Virus record (IMG/VR): IMGVR_UViG_3300033553_000668
Location: 1 to 47,986 of that record
DNA: 47,986 bases
Reading direction: 5' to 3' (one strand)
DNA from: a virus
The position numbers and the translations under genes are program-made. A model generated the notes under the pieces. That model was not told the DNA's origin. It saw only the letters and a list, made by a program, of their open reading frames with translations, and searched no databases. Below are positions 1 through 47,986 of the stretch, piece after piece. Position 1 is the first letter of the stretch; each line of letters opens with the position of its first letter.

Positions 1-141
1 CCTGGGCAATTGCCACAAAAAGGAAGAGGTACTGGAAGCTGTTAGGAGATTCAGGTACCTAATGATTGAGGCAGAACAGCAACATTTAATGTTTATGGAG
101 CTCATTGCAAAAAAGCGAATGGAATACTTAATAAAAATCAA
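1..141. repeat. Terminal direct repeat, left copy
   Basis: Bases 1-141 are identical to bases 47846-47986. The copies start at the same phase of a small gene that reads through the join, so the molecule closes into a circle of 47,845 bp. A length of exactly 141 equals a common maximum assembler k-mer, so assembly overlap is the simplest cause. A circularly permuted or terminally redundant virion genome would also assemble this way. Confidence 0.97.
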
Positions 142-145
142 ATAA
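2..145 (+). CDS. Small hypothetical early protein, 3' part (continues from 47814)
   Basis: This is the same gene as at 47814-47986, seen after the join: the frame starts inside the repeat at base 2 and stops with TAA at 143-145. The C-terminal half is rich in Met, Glu and Lys and predicted helical. No start codon for this gene lies at the left edge; it begins at the other end of the window. Confidence 0.8.
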   Translation: MGNCHKKEEVLEAVRRFRYLMIEAEQQHLMFMELIAKKRMEYLIKIK

Positions 146-155
146 TTAAAAATCA

Positions 156-350
156 ATGAAAAATTTAAAAAGCCTTTTTCAAAAAATTACAGGACAGGAT
201 CCTGCACCAGGTACCCCTGTTCAATATGAAGAAAATTCCTTGCCGATTTCGCAGACGGTAGATGAACCTGAAGAATACCAGGTGAACCAGCTTCTGAAAT
301 TTGACAATCGGCCTTATGTATCAATACTGGAAAACGGGAAAAATGAGTAG
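156..350 (+). CDS. Hypothetical early protein, 64 aa
   Basis: Short gene 10 bases after the previous stop, with a lysine-rich N-terminus (MKNLKSLFQKITGQDP) and an acidic middle. No domain is recognised. It sits in the rightward early operon, and its last codons overlap the start of the next gene (ATG at 343), which suggests translational coupling. Acceptance rests on packing and frame, not on homology. Confidence 0.65.
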   Translation: MKNLKSLFQKITGQDPAPGTPVQYEENSLPISQTVDEPEEYQVNQLLKFDNRPYVSILENGKNE

Positions 351-492
351 TGGGATCTGGATAAGACAATTCTTCTGTAAGCACGAGGAGAAGGAACTTT
401 TTGTATCCGGTGCCGTTGTGACGGTTGAAAGTGTGGTGGAGCGCTGCTGCAACTGTAAAAAGGAATTTGGTAAACCCACTCTGGAGGTATGA
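343..492 (+). CDS. Small Cys-rich early protein, 49 aa
   Basis: ATG at 343 overlaps the preceding stop. The frame has an upstream ATG at 301, but that would lie deep inside the previous gene, so 343 is preferred. The protein (MSSGIWIRQFFCKHEEKE...) contains C-x-H and a later CCNCKK cluster, a pattern compatible with binding one zinc ion; that is inference. Its stop overlaps the ATG of the next gene (ATGA). Function unknown. Confidence 0.6.
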   Translation: MSSGIWIRQFFCKHEEKELFVSGAVVTVESVVERCCNCKKEFGKPTLEV

Positions 493-587
493 TAAGATAC
501 ATAATTGAATTCCTGCTATTCATCTTCATCCTTTATGGGTTGATTTATATAGGATGTTCTCACATAGATAAAAACGATAATCAATAA
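489..587 (+). CDS. Single-pass membrane peptide, 32 aa
   Basis: Starts at ATG 489, overlapping the upstream TGA, and ends TAA at 585-587. The product is almost entirely one hydrophobic helix (IEFLLFIFILYGLIYIGC) with a short charged tail (SHIDKNDNQ). It could be a tiny membrane effector of the early operon; nothing identifies the target. The next gene's leader motif begins at its stop codon. Confidence 0.55.
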   Translation: MIRYIIEFLLFIFILYGLIYIGCSHIDKNDNQ

Positions 588-600
588 TTCAAATTTTAAA
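586..600 (+). promoter_or_regulatory. Recurrent leader box AATTCAAATTTTAAA before ATG
   Basis: The box lies 3 bases before the ATG at 604. Near-identical boxes precede ATGs at 948 (box 932-945), 2346 (2329-2343) and 42864 (42847-42861). On the minus strand they precede the ATGs at 17353 (17358-17372) and 18052 (18059-18071). It takes the place of a Shine-Dalgarno sequence. It may be a translation-enhancing A/T leader or a binding site for a phage protein. Confidence 0.6.
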
Positions 601-603
601 ACA

Positions 604-933
604 ATGACTAAACAAATTTCCAAGATAGAAGATCTTACGCCGCTCGAAATTATGAACGCTGTTCTCCTCTGGTGTTACAACTGGAGGGAAGAAGATTTCA
701 AAAAAGCTTTTAAAGATTCCAAAATTGGTTGGGATTATCACTGGAATAAACTTCAGATAAAATGTTCTATGGGCAATCAATCCACATCTGCAATAGTAGA
801 TGTGATCCTTAATATGGACACTCCGCACCAAAAGATGCTGTTGGATTTTATCTTTTCCAAAAGCTCCAAAACAATTCAATCCGGCCGGGAATGGAATGTA
901 TTAATAGAAGAAAATCAAAATTCAAATCAATAA
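604..933 (+). CDS. Hypothetical early protein, 109 aa
   Basis: Preceded by the recurrent leader box. Sequence opens MTKQISKIEDLTPLEIMNAV and is moderately charged, with conserved-looking Trp/Tyr residues (LLWCYNWREEDF, WDYHWNKL). No known domain. It ends in a stretch (ENQNSNQ) whose DNA resembles the following leader box. Its early-operon position suggests a role in host takeover or replication, but nothing in the sequence shows this. Confidence 0.7.
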   Translation: MTKQISKIEDLTPLEIMNAVLLWCYNWREEDFKKAFKDSKIGWDYHWNKLQIKCSMGNQSTSAIVDVILNMDTPHQKMLLDFIFSKSSKTIQSGREWNVLIEENQNSNQ

Positions 934-947
934 TTCAAATTTAAAAA

Positions 948-1163
948 ATGACTACAGCAAACGTAATGAGATTAATAGGAGCGCGTGTAAAAGCAATGAT
1001 CCCCCGGGGATATGGTTTTGCTCTTATAGTGTTCAGGGAGGAAAAGCCCGGACTGGCCAATTACATTTCCTCTGCCAGGAGGGAAGATATGATCAAAGGT
1101 TTTAGAGAAACTGCAGATCGACTTGAGAAAAATGAAATATTTCCAACCCCCGAAGCAAATTAA
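948..1163 (+). CDS. Conserved-type small phage protein, 71 aa
   Basis: Has the leader box just upstream and starts ATGACT. The protein (MRLIGARVKAMIPRGYGFAL core, then ...LANYISSARREDMIKGFRET) resembles a small family I recall from many phages and prophages of different phyla. Its pattern is a short beta core G-Y-G-F-x-L-h-V/F, an NYhSsA-R-x-D segment and a C-terminal helix. Function is undescribed as far as I know. The match is from memory, so only moderate weight applies. Confidence 0.7.
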   Translation: MTTANVMRLIGARVKAMIPRGYGFALIVFREEKPGLANYISSARREDMIKGFRETADRLEKNEIFPTPEAN

Positions 1164-1164
1164 A

Positions 1165-1602
1165 ATGGTAAAGACATTTAAAATAATACTTGCGCTTTTA
1201 TTTATAGCCTGGGGATTGTGTGTTGTAATGACTTTTCAATCCTGCAGTGCAGACCCCTATTCCAAAAAATGGAAAAATTCATACATCTGGTTTAATCCAG
1301 ATGATATGGAAGCCATTTATATTTCAGATAAAGGAATTTTTGAAACTTCCCAACCTGTTTTTAACGGTACAGAGTACCAGGTGAAATTCACAAAGGAAAC
1401 AGGGAACCGGTACCAGCTGAGTTTCACATCTTCAAAACATACCATCCATTATGCATACTTCTCTGGATTTGCCGCGGCGAATTATGAGGAGGAGATCCCC
1501 TGGGTAAAAGATGGCAATACCTTTTCCCTGGTAAGCAATCGTTTACTGGCTCCGGAAGATGGAATGTATATGATATCACTAAGCGAAGATCTACAGCGAT
1601 GA
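1165..1602 (+). CDS. Probable phage lipoprotein, 145 aa
   Basis: I start this at ATG 1165, two bases after the preceding stop; the in-frame ATG at 1123 lies inside the previous gene. The N-terminus (MVKTFKIILALLFIAWGLCV...) is a signal peptide ending in FQSC, a plausible lipobox with Cys near residue 28. The rest is a beta-rich 110-residue domain (IWFNPDDMEAIYISDKGIFE). Early lipoproteins in temperate phages often act at the envelope, for example in superinfection exclusion; that is inference. Its stop overlaps the start of the PP-loop gene. Confidence 0.65.
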   Translation: MVKTFKIILALLFIAWGLCVVMTFQSCSADPYSKKWKNSYIWFNPDDMEAIYISDKGIFETSQPVFNGTEYQVKFTKETGNRYQLSFTSSKHTIHYAYFSGFAAANYEEEIPWVKDGNTFSLVSNRLLAPEDGMYMISLSEDLQR

Positions 1603-2330
1603 TAGTATCAAAAGAAATTCAAGAGCTTATTGAACGCAAAGCTTTATTTGTGGTTAATGATAGTGGTGGGAAGGATAGCCAGGCAATGAAAATAAAATTA
1701 CTAAAGCTGGTCCCCAGGGATCAGCTGGTAATTGTTCACGCTCATCTTCCTGAGGTTGAGTGGGACGGGAACCTGGAGCATATTAAAAAATATTCGGAAG
1801 GGATCCCTGTATTTGAAGTTAGAGCTGGCAAAACATTTTTCCAGATGGTTGATCACCGGGGTATGTTTCCATCCCCCAGGTACCGGCAATGTACTTCAGA
1901 TCTAAAACGCGGGCCTATTCAAAAATTTATAAATAATTATTCAAAAGAGCACGGCTTTACGAGTGTGGTTAATTGTATGGGAATAAGAGCTGAGGAAAGT
2001 ACTTCCAGGGCAAAAAAGAAAACTTTCAGTTTTAAGAAGGCCAATAGTGCAAAACACAGGCAGCAGTATGATTGGTTACCCATTCATACAATGCGGGAAT
2101 ACCAGGTTTGGGCTACCATAGAAATGGCAGGGCAAAAAAATCACTGGTCTTATGACGAAGGAATGACCAGGCACAGCTGCTGTTTTTGCATTATGGCCAG
2201 TAAAGCAGATCTGCGCACTGCAGCCAGATTAAAACCTGAGCTTGCCCAGCGATATATTGAAACTGAGGAAAGGTTAAACTTTACAATGAGTATGGCCAGG
2301 ATCCCATTAAAAGAAATAATTAATCAATAA
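1599..2330 (+). CDS. PAPS-reductase/PP-loop ATPase-like protein, 243 aa
   Basis: A PP-loop ATP-pyrophosphatase signature S-G-G-K-D-S lies at residues 22-27. It is followed by an R-x-C-T-S-D-L-K-R motif near residue 95 and a Cys-rich motif HSCCFCIM near residue 190. This arrangement is that of the phosphoadenosine phosphosulfate reductase superfamily, which includes the DNA phosphorothioation protein DndC. Members activate with ATP and act on sulfur or nucleobase substrates; the Cys cluster could hold an Fe-S centre. Phage members probably modify nucleic acids or nucleotides rather than assimilate sulfate, but no Dnd partners are present here. Overlaps the upstream stop; an ASCH-like gene follows. 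Confidence 0.8.
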   Translation: MIVSKEIQELIERKALFVVNDSGGKDSQAMKIKLLKLVPRDQLVIVHAHLPEVEWDGNLEHIKKYSEGIPVFEVRAGKTFFQMVDHRGMFPSPRYRQCTSDLKRGPIQKFINNYSKEHGFTSVVNCMGIRAEESTSRAKKKTFSFKKANSAKHRQQYDWLPIHTMREYQVWATIEMAGQKNHWSYDEGMTRHSCCFCIMASKADLRTAARLKPELAQRYIETEERLNFTMSMARIPLKEIINQ

Positions 2331-2345
2331 TTCAAATTTTAAACT

Positions 2346-2951
2346 ATGACTATTAAACCAATTTTATTCAGCACTCCAATGGTGAAGGCCATATTGGATG
2401 GAAGGAAAACCCAAACCAGGAGAACTTTAAAAGGACTGGAAGGAGAAACCTGCACTGTGGCCGATATTTTTAAACTAAAAAAGATTTATGCAGGAGATAT
2501 CCTTTGGGTTAGGGAAACTTGGTTTCCTACCAGGTTTGATTATATGGATATGCTTAACCGTGGGATTAAACATTTTGTGAAGTATAAGGCTGATAATGAT
2601 TACGATCCCAAAAAGGATTGTGTTGGCCGATCCTGGAAACCTTCTATTCATATGCCAAAAGCAGCTTGCCGGATTTTTTTGGAGGTAACAAATGTTAAAG
2701 TGGAACGGTTGCACGATATCTCAAATGATGATGCCAAAGCTGAAGGAATTGAAAATCATTATTTACTTAAAACCGAGGGCTATAAACATTACACCAGGAT
2801 AGATAAATTCATTCCTTTTGGAGATGAGGATGCCGCCAGAACCAGTTTCTTTTCTTTATGGATGAGTATAAACGGGGCAGAATCATTGGATGCAAACCCC
2901 TGGGTTTGGGTGTATGATTTTAAGCGAGTAGAAAAACCTAAGGATTTATAA
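2346..2951 (+). CDS. ASCH/PUA-like phage protein, 201 aa
   Basis: The start follows a leader box. The N-terminus KPILFSTPMVKAILDGRKTQ-TRR is the hallmark of phage ASCH-type proteins: a beta strand, a helix and the basic G-R-K-T-Q-T-R-R segment, then GDILWVRETW. ASCH domains are PUA-like folds, some of which bind RNA or modified nucleobases or hydrolyse N4-acetylcytidine. Pairing with the PP-loop gene suggests a joint role with modified nucleotides, but this is inference. Length is normal for the phage family. Confidence 0.78.
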   Translation: MTIKPILFSTPMVKAILDGRKTQTRRTLKGLEGETCTVADIFKLKKIYAGDILWVRETWFPTRFDYMDMLNRGIKHFVKYKADNDYDPKKDCVGRSWKPSIHMPKAACRIFLEVTNVKVERLHDISNDDAKAEGIENHYLLKTEGYKHYTRIDKFIPFGDEDAARTSFFSLWMSINGAESLDANPWVWVYDFKRVEKPKDL

Positions 2952-2952
2952 T

Positions 2953-3102
2953 ATGGAATTCATTGAATTAGTTGCGAAGATGCGGGATGCTCAAAAAGAG
3001 TATTTCCGCACGCGCACTCCAGAGGCTTTGAAGTGGAGTAAAACCCTGGAAGGAAAAGTGGATCACGTAATTGCAACCAAGGATAATTTAAAATTGTTCT
3101 AA
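2953..3102 (+). CDS. Hypothetical small early protein, 49 aa
   Basis: ATG at 2953 directly after the upstream stop, TAA at 3100-3102. The product opens MEFIELVAKMRDAQKEYFRT and contains R-T-P-E-A-L-K-W-S, then an acidic/basic helix ending DNLKLF. This resembles small phage proteins with an 'MR.AQ..YF..R....L..K..E..VD' helix pattern that I recall from Bacteroidota mobile elements. Function unknown. Confidence 0.6.
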   Translation: MEFIELVAKMRDAQKEYFRTRTPEALKWSKTLEGKVDHVIATKDNLKLF

Positions 3103-3115
3103 TAAAATAAAAGCT

Positions 3116-3274
3116 ATGCCAACAATAAATAAACAATTCACTTTGGAGGTTACCCCGGAAAGGTTTCTTGAAGCCTGCAGCCCTGAAGAATTAATTGAAT
3201 TAGAAATGCTGTTGAGCTCCAATAGGTTTCAGCACGAAATAAGAGTACACAAATCCCAATTGAAATTATTATGA
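3116..3274 (+). CDS. Hypothetical small early protein, 52 aa
   Basis: ATG 3116 to TGA 3272-3274. Product opens MPTINKQFTLEVTPERFLEA and has an acidic helix (SPEELIELEMLL). It overlaps the following ATG by four bases (ATGA), the coupling pattern used throughout this genome. No recognised domain. Confidence 0.6.
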   Translation: MPTINKQFTLEVTPERFLEACSPEELIELEMLLSSNRFQHEIRVHKSQLKLL

Positions 3275-3417
3275 CCTATAAATTTTTATTTAAAACCGCT
3301 AAAGGGAAGATTCGTAATGATATTAATGTGGAAGCCCCGGACAGGGAAACTGCAATAGTTTCATTTGAAACAGATTTTCCTTCTTGTAAGTGGTATCAAA
3401 CAACAGAAATAACTTAA
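3271..3417 (+). CDS. Hypothetical small early protein, 48 aa
   Basis: ATG 3271 within the upstream stop; TAA at 3415-3417. Sequence MTYKFLFKTAKGKIRNDINV then EAPDRETAIVSFETDFPSCK is compatible with a small alpha/beta fold. The next gene starts 3 bases later. Role unknown. Confidence 0.6.
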   Translation: MTYKFLFKTAKGKIRNDINVEAPDRETAIVSFETDFPSCKWYQTTEIT

Positions 3418-3420
3418 GCT

Positions 3421-4002
3421 ATGGCAAATCTATTACCACACGTAGATCTTTATTTTCCGGGTACTTCAAAATTAATGGCAAAGCTGTTCTTTAGAAGTAC
3501 TACAGAAGCGGTTCAATTTACAGAAGATAAATTATCTCCTTTATCTCTTTGTCCGCTGTGCTGTATTTACCTGGATGTCCTGTACTGGCCAAAAGGGAAA
3601 CCATTTTTATTTAACAATGAGTTGCTACATTTTGCACCGGCTGAAGTGAAATGCCTGGAATGGATAGATTATAGGCAACTGTACAGGGAAATTCTTAGTC
3701 TTACCAACATTGTGAAAGAAGAACCAGAGGAAACTATAAAATCCATTCAAACAGATCATATTGATGCCTTAGCATATAGTATTTATGGATTAAAATTCGA
3801 TTTTTCCAAACCGGATCTTGAGACGGAAAAGAAAATAATAGATCAGCTGGATCTTCCTGCGCTGGAGAATTCTTTAAATGAAGCTGTACGCATTGAGAAT
3901 TATGAAGCGGCTGCATACATTAAAAAGAGAATTGAGGATAAAGACTACTCAATTTTGGAAGGCAACAATGGCGTTCTGATTGTTCAAAATAAATCTAATT
4001 AA
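3421..4002 (+). CDS. UVR-motif (UvrB/UvrC-type) protein, 193 aa
   Basis: The C-terminal 35 residues (about 148-180: LENSLNEAVRIENYEAAAYI then KKRIEDKD) match the UVR motif through which UvrB and UvrC interact, also found in ClpC/McsA-type proteins. The N-terminal half has a CPLCC cluster (about residues 44-48) in a different, unrecognised domain. As the last gene of the early operon it might contact host repair or Clp proteins; that is inference. Nothing shows nuclease activity. Transcription probably ends in the following noncoding hub. Confidence 0.7.
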   Translation: MANLLPHVDLYFPGTSKLMAKLFFRSTTEAVQFTEDKLSPLSLCPLCCIYLDVLYWPKGKPFLFNNELLHFAPAEVKCLEWIDYRQLYREILSLTNIVKEEPEETIKSIQTDHIDALAYSIYGLKFDFSKPDLETEKKIIDQLDLPALENSLNEAVRIENYEAAAYIKKRIEDKDYSILEGNNGVLIVQNKSN

Positions 4003-4039
4003 ATAGAATTTTTTAAATTTAGTATTAGTTAAGTAGAAG

Positions 4040-4061
4040 TTTAGTGTTGGTTTAGTGTTGG
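4040..4061. repeat. Tandem 11-bp repeat TTTAGTGTTGG x2
   Basis: Two exact copies, 4040-4050 and 4051-4061, one helical turn apart. They overlap the -33 side of the rightward promoter at 4047-4077, so they could be an activator or repressor site on one DNA face. Confidence 0.6.
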
Positions 4062-4077
4062 TTTATACATACATTTG
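4047..4077 (+). promoter_or_regulatory. Rightward promoter in the hub
   Basis: A perfect Bacteroidota -7 box TACATTTG (4070-4077) has a GTTG -33 element (4046-4049) with a 20-base spacer. The start site would be near 4084. No rightward gene follows before the terminator at 4269-4303, so the product should be a short RNA antisense to the leftward gene. Confidence 0.5.
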
Positions 4078-4107
4078 TGTTATAATAACAACAACAACAA
4101 TTTAAAA

Positions 4108-4133
4108 GCCCCCCATTTGTTGATGGAGGGCCT
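4108..4133 (-). terminator. Terminator of the leftward peptide gene
   Basis: On the minus strand GCCCTCCAT pairs with ATGGGGGGC (one G-T pair) around a 7-base loop, followed by TTTTAAA. It lies 8 bases after the stop of the 31-codon leftward gene. Confidence 0.6.
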
Positions 4134-4140
4134 GATTAAA

Positions 4141-4236
4141 CTAATTGGATTCAGGAGGCTTAGGTCTCGACTTCATCCAAATAATTGCTAAAATAATTCG
4201 GAGAATTATAGCAATTACTTCTAAAATTTCTGTCAT
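4141..4236 (-). CDS. Tiny leftward membrane peptide, 31 aa (toxin-like)
   Basis: ATG at 4236 down to TAG at 4143-4141. The product MTEILEVIAIILRIILAIIW then MKSRPKPPESN is one hydrophobic helix with a polar, basic, Pro-containing tail. That is the shape of type I toxins and of small phage membrane effectors. It has its own terminator, a leftward promoter (4405-4438) with a 160-base structured leader, and a converging promoter that would make antisense RNA. Not annotated by length-limited gene finders. Could equally be a holin regulator or exclusion peptide; toxicity is untested. Confidence 0.5.
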   Translation of the reverse strand: MTEILEVIAIILRIILAIIWMKSRPKPPESN

Positions 4237-4268
4237 TATCAGAAGTTTTAATTATTTATTCCTTTATC

Positions 4269-4303
4269 AAAAGCCGGAGGTCGCCAAACTTGCCGGCTTT
4301 TTT
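4269..4303 (+). terminator. Hairpin terminator (bidirectional shape)
   Basis: AAAAGCCGG (4269-4277) pairs perfectly with CCGGCTTTT (4293-4301), and the T-run extends to 4303. Rightward it is a good intrinsic terminator. Leftward the same hairpin falls in the leader of the 31-codon gene, followed by TTTTGAT, so it could attenuate that mRNA. Confidence 0.7.
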
Positions 4304-4404
4304 AGTACCTCAAAGTACCTGGTAAAATTAGCCCTTTACCCAGGGGCAAAAAAAACTTTTCGATGAAACGCACAAAAAGTTAATCTTTTCTTTTTAAGCA
4401 TTTT

Positions 4405-4438
4405 CAAATTTACGTAATCCTTTAAAGCCTTCGACAAA
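4405..4438 (-). promoter_or_regulatory. Leftward promoter for the 31-aa peptide gene
   Basis: On the minus strand a TTTG -33 element (4438-4435), a 22-base spacer and a perfect -7 box TAAATTTG (4412-4405) predict a start near 4398. The leader to the ATG at 4236 would be about 160 nt and include the 4269-4303 hairpin. Confidence 0.45.
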
Positions 4439-4455
4439 ACCTTATGTGCAAAACA

Positions 4456-4473
4456 TTAACAGGCTCCTGTTAA
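4456..4473. repeat. Perfect palindrome TTAACAGGCTCCTGTTAA
   Basis: Eighteen-base perfect inverted repeat in AT-rich noncoding DNA, with no T-tract, so an operator is more likely than a terminator. Confidence 0.6.
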
Positions 4474-4516
4474 AATTATTTCTAAATGTTTGATTTTTAA
4501 TCAATTGCATATTTAC

Positions 4517-4532
4517 CAACATTATAATGTTG
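4517..4532. repeat. Perfect palindrome CAACATTATAATGTTG
   Basis: Sixteen-base perfect inverted repeat, 43 bases after the previous palindrome and about 130 bases before the late promoter. Probably a protein-binding site; partner unknown. Confidence 0.55.
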
Positions 4533-4658
4533 ACAAATAAAGCTTTCCATTCATATAACAGAGAATGTTCTAAAAGTTTACAGGTTTTTTTGTTAAAGTT
4601 TCACTTTTAACCTTCTTTCTTTCGATTATCACACAGCTATAAAGCTGACTTTTTCTAT

Positions 4659-4693
4659 GTCACACCTTAACAGGGGCCTAACATTTATGTTTG
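4659..4693 (+). promoter_or_regulatory. Late promoter 1 (lysis operon)
   Basis: GTCACACCTTAA at 4659-4670 with -7 box TATGTTTG at 4686-4693, which starts 27 bases after the first base of the box. One of six copies of the class; it drives the lysis genes from 4720 with a leader of about 20 nt. Confidence 0.8.
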
Positions 4694-4719
4694 ATGCGTG
4701 AATTAAAATACACGCTCTT

Positions 4720-5064
4720 ATGAAAAGAATTCTTCTCCTCCTGTTTATCCCATTATGTTTATCCAGTTGTGTTTCTGCCCAGGTAGAACAAAGGCCATTG
4801 TATATAACCAATGCCACAGTCCAGAACATTCTGGGTGATGTGGCCATTCTTCAGCCTAATGACTATACAAAGAGCTACACAGTACCTGTAGATTCTCTTG
4901 AGCTGCATAAAGAGTATGTGTTTTGGCTTGACATTGTTGATTGTCACAACTGTAAGACTATAAAAGCCATTGTGGTAAGAAAAGCTTTCACCACGTACCA
5001 GGTACAAAGGGACCAGAAAAAAATATCTGAAGAATTGTCGAACCGGGTAATTATTAAAAAGTAG
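4720..5064 (+). CDS. Phage lipoprotein of the lysis operon, 114 aa
   Basis: The signal peptide MKRILLLLFIPLCLSSCVSA has a lipobox L-S-S-C (Cys 17). The mature part is about 98 residues with one C-H-N-C pair (about residues 75-78) and a beta-rich body. First gene under late promoter 1, directly before the holin gene. It may be an envelope factor of lysis or exclusion. A separate spanin candidate lies downstream, so calling this one a spanin is not needed. Function otherwise unknown. Confidence 0.6.
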   Translation: MKRILLLLFIPLCLSSCVSAQVEQRPLYITNATVQNILGDVAILQPNDYTKSYTVPVDSLELHKEYVFWLDIVDCHNCKTIKAIVVRKAFTTYQVQRDQKKISEELSNRVIIKK

Positions 5065-5089
5065 TTACCCCATTTTATGCCCCCTCTAA

Positions 5090-5704
5090 ATGGACTTTAT
5101 AAAATTACTCCTTCCTCTCTATACAGCATTAAAGGTATTCTTCCTCAAAATGTTTTGTTCTATTGTTTTAAGTGGATATAGTGAATTAAGCTGGACTGAA
5201 AGGCTACATAATTTTTACAGATCTGCTGTTCTTTTTGGTCCTATTGCTTTTATCCTGGCAGTGGTCAATGATTGGTTTTTAACCAATCAAAGATTTTTTA
5301 TAGGCGTGCTCATATTGGTATTGGCCAATATGATTTTTGGCGGCTGGATGCACTGGAAAAAGAAAACTTTCAAGACCAAGGTTCTCCTGGACAAAACTTC
5401 AGAAATGATCATTAGCCTTTCGCTTATTTATATAGGTCTTGAAATGATCATTAGCCACATAGATTATGTGGAAGTTTCCCAGGGGTTTAGAATGGCGCTG
5501 CAAGTGACTTCCCTGGTATACCCCTTTGGAAAAATTGCAAAGAATGTTTTCATCCTCACGAAGGGAAAATATCCCCCACGATGGATAATGATAAAGCTTT
5601 ACAATTTCGCACAGAATGGCGATTTGAGCGAATTCTTAAAAAGCTTGAAAGAAGAAGACATTCCTGCAGAATATAATCCTGAAGCCGAAAATCCCCCGAT
5701 ATGA
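5090..5704 (+). CDS. Holin-like multi-pass membrane protein, 204 aa
   Basis: There are three to four hydrophobic segments (about residues 5-30, 45-63, 70-88 and 105-125) and a cytoplasmic C-terminal tail of 50 residues ending in Pro/Glu (YNPEAENPPI). Size and layout fit holins of the phage lysis/toxin-secretion type in Bacteroidota phages. Position is decisive: its stop overlaps the endolysin start by four bases (ATGA). It would form inner-membrane lesions that release the endolysin. The name rests on topology and context. Confidence 0.7.
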   Translation: MDFIKLLLPLYTALKVFFLKMFCSIVLSGYSELSWTERLHNFYRSAVLFGPIAFILAVVNDWFLTNQRFFIGVLILVLANMIFGGWMHWKKKTFKTKVLLDKTSEMIISLSLIYIGLEMIISHIDYVEVSQGFRMALQVTSLVYPFGKIAKNVFILTKGKYPPRWIMIKLYNFAQNGDLSEFLKSLKEEDIPAEYNPEAENPPI

Positions 5705-6348
5705 ATCATCTTCAAAAATTTCAACAAGAAAACAGCCTTACTCCAGATGGTATCATTGGCCCAATGACCCTGAGAAAAATGCAGGCTGTTTGGAAACTTC
5801 CAAGGATTGAACATCTTGCCCATCATCTGGGACAGATGTCTCACGAGTCTCTAAATTTCACAAAGGAGGTTGAAAACCTTAATTATTCAGCTCAGGGCCT
5901 TGCCAATACCTGGCCTTACCGGTATGCGGTAGATCCCAAAGCAAAAGTGAAATATCCCAATGCCCTGGCATTTCAGCTTCAAAGAAATCCAATGGCCATT
6001 GCAAATAATTGTTATGCAAACAGGATGGGTAATGGATCTGAAAGCAGTGGTGATGGTTGGTTGTATAGAGGCCGCACGGCAACTATGAGAACAGGCAAGA
6101 ATAATTATATCATTTTTTCAAAGGTGGTAAATGATCCCTGTGTGGTGACCCATCCAGATACCATCAACGAGAAATATTATTTTGAAAGCGGGCTATCCTT
6201 TTTTGAGGAGAACAATCTATGGAAATTATGTGATAACGTAAGTGTATCAAGCATCACTGCGCTATCCAAAAGAATAAATGGTGGAACCATTGGCCTGCAG
6301 GATAGAATTGATAAAACGCTGAAGTTTCACGGTTACTTAAAGGGCTAA
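5701..6348 (+). CDS. Endolysin, GH19 chitinase/lysozyme type, 215 aa
   Basis: The N-terminus (about residues 3-30, LQKFQQENSLTPDGIIGPMT) looks like a peptidoglycan-binding repeat. The catalytic region has SHES (Glu 49, the likely acid), then NRMGNGSESSGDGWLYRGR. This is the GH19 endolysin signature N-R-h-G-N-x-x-x-G-D-G-x-x-Y/F-x-G-R-G. The usual GRGhhQLTG that follows is altered to GRTATMRTGKNNY. No signal peptide, so export depends on the holin. Cleaves peptidoglycan sugar strands at the end of infection. Confidence 0.88.
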   Translation: MNHLQKFQQENSLTPDGIIGPMTLRKMQAVWKLPRIEHLAHHLGQMSHESLNFTKEVENLNYSAQGLANTWPYRYAVDPKAKVKYPNALAFQLQRNPMAIANNCYANRMGNGSESSGDGWLYRGRTATMRTGKNNYIIFSKVVNDPCVVTHPDTINEKYYFESGLSFFEENNLWKLCDNVSVSSITALSKRINGGTIGLQDRIDKTLKFHGYLKG

Positions 6349-6351
6349 GGT

Positions 6352-6465
6352 ATGAGACTACCACTAAGGTTTTGGATTTTTATTTTTATGGTATTCTTAA
6401 GCTTAGCCGTATTTCTAACCCTGCTGTATATCACATTCACCAATTTTAAACTCTGTCCAATATGA
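6352..6465 (+). CDS. Small membrane protein in lysis cassette, 37 aa
   Basis: ATG 6352, TGA at 6463-6465 overlapping the next ATG at 6462. Product MRLPLRFWIFIFMVFLSLAV then FLTLLYITFTNFKLCPI: a positively charged start and one long hydrophobic helix. Could be an antiholin, a second holin or a spanin helper. Too short for automated calling, but packed on both sides within the cassette. Confidence 0.6.
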   Translation: MRLPLRFWIFIFMVFLSLAVFLTLLYITFTNFKLCPI

Positions 6466-6995
6466 GCACTCTTGTCAAAAAAAATCCAAAGTTCCCGGGA
6501 TTTTCGGTTTTCATTATCCTGTTGATCCTTGCGCTCCTGGTAGGAGGATGCAAATCAAAAAAGAAACTGGTTGAAAAAAAGGAGGAAACGGTAAGTGTGT
6601 TGCAAAGCAATGACATTAAAACCGAGGAACAAATCAAAGCGGATGTGAAGCTGTACACGGTTTCCAGTTCTGAAAAAATAACTATTACCCCAAGTAATAA
6701 TGGCAAGCCGGCCAGGGTGATCAAAGGAAAGGACACGATGGATATTTTCAATGCCCAAGTGGTTATTGAAAATAACAGCACTGCAGAAACCAGGGAGGAT
6801 AAAACAGTTACCGGAAGATCCACCAGTGATGGATCTACAACAAAGATTGAAGCTGTCACCAAAGAAAAATCAACAGATATAAAAAAGACAGGCACTCATC
6901 CTTTATTGATTTGGGGAGGATTGCTATTGCTATTGATCATTATAATACTGGCCGTGGCCCGGTATTATTTCAAAAAACAGATCCCATTTCTTTAA
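6462..6995 (+). CDS. Candidate unimolecular spanin (lipoprotein plus C-terminal TM), 177 aa
   Basis: N-terminal signal with lipobox L-V-G-G-C (Cys 30), so the mature N-terminus would be lipid-anchored in the outer membrane. A 115-residue polar, Ser/Thr/Lys-rich periplasmic linker follows. A strong transmembrane helix lies at about 147-168 with a basic tail (YYFKKQIPFL). One chain tethered in both membranes is the defining layout of u-spanins such as phage T1 gp11. It follows holin, endolysin and a small membrane gene, where spanins belong. Longer than T1 gp11 (131 aa). Topology is seen; membrane fusion activity is inferred. Confidence 0.65.
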   Translation: MSTLVKKNPKFPGFSVFIILLILALLVGGCKSKKKLVEKKEETVSVLQSNDIKTEEQIKADVKLYTVSSSEKITITPSNNGKPARVIKGKDTMDIFNAQVVIENNSTAETREDKTVTGRSTSDGSTTKIEAVTKEKSTDIKKTGTHPLLIWGGLLLLLIIIILAVARYYFKKQIPFL

Positions 6996-7008
6996 ACCTG
7001 AAAAACGT

Positions 7009-7043
7009 GTCACACCGTAAAACTACCCCAACCTATACTTTAG
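7009..7043 (+). promoter_or_regulatory. Late promoter 2 (capsid operon)
   Basis: GTCACACCGTAA at 7009-7020 (one change from the consensus) and TACTTTAG at 7036-7043, at the same spacing as the other copies. Leader to the ATG at 7062 is about 14 nt. Confidence 0.75.
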
Positions 7044-7061
7044 CCCTAAACACGCATACTT

Positions 7062-7940
7062 ATGAAGATTAACCCCGTCTTATCAGAAATATATCGAGGC
7101 CTTTGGCTTCTCGATGTAAACAGTATTGTAAGCTTTGCCCCGGTTATTTCAAAAATACTTGCTGGTGAGGAAATCATCTTTGAGAAAACCACTTCAGCTA
7201 TTTTGAGCCTTACCGATAAAAATGGGAAAAGACTAAAGGCAGATGAAGAGGGAGGAATTGAAATTCCTATGGGATCTATTGCTGAAGTAAGTATGATGGG
7301 TCCCGTTTTAAAGAATGGGGATTTTTGCACTTATGGAGCCGATCATATTGTAGCAGCGCTACGATTTGCCAATGAGAACAAAAATATTAAAGGCATCGTC
7401 TTTAATATAGATGGTCCCGGTGGATCTGTTAATGCAATTGGTCCTTTCCTGCAGTTTGCCAGGGAAAAGAAAAAGCCAGTGGTAGGATTAATAGACAGCG
7501 CCTATAGTCTTCATTATTGGGCAGCCGTTACCGTGTGTGACGTGATCCTGGCCGATAATGATGTAAGTGCAGGAACCGGCAGCGTTGGGATTGTTTCTTC
7601 TTTTGTAGACAGCCGACCTGTGATGGAAGCCAAAGGCTACAAGTTCCACGATATCTACCCTGTTGAATCCGAACATAAGAACCAAGCTTTTAACCTTGCA
7701 AGGGAAGGGAAATATGATATGATCAAGGAGGAGATCCTTTCTCCCGTGGCCAGAAAATTTCAGGCTGCAGTAAAAGCCGGAAGGCCAAATTTAAAAGAAG
7801 CTACAGGAGTACTTACAGGAAAAACCTTTAACGCAGATCTATCCCTGGAATATGGAATGATTGACGGCATTGGATCCTTTAAGGATGCAAAGGAGCGCAT
7901 TGACATTTTAAACGAATTGAAAATTTTTACCAATAATTAA
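7062..7940 (+). CDS. S49-family prohead protease, 292 aa
   Basis: SppA-like serine peptidase: NIDGPGGSV (about 115-123) is the oxyanion/substrate region. The catalytic Ser is probably Ser149 in DSAYSLHYWAA, followed by D-V-I-L-A-D and A-G-T-G-S-V-G-I-V, which matches the SppA G-S-I-G core. Such enzymes mature the capsid by removing scaffold or delta domains inside proheads, and they typically precede the major capsid gene, as here. The usual A-S-G-x-Y-Y around the nucleophile is changed to Y-S-L-H-Y-W, but the serine is kept. Cytoplasmic, no signal peptide. Confidence 0.85.
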   Translation: MKINPVLSEIYRGLWLLDVNSIVSFAPVISKILAGEEIIFEKTTSAILSLTDKNGKRLKADEEGGIEIPMGSIAEVSMMGPVLKNGDFCTYGADHIVAALRFANENKNIKGIVFNIDGPGGSVNAIGPFLQFAREKKKPVVGLIDSAYSLHYWAAVTVCDVILADNDVSAGTGSVGIVSSFVDSRPVMEAKGYKFHDIYPVESEHKNQAFNLAREGKYDMIKEEILSPVARKFQAAVKAGRPNLKEATGVLTGKTFNADLSLEYGMIDGIGSFKDAKERIDILNELKIFTNN

Positions 7941-7962
7941 TTAATCCTTTAAATCTAAAACT

Positions 7963-10152
7963 ATGAAGCTTAAAATGATGGCGACCACCGTCGCTTTTTT
8001 ATCAAGCCTCTTCAGCTGGAATAAGCTTCCCGTTGTAGACGGCAAATTCTCCCTGAGTGAGGATGAAAATTCCCAGCTTGAAACCAAGCTTGGTGCTAAA
8101 ACAGCCCAGGAGGTTGTAGATGCTATTAATAAAGAAATAGCACAAATTACTGCTAATACCCAGGACAATGAAGCCCTTAATGCAGCCAATGAAGAATTGG
8201 AAAAAGTAAAGGCTGAAGTCCAAGCGATGCTTGATCAAACAAATCTTTCTGAGGAAGAGAAGAAAGATATGCAAGCCGGCAATGGAGAAAACCCTGCAGA
8301 TCTTACTGCTAAACTTAAAGTTTTACAGAAAGCTCAGAAAAATCAGGATGCCATTATTGCCAAACTTTTAGAGGATCCAGAAGGTGATTCTCCGGAAGCA
8401 ATAATTAAAAGGAATGCTAAAAATATGACACATAGTGCTACGCATTTATTTGCTTCAGGTAAGCAATATGATGCATTTGAAAAACGCCCTTGGAACCAAA
8501 GGTTGCGAGATGGCGGTATGAATGCCACAGATTTCAATGCTGATGGAACTATTCCATTACTTCAGGATGATGTTGCGCATTTTGTAAGAGAAAATCCTGC
8601 AGCTCTTGAAAGCTTGTTTAATGATTTTGCTGAACTGCCAAAAGAATGGTCCAGAGCAAGCGGAGTTTTAGACAGAAGATCCAGCGGAAGGATAATTCCT
8701 GACGAGATCGTTCAAGGCCGTAAAAAAGGTTGGTCCCCAAAAAACAATTTTAAAATTGCAGCTGAAGAAGGAAGAGTTTTCCGTAAGAAAATAGACATCA
8801 CTTTTGATGGTTATGAATTACAGGAAATTGAAAACACCTGGATTAGAAGCGAAAACAAAGTAGGATCTCATCCTTGGAAAATGTCTTTCATAGGAACTTT
8901 ACTTACTGAGCTTGTGAAGCAACAAAAGCTTGACGACAGAAGAGCCCAGATCAACGGTATCTATGCTGAAACTCCAGAAGGTGAAGGAAAAGCAGGAAGA
9001 GCTGTAAACTCTCAGGATGGTCTTCTTTTCTTATACTGGATGTACAGAGACGTATTGAAAAAATACCGTCCGTTCCAATTAGGAGAGGTTACAAAAGCCA
9101 ACATTTTGGATTATGTAAAAGCCTTGATCGAATCTGTTCCTGAAGAGGATAGAAAAGCAAGTGGACTGGAGCTGCAAATTTCTACAGAGAAATTACAGTG
9201 GTACCGTGAAAAAGCCGGAATGGTTTACCAGTTGCATATGAGCAATGATGAAGGTAGAATGGAATACAAGAGAAACCATCCTATTGATTATCCAAATATC
9301 ATCTTCCAGGAACTTACAGATATGACGAAGACCAGCTTTATGGCGATCACTCAGTCTAAGAACGTGGAGATAATGGATTACAATGTTTCTGAAAAAGGAA
9401 AGTTCACTGTAACTCACGATAAGAGAGATACAAACATATTTGCAGATTACCGTTTGGGAATCCGTTTGCAATTTGTTGGAACTAAATTGTTACCAGGGGA
9501 ACCAGCTGCTTTTGAGAAGCAAGTGGTTTGGAGTAATGATGTGCCAATTTTTGACTCTTCAGTAACTGTTCCTGCATTTGATTTAGGTACCGGGATATTG
9601 AATGTTCACTATAACAACATCAAAATTGATGCTGATTATAAAACTGATATCGCTGCTATTGAAGGAGCTACCGCAGGTACTATTGTAAAGATCACAGGAA
9701 ACACTTCTTTGGCCGCTGTTAAGAATTTAAAGAACAATGCTCAGTTGCTTTTAACTGGAGATTTCCCTTTAAATAATGGTGGTACCATCACCCTGTATGT
9801 TCAGGCTGACGGGAAGTTAAAAGAACTTAGCCGTACCAATGAGCCAGCTGTAACAGCTTCAGCTTCCAGCGGTGAATTCATTGGTGAAACTGTAGATGCC
9901 AAATCTGGAACTGATTTCTATTACACAGGTGCAGCGAGCGCAAACCTTGCTGAGATCATCAATGGAGTAGATGGTAAGACCATTAAAATTTACGGTAATG
10001 ATGCCGCAGGAGTAAGCTTTACTGTTGCCAATGTTGCCGGAAATGTAGCCGTATCTGCAAATGCTGTTTTAGCATCTAAAGCAGACTTCATTGAACTTGT
10101 AAGAGTTGATGGAGTATGGATGGAAGTAAGCCGCACAATTGCTGCAGTTTAA
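7963..10152 (+). CDS. Major capsid protein with N-terminal scaffold and C-terminal repeat domains, 729 aa
   Basis: Residues about 20-160 are charged and coiled-coil rich (LEKVKAEVQAMLDQTNLSEE), like a fused scaffold or delta domain. About 160-555 forms the likely HK97-fold shell domain. The remaining 170 residues contain two related beta domains, each ending in a strand pair with E-h-S-R-T (KELSRT near 640, MEVSRT near 725). Far longer than a typical 300-400 residue capsid protein because of both additions. The upstream S49 protease could remove the N-terminal part. Clean codon use and position directly after the protease support high expression. Confidence 0.82.
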   Translation: MKLKMMATTVAFLSSLFSWNKLPVVDGKFSLSEDENSQLETKLGAKTAQEVVDAINKEIAQITANTQDNEALNAANEELEKVKAEVQAMLDQTNLSEEEKKDMQAGNGENPADLTAKLKVLQKAQKNQDAIIAKLLEDPEGDSPEAIIKRNAKNMTHSATHLFASGKQYDAFEKRPWNQRLRDGGMNATDFNADGTIPLLQDDVAHFVRENPAALESLFNDFAELPKEWSRASGVLDRRSSGRIIPDEIVQGRKKGWSPKNNFKIAAEEGRVFRKKIDITFDGYELQEIENTWIRSENKVGSHPWKMSFIGTLLTELVKQQKLDDRRAQINGIYAETPEGEGKAGRAVNSQDGLLFLYWMYRDVLKKYRPFQLGEVTKANILDYVKALIESVPEEDRKASGLELQISTEKLQWYREKAGMVYQLHMSNDEGRMEYKRNHPIDYPNIIFQELTDMTKTSFMAITQSKNVEIMDYNVSEKGKFTVTHDKRDTNIFADYRLGIRLQFVGTKLLPGEPAAFEKQVVWSNDVPIFDSSVTVPAFDLGTGILNVHYNNIKIDADYKTDIAAIEGATAGTIVKITGNTSLAAVKNLKNNAQLLLTGDFPLNNGGTITLYVQADGKLKELSRTNEPAVTASASSGEFIGETVDAKSGTDFYYTGAASANLAEIINGVDGKTIKIYGNDAAGVSFTVANVAGNVAVSANAVLASKADFIELVRVDGVWMEVSRTIAAV

Positions 10153-10181
10153 TTGTATAACGAATCTAAATAATTAGAAAT

Positions 10182-11018
10182 ATGTATGTATTAAAGTCAG
10201 TGCCACAACCGCAGAATACTTCTGCGGGGGCACCAACTCCAAAAGATTCCAATGTTACCATCTTTGATGCTAACGATGTATTGGCGTGGCCAACTCCCGA
10301 TGCGGGAGGTGTGAACCTGCTTGGAAATTATGTATTGAAGCCAGGAGCTAAAATGCATAAATTATATATGACCCCTTCAAAACAAGCCGCTTCTTTTGAA
10401 AGCGACGGTGATGAAGATGCCGTAGGGATCACTCAGAAATTTGAAGGATCTTTCCCTGGTGACAGCGTAGAGATAAGAGAGTTTGTAAAAAACAATCTTG
10501 GAAGAAACCTGATCATTGCTTACGGAACTTGTAGAGATACAAACAAAACCGTATGCGGTACCAAGTGTTCACCAATGAAGTTAAAGCCAACTTTTACTTC
10601 TAACGGTGATGGTACTATGCACACGTTGGTATTTGAGCAGTATATGAAGACTGACCAGGTGCCTTACAACTATACCGGAAGCACTTCATTTGCTGAAGCT
10701 TTTGCAGCTGCAGATGAAAACCTTAGCCTTCTTGTAGCCAATGGTACATCTTACCAATTACCTGCTTTTGCAGTTGAATTGGGAACTGCCCTTGATGTTG
10801 CTGCTTTGGATCTTGCTCACGGAGCTGTTGTTAGCCTTATTGGTGGAGGTGGAGCTTTCCCTGCTGTTTTAAGCAGTGGAGTTCAAACCGGAGCGCCTGC
10901 AGTAAATGTGGTACTTAAAGAAGATACTGATTGGACAGCATTGCAAAATGCTACAATTAGTCTTGAAGTATTCGTTGCCGGTGCAACCACGTATCTAATA
11001 GAGCGTTCAAGAAGTTAA
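10182..11018 (+). CDS. Tail-tube-like structural protein with C-terminal display domain, 278 aa
   Basis: Starts at ATG 10182; a second ATG 4 bases on is out of frame. Residues 1-165 form a beta-rich domain with a Cys cluster (GTCRDTNKTVCGTKCSP, about 117-133). Residues about 175-278 form a domain resembling the C-terminal modules of the capsid protein, ending LIERSRS. A tail-tube or major decoration protein fits its size and its place right after the capsid gene. A strong terminator follows. I favour tail tube, with decoration protein as the alternative. Confidence 0.5.
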   Translation: MYVLKSVPQPQNTSAGAPTPKDSNVTIFDANDVLAWPTPDAGGVNLLGNYVLKPGAKMHKLYMTPSKQAASFESDGDEDAVGITQKFEGSFPGDSVEIREFVKNNLGRNLIIAYGTCRDTNKTVCGTKCSPMKLKPTFTSNGDGTMHTLVFEQYMKTDQVPYNYTGSTSFAEAFAAADENLSLLVANGTSYQLPAFAVELGTALDVAALDLAHGAVVSLIGGGGAFPAVLSSGVQTGAPAVNVVLKEDTDWTALQNATISLEVFVAGATTYLIERSRS

Positions 11019-11049
11019 AAATTGTCGTTGTTTTGTTTATGTTAGTCGG

Positions 11050-11080
11050 AAAAGCCCCTGCATTTGCAGGGGCTTTTTTG
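11050..11080 (+). terminator. Strong intrinsic terminator after the capsid operon
   Basis: AAGCCCCTGCA and TGCAGGGGCTT form a perfect 11-bp stem with a 2-base TT centre, followed by a T-run. Ends the 7062-11018 unit directly before late promoter 3. Confidence 0.9.
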
Positions 11081-11082
11081 TT

Positions 11083-11117
11083 GTCACACCTTAACATAAG
11101 GGTATTTGCAATATTTA
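11083..11117 (+). promoter_or_regulatory. Late promoter 3 (terminase unit)
   Basis: GTCACACCTTAA at 11083-11094; at the class spacing lies AATATTTA (11110-11117), the weakest -7 box of the set. It starts 3 bases after the preceding terminator region, so the 11151 gene needs its own promoter. Confidence 0.72.
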
Positions 11118-11150
11118 CACTTCAATAATATCCACAAAACCAATTTTACA

Positions 11151-12074
11151 ATGAAAGATCAAGTAATTAAATTTTTAGGGGACCTGCCAAAGTCTGCCTC
11201 AGAGCAATTTAACCAGGCACTGGAACTTTTGAGAAAAAGTAAAAATCACGATGCCGGCAAGGTTCGTTATTATAACACCCTTGGCCTTTCTCCGGATAGA
11301 CTGGAGAGCTTGCTTTATGACTTAAAGCAATTGCATAGTGTAACTGATATTCAGTTAGCCAATGCCAGGAGAAAACCAAAAGCTGAAAAATCCAAGGTAA
11401 TTTTAATTGCAGGTGGATCCTCTTCAATAGATATTGAAGCATTTGCAAAAGAAGTTATTGCTTTTGATTTAAGTAAAGCTTCAGAGGAAGAAATAAGCGC
11501 AGCTGCAGATCAAATTATTTTTGTGATGTGTTCTGGTGTAGTTCCTGAGCACAGACCGTTTGGAGTTCCTGACAGTGTATTTATAAAAGAATTTCAGACA
11601 GTTTTGAGTGAAGTCGAAAGTGTAGAGGAGTTAACAGCTCTTATAGAAGAAATTCAGAAGCAAAGCCAGGAACCTGAAAATTTGTTATCCAATCATCCAG
11701 AAGGAGATCCGCTGGGAAATCTTGATAATTCATCCTTAGAAATAGATGTTAAGGATCCTGTTGAAGTAAAATCTGAAGAAAAAAAGGAGGCTACTGCCCA
11801 GGAGAAACCCGAAGCTCCAGATGAGGAAAAAAAGGAAGCTCCTGTAGTGGAAGAAAAAACCGAAGCTCCTACCCAGGAGAAGGAAGAAGACCAGCCTGTA
11901 GATCCCTTTAAACAAAAGCTTGATGATTTTGATTTAGCTGCAGAGAAATACAACAGCATCAAATCTTTTGCTGCTGAAGTTTCCAATGCAATAGGAGTAG
12001 ATCCTGCAGATCAAAAAGCTGCTACCCTTAAAGCTTTTATTGAGGAGGCAAAAAAAAAGTTTACCCAGAGTTAG
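11151..12074 (+). CDS. Virion-assembly protein with Pro/Glu-rich linker, 307 aa (zero-frame product)
   Basis: ATG 11151 chosen; the in-frame TTG at 11106 lies inside the promoter. N-terminal about 180 residues are mixed alpha/beta. About 190-245 is a low-complexity acidic linker with repeated EKKEA/EEKTEAP units, then a helical tail of about 60 residues. Near the 3' end AAAAAAAAAG forms the slippery heptamer A-AAA-AAG in this frame. The -1 frame is open there and runs to 12556, so a 468-residue extended form is likely. Family not recognised. Confidence 0.75.
   Translation: MKDQVIKFLGDLPKSASEQFNQALELLRKSKNHDAGKVRYYNTLGLSPDRLESLLYDLKQLHSVTDIQLANARRKPKAEKSKVILIAGGSSSIDIEAFAKEVIAFDLSKASEEEISAAADQIIFVMCSGVVPEHRPFGVPDSVFIKEFQTVLSEVESVEELTALIEEIQKQSQEPENLLSNHPEGDPLGNLDNSSLEIDVKDPVEVKSEEKKEATAQEKPEAPDEEKKEAPVVEEKTEAPTQEKEEDQPVDPFKQKLDDFDLAAEKYNSIKSFAAEVSNAIGVDPADQKAATLKAFIEEAKKKFTQS
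12053..12059 (+). other. Slippery heptamer A-AAA-AAG for -1 frameshifting
   Basis: In the zero frame the codons are GCA-AAA-AAA-AAG-TTT, ideal for tandem -1 slippage. GAGGAGG lies immediately upstream (12042-12048), comparable to the Shine-Dalgarno-like stimulator of dnaX but closer. The zero-frame stop comes 12 bases later. A weak stem AGGAA/TTCCT lies at 12086-12105. Confidence 0.65.
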
Positions 12075-12556
12075 AAAATAGTTTTAGGAACCAATATCCT
12101 TTCCTGGACAAAGAAGATTGTCCTGATGAATTTAAAATATTGGTAGCTGATAAAATTTCAGCGTTCCGGAAGTTTGAAAAACTTCACCCGGAGCTTACAA
12201 AGAAAGCCAAGGCGGGCGCTGAAATAGATTTTGAAACATTGGGTAATGCAGTTCAAAATTTTGAACTAAACAGGCAGATTTGGGAGGAGCTTGATTATTA
12301 CGAGGAGCACGGAGAAGTTTTGGGGAATCACCCAAAATTGAGAAGGTTAAAGCTTGAGCAGGACATTTCTTTATATGATCGTTTTGAAGCTCTTAACCGT
12401 AGGAATAATCTTCGCACTTACATCTCCAGGGATTCAAAAGCCTTGAAGAAAATGAAGTCCGGAAAGGAAAAAGATGCTTTTGCATTTACCCTGGAGGGAT
12501 TCATTTTGGAGAGAGATCTGCTTGAAAAAAAATTTAAGTTAAATGGCGAAAAATAG
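12059..12556 (+). CDS. -1 frame extension of the 11151 gene, 165 codons
   Basis: The frame is open from 12044 to 12556 but has no ATG before codon 128 or so; only a weak TTG at 12140. Entered by -1 slip it reads VYPELENSFRNQYPFLDKED and continues as a charged helical domain (HPELTKKAKAG, NHPKLRRLKLEQD) to LNGEK. The fused protein would have 468 residues. If instead the A-run is miscalled by one base, this would be a single ordinary gene. Either way it is not an independent gene with a normal start. Confidence 0.7.
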   Translation, partial: VYPELENSFRNQYPFLDKEDCPDEFKILVADKISAFRKFEKLHPELTKKAKAGAEIDFETLGNAVQNFELNRQIWEELDYYEEHGEVLGNHPKLRRLKLEQDISLYDRFEALNRRNNLRTYISRDSKALKKMKSGKEKDAFAFTLEGFILERDLLEKKFKLNGEK

Positions 12557-13172
12557 ATATTTTGATATATCAGCTCTGAAGGATCCTTCCCCCGCGAAGG
12601 ATCCTCATCGCCACTTTGAAAGTAAATATCTACTGGCCCACTTTGAGAATGTAAATAAGCTGGAGGGAAATCTGAAGCGGTTACCTACCCCTGAAGAATT
12701 CTTTTTTCTCCAGACTAACAATTCGTTTAATGCATTCACTTTTCTTCCCTTTGTTTGCAAATACCAGAAAGTACGCAGGCTTTATGCCAGTACTTACAGT
12801 ATTAGCAGGAAAGTGATCACTGCGTTAATGGAATTGCACAGCCGGGGTTTTGTGGACGAAATAACTCTTTTAATATCTGACAGTATGATAAAGCGAAACC
12901 CAATGACCATTGATGTGTTATTGAGTGTAGCATCTGCCAATAAGAATTTAAATGTGTTATTCGGTTGGAACCATTCCAAAGTGTGCCTTTTAGAAACTAA
13001 GGATGATTTTTTTGTAATAGAAGGATCCGGCAATTGGAGTGATAATGCTGCCATTGAGCAGTACACCTTTGCAAATTGTAAGGGCCTTTATGATTTTAGG
13101 ATGGAACTTTTTGCGCCAGAGAAAGCCAGGCAAACTGCCACCGGTGGACATTTGGAAGTAATCAATAATTGA
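12543..13172 (+). CDS. Phospholipase-D-like (HKD) protein, 209 aa
   Basis: One clear HKD motif: H144-S-K146, then an acidic patch, G161-S-G-N164-W and E172 (HSKVCLLE...IEGSGNWSDNAAIE), the PLD-superfamily layout H-x-K-x4-D-x6-G-S-x-N. PLD enzymes cut phosphodiester bonds in lipids or DNA and need two HKD motifs, so this one should work as a dimer. The family also includes nucleases such as Nuc. It is next to the packaging genes, so a DNA role is plausible but unproven. Overlaps the previous gene by 14 bases. Confidence 0.75.
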   Translation: MAKNRYFDISALKDPSPAKDPHRHFESKYLLAHFENVNKLEGNLKRLPTPEEFFFLQTNNSFNAFTFLPFVCKYQKVRRLYASTYSISRKVITALMELHSRGFVDEITLLISDSMIKRNPMTIDVLLSVASANKNLNVLFGWNHSKVCLLETKDDFFVIEGSGNWSDNAAIEQYTFANCKGLYDFRMELFAPEKARQTATGGHLEVINN

Positions 13173-13176
13173 GGAT

Positions 13177-13557
13177 ATGGAAATTTTAATGTTTTTATTA
13201 TGGCTTGTAATAGGGGCTTCTACAGCTATTAGTTGTTACAACACTTATGTTCAAACTAAAAGATGCCGTAAGCTTTTAAACAAATTAAAAGATGCGGAAA
13301 AAAATAGAAGTGAAGGAATAATTAAAATGTATGAATTCATCCTCTCCAGGGCATTAAATTCAGAAAGCATTGAGGATTGTAAGGCTAATGAGGCTTTTGA
13401 TCTCTATGTAAACATTAATGAATTGTATTACATTCTTTCAATGTATCACAATAAAACTTTTGAGGATTTTAATGCAAAAATGAGAAGTGCTTTCCCAGAC
13501 GATTATGGATGTGATGCTGATGATGTTGAGCTTCCTAAATTTCCTGCAAAAGAATAA
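13177..13557 (+). CDS. Membrane-anchored hypothetical protein, 126 aa
   Basis: N-terminal hydrophobic helix (MEILMFLLWLVIGASTAISC), then a coiled-coil-like charged stretch (KLLNKLKDAEKNRSEGIIKM) and an acidic C-terminus (DDYGCDADDVELPKFPAKE). Starts 4 bases after the PLD-like gene. Unusual to find a membrane protein between virion-assembly and terminase genes; it could be an accessory gene. Function unknown. Confidence 0.65.
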   Translation: MEILMFLLWLVIGASTAISCYNTYVQTKRCRKLLNKLKDAEKNRSEGIIKMYEFILSRALNSESIEDCKANEAFDLYVNINELYYILSMYHNKTFEDFNAKMRSAFPDDYGCDADDVELPKFPAKE

Positions 13558-13559
13558 TA

Positions 13560-13895
13560 ATGATTGAAGATGTAAGACTTTCCCAGGAGGAATTTGAACA
13601 GATAGAAGATCTGGCCGCCTGCAATTATTCCCCGGAACAAATTGCAAGGTATCTTGAAATTCCCCGAGCTGATTTTATGGCCGCCTGGTATAAGCCTAAA
13701 CATTTGGTTAGGATCCATTATAATAAAGGGCAGCTGGTAGCAGATGCCGAAATAAATATGAAAGCCCTGGAAACTGCAAAAGCCGGTAATCTTACCGCGA
13801 TGCAGATCTACCAGAAGAACAGGGAAATGGTGACACTGGAAAACCTTAAAAAATTAATCCTGTTTGGAGGGGAAAATTTTGAAGATGATGAATAA
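13560..13895 (+). CDS. Putative small terminase subunit (HTH), 111 aa
   Basis: N-terminal helix-turn-helix (residues about 17-45: ACNYSPEQIARYLEIPRADF then MAAWY) like the DNA-recognition domain of small terminases. It is followed by a helical region (AEINMKALETAKAGNLTAMQ) suited to oligomerisation. The large subunit gene is two genes downstream. TerS would recognise the packaging start site, which may lie in 18.66-18.93 kb. Small size is normal. Assignment by fold pattern and neighbourhood. Confidence 0.65.
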   Translation: MIEDVRLSQEEFEQIEDLAACNYSPEQIARYLEIPRADFMAAWYKPKHLVRIHYNKGQLVADAEINMKALETAKAGNLTAMQIYQKNREMVTLENLKKLILFGGENFEDDE

Positions 13896-14532
13896 ACTTC
13901 CGGTAAAAAATATACAGGATATTGACTTGGACACCATCTATGATTTTGTAGATAATGGTGACCGCAGTAAAGCTCCCCAGGAAATAATAGATTACCTGGA
14001 CCTTATGGATAAAATAAGGGGAATGAGCCTACGAATAGACCGGTACGGAAGTAAAGATGCTATTGTTAATCACTTGATTAAAATAGAAGGCCTCTCCCGG
14101 TTCTTGGCCAATAAAGCATACAATCAGTCAATGGAATATTTCTATGCAGATAGCGATATTTCAAAGGAAGCCTGGAGAAACATTTTAGCTCAGCGAATGG
14201 ATAAGAATTACGCCATTGCTCAGCTGCTTGTAAAGGATGTTTCAGATGCCAAGAAAGTGAATGATATGATCAAGGATATGGGTATTGCTTTAGGTTTACA
14301 CCTTCCAGATCCCGAGCCGGTACCAGAGGGAGCATATCAAAGGCCAACGAAAATTTACACTTTATCTATGGAGGATCTGGGCAAAGTGCCACAGAGTAAA
14401 AAGGAGCTGAGGGAATTTATTATGCAAATGCCTGAAGTATCTGAGAAAGTAAAATTAATGGCGCTGCAGGAAGCTCTACTGGAGCCTATGAATCTTTTCC
14501 CTGAAGAAAATGAAGATCCCCGAAAGTCTTAA
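13885..14532 (+). CDS. Terminase-associated hypothetical protein, 215 aa
   Basis: I start at ATG 13885 (ATGATG, overlapping the previous gene by 11 bases), not at the in-frame TTG 13864. All-helical, acidic protein without a recognised domain. It lies between the two terminase subunit genes and overlaps the large subunit by 23 bases, so the three are likely co-translated. It might be part of the small-subunit complex. Confidence 0.7.
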   Translation: MMNKLPVKNIQDIDLDTIYDFVDNGDRSKAPQEIIDYLDLMDKIRGMSLRIDRYGSKDAIVNHLIKIEGLSRFLANKAYNQSMEYFYADSDISKEAWRNILAQRMDKNYAIAQLLVKDVSDAKKVNDMIKDMGIALGLHLPDPEPVPEGAYQRPTKIYTLSMEDLGKVPQSKKELREFIMQMPEVSEKVKLMALQEALLEPMNLFPEENEDPRKS

Positions 14533-16210
14533 GAATGATAAATCAGCCGAATTAAGATTTGGCACCTGGGCAAAGCAAACTATTGATTTGGTTTCCCCCA
14601 AGGATCTGTTTTTGATCGCAGGCCGTGGAACTGCAAAAACCAGTGATATAGTTGCTGAAAGAACAATGGATATTGTTTTTGATATGCCAAGGGCCTACAC
14701 TGCTTTTGTAGCCGACACGTATGACAATGCTGTAAGAAACATTGCGCCAACAATGATTGAGGGTTGGTTAAGAAAAGGCTGGAAAGAAGGTGTTCATTTT
14801 GTTACTGATGAACGGCCTCCAAAGAAATGGGATGTACCCTATAAACCCCCAATGACTTTCAAGCATACCATTTCTACCTGGAACGGCCATTTCTTTAATA
14901 TTGGATCCCTTGCCCAGCCAACATCCCTGGCCGGTAACTCTTACCAACATTTTGTGGTGGATGAGGCAAAGAACTGCAACTTTGACAAGTTAAAGAAGCT
15001 GTTCCCTGCTTTGCGCGGTGACTTTACAGCCTTTGGCCACTCCCCTTATTTCCTTGGGATGACTGTGACAACAGATATGCCCAGGATAGGAGACGGAGAG
15101 CACGACTGGATCCTGAACTATCAAAAGGAAATGAATAACGAAAGGGTTCTTGCAACCCTGCAGGCGGGATTGGAATTGAACGATATTAAATTAAAATTGA
15201 TCAAGGCCCGGAAGCAAAGAAATAAAGCCAGGATTGAAAGCCTTACCAACAGATATACGATCTGGTATGAGCTATGGGTAAGATCCAGAATGGACCTTAC
15301 AATGTTTTTCACAGTTTCCACTTTTGCCAATGCTGAGATCCTGAGAAAAGTGTATTTTCAGAAAGCACTTCTTTCCCTGGGGACAGAAGAATTTAAAAGC
15401 GCGATCCTTTCTCTTAAAAATGAATTGAAGGCAGGGGAAAAATTCTATCTCAATTTAGGAGAGCATCATTTTATAGATGATGGCGTTTTCCTGAAGTATT
15501 ACGAGCAGTTTAAATTGACAGATGAAATTAAGGACAGCTCACAGGCTTTAAAATACATTCAGCACGATAAACCGTTAGATTGCGGGATTGACTTTGGGAA
15601 TATGTGTAGTATGGTCCTTGGACAGCAGAAAGGTAACTTTTACTACCTTTTAAAGAATATTCACACATTGGCACCCCAAAGCAGTAAAGAGCTCGCAAAA
15701 CAGTTTATTGACTTCTTCTCCGGACACACAAATAAAACGCTGAATATGTACTATGACCGTTCCGGGAACCAGTACCAGAATGTGAAGCGGGATTGGGCCA
15801 CAGAGATCAAGGATCATATTGAGAAATATGATGGTTTCTCTACCGGGTGGCACGTAAATTTAATGAGTAGGAATCAGCGTACAATTAGCCAGGAGGAAGA
15901 ATACAATTTTGCGAAAAAATTGTTTGGAGAATATTACCCCAATTTGCCCAGGATAAAAATTGATAAGCATCAATGTAAATTTTTGAAGAGTAGTTTGGAG
16001 CTCACAAAAATTAAAATGTCCAAGGATAAGAAAGGATCTACGATGCTTAATAAAGATAAGTCCACTGAGAAAAAACTTCCTCTTAAAAACCTTCCAATGC
16101 ATTCCACTAATTACAGTGATGCATTCAAATATTTAATTTACCGTCCGGATTGGGTTGAGCTGGCAGATAAGAAGGCTCCACAGAGCAATATTGAACCAGG
16201 CGTTTATTAA
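14510..16210 (+). CDS. terL: Terminase large subunit, 566 aa
   Basis: Packaging motor. Walker A A-G-R-G-T-A-K-T at residues 37-44, Walker B F-V-V-D-E at about 148-152, both in the N-terminal ATPase domain. The RNase-H-like nuclease domain shows C-G-I-D-F-G near 355, Y-Y-D-R-S-G-N near 413 and a final S-D-A-F-K-Y near 535, giving the three metal-binding acids. Insert between the domains is helical and basic (KLIKARKQRNKARIE). Cuts concatemers and pumps DNA through the portal. Length is typical. Followed by a bidirectional terminator. Confidence 0.92.
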   Translation: MKIPESLKNDKSAELRFGTWAKQTIDLVSPKDLFLIAGRGTAKTSDIVAERTMDIVFDMPRAYTAFVADTYDNAVRNIAPTMIEGWLRKGWKEGVHFVTDERPPKKWDVPYKPPMTFKHTISTWNGHFFNIGSLAQPTSLAGNSYQHFVVDEAKNCNFDKLKKLFPALRGDFTAFGHSPYFLGMTVTTDMPRIGDGEHDWILNYQKEMNNERVLATLQAGLELNDIKLKLIKARKQRNKARIESLTNRYTIWYELWVRSRMDLTMFFTVSTFANAEILRKVYFQKALLSLGTEEFKSAILSLKNELKAGEKFYLNLGEHHFIDDGVFLKYYEQFKLTDEIKDSSQALKYIQHDKPLDCGIDFGNMCSMVLGQQKGNFYYLLKNIHTLAPQSSKELAKQFIDFFSGHTNKTLNMYYDRSGNQYQNVKRDWATEIKDHIEKYDGFSTGWHVNLMSRNQRTISQEEEYNFAKKLFGEYYPNLPRIKIDKHQCKFLKSSLELTKIKMSKDKKGSTMLNKDKSTEKKLPLKNLPMHSTNYSDAFKYLIYRPDWVELADKKAPQSNIEPGVY

Positions 16211-16217
16211 AATTTAC

Positions 16218-16235
16218 CATATAAGCACTTATATG
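16218..16235. repeat. Perfect palindrome CATATAAGCACTTATATG
   Basis: Eighteen bases, directly after the terminase stop; no T-tract. Could stabilise the mRNA end or bind a protein. Confidence 0.5.
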
Positions 16236-16282
16236 TAATATCAAGAAATCAACCTATAGGTTTATTTACCAAATAAAAAAAA

Positions 16283-16332
16283 GCTTTCCTGTGGTAAGGA
16301 AAGCCACAAAATTCGCCCGCAAGGGCGAATTT
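16283..16332. terminator. Double hairpin, bidirectional terminator
   Basis: First stem GCTTTCCT/AGGAAAGC (16283-16304); second stem AAATTCGCCC with loop GCAA and GGGCGAATTT (16309-16332), then a T-run. Separates the rightward terminase unit from the converging leftward cassette. Confidence 0.88.
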
Positions 16333-16335
16333 TTT

Positions 16336-16980
16336 TTAAGGCTGTAAAATACTGATGGTTTTGTTTTTCCAGTACTCCAAATTTGTTATATATGTATGGG
16401 TTGGCTTGCTGTTTGCAAGTGTATCCATACAATAAACTATACCATCAATTTTATGAAAGGCTAAATTTATTGCTGCCATCTGGCAACAAATATTGTCAAG
16501 ATCTTGGCAAATATATTTATTACCCTTTGCAACTGTGTTTGCTGCTAATACCATTCTTCCACTTCCGCAGGCTGGCTCGTTTATTGTCTTGCCAAAAGTT
16601 TTTTCTTCAAGACTAAAACGGGCTATAATTTCACAAATCGCTGGAGGTGTAAAGAATTGGCCAAAAGAAGCTTTTTTGTAATTGCCTGCTAAAATTTCAT
16701 AGTAGGTTCCCAATGGGTCACACCAAGAAGAATCAGAAATATTTTTATCATAGTATTTCATCAGCTCCCCGAAAAGGTTTGAAAATAATTGAAGTTCCTT
16801 TTTATCATATCGTTTTATAATTTCAAAATATTCTTTTTCCCTGGTCCCGTGTCCCAGGCAGGAAATTACAATACCTAAAAAATCTCTATATACCTGGCTT
16901 ACATCGTGCCGGTAAACCAATGAATTAAAAACGGAGTTAAAATCTTTTAACTCCGTTGGTACCTCCCTTGTTTTAATCAT
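16336..16980 (-). CDS. HsdM-like N6-adenine methylase fragment-type protein, 214 aa
   Basis: Shows the target-side signature F-G-Q-F-F-T-P-P (106-113) and SAM motif I E-P-A-C-G-S-G-R-M (135-143), followed by Q-D-L-D. The expected catalytic NPPY/F (motif IV) is absent: the chain ends at 214 after YITNLEYWKNKTISILQP. Full N6 methylases of this kind have 400 or more residues. Short forms like this occur on Bacteroidota plasmids and phages and may bind SAM and DNA without methylating, or need a partner. Last gene of the leftward cassette; overlaps the next gene's end. Confidence 0.78.
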   Translation of the reverse strand: MIKTREVPTELKDFNSVFNSLVYRHDVSQVYRDFLGIVISCLGHGTREKEYFEIIKRYDKKELQLFSNLFGELMKYYDKNISDSSWCDPLGTYYEILAGNYKKASFGQFFTPPAICEIIARFSLEEKTFGKTINEPACGSGRMVLAANTVAKGNKYICQDLDNICCQMAAINLAFHKIDGIVYCMDTLANSKPTHTYITNLEYWKNKTISILQP

Positions 16981-17353
16981 TTTTTGGGGTTCTGGCTGCT
17001 ACTTGCGCATTGCTAAAAATGAAGCTCACAGGGAAAAATTTATCTTCTTCCGTTTCTCCTTCTGTCTTTTTTCCTTGCTCCTGATCCTGCACCGCTTTAG
17101 GTCTTCCCCAGACTAAAAAAGCCTGCTCTCCTTTTTTAACTGCCTTCCCTTCTTTCAGCCATCCCTTAAAGGTTCTAAATTCTTTATGCTCGCCCTTTTT
17201 ATGAATAAAATCTACTATTATATCATTCACTTTTAACTCGTTTATTTCGTGAATTTCTGCATCGTTCTTGGCGTTGTGCAAAAGTTGTTCTTTGATTTCC
17301 ATTGCTTTTACTGAATATGATTTTAAAAGCTCTCTTTTTTCCTGTATGCTCAT
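16973..17353 (-). CDS. ArdC-N-like antirestriction protein, 126 aa
   Basis: Central motif FRTFKGWLKEGKAVKKGEQA then FLVWGRPK (about 58-86) matches the N-terminal, ssDNA-binding part of ArdC-type antirestriction proteins. In that family T-F-x-x-W-x-x-x-G-x-x-V-x-K-G-E is diagnostic. The C-terminal zinc-peptidase domain of full ArdC is missing. A highly charged linker (QEQGKKTEGETEEDKFF) and a short tail follow. Preceded by the leader box. Likely protects incoming phage DNA or acts with the methylase-like neighbour. Confidence 0.65.
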   Translation of the reverse strand: MSIQEKRELLKSYSVKAMEIKEQLLHNAKNDAEIHEINELKVNDIIVDFIHKKGEHKEFRTFKGWLKEGKAVKKGEQAFLVWGRPKAVQDQEQGKKTEGETEEDKFFPVSFIFSNAQVAARTPKND

Positions 17354-17376
17354 AATTTCTAAAATTTGAATTGTTG

Positions 17377-17832
17377 TTATATTATTCCTTCGTCTGCGAA
17401 ACTGAAATATCCCTTTGTTGTAATAATTACGTGGTCTAAAAGTTTAATATCAAGGAGCTGCGCCCCTTCTTTTAATTTCTTGGTTAGTTGTTTGTCCGCT
17501 TCGGAGGGGTTTAGGTTTCCGCTCGGGTGGTTGTGAAAGGCAATAAAAGCGACTGCATTAGCTTTTATTAGGTTCTGATATACTATGCGCATATCTACAA
17601 GGGTACCAGTGATTCCTCCTTTGCTTAACTCTGCCACTCCTAAAACGTGGTTTGAATTATTCAAAAGAATTATATTAAATCTTTCGTGGTGTTCTATATA
17701 TTCCTTGCTTACCTCCTGCCCTATTTCATAAACTGAATTTGAGCTGGTTATTTTTTCACAGTCGGCAAAATATTTTCCGAATTTGTAAGAGATTGTAACC
17801 TCTGCAATGTCGTAACGTGGTTTAAATTCCAT
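17377..17832 (-). CDS. radC: RadC-like JAB-domain protein, 151 aa
   Basis: JAB/MPN metalloprotease-fold signature H100-N-H102-P-S-G-N-L-N-P-S-x-x-D113, the RadC motif. Preceding strands (NIILLNNSNHVLGVAELSKG) fit the domain. Lacks the N-terminal HhH domain of chromosomal RadC. This short form is common on plasmids and phages beside antirestriction genes. Biochemical role remains unsettled in the literature. Part of the leftward cassette. Confidence 0.88.
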   Translation of the reverse strand: MEFKPRYDIAEVTISYKFGKYFADCEKITSSNSVYEIGQEVSKEYIEHHERFNIILLNNSNHVLGVAELSKGGITGTLVDMRIVYQNLIKANAVAFIAFHNHPSGNLNPSEADKQLTKKLKEGAQLLDIKLLDHVIITTKGYFSFADEGII

Positions 17833-17833
17833 C

Positions 17834-18052
17834 TTAAAAAACGTATTCGGTTAAATCACTTTCTGCCCTGTGTTCTTCAATAAAAAAATCTGCGATTGCC
17901 TGCGCCCTGTTAAAAGCTCTGGTGGCTTTGCGCTTGAAATATTCATAATCTGAATAGTTAAAAACCTTTGAAAGTCCTTGAGCGTGAAGGATTGATTTAA
18001 CTTGCTCACTAATAAGGAAAGGGTTACTTTTGCTTGTGCGTTGTTTAGTCAT
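17834..18052 (-). CDS. Hypothetical basic protein of the accessory cassette, 72 aa
   Basis: Opens MTKQRTSKSNPFLISEQVKS; mostly helical and basic with Arg/Ala clusters (FKRKATRAFNRAQAIADFFI). The leader box sits just before the ATG and a terminator-shaped hairpin sits before that. One base separates it from radC. Function unknown; small helical proteins of this type accompany RadC on mobile elements. Confidence 0.65.
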   Translation of the reverse strand: MTKQRTSKSNPFLISEQVKSILHAQGLSKVFNYSDYEYFKRKATRAFNRAQAIADFFIEEHRAESDLTEYVF

Positions 18053-18071
18053 AACGTGTAAAATTTGAATT

Positions 18072-18105
18072 AAAACCCCTGCGAGCTGCGAACTTTCAGG
18101 GGTTT
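18072..18105 (-). terminator. Hairpin between first and second cassette genes
   Basis: On the minus strand AAACCCCTG pairs with CAGGGGTTT around a 15-base loop, followed by a T-run (TTTTAATTC). Partial terminator or attenuator that would lower expression of the downstream cassette genes. Confidence 0.65.
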
Positions 18106-18115
18106 ATTATTAATA

Positions 18116-18499
18116 TTAAATTTGAAAATTGATAATTTGGTTTCCTGTCTCTTCCTTTAATTCGGTTAATTCAGTTTCCACAAATCCTAAAAGCTTTTCA
18201 ATTGTAACAGGGTTACTAATTGTAAAGTGATAACCATTGTTTGCAGTAAATTCCATTTTGGAAAGTGTGCCATCATTACTGGCATTAAAATTTGTCAAGT
18301 CGTCTAACTTCCTGTCAATCTTTTGTTTTTTCTCCGCCAGACGGTTAAGGGTTTCAAGTTTTTTAATCCTTGCATCTGCTGTCGGGTTTAAAATTTCGTC
18401 AATTTGAGAAGCTGACTTTTTTACTTCTGCGCTGTTTTCTTGTTGCGCTTTTTCGATTTTTGCAGTTTCTTTTTTTACTGCGGTTTTTGTGTTACTCAT
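18116..18499 (-). CDS. Coiled-coil protein, first gene of the leftward cassette, 127 aa
   Basis: Residues 1-75 are almost all Lys/Glu/Ala/Gln (KKETAKIEKAQQENSAEVKK), a long coiled coil; 76-127 is a compact domain (NGYHFTISNPVTIEKLLGFV). No recognised family. First in its operon, downstream of the GTCGT/ACGAC operator, so probably the most strongly expressed cassette gene. Confidence 0.7.
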   Translation of the reverse strand: MSNTKTAVKKETAKIEKAQQENSAEVKKSASQIDEILNPTADARIKKLETLNRLAEKKQKIDRKLDDLTNFNASNDGTLSKMEFTANNGYHFTISNPVTIEKLLGFVETELTELKEETGNQIINFQI

Positions 18500-18529
18500 A
18501 ACGGTTATATTTTGATGTTTAACTTACGT

Positions 18530-18537
18530 TAAAGATA
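18530..18537 (-). promoter_or_regulatory. -7 box of the leftward cassette promoter
   Basis: Minus-strand TATCTTTA lies 7-14 bases downstream of the inverted repeat at 18542-18564, so the repeat covers the -33 region. Predicted leader about 24 nt to the ATG at 18499. Confidence 0.45.
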
Positions 18538-18541
18538 CGAA

Positions 18542-18564
18542 AAAGTCGTTAAATAAACGACTTT
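18542..18564. promoter_or_regulatory. Operator AAAGTCGTT-N5-AACGACTTT
   Basis: Perfect 9-bp arms. On the minus strand the 17-base core GTCGTTTATTTAACGAC differs at one base from the copy at 23310-23326 (GTCGTATATTTAACGAC). Shared regulator site for two transcription units. Confidence 0.7.
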
Positions 18565-18971
18565 CAAAGCATTTATTTTGCTGTTTTTGGTAAAAAAAAC
18601 CTTCTTTTTTACCTTCTTTTCCTTAAAAAATTACCTCAAAAGTTCACCCGTTTAAATCTTCTTTTTTTAATTGTCTGAAAACGAGCATACAAACCCCGAG
18701 CATTTTTCTTGCGAAGGGGGTTGTATTAGAGAAGACCCCGCCCCACTAAGTCCCGTTATTGCAATTGCAGAAAGTCAAAATTTATGAGAAATATGACGGC
18801 ACCCCCGCAGGTCACTGTTTACGGGGGTTGCCAGAGCAGGCACCCAACCAATTATGTATTTATTCCAATTATTTGGTGCCAACCAACCAACCAGATACAG
18901 GGTAACACCAGTGTTTACGGGTGGTGGCGTGTGTCACACCTTCAACCATTTTATTCAAATACACTTGTATT
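18565..18971. other. Hairpin-rich noncoding region before the portal operon (candidate packaging site)
   Basis: No credible gene. Contains pyrimidine tracts, then several GC-rich inverted repeats. ACAAxCCCC pairs with GGGGxTTGT (about 18688-18724). GGC-x2-CCCCG pairs with CGGGG-x2-GCC (about 18799-18832). GGCACC pairs with GGTGCC (about 18838-18883), and CACCA with TGGTG (about 18905-18927). A short unit TGTTTACGGG occurs twice (near 18816 and 18912). Between terminase and portal genes such structure often marks cos or pac. Late promoter 4 closes it. Confidence 0.45.
18933..18967 (+). promoter_or_regulatory. Late promoter 4 (portal operon)
   Basis: GTCACACCTTCA at 18933-18944 and TACACTTG at 18960-18967, at the class spacing. 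The predicted start coincides with the ATG at 18972, so the mRNA may be leaderless. Confidence 0.75.
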
Positions 18972-19256
18972 ATGGATGCAACCACAACCAGTAAGCTTTA
19001 TGCAGTTCTCAAGCGTATGCGTGAGCTAACCAAAGCGGGCGTTCCCTTTGACATTGAGTACTACTCCTATCAGGAGAGCAAGGGAGTAACCAACGGTTAT
19101 AAGAAGGCTAAAGGTGTAGTGCTTCGCTCAGGTCTCAGTAAGAAGTACAGTGATAAAAGTGAAACCCTGGTTGGTTTCAAGCAGGATAATGATAACAGGT
19201 TCTTTAACCTTCCTCTATTAATTAAGTTCAATAATAAGTATATCAATGAATATTGA
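18972..19256 (+). CDS. Hypothetical protein before the portal gene, 94 aa
   Basis: ATG 18972 (MDATTTSKLYAVLKRMRELT) chosen over an upstream TTG at 18921 that would lie before the promoter. Small basic protein with a possible SH3-like middle (GVTNGYKKAKGVVLRSGLSK). It overlaps the portal start by 11 bases. Likely virion-related by position. Predicted to be translated from a leaderless or nearly leaderless mRNA. Confidence 0.7.
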   Translation: MDATTTSKLYAVLKRMRELTKAGVPFDIEYYSYQESKGVTNGYKKAKGVVLRSGLSKKYSDKSETLVGFKQDNDNRFFNLPLLIKFNNKYINEY

Positions 19257-20628
19257 AAGACACGGTGAGAATGCCATTGTTGATAGCGAGGATGTAGTCT
19301 TCTCGTTTGAGGTAAGTGAAAATCCCAGAGACTTTGAACAGACCAGGAGAGCGAGAGCTGAAGACTCCTTGGCCTGGAGTAACAATCACCAGACCCATCA
19401 CATTGGAGACTGGAGGATCTTGCCTTATGGTGATAACAATGATCTTCCTAACATCATTAAGAATACTGTACAGAATAATTCTATTGTACCTGGTATACTA
19501 AAGAAGAAAACAGGTATGCTATGGGGTAAAGGTCCCAAGCTATATAAGGAGGGCTTTGATAGTAAGTTCAACCTGGTAAGGGAATGGAAAGAAGATGAGG
19601 AGATCCAGTCCTGGTTGGACAGTTGGAATGCTGAAGACTATATTGCCAAGTGTAATGTGGATTACAACCACATAGAAGGATCCTTCTCTAAGTTCGTACT
19701 TACCAGAGGTGGCCGTATAGGGCAGCCTAAGATTGCCAAACTGGAGCACGTTCCACCAGATAAAGGAAGACTGGCCATTACTCTTAATAGTAAAGAGGTT
19801 AAGCCTTCACACGTTATTGTAAATGATTGGTTCCTTACCCATCTTGATCATCTTACTGACTTCCGGGTATATCCAATATTTGATTTTCAGAAACCCTTTG
19901 ATCACAGGAACAGTATCTACTATTCCAATATGTACAGCTTCTGTACGGATTACTATACTGTACCGGATATCTATGGCTCCCTGGAATGGATCAGGAGAAG
20001 TACTGCAGTACCCCTAATCCTTAAAGCACTGTCAAAGAATTCAATCAATGTAAAGTACCACATCACTTCTCCCAGGGCCTTTTGGGATAATAAAAAGAAA
20101 GTGATTATGGATAACTGCACCAGGTTAGGTAAAGATTACGAGGATCAGATGCTGGTAGATTATCAAAACACATTTTTAAAAGGAGTGGCCAAGGTTCTAT
20201 CCGGAGAATCAAATGCCGGAAAGTTCTGGCATACTGTTGAGGATATGGTGGTAGAAGGTAATTCCCTGGAGAAAGCAGGCTGGACCATCAAACCAATTGA
20301 TCAGAACATTAAGGACTTTGCCGAAACCCAGATTAAAATAGGTGAGCGTGCAGATCGTGCCACAGCTGCCGGGGTTGGGGTTCATAGTGCTATTGGAGGC
20401 ACAGGAAAAGAAGGTCACAGCGATTCGGGAAGTGAGCAGCTGTATGCGCTTCAGAATTATTTAACTACCGGTATTGACATTCCAGAAATGATTGTCTTAA
20501 AGGCTGTAAACTTTGCCATTAAAGCCAACTTCCCTAAGAAAAAATTAAAGCTTGGATTCTACCATACTACTCCCTCCAGGGAGCAGGACAAAACCGAAAG
20601 TGACCGTTCCAAAAACCAACCAATATGA
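19246..20628 (+). CDS. Portal protein, 460 aa
   Basis: Dodecameric ring at the capsid vertex through which DNA is packed. Evidence is the size, place after terminase, and portal-like composition. There is an N-terminal wing (WSNNHQTHHIGDWRILPYGD), a middle Tyr-rich sheet and a C-terminal helical part (KAGWTIKPIDQNIKDFAETQ) ending in a His/Pro tail. The segment IGERADRATAAGVG and the SEQLYALQNYL helix are typical of phage portal C-termini. The order capsid-terminase-portal is inverted from the common terminase-portal-capsid order. Moderately sure. Confidence 0.72.
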   Translation: MNIERHGENAIVDSEDVVFSFEVSENPRDFEQTRRARAEDSLAWSNNHQTHHIGDWRILPYGDNNDLPNIIKNTVQNNSIVPGILKKKTGMLWGKGPKLYKEGFDSKFNLVREWKEDEEIQSWLDSWNAEDYIAKCNVDYNHIEGSFSKFVLTRGGRIGQPKIAKLEHVPPDKGRLAITLNSKEVKPSHVIVNDWFLTHLDHLTDFRVYPIFDFQKPFDHRNSIYYSNMYSFCTDYYTVPDIYGSLEWIRRSTAVPLILKALSKNSINVKYHITSPRAFWDNKKKVIMDNCTRLGKDYEDQMLVDYQNTFLKGVAKVLSGESNAGKFWHTVEDMVVEGNSLEKAGWTIKPIDQNIKDFAETQIKIGERADRATAAGVGVHSAIGGTGKEGHSDSGSEQLYALQNYLTTGIDIPEMIVLKAVNFAIKANFPKKKLKLGFYHTTPSREQDKTESDRSKNQPI

Positions 20629-21620
20629 AGTTAATATTTAAAGAGGATTCAGCTGAGATTAGTGAGCTATTGGGTTTTGTAGATGCTGATGTGGAAATAA
20701 ATAAGATTAGGAGTGATCTTTATACAGCTACCAATGAAATAGTTTCTCTTATTGGCCAGGAGGTGTACGATTACGTTCAGGGCCTTTATGTTGCTGAGGA
20801 TGCTGATAATAAATTTTTAATTTATTGTGTTCAATATCCAATAGCTGTTAATGCCTGGAGACTTTATGTTCCTTCCGGAGATCTTGCCCATACCAACAAT
20901 GGCCGTAAAATGCGCAACGATGATTCCACGGGTGAAAAATCTGCTTTTGAGTGGATGATCAACCGGGATAATGATGCGATGGAAAAAAGATATTACAAAG
21001 CCCTGGATACTCTTCTGGATTATCTTGATAAGACAAACCTCATTATTAAGCCTGCAGTTTTGGATCCGGCAACCGATGCTGTGAAATGGAAAGATACTGA
21101 AGCTTTTCAAAAAACCCATAAGCTGTTTGTTCGTACCACTGCAGATTTTGAGGAATCTTTTGCCATTCATTCGCGCTTATTATTATTAAAACTACAACCA
21201 GGATTGCATATATGTGAACGTGATGAGATTCTTCCCAGGTTAGGCAAGGAAAGATTTGATCTTCTTAAGCAATCTGTAAAGGATCCTGCAGCTGAGGGGG
21301 ATGAACAGTTAATAGCTCTCATCAAAGAAGCTTGCGTATACTCCGCTCTTTCGTGGGGTTTACGTAGGCTTCGCGTGTTGCTTTTGCCGGAAGGTGTTTT
21401 GCAGCGGTACAGCGGAGAACGTGTTAACAGTATTAATACTAAGGCTCCTGAGAAACTTGAAGCTGAACTCGCAGCACAATCCTTTGCAGCTGACGCGGAA
21501 AAAGTACTGAAGGCAATTGAAAGCTACATCAAACCAGCTCCTACAGAAGATGAAATCAAGGAGGGAAAGATTTTTCCAAATTCCTGTTTCAATGAAGACG
21601 ACAATTTTCTATCCACTTAA
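20625..21620 (+). CDS. Head-tail connector-type protein (DUF6712-like), 331 aa
   Basis: Starts in the portal stop (ATGA). All-helical N-terminal domain (about 1-180) with YPIAVNAWRLYVP, then a second helical domain with conserved Trp (SALSWGLRRLRVLLLPEGVL). This matches my memory of a Bacteroidota phage family placed directly after the portal (DUF6712). It probably forms the ring between portal and tail. Family name recalled, not searched. Confidence 0.6.
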   Translation: MKLIFKEDSAEISELLGFVDADVEINKIRSDLYTATNEIVSLIGQEVYDYVQGLYVAEDADNKFLIYCVQYPIAVNAWRLYVPSGDLAHTNNGRKMRNDDSTGEKSAFEWMINRDNDAMEKRYYKALDTLLDYLDKTNLIIKPAVLDPATDAVKWKDTEAFQKTHKLFVRTTADFEESFAIHSRLLLLKLQPGLHICERDEILPRLGKERFDLLKQSVKDPAAEGDEQLIALIKEACVYSALSWGLRRLRVLLLPEGVLQRYSGERVNSINTKAPEKLEAELAAQSFAADAEKVLKAIESYIKPAPTEDEIKEGKIFPNSCFNEDDNFLST

Positions 21621-21636
21621 ATAACAACAAACGACA

Positions 21637-21948
21637 ATGACAAAAATTTTTAAGATTCTCGCTCAGTTTTTCAGTAACCTTTGGAACTTTCGCAGTATTT
21701 CCAAATTCAAGAAGATCAATAAAAAACTTCATACCGAGGTAAAGAACCAGGACAAAGAACGGGCTCAATTCCTGCACGAATTCCGTTTTTACCTCAGGAA
21801 ATATCTAAAGCGTGATGTTAGCGGTAAATACATTCCAATCAAGGGAAAGAATAAGGCTGAGATCTATTCAACCATTATGGCCGTGCACGGTGCCAGGTTA
21901 AAACAATTGAATCTTACTTTTACTGAAAACCTTGAAATCAAACTATGA
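21637..21948 (+). CDS. Hypothetical basic protein, 103 aa
   Basis: Lys/Arg-rich helical protein (KIFKILAQFFSNLWNFRSIS; FRFYLRKYLKRDVSGKYIPI). It overlaps the next gene by 4 bases (ATGA). In the connector operon; no known domain. High charge suggests contact with DNA or an acidic partner. Confidence 0.65.
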   Translation: MTKIFKILAQFFSNLWNFRSISKFKKINKKLHTEVKNQDKERAQFLHEFRFYLRKYLKRDVSGKYIPIKGKNKAEIYSTIMAVHGARLKQLNLTFTENLEIKL

Positions 21949-22844
21949 TCTTACTGGAAATCCCTGAAACAAAAAGGAAAATTTATCTTCCGGAGAATCT
22001 GGCTGAATGTGATAGCAACCAATATGCAGATGCATCATTGTTGATGTTTCAATTTCAGCAGGGAAAGATGAGTTATGAAGATTTTAGGATTGAAATGCTT
22101 TACCGGCTTTTAAATTTAAAAAAAGGGAAAAGCAAACTTGGAGTTGATCAAAAGGAAGAGATGAACAGCACAATTTATATGCTGTCTCAAAGGATAGATT
22201 CATTTTTTGAAAAGGACGCAGATGATAAGATGATCATCAAGCAGTATTATATTAAAAATCACACTCCAACGATCCGGGATGCATTCAAAAAATGGTATGG
22301 GCCCGCAGATGAATTTAATGATATCACTTTTGGTCAATACGTTGACGCTTTAAATATTTACAGTCTCCTGGAGCAAAAACCAAATGCAGATCTGCTGTAC
22401 AGGTTAATGGCTATTTTTTACCACCAGAAAGGGAGAGTTTATGATCCTAAGAAGGTGGAGGCTAATGCCACGCATTTTAGATATGTTCATTTTGGAAGGG
22501 TTTATGGGTTTTTCCTGCTCTTTGCCAGTTTCCAGAAATATTTATTTTCTGCCAAAGTTTATTACCAGGGTAATGAACTGGATCTTTCCATACTCTTTGA
22601 AAAAGATAAGGAGGAAGAGAAGGAAAAAGAAACTGTGGAAAGTAAGATCCCTGGAATAGGAATGCTCAGCATTGCTCACCAATTAGCAGAAAGCCAAGTT
22701 TATGGACCAATTCAAGAGGTCAGGAAGACCGATTTTTGGGAAATAATATTAAGGCTGTACGATATCCGGAAAAGGGATCTTGATCACCAGGCCGATAGAA
22801 AAAGACAGGATGAACTCGCCAAAGCTAATTCAAAAAAGAAATGA
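21945..22844 (+). CDS. Hypothetical virion-assembly protein, 299 aa
   Basis: Opens MILLEIPETKRKIYLPENLA with a beta start, then a long helical body with many aromatics, and a Lys/Glu C-terminal tail (KRQDELAKANSKKK). I recall similar proteins in Bacteroidota siphophages upstream of tail genes, possibly assembly chaperones. No frameshift signal seen at its end. Overlaps both neighbours by 4 bases. Confidence 0.6.
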   Translation: MILLEIPETKRKIYLPENLAECDSNQYADASLLMFQFQQGKMSYEDFRIEMLYRLLNLKKGKSKLGVDQKEEMNSTIYMLSQRIDSFFEKDADDKMIIKQYYIKNHTPTIRDAFKKWYGPADEFNDITFGQYVDALNIYSLLEQKPNADLLYRLMAIFYHQKGRVYDPKKVEANATHFRYVHFGRVYGFFLLFASFQKYLFSAKVYYQGNELDLSILFEKDKEEEKEKETVESKIPGIGMLSIAHQLAESQVYGPIQEVRKTDFWEIILRLYDIRKRDLDHQADRKRQDELAKANSKKK

Positions 22845-23296
22845 TACTAATTTCAGAACTTAAATTATACACTACTCAGATCCAGGAGGCCATCCCGGCC
22901 ATCAAAACTTCTCATCTTTTATTGAATGAAGCTGAAGTGGTAAAGTATTTATCCGGAATGAAGAAAACAGATAACCAGTTGATGCTGGTTATCATTCCAG
23001 ATGCAAGGACAAAGGCAAGAAATGAGGATTCTATTGTAATGAATAATGCCCTGGGCTTTTTCTTTTTGGAAAAAACAGAGCTTTCTACAAGCCAGGGTCC
23101 AGATTGGTTGGCCATCTTTGAACGAACTCAGGAAACTGCAGTGGAATTTATAAGGAAATTAATTCGTGATAAGAATTGGGGATCCTGTGGGTTTAACAGG
23201 GATCTGGATGTAAACAATATAAGTATAGAACCAATTACTGGTCTGGCCTCCTGCAATGGTTGGACTGTAGAAGTTTATTTTGATACTCCCTTTTAA
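22841..23296 (+). CDS. Hypothetical head-tail joining protein, 151 aa
   Basis: Alpha/beta protein: N-terminal helix (ISELKLYTTQIQEAIPAIKT), middle strands (DNQLMLVIIPDARTKARNED) and a C-terminal sheet ending WTVEVYFDTPF. The C-terminal pattern 'NGWTVEVYFDTP' is common in tail-completion/terminator proteins. Position after connector genes agrees. Not proven. Confidence 0.55.
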   Translation: MILISELKLYTTQIQEAIPAIKTSHLLLNEAEVVKYLSGMKKTDNQLMLVIIPDARTKARNEDSIVMNNALGFFFLEKTELSTSQGPDWLAIFERTQETAVEFIRKLIRDKNWGSCGFNRDLDVNNISIEPITGLASCNGWTVEVYFDTPF

Positions 23297-23309
23297 ATAT
23301 TAAAGGAAA

Positions 23310-23326
23310 GTCGTATATTTAACGAC
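23310..23326. promoter_or_regulatory. Operator GTCGTATATTTAACGAC
   Basis: Same 17-base site as upstream of the leftward cassette (one base different). It contains a -7-like TATATTTA (23314-23321), so binding would block a promoter for the 58-aa gene at 23345. Confidence 0.65.
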
Positions 23327-23344
23327 AATTGAAAAGCATTTAGA

Positions 23345-23521
23345 ATGACTGAGCAGGAAATTAAGGATACTTTTAATGAGTTGATTCATCAACGTGGTAG
23401 AGGCACCAAGGCAGGGTTAACCAATGATCAGGTGTATAACTACAAGCGCACTACTCCAACCATAGGCACTATGCTGGAGGTATTATGGAGAATGGATAAA
23501 CTGGAAATGAAAATTGAATGA
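23345..23521 (+). CDS. Small HTH-like protein, 58 aa
   Basis: ATG 23345, TGA 23519-23521. The protein (MTEQEIKDTFNELIHQRGRG; then LTNDQVYNYKRTTPTIGTML) has a helix-turn-helix-like core 'LT..QVYNYKR...PTIGTMLEVLWRMDKL', seen in small regulators of Bacteroidota elements. It starts 19 bases after the 17-base operator that also stands before the leftward cassette. It is thus a candidate repressor of itself and of the cassette. Inference from position and size. Confidence 0.55.
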   Translation: MTEQEIKDTFNELIHQRGRGTKAGLTNDQVYNYKRTTPTIGTMLEVLWRMDKLEMKIE

Positions 23522-23895
23522 ATATAACCGATCGTAGAAAGGGAATTTCTGAAGCTGTTATAAAGGATAGGTTTATCCGGCAGCAGCTTCAGGAAGAATC
23601 TGAAGAGATTGACAAGGCTCAGGTCTCCCTGATGTCCAGGAGGGGTTTTAAAGATTCTGACTGGTATAGTAAGCGTAGTTTATCTGTTGAAGGAAATAAT
23701 ACAATGGCGCTGCGCCATCTTCCAAAGCACAGGTTTGTTGATATGCGCTCCAGGCAAACCAAACAGGGTAAAAAATCTAAAAAAAGCCACCCAATTCACA
23801 ACCGTATTCTTTATGGTCACGCCAATGATATTATCAAACGTCTACATTTTGGCTTCACTCAGGCCGTTAAGGAAGAGCTCTCCGGGGATATATAA
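23518..23895 (+). CDS. Hypothetical protein, possible tail component, 125 aa
   Basis: Overlaps the previous stop by 4 bases. Basic, with RRGFKDSDWYSKRSLSV and MALRHLPKHRFVDMR; ends with a helix (KRLHFGFTQAVKEELSG). The last part resembles the C-termini of minor head/tail proteins ('IYGHANDIIKRLHFGFTQ'). Role uncertain. Confidence 0.55.
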   Translation: MNITDRRKGISEAVIKDRFIRQQLQEESEEIDKAQVSLMSRRGFKDSDWYSKRSLSVEGNNTMALRHLPKHRFVDMRSRQTKQGKKSKKSHPIHNRILYGHANDIIKRLHFGFTQAVKEELSGDI

Positions 23896-23982
23896 AGAAA
23901 TTATTAAATATTTAACGTTACCTGCATCATTTTTGCAAGTTGAACGTTTTATTTATTCACCTTAATCCTACAACTTAACCTT

Positions 23983-24150
23983 ATGGAAGATTTCATTCAA
24001 GATTTGGAGTCGATTGACACAAAAGAAAACCACCTAAAAACGTTTGATAATCTTCTCCTGGTCTACTTGACCAGTCCGGAGGCAAATAATCAGGCAGATC
24101 GTTGCCAAACTCTTATGTTAGGCATTAAAATAAGAGAACTATTTGTGTGA
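23983..24150 (+). CDS. Small acidic hypothetical protein, 55 aa
   Basis: ATG 23983 to TGA 24148-24150. MEDFIQDLESIDTKENHLKT, all helical. A clean terminator follows. Below usual length cut-offs but well isolated, so a separate small gene. Function unknown. Confidence 0.55.
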   Translation: MEDFIQDLESIDTKENHLKTFDNLLLVYLTSPEANNQADRCQTLMLGIKIRELFV

Positions 24151-24156
24151 TCACAT

Positions 24157-24183
24157 AAGCAGTGCCCTACCACTGCTTTTTTT
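24157..24183 (+). terminator. Intrinsic terminator
   Basis: AAGCAGTG and CACTGCTT form an 8-bp stem with loop CCCTAC, then a run of seven T. Ends the portal-connector operon and isolates the HIRAN-BRCT gene that follows. Confidence 0.88.
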
Positions 24184-24216
24184 CCTATATTTATCACAGC
24201 ATCAAACTTTTTAAAT

Positions 24217-25071
24217 ATGGAAACAATTTTACTCCTCCTTCTGGTAGTTGCCGTTATTATTATTATAGTTCAGGCAACCTCAAAAAAAAAGACTTCTACT
24301 CCTTTCACCCCTTCCAAGTCAACCGTTAATCAAAGTCAATCCTCTACTTACCAATTAGGCGACAGCCAGGGAGCTGGAGAATACGAAATGGGATTTGAGG
24401 AATTTACTCTTACCGGAATACATATTCCAAATCGAAAAAAGTATATTCTTGATAATTGTCAACAAGAAGATAAAGTCGAATTTATTGTGGAGAAGAATAA
24501 TCCGGTCAATCCTTTGGCTATTGCTGTTAATCATAAAGGCAAGCTTATAGGTTACATTGGTGATGATGATCTTGATCACGCTCACGATTTTATTAATTAT
24601 GAGCACGAGGGTTTAATAACCAGTATTGATTATGATGGGGACCATCTTACGGTTGATGTTGAATTGGGATATATAATTCCTGCTAAAAAGAAAAAACCTA
24701 AGAAAGTAAAATCGCCAAGTACATCTAATGTCACCCCGGAAGATTTTATGATATGGAAATCCAATGAGGTGCCTTCAGAGTTTTTAAAACCTCAAAAAGA
24801 TTTGGAGGATAAGTCTCACTTCTTTTATGGTAAAAAAGTTTGCATAAGCGGCCAGCTAAGTATTTTCCCTTACCGAGCTGAGCTTGCAAAACATCTTTGG
24901 GAATTGGGTGCAGATGTTCAGGTCAATGTTGGTAAAACCTGTGGAATATTAATTGCTGGAGATGGCGTGGGGCCATCAAAACTTCAAAGAGCGCAGGAAT
25001 ATGGTGTAGAAATTATGAAAGAAGTAGAATTAAGTGAAAAGTTGAACGGATTTAAATCTAAATATATATAA
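24217..25071 (+). CDS. Membrane-anchored HIRAN-BRCT protein, 284 aa
   Basis: Residues 3-20 are a transmembrane helix, followed by a Ser/Thr linker. About 60-150 looks like a HIRAN domain (EEFTLTGIHIPNR, NPVNPLAIAVNHKGKLIGYI), a fold known for grasping 3' single-strand DNA ends. About 202-272 is a BRCT domain of the DNA-ligase type (GKKVCISGQLSIFPYRAELA, GADVQVNVGKTCGILIAGDG). This union at the membrane suggests sensing of DNA ends as DNA enters or leaves the cell. It has its own segment between terminators, like an accessory (moron) gene. Function is inferred only. Confidence 0.7.
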   Translation: METILLLLLVVAVIIIIVQATSKKKTSTPFTPSKSTVNQSQSSTYQLGDSQGAGEYEMGFEEFTLTGIHIPNRKKYILDNCQQEDKVEFIVEKNNPVNPLAIAVNHKGKLIGYIGDDDLDHAHDFINYEHEGLITSIDYDGDHLTVDVELGYIIPAKKKKPKKVKSPSTSNVTPEDFMIWKSNEVPSEFLKPQKDLEDKSHFFYGKKVCISGQLSIFPYRAELAKHLWELGADVQVNVGKTCGILIAGDGVGPSKLQRAQEYGVEIMKEVELSEKLNGFKSKYI

Positions 25072-25268
25072 TGAATACACCTCCCGAATTTCTAAAAAAA
25101 CCATATGAAGAGCGAACCGAGCGCGAATTGGAATTAAGTAAGTTCCTTTTGCAGCGTGAAGCCAATAATAAACTTTCCAGCATCCAAAAAAATCTGCAAT
25201 TCTTCTTCTGGATCACCATTATATCAATTGTAATTGTCGTCTTCGCATACATCATAAGCGAAAGTTAG
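25071..25268 (+). CDS. Tail-anchored membrane protein, 65 aa
   Basis: Starts on the last base of the HIRAN-BRCT stop (TAATG). Charged helical N-terminal part (PYEERTERELELSKFLLQRE) and a C-terminal transmembrane helix (FFFWITIISIVIVVFAYIIS). Coupled translation suggests that the two membrane proteins form one complex. Confidence 0.65.
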   Translation: MNTPPEFLKKPYEERTERELELSKFLLQREANNKLSSIQKNLQFFFWITIISIVIVVFAYIISES

Positions 25269-25269
25269 T

Positions 25270-25421
25270 TTTCCTTTTGTACTTTTACCGGGTCGAAATA
25301 CTCATACATATGTACAAAAAAGGAAAATTAACGGGAAGGTGTCCCGGTGTCCGTAAGGCCCGGGGGTCAATTGATGCAGAACAATGTATGAGTAGCCCGA
25401 CAGCGCCTTCCTCCTTTTTTT
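25270..25421 (+). ncRNA. Candidate structured RNA with crossing helices
   Basis: Four strong complementarities interleave. TTTTCCTTTTGTAC (25270-25283) pairs with 25313-25327 (one bulge). TACTCATACAT (25300-25310) pairs with 25384-25394. GGAAGGTG (25334-25341) pairs with 25404-25411, and CCCGG (25343-25347) with CCGGG (25360-25364). The arms cross, so they form a pseudoknot or alternative states. A T-run follows at 25415-25421. No good reading frame. It precedes a 58-codon gene, so it could be a riboregulator. No known class matched. Confidence 0.4.
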
Positions 25422-25428
25422 CTGTATT

Positions 25429-25605
25429 ATGTCGAATACTCAAAAACAGCATTACCGTAACCAGGAGGATCTTATTTCCCTTGAGGGAATTGAAGTGGAA
25501 GCCGGAAGTTTATGGAAGGAATCACAACCGGGTACTCTTGTACTGGTAGATGATGATCAATTTGCCAGTGCTACACTGGATGAAACAAAATTCACTAAAG
25601 CGTGA
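25429..25605 (+). CDS. Small hypothetical protein, 58 aa
   Basis: ATG 25429, 8 bases after the T-run of the candidate RNA; TGA 25603-25605. MSNTQKQHYRNQEDLISLEG then VEAGSLWKESQPGTLVLVDD: acidic, no domain. A terminator follows at once. The DNA GTCGAATACTCA at its start repeats part of the RNA's 5' region (25293-25305). Function unknown. Confidence 0.6.
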   Translation: MSNTQKQHYRNQEDLISLEGIEVEAGSLWKESQPGTLVLVDDDQFASATLDETKFTKA

Positions 25606-25611
25606 TTTTAA

Positions 25612-25637
25612 GCCCTGCAAATGCAGGGCTTTTTCTT
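25612..25637 (+). terminator. Strong intrinsic terminator before the fibre operon
   Basis: AAGCCCTGCA and TGCAGGGCTT, a 10-bp stem with AA centre, then a T-rich tail. Nearly the same hairpin as at 11050-11080. Confidence 0.9.
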
Positions 25638-25674
25638 TTTCTACCCTTCAACGTAACTGCCTTTCAACTAAAAT

Positions 25675-25692
25675 ATTAGCTGTTCAGCTAAT
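25675..25692. promoter_or_regulatory. Operator ATTAGCTGTTCAGCTAAT (repressor-type site at a late promoter)
   Basis: Perfect ATTAGC-N6-GCTAAT, the same 18-base layout as the two sites beside the CI-like gene (42493-42510 and 42523-42540). It abuts late promoter 5 (box starts at 25694). It suggests direct control of the fibre operon by the lysogeny repressor or the early 42566 protein. Confidence 0.7.
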
Positions 25693-25693
25693 T

Positions 25694-25725
25694 GTCACAC
25701 CTTAATTAACACATACGTAAACTTT
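25694..25725 (+). promoter_or_regulatory. Late promoter 5 (tail-fibre operon)
   Basis: GTCACACCTTAA at 25694-25705. Here TAAACTTT (25718-25725) is 3 bases closer than in the other copies. A perfect TATATTTG lies at 25732-25739, 11 bases further out. Which -7 box is used is open; the second gives a leader of about 10 nt to the ATG at 25755. Confidence 0.7.
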
Positions 25726-25754
25726 TTAAGATATATTTGGGAAAAGATTCACAA

Positions 25755-26258
25755 ATGATTCTGTCCCAACGGGTCCCCCATCTTAAGAATATTTGCGGCG
25801 TAGCCATTGATCTTTCAGCGCTTCCGGTGCCATCTTATTCAGAAAATACTCAACCTTTTTATGATTCCTTTTTAACAACGAGTGATTCTAAACCGGTCTA
25901 TTTTGGAAAGCGCACTGTTCGTTTTACTGAAACTTCTAAAGAATCAAGGGCAGGGATCTATTATGAAACTACGGTTGAGATCCAGTTTCCTAATAGCGAT
26001 GAGAACCGGGCGTTACGGATTGAAGAGATGCGCAAAGCAAAATTTGTGATTATCAGCCTTAGCGGTGGAAATGTTTTCCTGGTGGGAAGAAATGATTTTT
26101 TTCAGAATACCAAACCAGCTTTAAAGATTCAAAGTGATGAGCAGCTCACGGCTGTAAAATTTACGGCAGTATCAATGTTTCCATCTGGATTTTTACCCCA
26201 ATATAATGCCGGCCTGCTACCCCACAGCATCCCGGTTAACTTACTCAACGCTGAATAA
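25755..26258 (+). CDS. Hypothetical tail protein, 167 aa
   Basis: ATG 25755 preferred; the in-frame TTG at 25737 overlaps the promoter. Beta-rich: MILSQRVPHLKNICGVAIDL; GIYYETTVEIQFPNSDENRA; FVIISLSGGNVFLVGRNDFF. First gene of the fibre operon, overlapping the next by one base (TAATG). Could be a tail-tip or fibre-attachment protein; family not recognised. Confidence 0.6.
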   Translation: MILSQRVPHLKNICGVAIDLSALPVPSYSENTQPFYDSFLTTSDSKPVYFGKRTVRFTETSKESRAGIYYETTVEIQFPNSDENRALRIEEMRKAKFVIISLSGGNVFLVGRNDFFQNTKPALKIQSDEQLTAVKFTAVSMFPSGFLPQYNAGLLPHSIPVNLLNAE

Positions 26259-28324
26259 TGAATTTACAGGATATCCAACCAAAACAGGACGATGCACAAA
26301 GATTACTGGCGCTCAATGGAGTGCCAAAAGCTTTTTGGTTAAGCGCAGAGGAGATCAATCTTATACTGGATGTACTTGCAAGGCTTTTGGGCAATGAAAG
26401 TGCATTGTACAAGGGAGAGCATCAGGATCTGCAGTATCTTAATGCTGCGCATCCTCTTCCTGAGCCTGGATCCTATGCGCAAATCATTGTTGTAAATGGT
26501 GACAACTTAAAAGCTTCTTGGGACAATACAGACAAAAAATGGTTTTTGGATGGCCTTTATGTTGAACCAGGTAGCGATGCAGCATATCTTTTAAAATCAG
26601 TCTATGATGCAAACGGGGATGGGATTATAGATAAAGCAAAGGATCTTCACGATGTTTTAACTGCTGGAGGAACCAAATATTACGGAACCAAAAATGGTGT
26701 AGTTGGTGTATTTGATTTTCCGGCTGGTAGCGAGGGTGGAACTTCCTCTCCAACCGAAATAGTTTCCCTGGATCCTAACTGGCAGGGTGGATTAAATTTT
26801 GAACCCGTGGCCACCTTTAAGGAAGAAGGTGTTTTAAAAAATGATTCCAGGCCATTAACTGCAGATCCTGCAGATCCCAATTTTGACAGGTTTGATGTAT
26901 TGGGAATAGATCTTACTGTGGATCAATTAAAAATAATTAAAGGAGCTGCCCAGGATCCTCCTATTGAACCTTCTTATGATCCCCTTACCTTTTTACCAGG
27001 GAAATTCATTCTTATTAAGGCAGGCGCCGCAATACCTGATGGTTTTGTAGGGGTAACTGTGTATAATGAGGGGAATGAATGGCAAAATACAAATGCTGGT
27101 CCAGATTTCGATAGATTAAACCAGGAGAGTCCGGCTGTTGGGATTTATGCGATTAAGGTTGTTTCTCCTTTACAAAATAGCCAGGCACTTCCTTTTGTGG
27201 CTCCGGTTCCCAAAACCTTTGAGGAGGGAATGAAAATTTCCTACAAGTATAAAAATATTGTTGGGGGGATCCATCGTTGGTTGGTTGGTGGAACAAAAAC
27301 CAATGGAAGGCCAGGAAGCATTTGGATTGATGCTCCTTTTAATTACTCCGCTTCATCTTTGGTTTATCAGTCATTATCAGTTACCATTCCAGCTGGAATT
27401 CTAACTTCCATAGATAAAATCAGTTTAGTATCTGGTACTGCTGGTTTGGAGTATTTTGTTGATGATGTGAAATTGGTTACCGGTACTGAAGCTGTGACCA
27501 ACGGGGGAGTAACCTTAGAGCAGATGAATTCTGCCTTAGCTCTTAAAGTTGATAAGGTTGCTGGGTATGGCCTTTCTCAGGAGAATTTTTCACCTGCAGA
27601 AAAAACCAAACTGGCCAATGTTATAGAGCTTCATAAAGGAACCTATACAACCATTACAGCTTTAAGAGCTGCTTTTCCTGAAGGCGCAGGGCAGGTTTGG
27701 CACCAAAACCGAGGAGGTTGGACTGGTGATGTGGATGCTGGAACCAGTGCGAATGTCGTAAGATATCTCTGGGATGCATCAGATTTAAAATGGGTTATCC
27801 AGCAAGGAGAAACAACCGCTGAAACAGCAGAGAGTATACGGACCAAATACTTGAGTAATGCAGGGACAGAGGAATTCACTACAACTTATAAAAATAAAGT
27901 AGATAGCATTACAGCTATTTTCACAACTGCCCTTAAAAGCGCTTATGACTCTGCCTCTTCCTGGGTTTCAACCAATGGTGCAAATGTATTAAGCAGACTT
28001 ACTGCATTGGAAGGGGCTGCAGTATTATCCGATACGCTCACCACTTCGGGATCTATTACCAGCGCAACTCAGACTGATGGAGGTTTTACGCAAGCAGGGA
28101 AAGCTGTAAGAATAGCCAACGGAGTAAATGCAATCAACTATACAGTTAACGGAATTACTGCTTCATTTATTAAAGGAGGCACAGGCGCGATCACATTTGT
28201 TCAAGGATCAGGCAGGAATTTAACAGGGGCAAATGGCACTTTAATTTTTAATGGCGCGGTCAATTCAACTGCATCCATAGTGAGTTTTGGGACCACAGAT
28301 ATTTTATACATAAATAATTTATAA
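26258..28324 (+). CDS. Tail fibre / receptor-binding protein 1, 688 aa
   Basis: Helical N-terminal attachment part, an EF-hand-like loop (YDANGDGIIDKAKD near residue 115) that could bind calcium, and several beta domains. A classic fibre linker KVDKVAGYGLSQENFSPAEK-TKL lies near residue 430, and a Gly/Ser/Thr-rich trimer-like C-terminus ends in FGTTDILYINNL. The linker 'KVDKV.G.GLS...F...EK.KL' is frequent in Bacteroidota fibre proteins. Binds the host surface. Contains at least a dozen GATC sites, unlike the next gene. Confidence 0.75.
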   Translation: MNLQDIQPKQDDAQRLLALNGVPKAFWLSAEEINLILDVLARLLGNESALYKGEHQDLQYLNAAHPLPEPGSYAQIIVVNGDNLKASWDNTDKKWFLDGLYVEPGSDAAYLLKSVYDANGDGIIDKAKDLHDVLTAGGTKYYGTKNGVVGVFDFPAGSEGGTSSPTEIVSLDPNWQGGLNFEPVATFKEEGVLKNDSRPLTADPADPNFDRFDVLGIDLTVDQLKIIKGAAQDPPIEPSYDPLTFLPGKFILIKAGAAIPDGFVGVTVYNEGNEWQNTNAGPDFDRLNQESPAVGIYAIKVVSPLQNSQALPFVAPVPKTFEEGMKISYKYKNIVGGIHRWLVGGTKTNGRPGSIWIDAPFNYSASSLVYQSLSVTIPAGILTSIDKISLVSGTAGLEYFVDDVKLVTGTEAVTNGGVTLEQMNSALALKVDKVAGYGLSQENFSPAEKTKLANVIELHKGTYTTITALRAAFPEGAGQVWHQNRGGWTGDVDAGTSANVVRYLWDASDLKWVIQQGETTAETAESIRTKYLSNAGTEEFTTTYKNKVDSITAIFTTALKSAYDSASSWVSTNGANVLSRLTALEGAAVLSDTLTTSGSITSATQTDGGFTQAGKAVRIANGVNAINYTVNGITASFIKGGTGAITFVQGSGRNLTGANGTLIFNGAVNSTASIVSFGTTDILYINNL

Positions 28325-28325
28325 A

Positions 28326-30152
28326 ATGAGTTTTAATCCACATCAATGGTATTTGAACGGAAAAGCAAACGGCGGCGACCCGAATGCTTATAACGTTTTA
28401 ATTACCGGGGCTTCTTACAATAATACAGGGGAGTTACGATTTAGATTAAAATCTTACCCGAGTGGAGAAGAATTGCCAGCAGATACTATTAAAAATTTCA
28501 GAATGGTAGGCACTAACTGTTATTTTTTAATAGAAACCCCTTATCAGGTAAGGGGTAACCCGCCTGGAACCTCTTTTTTTGATTATGGTAATTACTGTAA
28601 AACTATTGAAGCTTCAGCTTTCCAAAACGGAGCGACAAGAGAAATCAGATTTCAAGGGGTAACCTCTATAAATGCGCAGTATATAGTAGCATCAAGTGAG
28701 TGCCGAATTGTGGATTTAAGAAATGCCACTTTATTATCGGGGCTGGTTTTTGCTTCAGCAGTGCATCGGGTGGAATATTACGATATAAGAAGCTGTACGA
28801 CCTTGGGCGATACCCCTGCCGATAAAAAAGCCTTTGACCCGATTGGAGTTAATACCAGTACGATAATTTATGCGCACCCTACTTTACAAACTAATAACGC
28901 GGGGGCGATGGATGGAGATTTAGTTTATGCACAAAGTAGGGGAGCTACTATAAGATTTGTTCAAAATAATACAATTCCTTCCAGTGTAACCGGCCTGGCT
29001 GTAGGAACGATATATAACACTGCGCTGCAGTTGAATTTTAACACGCCAGCCAGTGCTAACATTATTGATTTTTATCAGGTCTATATTAACGGGGTATATT
29101 ATCAAAAAATTGCGGGTAGTGGCGATGTTATAACTCAACTTCAAATCGGCACCTTATATGAAATTGAAGTTGTAGCTGTAGATATTTACTATAATAAAAG
29201 TATATCTAACAGCAAAATAACCCAGCAAACCAGCAGCACAGCTATAACAAATTTAAACCGGACAACTGTGCACGGAAGCGCTATAGAATTCACTTTAACT
29301 AATCCGCCAGAAGTTTATAATACGAACGGAAAATATAGGGTTTTTGTAGACGGAGTTTTTAAACATAAAATAGAGCCCGGTGGGGTTTTGGCTGCAGTAA
29401 CTTTAATCAAAAGCACCTTTTATAATATAACAGTTTACCCCGAGGATGCTTTTGGAAATATAGGTGCTGCAGTAAGTAACACTATTACAGGAACCACGGC
29501 GGCGAGTTACACTGTGGGAACTACAGGCCTGCGGTCGTATTACAAATTAAATGAGCCTTTAGCATCTGCAATAGCTGCGGATAGTTTAGGAGTAGCGAAT
29601 TTAACGATTACTGATTTGGTTTTGGCAGAACCTGGGTTAATTGATAAATCAATGCGTTCCACAGGCATAAGCAGCAAAGCCGAAACATCAACCTCGCCAG
29701 CCATTACCGGAAGCTTTACAGTTTCAATGGCACTTTATAGGACTGCCAATTCTGCAGGTAACAACGCTGCGATAATTGATGTCGGAGGATGGACGCCGAA
29801 TTCAGGTTTTGGACTTTGGATGAACCAGGGAACTGTATGGTGGCGAATAAATAATAATTATTTGAATGGAGACAGCACCTCCCCAGTTCTACCATTAAAC
29901 CAATGGAGTGTAATTATATTTAGTTATGACGGAACTACTGTTAAGGTTTTTATGAACGGGCTTTTATATATGAGAAAAGTAATATCCATAACTATAAATC
30001 CCACGAATTTAGTGCGCCTATTTTCAAGGGATAACGGTACTCAGGCTTATATAGGAAGAATGGAAGGGGCGGGCTTATGGACAAGTCCTACAAATGAAAT
30101 TAAAGCATCCGAAATGGCTGCTAAAATGTTAGAAGGTAACCACTTAATTTAA
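28326..30152 (+). CDS. Receptor-binding protein 2, LamG/Fn3-type, 608 aa
   Basis: About 1-215 has short repeats like BspA leucine-rich units (FQNGATREIRFQGVTSINAQ; CRIVDLRNATLLSGL). Then come two fibronectin-III-like domains (about 220-395: SSVTGLAVGTIYNTALQLNF; YRVFVDGVFKHKIEPGG). The C-terminal 210 residues form a LamG/concanavalin-like domain (LRSYYKLNEPLASAIAADSL; WSVIIFSYDGTTVKVFMNG). Such parts bind polysaccharide. It holds no GATC at all and looks recently swapped in. Starts one base after the previous stop codon. Confidence 0.7.
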   Translation: MSFNPHQWYLNGKANGGDPNAYNVLITGASYNNTGELRFRLKSYPSGEELPADTIKNFRMVGTNCYFLIETPYQVRGNPPGTSFFDYGNYCKTIEASAFQNGATREIRFQGVTSINAQYIVASSECRIVDLRNATLLSGLVFASAVHRVEYYDIRSCTTLGDTPADKKAFDPIGVNTSTIIYAHPTLQTNNAGAMDGDLVYAQSRGATIRFVQNNTIPSSVTGLAVGTIYNTALQLNFNTPASANIIDFYQVYINGVYYQKIAGSGDVITQLQIGTLYEIEVVAVDIYYNKSISNSKITQQTSSTAITNLNRTTVHGSAIEFTLTNPPEVYNTNGKYRVFVDGVFKHKIEPGGVLAAVTLIKSTFYNITVYPEDAFGNIGAAVSNTITGTTAASYTVGTTGLRSYYKLNEPLASAIAADSLGVANLTITDLVLAEPGLIDKSMRSTGISSKAETSTSPAITGSFTVSMALYRTANSAGNNAAIIDVGGWTPNSGFGLWMNQGTVWWRINNNYLNGDSTSPVLPLNQWSVIIFSYDGTTVKVFMNGLLYMRKVISITINPTNLVRLFSRDNGTQAYIGRMEGAGLWTSPTNEIKASEMAAKMLEGNHLI

Positions 30153-30161
30153 ACTAAAAAA

Positions 30162-30548
30162 ATGCTTAGACTTAGAACTAAAACTCCCAAGACTGTACCT
30201 GCCAAAGCTCCCGTACGTGGAACTATAGATGTGATTATTCACTTTATTGTGGATGGTGTTTTAATGGATAAAAATGGGATCACCACGAAAGGTTACTATT
30301 ACTACTATGATCAGAATGGAAACATTGTCAAGCTTGATGATTTCGGCCCAAATGCCACCAAGTCCTGGGATATGATTATTCAGATTGAAAACAATCAAAT
30401 AGTGCCAGCTCTAAACTCAAACATCAACTTATATGACAATATAATGCAGAGGCTTGAGGAGTTCACCGAGTTACAACAACATCAAGAAACAGGATTGAAT
30501 TACGGGATTGTCCCGGAAGATCTTGAAGCAGATATAGATATAGAATAA
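30162..30548 (+). CDS. Hypothetical fibre-associated protein, 128 aa
   Basis: MLRLRTKTPKTVPAKAPVRG, then beta strands (VIIHFIVDGVLMDKNGI; YYYYYDQNGNIVKLDDF) and an acidic C-terminus (EDLEADIDIE). Last codon overlaps the next ATG. Possibly a fibre cap or assembly factor. GATC sites reappear in this gene. Confidence 0.55.
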   Translation: MLRLRTKTPKTVPAKAPVRGTIDVIIHFIVDGVLMDKNGITTKGYYYYYDQNGNIVKLDDFGPNATKSWDMIIQIENNQIVPALNSNINLYDNIMQRLEEFTELQQHQETGLNYGIVPEDLEADIDIE

Positions 30549-31090
30549 TGAAAAAAATCCCCCCGTCCGTTTTATCCTGGTTGAAAGAATTCTTCAGCCT
30601 GATTGGCCAGCTCATTTCCTCACTATTTCTTATTGTTTTGGCAATTTCATTATTCATCCCCTTGTTTTTTGGTGCAATGATCTGGAAGATCGTCGTTTCA
30701 GTGAAGCACGATAACAGGAAGGCCAGGGAAATTATTTCCGGTACTTCCAAATTTTTTACTGCGCTGGCCATTGCCATTGATCAGCTGGGTAATGTTGCTT
30801 TTGGTGGTTTCTTCAATTGGCTTTTTATAATTGATAGTGAGGATTTCCCTTTTGGAAATACACACGAAACCGTTAGTGAGGTTTTGGGATGGAACCAGAA
30901 CCTTGAGAACCTTACCAGGCACGGAAAATTATTGGTGGCTATTCTGGAAGTAATTGAGGAGGATCATTGCCTTAAAGCAATGACTTCCGGACTTTTTGAT
31001 GCGAAGTACAAAATTGAATACTTCCGGAAGGTGCAGGCAAAGATCCGCTCTATCGAAGAGACCAAAGAATTTATGGCCAAGTACAACTAA
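30548..31090 (+). CDS. Membrane protein, 180 aa
   Basis: Two close hydrophobic segments (about 16-52: FFSLIGQLISSLFLIVLAIS then LFIPLFFGAMIWKIVV), a basic stretch, and a soluble C-terminal half with helices. No domain recognised. Lies between fibre genes and a secreted protease and is translated in an overlap (TAATG). A host-envelope role is likelier than a virion role. Confidence 0.6.
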   Translation: MKKIPPSVLSWLKEFFSLIGQLISSLFLIVLAISLFIPLFFGAMIWKIVVSVKHDNRKAREIISGTSKFFTALAIAIDQLGNVAFGGFFNWLFIIDSEDFPFGNTHETVSEVLGWNQNLENLTRHGKLLVAILEVIEEDHCLKAMTSGLFDAKYKIEYFRKVQAKIRSIEETKEFMAKYN

Positions 31091-31548
31091 TGAAGTGGCT
31101 TTTTTACATATCGCTCATTTTTTGTTTTGGATCCAGTTCCGGGCAAAGTTATTACACGAATGCTCCTGAGGTTGTAAATCCCATTATTGAATCCTTTAAA
31201 ATAGAAGCCGGGATCCGAGGCATAGAAGTGGAATCAAAACTGGCCACCCTGGACAGTATTATCATTGCAGATACGGGGGATATGGCAGGTGCCGATTATT
31301 ACAGGGGTACCATTCGTTTAAGGGGAAGAGATATGGGTAATGAATTTCAAATTACTCAAAGGATCTATCACGAGCTTGGCCATCATTTTGGACTGGAACA
31401 TTGTTTTAAATGCCGGTACAACATTATGAGCGCCAACAGGAGTGACCGCGCGGCTTTTCTTTTTCAGGATGCCTGGCTCAGGACATTATATTTTGATATG
31501 TATTTCGATCATTTAAAAGAACCAAATAAAGAACATAGGCATTATTGA
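31090..31548 (+). CDS. Secreted zincin metalloprotease, 152 aa
   Basis: Signal peptide (MKWLFYISLIFCFGSSSGQS) and the extended zinc motif H94-E-L-G-H-H98-F-G-L-E-H104, the metzincin H-E-x-x-H-x-x-G-x-x-H form. I-M-S (Met 113) follows as a candidate Met-turn. Two Cys (105, 108) follow directly. About 130 residues mature, small for a metzincin. It would act in periplasm or outside the cell, perhaps on surface proteins during adsorption or release. Tail-operon location is unusual. Confidence 0.78.
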   Translation: MKWLFYISLIFCFGSSSGQSYYTNAPEVVNPIIESFKIEAGIRGIEVESKLATLDSIIIADTGDMAGADYYRGTIRLRGRDMGNEFQITQRIYHELGHHFGLEHCFKCRYNIMSANRSDRAAFLFQDAWLRTLYFDMYFDHLKEPNKEHRHY

Positions 31549-31574
31549 CAACTAAAACTACTCATCCCCCCACT

Positions 31575-32111
31575 ATGAGCAGATCTACTGTTCCTGTACA
31601 CATTCGCCCCCACCTTGTGCCTTTCTTCTTTAAGGAGTTTGAAGGTATTGAAGCTTTGCATTTAAATAGAAAGGTAAAGGCTGCCAAGATCTCCACGCAA
31701 AAACCACTTGGAAAATTTATCAGGCTCCTTCTGGAAAGGTCCCCAAGACCTGAGCAGGCCGATAAATTCCAGATGTTTTTGAGCATCCAGGACAGGGAGC
31801 ATTCCAAAGAGTTCTTTGGCCAGATCTATAAATGCGCCAACGGTGCTAATTCTTTCTTAAAACTCCCGGAACAGGGGGTGCAACTCATCAATGATCATCT
31901 GGAGGATGTTTTTAGATCTGCACTTATTTATTTTGTCCAGGGACATTTGAAAAACAATCCCAAAGCCGAGATCCGGCAGGCCGTGGATTATTTTCTTATA
32001 GAATATGATCTATATGAAACCGGGTTTGGGATTGAATCTTTGAGAAGGTATTACTACCGTGTAATGGAAGAAGAATTTAAGCTTAAAAGAATGCAGGGAC
32101 CCGGCAGGTAA
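31575..32111 (+). CDS. Hypothetical protein before the tape measure gene, 178 aa
   Basis: ATG 31575 used; the upstream TTG 31545 overlaps the protease stop. Basic helical protein: MSRSTVPVHIRPHLVPFFFK; KISTQKPLGKFIRLLLERSP; ends KLKRMQGPGR. Last gene before late promoter 6. Could be a tail-assembly factor; no domain seen. Confidence 0.6.
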   Translation: MSRSTVPVHIRPHLVPFFFKEFEGIEALHLNRKVKAAKISTQKPLGKFIRLLLERSPRPEQADKFQMFLSIQDREHSKEFFGQIYKCANGANSFLKLPEQGVQLINDHLEDVFRSALIYFVQGHLKNNPKAEIRQAVDYFLIEYDLYETGFGIESLRRYYYRVMEEEFKLKRMQGPGR

Positions 32112-32158
32112 TTGCCTTGTCTCTTCCCCTACCCTTCTAAAATTCAAGCTTTGGCGGT

Positions 32159-32193
32159 GTCACACCTTAGGCCATTTAAAACGGGTAAACTTG
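32159..32193 (+). promoter_or_regulatory. Late promoter 6 (tape measure operon)
   Basis: GTCACACCTTAG at 32159-32170 and TAAACTTG at 32186-32193, at the class spacing. Leader to ATG 32211 is about 12 nt. Confidence 0.8.
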
Positions 32194-32210
32194 CCTAAAT
32201 ATGTACCCAA

Positions 32211-35200
32211 ATGGCCAAGAGAATTGTAGATGAAGAAATGCGTTTTACCGTTGTCATCAATGGCAACGAGGCGCAAAAAGAATTGTTCCAACTTGAAAAA
32301 TCTACAAGGGAACTCACCCAAACCAACAAAAATTTAAAGGCCGAGAAGGATAAGCTGCGTGCCCAGGGCAAGCAGGATTCCCAGGAATATAAAAACCTTA
32401 CTGCAAAGATCAAGGAGAATAACCTTGCCCTTACCGATAATAAAAACCGAATGAAGGTTTTGCAGGATCAGTTAGGTTTAACCGGTCTTACGATGCGGCA
32501 GCTCAGCCAGCGTTCCTCTCAACTAAAATTGCAGTTACACAATATGGTACCGGGCAGTGCTCAGTACATTAAACTGCAGGCAGATCTCAAAGCTGTAGAT
32601 GCCAGGATGCAGGAGCTCAGGATGAGTTCCCGTGCTGCGCAATCTTCCATAGGGAGATTGGCAGATGGATTCAACAGGTATTTTGCTTTGGGAGCTTCAG
32701 TTGTGGCCGCTGGTACCGGGGTGGTTTTATCCCTGCAGAAAATGATCGATTACAATGGTAAGCTTTCAGATTCACAGGCCGATGTGATGAAAACCACAGG
32801 GCTTACCAAGAAAGAAACCGATGAGCTTACCAAATCATTTGGTATGTTCAAGACCAGGACAGCAAGGATTGAGCTTTTAAAACTTGCTGAAGAGGCTGGT
32901 AGACTTGGTACAACAGGCGTTCAGAATTTACAGGATTATGTTGCAGCTGCCAACCAGATTAAAGTGGCTCTTGGGGATGATCTTTCAGATGAGCAAATTA
33001 AGGAAGTGGGTAAAATGACCCAGATCTATGAGGTAGGCACCCAAACAGGGAAAGAATTTGCGGGTGCAAATTTAGCCCTTGGATCTTCTATCAATGAGGT
33101 ATCAGCTTCCGGGGCAAACGCTGCGGGTTTCCTTGTGGATTATTTAAAACGTTCTGCCGGTATAGCCAAGCAGGCCAAAATTTCTGCAGATCAAAATATT
33201 GGGTATGCAGCAACCTTTGATGAGATAGGCCAGAGCGTTGAAATTTCAGCGACTGCAATGAATAAGGTGTGGATGGATCTATTTGATGATACGGCCACCT
33301 ATGCGAAAATTGCGGGGATTCCTTTAAAGGATTTCAACAATATGTTGCAAACAGATTCCAACGAGGCAATGATAAAGTTCCTGGAAGGTTTGAACGGCAA
33401 CAATGAAGGGTTGTCTGTAATGGTTCAAAAGCTGAAAGATATTGATGTGGGAGGTGCCCGTGGAGCTCAGGCGCTTTCTGCCCTTGCCGGAAGCACTGAA
33501 AAATTAAGGGAACGCCAAAAACTGGCCAATGAAGCTTTGATTGAAGCTACCTCTCTTACCGATGAATATAATATCAAGAACAATAACCTTGCTGCAACTT
33601 TAGAAAAGATCCAAAAAAAATTGATTGGGATGTTTGCTTCAGAAGCGATTGTAAACCGGTTGGAAAGCTGGGTAATTTGGTTTGCCAAATTTATAGGAGC
33701 TACAGAAGATGCCAGTGGGGAAGTTACAATCTGGAAGGAAAGGCTGGTTGCAGCCTTTAAAGTTCTGTTGGTGATCACTGCAGCAATGTTGAGTTACCAG
33801 GCGGCCATTAAACTGGTTGCAATGTGGACGGCCAGATCTACGGCAATTACAAAAATTCATTATGCGATGCTTATTGCCCAGGAGATTGCCACAAAATCCC
33901 TTGCGCTGGCCAAAGCTCTACTTACCGGTAATATTCAAAAAGTAATAGTGGCTTACAGGGCTTTGACTGCTACTATGGTGCTCAATCCTATTGGAGCCGT
34001 CGTGGCCGTAATTGGTGCCGCGGTTGCTGCCTATTATGCATTTTCTGAAAGCGCAGAGAAAGCCGCAACTGCACAGTCTATAATGAATGATGCATCCACC
34101 GAAGCAATTAAAACAACCAGGGCAGAGGTGAACGAGATTAACGGATTAATTGCTGTTGCAAAGGATGATACTTTAAGCAAGGAGCAAAGGATAAAAGCTA
34201 TTGTACGGCTTAATGAAATTTCTCCGGAGTATCTGGGGAATTTAACGCTGGAAAATATCGGTACCGTGGAAGCTACAAAATCATTGGATGATTATGTAGA
34301 AAGCCTGGTTAGAGCTGCAAAGGCAAAAGCGATCAAGGCGCAGCTGGATGCCAAGGCCGAGGAACTGGCAACAGCTGAAGGATCTTCCCTGGAGGAAAAT
34401 ATTAAGTGGTATGAAAAATTGTGGAATCAAATTTCCAATTTGAATAACACCTATGCTGCAGCCGGGGATAATGCCCTTACCGCCATTAAGAACAAAAAAG
34501 AATTGATTGACGTAACCCAGGCTGAACTGGAGCTGCTTGAAGAGCAGTACAAAGCACAGCTGAAGGTCAACGCTCAGGAAGATGGCAAAAGGAATCCTGG
34601 AGCTCCTGCAGGTCCTAAGGAAGGTGACAAACAAATCATTGATGGCGAGCTGTATGTCTTTACCGGTGGCCGTTGGAAAAAGGAAGTTTTTAAACCCAAG
34701 GGAGATCCAGATGGAAAAAAGAAGGATGAATATAAAGTAGATCCAAAGAAAGAGGCCAATGAACTGCGAAGGATACAGGAGGAGAATGACAGGTTGAAGG
34801 CTTCACTTATAAGTGAATCTTTTAAACGGGAAATAGCACTGGAGGAAGCTAATCACCAGGCGAAGATGGGGAAACTCCGTGAACAAATGATTGAAGAAGC
34901 CGAGCTCCTGGCCATAGACAAGGAGATTGTTAAGGCTACCAATGCCGGAGATACTAAAAGGGTTGATGCCCTTGCAAAAACCAAGGAGCTGTGGATCCAG
35001 AGGAATGCTGCGCTTAACCGTCAGGTTGAATTTGAAGAGAGCATTCACCAGAATAAAATAGGATCCATCATCCAGAAGGGACTTGAAGATGATTTCCAAA
35101 CAGCTCAAAAAGCCTACGACAGGGAGAAAAGACAGCGGGAAATTGCGCACAATGAGCAAATGGCCGCCCTGGGCAGTGATAAAAAAGCCAGGAAAGCACT

Positions 35201-36389
35201 TCAGGATAAATTCAATCAGGAAGAAACCGATAGGGAAGCAAAGCATCTTCAGGATTTAATAGCCAAAATGAAGGCTATAATGGACGGTGGCGATTTCAAA
35301 GGTTTTGAACTGGAGCTTTTAACGGAAGATCAAAAACAAGCTTTACTGGATTTCCTTGCAGAGGCAAATCTAAAACTCAGCGACCTTTTAAATAAAGCCT
35401 CCGGAGGATCTGGAATTGATACAAAAAGAATTGATGGTGACGTGGATATCCTTGGTTTCACCATTGATCAATGGGATACTACTTTAAACAATCTTGATAC
35501 TGCAGCTGGAAAACTGGAAGCTGCCCAGATGGCCATCGGGGCAATGATGAATGCCTGGAGTATGTACAACAATTTTGTTGCAGCAAAACAACAGGTGGAG
35601 CTTCAGCAATTTGAACGTGCACAGGATGCCAAACAGCGCACGCTTGAACGCCAGCTTAATGCGGGGTATATCAACCAGAGGCAGTATAACAAGTCGATTG
35701 AAGAACTGGAAAAGGAAAGCCAGCGCAAACGCGCTGAGATGGAATACAAAGCGGCCAAGCGTGAAAAGGAAATGGCTATCACCGGTATTATTTTAAATAC
35801 CGCAATGGGTGTAGCCAAGGCAATGGCGCAGGGTGGTTTTGTTCTTGGTGTGCCTTGGGCTGCAGTTGTAGGAGCATTGGGAGCAATTCAATTAGGATTG
35901 GCCTTGGCCACTCCCCTTCCTGCCAAAGGCTTTGAGGATGGTCTTTATCCTGTGAGGCGTGAGCAGGATGGCCAGATGTTCAATGCAAGCTATGGCGGTG
36001 AAACCAGATCAGGGCTTGTAAAAAAACCAACGTTGTTCTTGGCCGGGGAAAAGAATAAGCCTGAAATGATCATTGATAACAAGGCGTGGAAAAAGATGGA
36101 TCCTGATGTTAAGAATTCTCTTTACCGTGAACTTTCCAGGGTAAAAGGATTTGAATCCGGGTACTACCGTCCTCAGCCGCAAGCAGCTGTTGAAAGAGCT
36201 GGCAATGAAACTTCAGTAGGCAATGAGTATGCCTTATTTGCTTCAGCATTGAACCGTAATTCAGAAGTGATGGAGCGCATTGAAAAGAACGGTTTAATGG
36301 CTGTGATGTCAGGAAGCCTGGAGAATGCAAAAATGATTCAGGATAAAATTGATGATTATAACAAATTAAGAAACGCAAATAAACGCTAA
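32211..36389 (+). CDS. Tail tape measure protein, 1392 aa
   Basis: Very long, helix-rich, with coiled coils at about 20-80 (LEKSTRELTQTNKNLKAEKD) and about 840-1010. Hydrophobic segments lie near 514-540, 588-612 and 1187-1233 (NTAMGVAKAMAQGGFVLGVP), and a Gly/Tyr-rich C-terminus has GFEDGLYPVRREQDG. This is the normal design of siphovirus tape measures, which set tail length and reach into the host membrane at DNA entry. At roughly 0.15 nm per residue the tail would be near 200 nm. Largest gene in the window. Confidence 0.9.
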   Translation: MAKRIVDEEMRFTVVINGNEAQKELFQLEKSTRELTQTNKNLKAEKDKLRAQGKQDSQEYKNLTAKIKENNLALTDNKNRMKVLQDQLGLTGLTMRQLSQRSSQLKLQLHNMVPGSAQYIKLQADLKAVDARMQELRMSSRAAQSSIGRLADGFNRYFALGASVVAAGTGVVLSLQKMIDYNGKLSDSQADVMKTTGLTKKETDELTKSFGMFKTRTARIELLKLAEEAGRLGTTGVQNLQDYVAAANQIKVALGDDLSDEQIKEVGKMTQIYEVGTQTGKEFAGANLALGSSINEVSASGANAAGFLVDYLKRSAGIAKQAKISADQNIGYAATFDEIGQSVEISATAMNKVWMDLFDDTATYAKIAGIPLKDFNNMLQTDSNEAMIKFLEGLNGNNEGLSVMVQKLKDIDVGGARGAQALSALAGSTEKLRERQKLANEALIEATSLTDEYNIKNNNLAATLEKIQKKLIGMFASEAIVNRLESWVIWFAKFIGATEDASGEVTIWKERLVAAFKVLLVITAAMLSYQAAIKLVAMWTARSTAITKIHYAMLIAQEIATKSLALAKALLTGNIQKVIVAYRALTATMVLNPIGAVVAVIGAAVAAYYAFSESAEKAATAQSIMNDASTEAIKTTRAEVNEINGLIAVAKDDTLSKEQRIKAIVRLNEISPEYLGNLTLENIGTVEATKSLDDYVESLVRAAKAKAIKAQLDAKAEELATAEGSSLEENIKWYEKLWNQISNLNNTYAAAGDNALTAIKNKKELIDVTQAELELLEEQYKAQLKVNAQEDGKRNPGAPAGPKEGDKQIIDGELYVFTGGRWKKEVFKPKGDPDGKKKDEYKVDPKKEANELRRIQEENDRLKASLISESFKREIALEEANHQAKMGKLREQMIEEAELLAIDKEIVKATNAGDTKRVDALAKTKELWIQRNAALNRQVEFEESIHQNKIGSIIQKGLEDDFQTAQKAYDREKRQREIAHNEQMAALGSDKKARKALQDKFNQEETDREAKHLQDLIAKMKAIMDGGDFKGFELELLTEDQKQALLDFLAEANLKLSDLLNKASGGSGIDTKRIDGDVDILGFTIDQWDTTLNNLDTAAGKLEAAQMAIGAMMNAWSMYNNFVAAKQQVELQQFERAQDAKQRTLERQLNAGYINQRQYNKSIEELEKESQRKRAEMEYKAAKREKEMAITGIILNTAMGVAKAMAQGGFVLGVPWAAVVGALGAIQLGLALATPLPAKGFEDGLYPVRREQDGQMFNASYGGETRSGLVKKPTLFLAGEKNKPEMIIDNKAWKKMDPDVKNSLYRELSRVKGFESGYYRPQPQAAVERAGNETSVGNEYALFASALNRNSEVMERIEKNGLMAVMSGSLENAKMIQDKIDDYNKLRNANKR

Positions 36390-36775
36390 TGGCCTACGAA
36401 CTCTATTCAACCGAAAAGGTTTTTAAAAATGAACTGGTCAATATTTTATGTAATAAAATACTGGATCGTATTCACACAGAATTCCCGGGATCTGAAACCA
36501 AACTGGTGGCCACTATGGATCTGGCAAAAATAATTCAAGGAGCTGCCCTGGTAGAATTACCGGTGGTCACTTTTGTTACCAACGATTTACCAATTTACGG
36601 GTTCCTGGTACAGAGGCTTCAGCAAATAATCACGGTGGAAACCCAGCTTTCCTTTACCAATAGGATCCAGGTAGTCACTGCCCAGGCACATTTTGAATTT
36701 TGGTATGATACCTCCTTTGTAAATGCTGTGAATGTGAACGGGGTTTATGCCCGGAATATTAATGAATTAAACTAA
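36389..36775 (+). CDS. Hypothetical tail protein, 128 aa
   Basis: Begins MAYELYSTEKVFKNELVNIL, helical then beta (FVTNDLPIYGFLVQRLQQII; RIQVVTAQAHFEFWYDTSFV). Starts on the last base of the tape measure stop (TAATG). Place suggests a distal-tail or tail-tip adaptor. No domain recognised. Confidence 0.6.
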   Translation: MAYELYSTEKVFKNELVNILCNKILDRIHTEFPGSETKLVATMDLAKIIQGAALVELPVVTFVTNDLPIYGFLVQRLQQIITVETQLSFTNRIQVVTAQAHFEFWYDTSFVNAVNVNGVYARNINELN

Positions 36776-36781
36776 TTTTCG

Positions 36782-38977
36782 ATGGCCTACGATATCATAT
36801 TAAAATCTCCCCAGGAGTTTACCCCGAGCGCTTCCAATGAGTTGTTTTACCAGTTTTGGAAAACAGATCCGGAATCTGTCTATATAAATTATTATGTAGG
36901 CAGTCCTGCCCCGGCTCCTGTACTTATTAATTACCAGGTTCAAAATCATTTTATCACCTCTCCTCCGGGAAAATATTCAGCGTTTTACGTAAATGCAAGG
37001 ATCATTGCCTGGACAGGGCAATATCCTCATTTACATTTAAGCGGCGAGGTAGCCGATGGGGAACCGGGCTTGTTGCTTACTGAAAACAATTTACAGCAAA
37101 CCACAACTTTGAGTTTTCAAAGTTTAGGATTGCTTTCTCCAGGTTCTGTGAATGGCATCATTGAATTTTATGTCAATGGTGTGCGTACAGATTCCGGACT
37201 AACCGAGCGATTCATTTCTACGCGCAGGGTATATGTTCAAATAGATACATTGGTGCAAACTGGTTTGACCACCAATAAACAGGATCTTTATTTCTCACAC
37301 ATAAAAGAAGCTGCTCCATTACCGGGGAGGGAATTACAAATTATTACCGCTGCAAATTTTGAAATCAGGCTTTCAAAATACTATGAGATCACCGGGGGCA
37401 ATGTGGTTTATGCTGGTGAGATCTTTGGAGATAAGGTGAAATACACGGGAAGTGGGAACCAGACGGTTACCATTTCTTTAAAGCAGGAATTTGATTTTTA
37501 TACAGAGAGCGTTTTCAGTTCCTATATGGAAATTGAAAACCTTGATCTTCCCCAGGGGGAGATTATGACTTTGCCGTGGTATTTGGATCTTACAGCTTAT
37601 TTAATGGATGCCCACGGATTTGTAACAGATCCGCAGGCGCTGGAATTCTTTTCAATAAAAGGTGTAGAGAGTGGAGATCCGCAGGAGCTCAGCGTATTTG
37701 CTTCACAGGCCTTTAATGTTACATTTCCTTTTTGGCTTCAGGTAACTCCAGCTGCCGGTGATAATTTTGCGTTGTTTTCTGTAAAACCGATATCGGCTAA
37801 TAATTTAGTGGCTGGTGATTATAATGGAGTGATCACCTTGACCTCTGCAGATGCGGTTCTGGAAGTACCTGTGCTTTTAAAAGTTGTGGAAAGCATTGAC
37901 CAGGGCTTTTCAAAAAGTGAAATTAATTTCGCAGGAAATAACAACCAGGTAAGCAGTCTTTATAGTGATGATTTAAACGAGCGTGCTGCGCTTGATCTGG
38001 AAATTACTGCTTATGATTATAAAGGATTTGGTGTAGTTACATCACATCCTTTCAAAGTTGCTTTTTTTCAATCCAAAACCGAAATTCATATAGGCGAAAT
38101 TGTAGCCCGGAGATTTAAAAAAATGAATTCCCTGGGAGATATCGGGTACCGGCAATACAATTTAGAATCAGAGGATCCCCAGCTGTTCCAAATCTTCAAT
38201 TATTACAAGCCTGCAGCTGTAGATATTAGCCTTGAAATTGAAAGCCGAAAAACGGGCAGCGTTTCCAAGGAAAAGAATTTTAATGCGGTGCAGTTTGTCA
38301 ATGGCCGCAGGCCAAAGCAATACCAGTCAAATTATGGGATCCTGAATTATGATACGGTACCGGTAAGGGTGACAAAAAAATCACAGCTGCTATTCAATTT
38401 TATTCGAAGGTTCCAGGATCACGAAATTAAAATCTACAGGAATAATGTTTTGTACAAAACAGTCAGTCATTCCCCGGGCGGTAATTCTCTTTTTGGTATG
38501 GCCATATATTTTAAAGACTTCAAGCCAGGGGATGTGATTGATATTAGGATGGGAGGAAATTTTGTACAACAGTATGTTGTATTCCCGGACCAGGACTATT
38601 CAAATCACATTGCATTTATGAATGAATACAATGTGCTGGAAACTTACGAGTTTACAGGAGCTTTGAATTTTAATTCAGACTATGAGAACACTTCTTCCAA
38701 AACCTATAAGCAGCTGGTGGAGTATCTTGAGAATTTGGAAACTACCAAAGATCAAATGCTGGTAATAAATTCCGGATGGATTCTAAAATCCAACCAGGTA
38801 ATTATGGATGCCATCATCCGGGCGAAAAGGGTTTGGTTCGTAAATGCAGGAAAGGAAATTTCCCTTACCCCTGTTTCCAAAAAGATGGTGAATGAAGATT
38901 CCCAACAGGAATTGTATGAATATAATTTAGAATTTAAAATCAACAGGGAAAATGATCTTGAAGTTTACACATCCTAA
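36782..38977 (+). CDS. Large distal-tail protein, 731 aa
   Basis: Beta-rich throughout (SPQEFTPSASNELFYQFWKT; LQQTTTLSFQSLGLLSPGSV), with internal Ig-like segments (about 280-370). The start MAY-x-L/I-x-L resembles that of the previous gene (MAYDIIL versus MAYELYS). Likely part of the tail tip below the tape measure. Overlaps the next gene by 26 bases. Specific role unknown. Confidence 0.65.
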   Translation: MAYDIILKSPQEFTPSASNELFYQFWKTDPESVYINYYVGSPAPAPVLINYQVQNHFITSPPGKYSAFYVNARIIAWTGQYPHLHLSGEVADGEPGLLLTENNLQQTTTLSFQSLGLLSPGSVNGIIEFYVNGVRTDSGLTERFISTRRVYVQIDTLVQTGLTTNKQDLYFSHIKEAAPLPGRELQIITAANFEIRLSKYYEITGGNVVYAGEIFGDKVKYTGSGNQTVTISLKQEFDFYTESVFSSYMEIENLDLPQGEIMTLPWYLDLTAYLMDAHGFVTDPQALEFFSIKGVESGDPQELSVFASQAFNVTFPFWLQVTPAAGDNFALFSVKPISANNLVAGDYNGVITLTSADAVLEVPVLLKVVESIDQGFSKSEINFAGNNNQVSSLYSDDLNERAALDLEITAYDYKGFGVVTSHPFKVAFFQSKTEIHIGEIVARRFKKMNSLGDIGYRQYNLESEDPQLFQIFNYYKPAAVDISLEIESRKTGSVSKEKNFNAVQFVNGRRPKQYQSNYGILNYDTVPVRVTKKSQLLFNFIRRFQDHEIKIYRNNVLYKTVSHSPGGNSLFGMAIYFKDFKPGDVIDIRMGGNFVQQYVVFPDQDYSNHIAFMNEYNVLETYEFTGALNFNSDYENTSSKTYKQLVEYLENLETTKDQMLVINSGWILKSNQVIMDAIIRAKRVWFVNAGKEISLTPVSKKMVNEDSQQELYEYNLEFKINRENDLEVYTS

Positions 38978-40826
38978 TTTTGAACTGGATTTCACGGGTA
39001 AGAATATTACCATAGTAGAAGAGAACCATTGGTTTTCTGACCAGTTTTTTACAAAATACACCTTCCCTATTGAGTTTGATGTGAACGATGATCTGGACGT
39101 GGCTTTAAATATGATCACGCATATGAACTCTGCCTCCAGCCCGAAAAAATTTGACGGGTTCTTTCAGAAATTCGGTGAAGAAAGTGAAGCTGTTTTAATT
39201 ATTGAAAGGATCCAGGGGAGAAAAGCCCAGGGAAAAATGAGATTTGGATTTGAAGAGTTTCCCAATTACGATAAGAAATTATCTGAATTGCCGCTTCAAA
39301 AAATTATACTGCAGGAACTAATGACCGATTATGCCGTGGGGATCATCGGGCAAACTTTCCCTGCAGTAAACTTTAATTTCCCACAGATCATTGTAGATTC
39401 TATTGATGTGGCCACCGAGCAATGGCAATATTTTGAAGGCCTTTTAAACAATTATAAAGGAGGTGGTTTTTTAACCAACGAATACAACGCCACTACAGAT
39501 GAGCAGATCAACCGGAATATAATGCAGCCTATGCCCTACCTTTTGCACGTGCTTAAGGAAGGGTTTGCAGAAAAAGGCCTTACCCTTACCGGTGATATTC
39601 TGGAGGATCCGGAATTTAAAAAAGCGCTCCTGGTGATGAAGAGTGAATATTACAGCAGTGTTTCACCCAATGCAAATGAATTCCTTGTAAAGACCAATGA
39701 TTACACGGAGCTGGAAATTATACCGGGATCCAGGTACAGCTGGTTAAGCGAAGTGGAAGTGGGCCATTATCAAAAAACCGTTATCCTGCAGGAACCAGGT
39801 GTGTATAAAATTGCCGGCAATGCCTATTTGAGGCAGTACGCCTTTACTGCAGATGCGCAGTTGTATTTAAACCAACAGGAGATCTGGAGAGTGACCAATT
39901 ATTCCCCGCGGTATTATGAGTCTGTGTACACCATTGATAAGAATATAGAAATTTCCGTGGCGCAGGGTGCCGCTGCATTAAATTTCACTTCTATGCAGCT
40001 CCCTTATGAGCAAATAGGAGATATACAGAATCCGGAGGGAATAATAATGGATCTTACCATTACCAAGATTTCCGGCTTTGATGCGGAAGGCAACCGGACC
40101 CCTTCCCTTATTACTCCAAACGAGATCAACCTTGCCAAGTGCGTACCTGATATCACCTTTGGGGAACTATTGAAAATAGTCAAGAACTGGAAGAATTATG
40201 ATATCTATATCAACCAGGCAGGCGGGGTTGTGGAAATGAATAAAATTGAAAACCTGATGGATACCGATACCCCGATTAATCTGAAAGATTATGAGATCAA
40301 GTACCCGGTGCGGGAGTTTTACCAGGATAAGAGTTTTATTTTAAAATTTCAGGAGGTAAACTCTGAGGAATATAAATTTGTATCAATGTTTATTGATGCC
40401 AACGGTGGCAGATCTTCCTCTTTTGTAAAGATGGAAGACACCAGCGAAATTAATATCAATGCCCTTCCCCTGCCTTTAAAGCAGTTTGGGGTTGTGAGTA
40501 CGGGCCATTTGTTTATTGACAGCCAGAGCCAGGTATTTCTTACTCTTTACGATGGCTTGACAGAAGGGCTTAACCTTGCCCAGGACACTGCAAATCTTTT
40601 AATCCCTGCAGTATATAATAGCAGCTGGAGCAAGTGGATCCATTTCAGGATCATTTCAGAAGGAATAGAATGGAACCTGATATGCCATCCTGAGCTGGCC
40701 GGCCAGATCAAGCAATATACAAGGATCTCAGCTTACGGAAAAAACCTGATCATCAAGCGGATCACCAAAAAGAATATCTCCCGGGATTATTGGGAGATCA
40801 TTCTGGAGTGTGATGGTGGGGATTAA
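38952..40826 (+). CDS. Tail hub / baseplate-like protein, 624 aa
   Basis: Starts MILKFTHPNFELDFTGKNIT. Mixed alpha/beta; the segment SGLITPNEINLAKCVPDITF-like (about 385-405), then GELLKIVKNWKNYDIYINQA, is the 'PDIT...LLK.I...F.....' pattern I recall in Bacteroidota phage tail proteins. Last structural gene of the late region. It converges on the integrase gene, and the two stops share TTAA at 40823-40826. Likely binds the tape measure end or forms the hub. Confidence 0.65.
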   Translation: MILKFTHPNFELDFTGKNITIVEENHWFSDQFFTKYTFPIEFDVNDDLDVALNMITHMNSASSPKKFDGFFQKFGEESEAVLIIERIQGRKAQGKMRFGFEEFPNYDKKLSELPLQKIILQELMTDYAVGIIGQTFPAVNFNFPQIIVDSIDVATEQWQYFEGLLNNYKGGGFLTNEYNATTDEQINRNIMQPMPYLLHVLKEGFAEKGLTLTGDILEDPEFKKALLVMKSEYYSSVSPNANEFLVKTNDYTELEIIPGSRYSWLSEVEVGHYQKTVILQEPGVYKIAGNAYLRQYAFTADAQLYLNQQEIWRVTNYSPRYYESVYTIDKNIEISVAQGAAALNFTSMQLPYEQIGDIQNPEGIIMDLTITKISGFDAEGNRTPSLITPNEINLAKCVPDITFGELLKIVKNWKNYDIYINQAGGVVEMNKIENLMDTDTPINLKDYEIKYPVREFYQDKSFILKFQEVNSEEYKFVSMFIDANGGRSSSFVKMEDTSEININALPLPLKQFGVVSTGHLFIDSQSQVFLTLYDGLTEGLNLAQDTANLLIPAVYNSSWSKWIHFRIISEGIEWNLICHPELAGQIKQYTRISAYGKNLIIKRITKKNISRDYWEIILECDGGD

Positions 40827-42007
40827 AACATATTGTCCAGCAGTTTCATTTTTTCGCAGGCTTCCGCGTTGACAATATGTACATAGATCATTGTTTCATT
40901 TATTTTGCTGTGGCCCAAAAGGCTTTGAAGCGTTTGCACATCGCCACCCATCCGCAGGAAATTGGTGGCGAAGGAATGCCTGGCCACGTGAAAGGAAACA
41001 TTTTTTTTGATTCCGCATAATGTGGCCACTATTTTCAGGCAGCGGTTGATCTCTTCATTGGTAATTCTTTTTACAAATAATCGTTTATCCTCCTGCAGGA
41101 TCTCCCGCAGCTTTCCGGAGACGGAAACATACTGCAGCTTTGTTGTCTTCTCGGTAATGAAAGTGAAATTATTCTTTTCTACCTGTTCCCTGGAGAGGTT
41201 CTGAACATCAGAAATTCTCAGGCCTGTAAAACAGGAGAAAAGGAAATACCCGGCGGCCAGTTTATAGCGGGGATTTACAAATTCAGATTTAAAGAGATCA
41301 AATATTTTCTTTATTTCAGCACTGCTCAAATCGGTACGGTTTCCTGCAGTACTTCCCACTTTGATATCAGAACTTTTAATGAGCATCTTGATGCCTTTCT
41401 TTTCTGCAGCGCTAACGAACTTTTTAATGGAGGCCATATTTGATTCTATGGTCACCGAAGTATTTCCGAGGCCACGGAAGTAACTGCGAATTTTAATGAG
41501 CATAGGTTCATCCAGCTCGGTAAAGAAAATTTCTTTCCGGAAGCGGCGCAGTTTTTCCAGTACGGCGTGGTGCCTTCTGAGGGTGCCCTTTTTAAGGATT
41601 GATTTTTCTTCCTTTATCTGGTAGTCAATAAACGCAAGGAAATCCAGGCGCGGGATGGCGTTGCGAAATTCTTCGCAAAACTTCTCCAGGGAAAGCTGCT
41701 TATTGGACAGCCTGAAAAGGGTATGGATGCTGGTTACTTTGGAATCAATGTTATCCAGGATAAGATTAAGATCCCTGCAGTGTTGGTTTATTGGTTGGAG
41801 CCTTTGGTCTTTTTTGATCCAGAGATCTGCCGGCACGTAGATATCAAGGGGGATCCTCTCCCGCTTACTGTGCTTGGTTACAAAAAGGTACAAGAGGGAT
41901 TCCCCTTTTGCATTTATGTAATCACGTTTTACAATGGTAGTATTCATTGACACAAACATATTTCTTGTGTCTACTACTGTGTCAAAAATCCTGTTTTCGC
42001 TTAGCAT
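40823..42007 (-). CDS. int: Tyrosine recombinase integrase, 394 aa
   Basis: Catalytic set: R264 (TGLRISDVQNL), a Lys in the beta hairpin near 290, H340-x-x-R343 (FHVARHSF), H366 (LGHSK) and nucleophile Y375 (IYVHI). Central SAM-like core-binding domain at about 120-215 and an N-terminal arm-binding domain before it. Typical length for Bacteroidota phage or transposon integrases. Integrates and excises the phage; the candidate attP lies just upstream of its start. Confidence 0.93.
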   Translation of the reverse strand: MLSENRIFDTVVDTRNMFVSMNTTIVKRDYINAKGESLLYLFVTKHSKRERIPLDIYVPADLWIKKDQRLQPINQHCRDLNLILDNIDSKVTSIHTLFRLSNKQLSLEKFCEEFRNAIPRLDFLAFIDYQIKEEKSILKKGTLRRHHAVLEKLRRFRKEIFFTELDEPMLIKIRSYFRGLGNTSVTIESNMASIKKFVSAAEKKGIKMLIKSSDIKVGSTAGNRTDLSSAEIKKIFDLFKSEFVNPRYKLAAGYFLFSCFTGLRISDVQNLSREQVEKNNFTFITEKTTKLQYVSVSGKLREILQEDKRLFVKRITNEEINRCLKIVATLCGIKKNVSFHVARHSFATNFLRMGGDVQTLQSLLGHSKINETMIYVHIVNAEACEKMKLLDNMF

Positions 42008-42154
42008 TTCACTTGTTTTTGAAATTAAATGAGTAAGGCACCAAGGGGCTTACCCCTTGATACCGCTCATTTAACAAGTGTTGCTGCTAAGCATTAGTGA
42101 CCCCGGAGGGAATCAGACTATGTAGCAAACACAAGGGTTAAAATAGCCTTTGTG
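42008..42154. other. Integrase leader with nested inverted repeats
   Basis: Nested arms CACTTGTT/AACAAGTG, AAATGAG/CTCATTT and AAGGGG/CCCCTT (about 42010-42080) would form a long hairpin in the integrase mRNA leader or a cruciform. It is followed rightward by a tRNA-end-like core. Part of CATTTAACAAGTGT...GCTAAGCA (42068-42093) recurs at 43482-43506. Confidence 0.6.
42098..42114 (-). other. Candidate attP core (tRNA 3'-end-like)
   Basis: On the minus strand the 17 bases GATT-CCCTC-CGGGGTC-A divide exactly like the end of a tRNA: T-loop end, T-stem, acceptor strand, discriminator. Integrases of this family often target tRNA ends, and the site lies about 90 bases upstream of int. No full tRNA is present. 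Inference from shape and place. Confidence 0.35.
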
Positions 42155-42487
42155 TCATTTCTGTGACAATTGGGCTTTCAATTCCTTTAAATTCTTCTCA
42201 ATATTTTCAATTAAAGTGTCCGGGGTAACCGGTATTTGGTAATCGCTTTCAGGTTCATTTAGGATCCTGGAGGGAGAGTCTTTTCTTAAAAGCCAGTTGA
42301 GATCCACTTCTGAAAAATATTCTATTACTTTTTGTACTACTTCTATAGGTGGAGTTCGCGCACCGCTAATGTATTGGTTCACAGAAACATTATTTACTCC
42401 TATTTCTTTTCCAAATTTTGTCTGGGAAAGCTTCCTCTCCTTCAGTAACAGCGCTAATTTTTCTCCAAACTCCATATTTAGACTCAT
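42155..42487 (-). CDS. CI-like XRE-family repressor, 110 aa
   Basis: N-terminal HTH (about 5-62): FGEKLALLLKERKLSQTKFG then KEIGVNNVSVNQYISGARTP, a standard XRE domain. Short acidic C-terminal helix (LIENIEKNLKELKAQLSQK) probably for dimerisation; no LexA-type peptidase domain, so not self-cleaving. Divergent from the early operon with operators between. Start MSLNMEF; the second Met is also possible. Likely maintains lysogeny. Confidence 0.82.
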   Translation of the reverse strand: MSLNMEFGEKLALLLKERKLSQTKFGKEIGVNNVSVNQYISGARTPPIEVVQKVIEYFSEVDLNWLLRKDSPSRILNEPESDYQIPVTPDTLIENIEKNLKELKAQLSQK

Positions 42488-42492
42488 TATAA

Positions 42493-42510
42493 ATTAGCCT
42501 TTCGGCTAAT
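42493..42510. promoter_or_regulatory. Operator 1 ATTAGCCTTTCGGCTAAT
   Basis: Perfect inverted repeat ATTAGC-N6-GCTAAT (arms extend one base), 5 bases upstream of the repressor ATG. Likely autoregulates the repressor gene. Confidence 0.7.
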
Positions 42511-42514
42511 ATTT

Positions 42515-42547
42515 GTTTGTTTATTAGCTGGCACGTTAATATATTTG
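42515..42547 (+). promoter_or_regulatory. Early rightward promoter
   Basis: TTTG near 42513-42518 as -33 element and a perfect -7 box TATATTTG at 42540-42547 with about a 21-base spacer. Operator 2 (42523-42540) fills the spacer. Drives the whole early operon from the ATG at 42566. Confidence 0.7.
42523..42540. promoter_or_regulatory. Operator 2 ATTAGCTGGCACGTTAAT
   Basis: Same 18-base layout as operator 1, with one changed base in the right arm (GTTAAT). Lies between the -33 and -7 elements of the early promoter, so binding would repress it. Confidence 0.65.
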
Positions 42548-42565
42548 TTACACATTAATACCTAT

Positions 42566-42844
42566 ATGAACACAAAAGTAAACAAGTTGATTGAGCTTTA
42601 CAATATGCGGTTGCACAAAGCAAATAGAATTGTACAGCTTTTAGACAATCATCTCCCCAAAAGGTTCTATGCCCTTGAAATTGCTCAGCGTTGCAGGAAG
42701 AAAAAAATTGATGTTTCTGCTCAAATAGTTAGAGATGTAAAAGGGTTTAGGACGAAAAACTCTAAGGTTCTGGATGTCATCGTAGGATTCGCAGTCGAAA
42801 ATGAAAAAGCCCAGAAAAGAATAGAGGAACAATTAGAAAAGTAA
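42566..42844 (+). CDS. First early protein (Cro/Cox position), 92 aa
   Basis: ATG 42566; an upstream TTG at 42545 would overlap the -7 box. Basic: MNTKVNKLIELYNMRLHKAN, with LLDNHLPKRFYALEIAQRCR then KKKIDVSAQIVRDVKGFRT. The middle could hold a winged-helix or HTH-like element, but I do not recognise the family. Position opposite the repressor suggests a Cro or excisionase role. It carries no detectable enzyme motif. Confidence 0.65.
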   Translation: MNTKVNKLIELYNMRLHKANRIVQLLDNHLPKRFYALEIAQRCRKKKIDVSAQIVRDVKGFRTKNSKVLDVIVGFAVENEKAQKRIEEQLEK

Positions 42845-42863
42845 CCAATTCAAATTTTAAACA

Positions 42864-43433
42864 ATGACTACAACAAATCGCAATCGTATCTATCCTGGAA
42901 TGCTCTGCAGCTCGATAGAATTCTTTACCGGAAAGAATGACAAATTAAAAGTATTATCCGGCGGGCAAGTTATGGAGTTTAAAAACTCTTCATACACCCA
43001 TCACCAGATCCTTAAAGAAGCAATCGAAAAGGATCCAGAGATCTTCACAATATTAAATGAATGGTACCCCCAATCTGAGCTGAAAAGATTAATCCAATTC
43101 GGGAGCTGCAGGTTTGGCGGATTGGATTTTCAGCCAGATGTAATTGATTTCAAATTACAAGAGGGGGAATATACTGAATGCGCAGCACGGGAATTTTGCC
43201 CAGGCGCAGGTATTCTTTGCCATAAACCCCAATATAAAGGTGTAAGCCTTGAATTTTTAGAAGTTAAAATCCTTCAGGCCTTATCTACTACAGATACTAA
43301 TGAAACCATTGCCGAAAAATTGTCAATGGCTTTAGGATCCTTTCACCTGGCAAAGAAAAATCTGTATCAAAAATTAGGTATTCAAACAAAACAGGAAGCG
43401 ACAATGATCAGTCGGGACCTTAATCTCATTTAG
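42864..43433 (+). CDS. LuxR-type HTH transcriptional regulator, 189 aa
   Basis: The C-terminal 60 residues (about 128-189) have the GerE/LuxR helix-turn-helix pattern: LEFLEVKILQALSTTDTNET, then IAEKLSMALGSFHLAKKNLY and QKLGIQTK. Middle region has four Cys/His (CAAREFCPGAGILCH), possibly metal-binding. N-terminal part unrecognised. Leader box upstream. A DNA-binding regulator expressed early is the best local candidate for the activator of the GTCACACCTTAA late promoters; this is inference. Confidence 0.75.
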   Translation: MTTTNRNRIYPGMLCSSIEFFTGKNDKLKVLSGGQVMEFKNSSYTHHQILKEAIEKDPEIFTILNEWYPQSELKRLIQFGSCRFGGLDFQPDVIDFKLQEGEYTECAAREFCPGAGILCHKPQYKGVSLEFLEVKILQALSTTDTNETIAEKLSMALGSFHLAKKNLYQKLGIQTKQEATMISRDLNLI

Positions 43434-43481
43434 CGGGTGGCCCTACCTCACCAGTTGAATATATGTTCTTTCAATTACCCA

Positions 43482-43506
43482 CATTTAACAAGTGTGATGC
43501 TAAGCA
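43482..43506. repeat. Second copy of CATTTAACAAGTGT...GCTAAGCA
   Basis: Imperfect direct repeat of 42068-42093, with 3 instead of 4 bases in the middle. Both are followed within 7 bases by ACCCCG. The copies frame the immunity region; integrase arm sites or relics of a rearrangement. Confidence 0.5.
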
Positions 43507-43531
43507 AACCCCGTCGAAGGGCGGGGTTTTT
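43506..43531 (+). terminator. Terminator/attenuator in the early operon
   Basis: AAACCCCG and CGGGGTTT with an 8-base loop, then TT-A-TT. About 70 bases after the LuxR-type gene. Early transcription must pass it to reach the primase, so antitermination or partial readthrough is likely. Confidence 0.7.
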
Positions 43532-43561
43532 ATTAAAAACGAAACTTTAAATTTTATAAAT

Positions 43562-43837
43562 ATGACTACTACAATGCCATCCGTAACGGTTAAAAAGAAT
43601 TTCAGAACTGAAGCTGTTTTCTTAGAACAACTGGAAGCAATTTTCCAAAAAGATTTTAACGCAAGGATTACTCCAGGGGAGGAACAGGGATCCATTATTA
43701 AAGCTGTGATCAACACAGAAGAGAAACTGGAACTGGACACCATAAGGAAACTTGTAAATCTTGCTGCGGCTTACAAGATCAAGCTCAAGATTGGCCGGTC
43801 TGGTGCCGGTTTGAAAATTCAATTTGGTAAAGATTAA
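43562..43837 (+). CDS. Hypothetical early protein, 91 aa
   Basis: ATG 43562; the longer frame from 43463 would run through the terminator. MTTTMPSVTVKKNFRTEAVF, then VINTEEKLELDTIRKLVNLA; ends KIGRSGAGLKIQFGKD. Compact alpha/beta protein, basic tail. Between two hairpins. Function unknown. Confidence 0.65.
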   Translation: MTTTMPSVTVKKNFRTEAVFLEQLEAIFQKDFNARITPGEEQGSIIKAVINTEEKLELDTIRKLVNLAAAYKIKLKIGRSGAGLKIQFGKD

Positions 43838-43869
43838 AATTTCACCCCAACAGATTGATGTTTAACCCC

Positions 43870-43894
43870 AAGTCCCGTCTCCGGACGGGATTTT
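43870..43894 (+). terminator. Second hairpin in the early operon
   Basis: GTCCCGTC and GACGGGAT with loop TCCG (one wobble pair), followed by TTTT. Weaker than the previous one; possible attenuator. Confidence 0.55.
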
Positions 43895-43908
43895 ACCCCC
43901 TCTAAATT

Positions 43909-44133
43909 ATGTGTGTAAAGATACAGTTGATAAAATCTAAAATTAATGTCCTTAATGCTCAAATAGCGCAGTTCCACGATAGCCAGTTGTTTTCCCCTAC
44001 GGAAATAGCTGAGCTTACTGCGCCATTGGTACCCAAAGTAATGGAGCTGCAGGAAGAAAAAGTAAAGTTGCAAGCCCGTGAATATGAAGTTGTAGATGCA
44101 GAAGCTTTAACCCCCCTAAAGCAGTATAATTAA
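43909..44133 (+). CDS. Small coiled-coil protein, 74 aa
   Basis: MCVKIQLIKSKINVLNAQIA and a Leu/Glu/Lys-rich helix (KVMELQEEKVKLQAREYEVV). Last base shared with the primase ATG (TAATG), so coupled to the replication gene. May be a loader or accessory factor; unproven. Confidence 0.6.
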   Translation: MCVKIQLIKSKINVLNAQIAQFHDSQLFSPTEIAELTAPLVPKVMELQEEKVKLQAREYEVVDAEALTPLKQYN

Positions 44134-47100
44134 TGCCATTTATAAAACCTGAGATTGTAGAGAAGATTTTTGAGACTTCCGATATGGTGGAAGTAATCAA
44201 AGATTTTGTGGAGTTAAAAAAATCTGGAGCCACCCTGAAGGGCCTCAGTCCATTTGTTTCCGAAAAATCTGGAAGCTTTATGGTTTCTCCGGCCAAAGGT
44301 ATTTGGAAATGTTTTTCTTCTGGTAAGGGAGGTAACAACGCTGTTAGTTTTCTTAAAGCCAAGAGCGATCTTTCCTATATCCAGGCAATAGAATGGCTGG
44401 GCAAAAAATATTCTATTGACATAGAATATGATGACAGCGAATACGCCAAGGAATACCAGATCAAACAGGAAAAAAGGGAGGAGCTTCGCCCTTTACTGGA
44501 ATCTGTAATAAGGAAATATGAGAAAGCCTTCGAGGATCTTCCGGAGGATCACCCTGCCAAAATTGAAGTTTATCAGAAAAGAAAATACAATCCTGAGATT
44601 GTTGAAGCTTATCGTATAGGATATGCACCAGGTAGAAAATTTATTTATAACCTGTGCGTGGAGAATGGCCGTAAGCACGATGCCATTGAATTAGGCCTTA
44701 TAAACGAAAATAACGACAAGTGGTATGATAGGGTTATTTATCCTTTAATTGACCGGAAAGGCACTTCCCTTGCCCCTGTTGGGCTTGCAGGCAGACGGTT
44801 ATCTGATGATAATAAGTATGCCAAATGGATGAATTCCTCTGATTCTGAACTGTATCAAAAAGATGTTTTTTGGTATGGTATGGATAAGGCCAGGGAAGAA
44901 ATTGTAAAGCAAGGGGAGGCTTGGTTGGTAGAAGGTTACAATGATGTGATCGCCTGGCAAACAAATGGGATCCCAAATACAATTGCCTCTTGTGGAACTG
45001 CTATTGCCAGGAAGCAAATGCACGCTTTGAAAAAGCTTTGCAGCAAAATAGTTTTTTGTTTTGATCCAGATGGCGCAGGAAAAACGGCTATGCTAAAATA
45101 CATTCCTGAATTTATTCGCCTTGGCTTTCGGGTGCAGATGGTTTTCTTATCGCCCTCTCTGGATCCTGATGACTTTGTACGTTTCTGGGATTCATCTGTA
45201 AAGAAATTTAGCCTTGCAGATCTTGGAACGAATCCAGATTACAGGGAAGATGGTTTTAAATTCCTGATGGCTGAGAGTTTTAAAGGGAAGGATGAAATTG
45301 ATATTGCTAAGGAAACCAAGACCCTTTCTCTTCTTATTGCTAAAATTGAAGATGAAGCAATGCGCTCCATTTATGCAGACTGGCTGGCCAAGGAGAGTGG
45401 TGTAAAAGCTACCCAGATTAAATCTTATTTAAAGGCTTCTGTAGAGAAGATTATAAAAACACTTACACCAGAGGAAGATGAATTTTACCGGCTTCCTCCA
45501 AGTGTAAAGATTCCCCTGGATAATCTACGGCCAACCATAGAAAGGTATCAGCTGTTTATGGCCAATACCCAAATATGGATTCAGGGCAAGAATGGCCCGC
45601 CGTACAGCTTTAGATCTGTGAGCAATTTTTCCATAGAGATTATCCAGCATATGCAGGATGAGAAATTCCCAATGAAATTGGTAAGGATTAAAAATGTTCA
45701 CGGCCTGCAGCGCATTTTTGATATGCAGAGTGCAGATATGAACTCACCTATGGCCTTTGAAAATGCGGTAACTGCTCACGGGAATTTCAGGTGGAAAGGA
45801 GACCGCGGGGATCACGAGCTGTTAAAGACATTCCTTTTTGATGGAATGGGTACCGGGAGGAAAATTGATGTACTTGGATGGCAGCCAGAAGGATTTTGGG
45901 TATGGAATAACAAGATCTCTGTACCAACCGGGGAAGAGATTACCCTGGACGAGAACGGCGTATTTGAAAAAGATTCTGTTTCATATTACATTCCATCGGC
46001 TAACAGGATCTATCGTTCCAATCTTTACAAATACGAGGCGCAAAAGAAAGTGGTTTATAAGGAAACCACGGTTACTTTTCAAAATTACACTTCCCAGGTG
46101 TTGAAGGTTCACCGGCAGCACGGGATGATGGGAATCTTGTTTTCTGTGGCCAGTATGTTCCAGGACATCGTAGTAAGCGAGCTTAACTTTTTTCCTATGC
46201 TTTTCTTGTTTGGTCCTGCGAGTTCGGGGAAGGATCAGTTGGCAGATGTTTGTCAATCCTTTTTTGGATTTCCGCAAACGGCCATCAACCTTGAAGGTGG
46301 TGTAAGTACAATCAAAGCCCAAGTACGAGAATTTGCACAGTTCAGCAATACCATTTCACAGCTTTCAGAATATAAGAACGGGGATCCAAAGCTCGACGGG
46401 GTACTAAAAGGACTCTGGGACAGGAGAGGATATAAGCGTGGAAATATTGACAGCCACGTAGGAACCGAGAGTATTCCAATTCTCTCAGCTGTTTTAATGA
46501 CCGGTAACTATGCGCCCGATCAGGAAGCATTGATAACCAGGTTCATCTGGGAGTTTATGGATAAAACTATTTTCAATGATGCTGAAATAAAGGAATACGA
46601 GAAGCTGAGCGATATGACCAAGAAGGGGATCTCTTGTTATACCGATGAGTTTATGAAGCATCGCGAGGCGGTGAAAAATAACTTCAAGTATAAGTTCAGG
46701 GAATTTAAAGCCACCCTGGGCCAAAGGAAACCTGAAGCCGTGAGCAGGATTGTCGCCAATCTTTCTGTCTTAGGAACCTTCTACCAGATGTTTGCCAACG
46801 TGATGAATTTTACATTCACCCACGAACAGATGATGGCGCATTTTGAAGATACCATAGACAAGCAGATGAATAAGATGAATAGCGCCAGCACGATTAACCG
46901 TTGGTGGGATTGTTTCTTGGCCAGTATGCGCGGTACTCTTACAGATCAAATACGTGTGGGCAGGGATTTTAAAATTGATGGAGATAAGATCTATTTCAAT
47001 TTTACCAGCTGCTATAACCGTGTACAGCGCCAGTGGTTCTCACAGTACAGAGATAATGCACCGGCCAAAGGTGTGATGATGGACAGCCTGAAGAAAGACA

Positions 47101-47351
47101 AGTCCTGGATAGATGACTGCAAAGGAACCAGGATGGCTGCAGGTCGTGATTCTAAAGCAACCAGTGCATACATCGTGAACATCAATGAAATTCCTATCAA
47201 GGATGAAATCAAGTTTGCTGTAGACTTCCAGCTCAACGAGCACAGTCTATTTGCTAACCCTGACACTGGCCAATCTGGTGATATGTTCTCACCCCCTGCG
47301 ACCCCCGATAAAAAAAATAATAGTAAGGGCAAGGACGATTTGCCATTTTGA
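44133..47351 (+). CDS. Primase-helicase replication protein, 1072 aa
   Basis: Residues about 1-100 match the DnaG CHC2 zinc domain in shape, but the ligands are largely lost: S39-P-F-V42 replaces C-P-F-H and C60-F-S-S63 replaces C-x-x-C. The TOPRIM domain is intact: W-L-V-E-G-Y near 265 and D-P-D-G-A-G near 310. After a long linker, an AAA+ region has F-G-P-A-S-S-G-K-D (about 692-700) with Asp instead of Ser/Thr. It should prime and unwind phage DNA. The origin-like repeats begin at its 3' end. Fused primase-helicases are common in phages. Confidence 0.85.
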   Translation: MPFIKPEIVEKIFETSDMVEVIKDFVELKKSGATLKGLSPFVSEKSGSFMVSPAKGIWKCFSSGKGGNNAVSFLKAKSDLSYIQAIEWLGKKYSIDIEYDDSEYAKEYQIKQEKREELRPLLESVIRKYEKAFEDLPEDHPAKIEVYQKRKYNPEIVEAYRIGYAPGRKFIYNLCVENGRKHDAIELGLINENNDKWYDRVIYPLIDRKGTSLAPVGLAGRRLSDDNKYAKWMNSSDSELYQKDVFWYGMDKAREEIVKQGEAWLVEGYNDVIAWQTNGIPNTIASCGTAIARKQMHALKKLCSKIVFCFDPDGAGKTAMLKYIPEFIRLGFRVQMVFLSPSLDPDDFVRFWDSSVKKFSLADLGTNPDYREDGFKFLMAESFKGKDEIDIAKETKTLSLLIAKIEDEAMRSIYADWLAKESGVKATQIKSYLKASVEKIIKTLTPEEDEFYRLPPSVKIPLDNLRPTIERYQLFMANTQIWIQGKNGPPYSFRSVSNFSIEIIQHMQDEKFPMKLVRIKNVHGLQRIFDMQSADMNSPMAFENAVTAHGNFRWKGDRGDHELLKTFLFDGMGTGRKIDVLGWQPEGFWVWNNKISVPTGEEITLDENGVFEKDSVSYYIPSANRIYRSNLYKYEAQKKVVYKETTVTFQNYTSQVLKVHRQHGMMGILFSVASMFQDIVVSELNFFPMLFLFGPASSGKDQLADVCQSFFGFPQTAINLEGGVSTIKAQVREFAQFSNTISQLSEYKNGDPKLDGVLKGLWDRRGYKRGNIDSHVGTESIPILSAVLMTGNYAPDQEALITRFIWEFMDKTIFNDAEIKEYEKLSDMTKKGISCYTDEFMKHREAVKNNFKYKFREFKATLGQRKPEAVSRIVANLSVLGTFYQMFANVMNFTFTHEQMMAHFEDTIDKQMNKMNSASTINRWWDCFLASMRGTLTDQIRVGRDFKIDGDKIYFNFTSCYNRVQRQWFSQYRDNAPAKGVMMDSLKKDKSWIDDCKGTRMAAGRDSKATSAYIVNINEIPIKDEIKFAVDFQLNEHSLFANPDTGQSGDMFSPPATPDKKNNSKGKDDLPF

Positions 47352-47353
47352 AC

Positions 47354-47542
47354 TTCAAACACATCAACACATTTATAAATAACAGATAAAGTACTATAAA
47401 TCAAGAAATTATTAAAAAAAAGATGTGTTGAAAAGGTGTTGAAACGGTTTGAAAGTGTTTGAAGTTGTTTTGGGGTTCAAACACAATCAACACATATTAA
47501 CAGATAATTAACTGAAAATCAGGGGTGTTGATGTGTTGAAAC
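47354..47542. repeat. Iteron cluster, candidate replication origin
   Basis: At least nine copies of a unit like (G)TGTTGA or GTTTGAAA. On the plus strand they start near 47425, 47436, 47447 and 47456 (10-11 bases apart, in helical phase) and again near 47524 and 47532. Inverted copies lie at 47354-47371 and 47476-47494. AT-rich tracts lie between. It sits right after the primase-helicase gene, with no reading frame: the layout of an initiator-bound origin. Confidence 0.7.
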
Positions 47543-47575
47543 TCAAATCCCATTTTTAACTATACACGAGAAAAA

Positions 47576-47833
47576 ATGATAAAAAAAATTGAACTCCGTC
47601 CTGCAGTAGCAGATGATTTAAAAGAAGATCAACAAACATTGAAAATTGGACAGCCTTACCTGGTGAGCCCAGATGGTGGAGAAACCGTGAATGGAATTTA
47701 TGTCCTACAGGGAGATGAGGATCCATTTGTACTTAAGAGTTACCTGCTAAGCGGGAGATTATTTGTTCCCCTTAATGATTTTCACTTTATGAATTTTATA
47801 AAAGCGACCCCCAATGACGTATACCAAGATTGA
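47576..47833 (+). CDS. Hypothetical early protein, 85 aa
   Basis: MIKKIELRPAVADDLKEDQQ, then LKIGQPYLVSPDGGETVNGI and RLFVPLNDFHFMNFIKATPN. Small beta-rich protein, first gene after the iterons. Its last 20 bases overlap the gene that spans the circle join. No recognised family. Confidence 0.65.
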   Translation: MIKKIELRPAVADDLKEDQQTLKIGQPYLVSPDGGETVNGIYVLQGDEDPFVLKSYLLSGRLFVPLNDFHFMNFIKATPNDVYQD

Positions 47834-47986
47834 AATTGCTTACATCCTGGGCAATTGCCACAAAAAGGAAGAGGTACTGGAAGCTGTTAGGAGATTCAGG
47901 TACCTAATGATTGAGGCAGAACAGCAACATTTAATGTTTATGGAGCTCATTGCAAAAAAGCGAATGGAATACTTAATAAAAATCAA
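47814..47986 (+). CDS. Small hypothetical early protein, 5' part (gene spans the circle join)
   Basis: An ATG at 47814 opens a frame reading MTYTKIEIAYILGNCHKKEE and on through the repeat to the window end. On the closed circle it continues from base 142 to a TAA at 143-145, giving a basic, helix-rich protein of about 58 residues without a recognised domain. It overlaps the end of the 85-codon gene at 47576, as expected of a tightly packed early operon. Its uninterrupted frame across the join independently supports circularity. Function unknown. Confidence 0.8.
   Translation, partial: MTYTKIEIAYILGNCHKKEEVLEAVRRFRYLMIEAEQQHLMFMELIAKKRMEYLIKI
47846..47986. repeat. Terminal direct repeat, right copy
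   Basis: Exact copy of 1-141; see the left copy. Remove one copy before counting genes or length. Confidence 0.97.

Follow-up and report, generated by a model that had tools for sequence, protein, structure and literature searches.

Candidate immunity-repressor operators at the tail-tube/fibre promoter of a Duneviridae-like phage and its relatives

The tail/fibre unit and the repressor locus

The DNA analysed here (the window, comprising all 47,986 bp of an IMG/VR virus record) appears to be the genome of a Duneviridae-like temperate flavobacterial siphophage. It is homologous to Unahavirus and Labanvirus in the tape measure (32211-36389), the primase (44133-47351), the LuxR-like regulator (42864-43433) and phrog_23018, with a partly different gene order. 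The named relatives are Flavobacterium phages 6H, 2A, 23T and FPSV-F7 (Unahavirus) and laban6-1 (Labanvirus), of the family Duneviridae, whose core set consists of the major capsid, portal and adaptor proteins (PMC8776804).

The locus of interest is the promoter of a late gene unit whose features are collected in Table 1. Its first gene likely starts at the ATG at 25755 rather than at the TTG at 25737, because the latter sits within the -7 box and the homologues begin at the ATG. The product belongs to a family annotated as of unknown function, and its structural model is of moderate confidence (pLDDT 66.6). Most of its structural matches are tail-tube or tube-like proteins of phages, and the top match, at VIA Z 8.3, is a phage tail core. 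This gene is followed by the 688-aa gene, the LamG gene and smaller genes, and 25755-32111 is therefore, on the predicted fold, probably a tube/fibre unit. The first-pass annotation had named it a fibre operon; probable fibre genes are indeed present, but the leading gene is predicted to be tail-tube-like. Holin and endolysin (5090-6348) sit elsewhere, under a GTCACACC promoter that carries no operator. The unit also contains a small secreted protein (31090-31548) with a HELGHHFGLEHC zinc-protease-like motif and no Pfam match, similar in size to a secreted gene at 36812-37333 of the IMG/VR relative G001. Elsewhere in the late region, 24217-25071 encodes a protein whose BRCT domain resembles that found at the end of NAD-dependent DNA ligases.

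The candidate immunity repressor has an HTH_3 domain, is divergent from the early operon and lies beside the integrase (40823-42007), as expected of HTH_3/XRE immunity repressors. The early promoter elements were assigned by the consensus from Flavobacterium johnsoniae, where the -7 element is TAnnTTTG with G at -5 (PMC6847099). One operator-like site falls between the two elements and another just upstream. Repeats of the form CATTTAACAAGTGT..TGCTAAGCA occur at 42003-42020 and 42068-42094, near the integrase, and at 43483-43508, after the LuxR-like gene; one is inverted, and they are possible integrase arm sites or attP.

Table 1. Features of the tail/fibre unit and of the repressor locus in the window.
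Feature	Position	Strand	Remarks
Intrinsic terminator	25610..25631	+	insulates tail unit from transcription upstream
Operator site A, tail/fibre promoter	25675..25692	.	ATTAGCTGTTCAGCTAAT; 8-bp arms, perfect dyad; exact match to repressor-locus operator
Late-promoter box	25694..25701	+	GTCACACC; same box with N19 at four other window promoters
Operator site B (weaker)	25705..25722	.	ATTAACACATACGTAAAC; 30 bp from A, between late box and -7 box
Alternative weak -7-like element	25718..25725	+	TAAACTTT, N16 from box
-7 element	25732..25739	+	TATATTTG, 30 bp from box; spacing and sequence conserved in G001
First gene of unit, phrog_23018	25755..26258	+	predicted tail-tube-like fold
688-aa protein, probable tail fibre/tail structural	26258..28324	+	position and size; weak assignment
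608-aa protein, LamG/ConA-like domain	28326..30152	+	probable receptor-binding or fibre protein
Remaining unit genes (30162, 30548, 31090, 31545)	30162..32111	+	up to next late promoter at 32159
Immunity repressor candidate	42155..42487	-	HTH_3, 110 aa, no peptidase domain
Operator site 1, repressor/early promoter	42493..42510	.	ATTAGCCTTTCGGCTAAT
Early promoter	42516..42547	+	TTTG (42516-42519)-N20-TATATTTG (42540-42547)
Operator site 2	42523..42540	.	ATTAGCTGGCACGTTAAT; between TTTG (-33) and TATATTTG (-7) of early promoter
Cro-position small early protein	42567..42844	+	rival binder of same sites

Operator sites and the tail-unit promoter

A pattern search of the window for ATTAGC-N6-GCTAAT returned two exact matches, site A and site 1. 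The dyad had originally been counted three times; the third copy, site 2, carries one mismatch. No further site was found in the entire record when one mismatch was allowed, so the layout is not frequent, and shuffled windows with the repressor region removed gave an expectation of 0.01 exact strict sites per genome. Site B is a fourth, weaker site, with one mismatch to a degenerate operator consensus. Its distance from site A is exactly 30 bp, equal to that between sites 1 and 2, and A and B form the next-best pair genome-wide after the repressor pair; an equally good pair arose in 0/300 shuffled genomes. Reading the 25675 dyad as a terminator was rejected, since the dyad lacks a following T-run and the real terminator lies at 25610.

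Site A stops one base short of GTCACACC, as the first-pass annotation had indicated in placing the dyad directly against the late box. The irregular spacing described there is also real: the weak -7-like element is 3 bp closer to the box than the usual 19 bp, and the perfect TATATTTG, likely the true -7 element, is 11 bp further.

This promoter stands apart from the other late promoters of the family. With one mismatch tolerated in the -7 box, GTCACA-N2-N19-TAnnTTTG was counted 20 times over five phages (4 in the window, 4 in G001, 3 in G006, 4 in G008 and 5 in laban6-1), including 4659, 7009, 18933 and 32159 in the window and 10648, 12588, 25799 and 38364 in G001; in L006 the boxes are on the minus strand. 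At the tail unit, by comparison, the spacing from box to -7 element is N30 in the window and G001, which shifts the GTCACA box upstream of its usual place by one helical turn, and N18 in G008, and the GTCACA box is missing in laban6-1, G006 and 6H. The tail-unit promoter is thus unlike the rest at exactly the place of the operators; the family's other late promoters lack the operator, and no such dyad lies beside the other GTCACACC boxes. The GTCACA box, with its constant 19-bp spacing, stands in place of the host -33 element, and a phage activator (perhaps the LuxR-like phrog_10300) or a sigma-like factor is therefore likely to act at these promoters. An activator would bind the box itself, with the LuxR-like protein of the window as a candidate.

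Co-variation of the operators across lineages

Relatives in IMG/VR, among them G001 (phrog_23018 64% identity) and G006, were obtained by querying viral contigs with a phrog_23018 alignment; a single phrog_23018 query gave none. A second alignment scan added no relatives, scans of genome contigs with the LuxR-like protein and the phrog_23018 alignment found none, and the exact operator plus GTCACACC pattern had no match in IMG/VR. Phage 1H gave no phrog_23018 match. Both loci could be compared in a small set of five lineages: the window, G001, G006, Labanvirus laban6-1 and Unahavirus 6H/2A/23T. G004 and G008 were left out, as their records do not include the repressor intergenic region.

The operator sequences differ among most of the five lineages, and each lineage's own type recurs at the homologous tail-unit promoter. 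The palindromic consensus RTTARC-N6-GYTAAY, derived only from sites at the repressor loci of the window and G001, has exactly three matches in each of these two genomes, two at the repressor and one at the tail-unit promoter. Those of G001 are at 342 and 372, again 30 bp apart, and at 32233 (ATTAACACCCGTGCTAAC), with none elsewhere in its genome. The strong site at 32233 takes the place equivalent to site B, and only a right half is present at the equivalent of site A. G006 carries TTCACAATAAGTGAA and TTTACATAAAGTAAA at the repressor and TTCACAATAAGTAAA at the tail promoter, the last being 14/15 identical to TTCACAATAAGTGAA. In laban6-1, AAAAAGGAAAACTTTT occurs at both loci; in 6H, 2A and 23T a 48-bp ungapped match between repressor region and tail promoter spans both half-sites. 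The operators of the AT-rich 6H and laban phages are simple A/T-rich words.

A motif-free scan, in which each genome was searched with its own repressor intergenic region, ranked the tail promoter top genome-wide in 6H (34.6 bits), 2A (34.6) and 23T (29.6), against 20.9 bits for the next match, and likewise in G001 (23.8 versus 20.8 bits) and G006 (24.7 versus 21.0 bits). In laban6-1 the tail promoter supplied matches 2 and 3. The window's site ranked only fifth or sixth (18.5 bits) because the spacers differ, and the dyad model was needed to single it out. Across the five phages, the own-phage pairing was the best of 120 permutations, and every own score exceeded all 150 shuffles. The window's tail promoter scored about equally against its own repressor region and that of G001 (18.2 and 18.6 bits), since the two share one operator class. 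Alike operators go with alike repressor recognition helices (NNVSVNQYI in the window and NKVSISQYI in G001; SESMISKYI in 6H and SETMISKVL in laban). The map position of the unit differs between window/G001 and 6H/laban, yet the operators are kept. These genomes show directly that the sites are present and paired, and that they co-vary with the operators of the repressor locus over the five lineages. The proposal of an immunity-type operator at one late promoter is favoured by own-type operators at the homologous promoter in the four other lineages.

Operator-like sites were also observed in other places. In G009 the repressor-locus sites (ATATTCTTTTTTGTCTA) are 32 bp apart, and they are repeated as a pair with 32-bp spacing on the minus strand at ~24.7-25.3 kb, before a KilA-N-like gene between tail genes, where the pair overlaps a TATATTTG box. 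A 32-bp operator-like pair occurs in G006 at 10888/10920 (10888-10934), in the intergenic gap before an ORF of 110 aa in a late-gene stretch. These phages may commonly carry dispersed operators. The tail promoter of G004 carries ATATTCTTATTTGTCTA, which is the G009 operator type, and its repressor intergenic region is predicted to carry ATATTCTTNTTTGTCTA. In G008 (~8740-8780) a dyad with 9-bp arms, TTTTCTGTA-N12-TACAGAAAA, overlaps the GTCACA promoter of the tail unit and is predicted for its repressor intergenic region as well. The tail-unit start of laban6-1 is expected at TAACTTTG, upstream of gp46. In the relatives without phrog_23018 (Ingeline and G009) the site was not seen at a tail unit; in Ingeline, no phrog_23018 homologue was detected at the equivalent place and the tail unit gave no operator-like match.

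Proposed control and its relation to known systems

We propose that the 25675 dyad and its partner at 25705 are an operator pair of the immunity repressor, which probably represses the promoter of the tail-tube/fibre unit directly. The repressor would be the binder, and its binding would repress. In the lysogen it would occupy both operator pairs, at 42.5 kb and at the tail/fibre promoter, blocking early transcription at the former and the tail-tube/fibre unit at the latter; the block would be direct because site B lies shortly before the TATATTTG -7 box. Loss of the repressor would free the tail unit and the early genes at the same moment, and in the window and G001 the freed unit would then probably be boosted by the family late activator via the GTCACA box.

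Cro-like proteins usually use the same operators as the repressor, and a small early protein is kept at the Cro position in all relatives. The tail-promoter sites could accordingly serve this protein and tune or delay tail expression in the lytic cycle, with silencing in the lysogen secondary. We regard this as unlikely, since operator similarity follows the recognition helix of the repressor and the small protein of the window matched no HTH family, although such a role would be compatible with direct repression. It is very improbable that the sites leave the tail promoter unaffected and provide the repressor locus with a distal anchor for looping or cooperative binding: distal CI sites of phage 186 do work in long-range regulation (PMC8053113), but the sites here overlap elements of the promoter and remain linked to the tail unit though its distance to the repressor locus varies between phages.

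Lectin-like and secreted protease-like genes in the unit would suit activation by the repressor in the lysogen (lysogenic conversion, for example by a surface adhesin). This can hardly be expected of a site B centred about -31 from the expected start, where a bound protein would occlude polymerase, or of a unit whose first gene has a predicted tail-tube-like fold. The modest motif-free rank in the window alone could mean that the dyad arose by chance or is a half-site for the GTCACACC-binding late activator, which we consider the least credible reading given the co-variation in five lineages and the other GTCACACC boxes without such a dyad.

Direct repression by the immunity repressor has partial parallels. 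In textbook lysogeny, virion genes are off indirectly because their activator is withheld, and a lambda lysogen keeps its tail genes silent since the antiterminator is lacking; the proposed state of the window would be equally silent, but with a direct operator added. P1 operators are asymmetric, whereas those of the window are symmetric and occupy one extra place only (one pair). The two systems share one repressor with operators at several places, which in P1 C1 are several scattered promoters (PMC8198154). The stoperators of the L5 clade also lie outside the immunity region and diverge together with the repressor (PMC6550527); they are asymmetric 13-bp sites, number up to about 30 and are oriented with transcription, in contrast to the one or two dyad sites at the promoter here, in a genome whose only pairs are those at the repressor and at the tail promoter. 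Coliphage 186 CI, as summarized in PMC8538670 (citing Dibbens 1992), represses pB, from which the late activator gene B is transcribed, besides early promoters. The window resembles it, at the level of sequence, in that a repressor operator overlaps a late-function promoter, but the target would be the virion genes' own promoter, and these flavobacterial phages are unrelated to 186 and have a small HTH_3 repressor. Repressor control beyond early promoters is thus already known, and none of these cases has the same layout; the literature searched contained no report of these flavobacterial-phage operators.

The chances are about even that one unit of virion genes, those for the tail tube and fibres, runs parallel to the early genes, its firing set by the repressor and not by the late-activator cascade alone, with the operator pair kept through operator turnover and unit relocation. 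The promoter of structural genes has kept a putative repressor site through several changes of the repressor's target sequence, and selection must therefore have moved both places together. The co-varying places give a simple test of repressor specificity and offer a route to operator prediction in unannotated flavobacterial prophages. Together with the family late box GTCACA-N2-N19-TAnnTTTG, the operators provide an initial map of how these phages control transcription.
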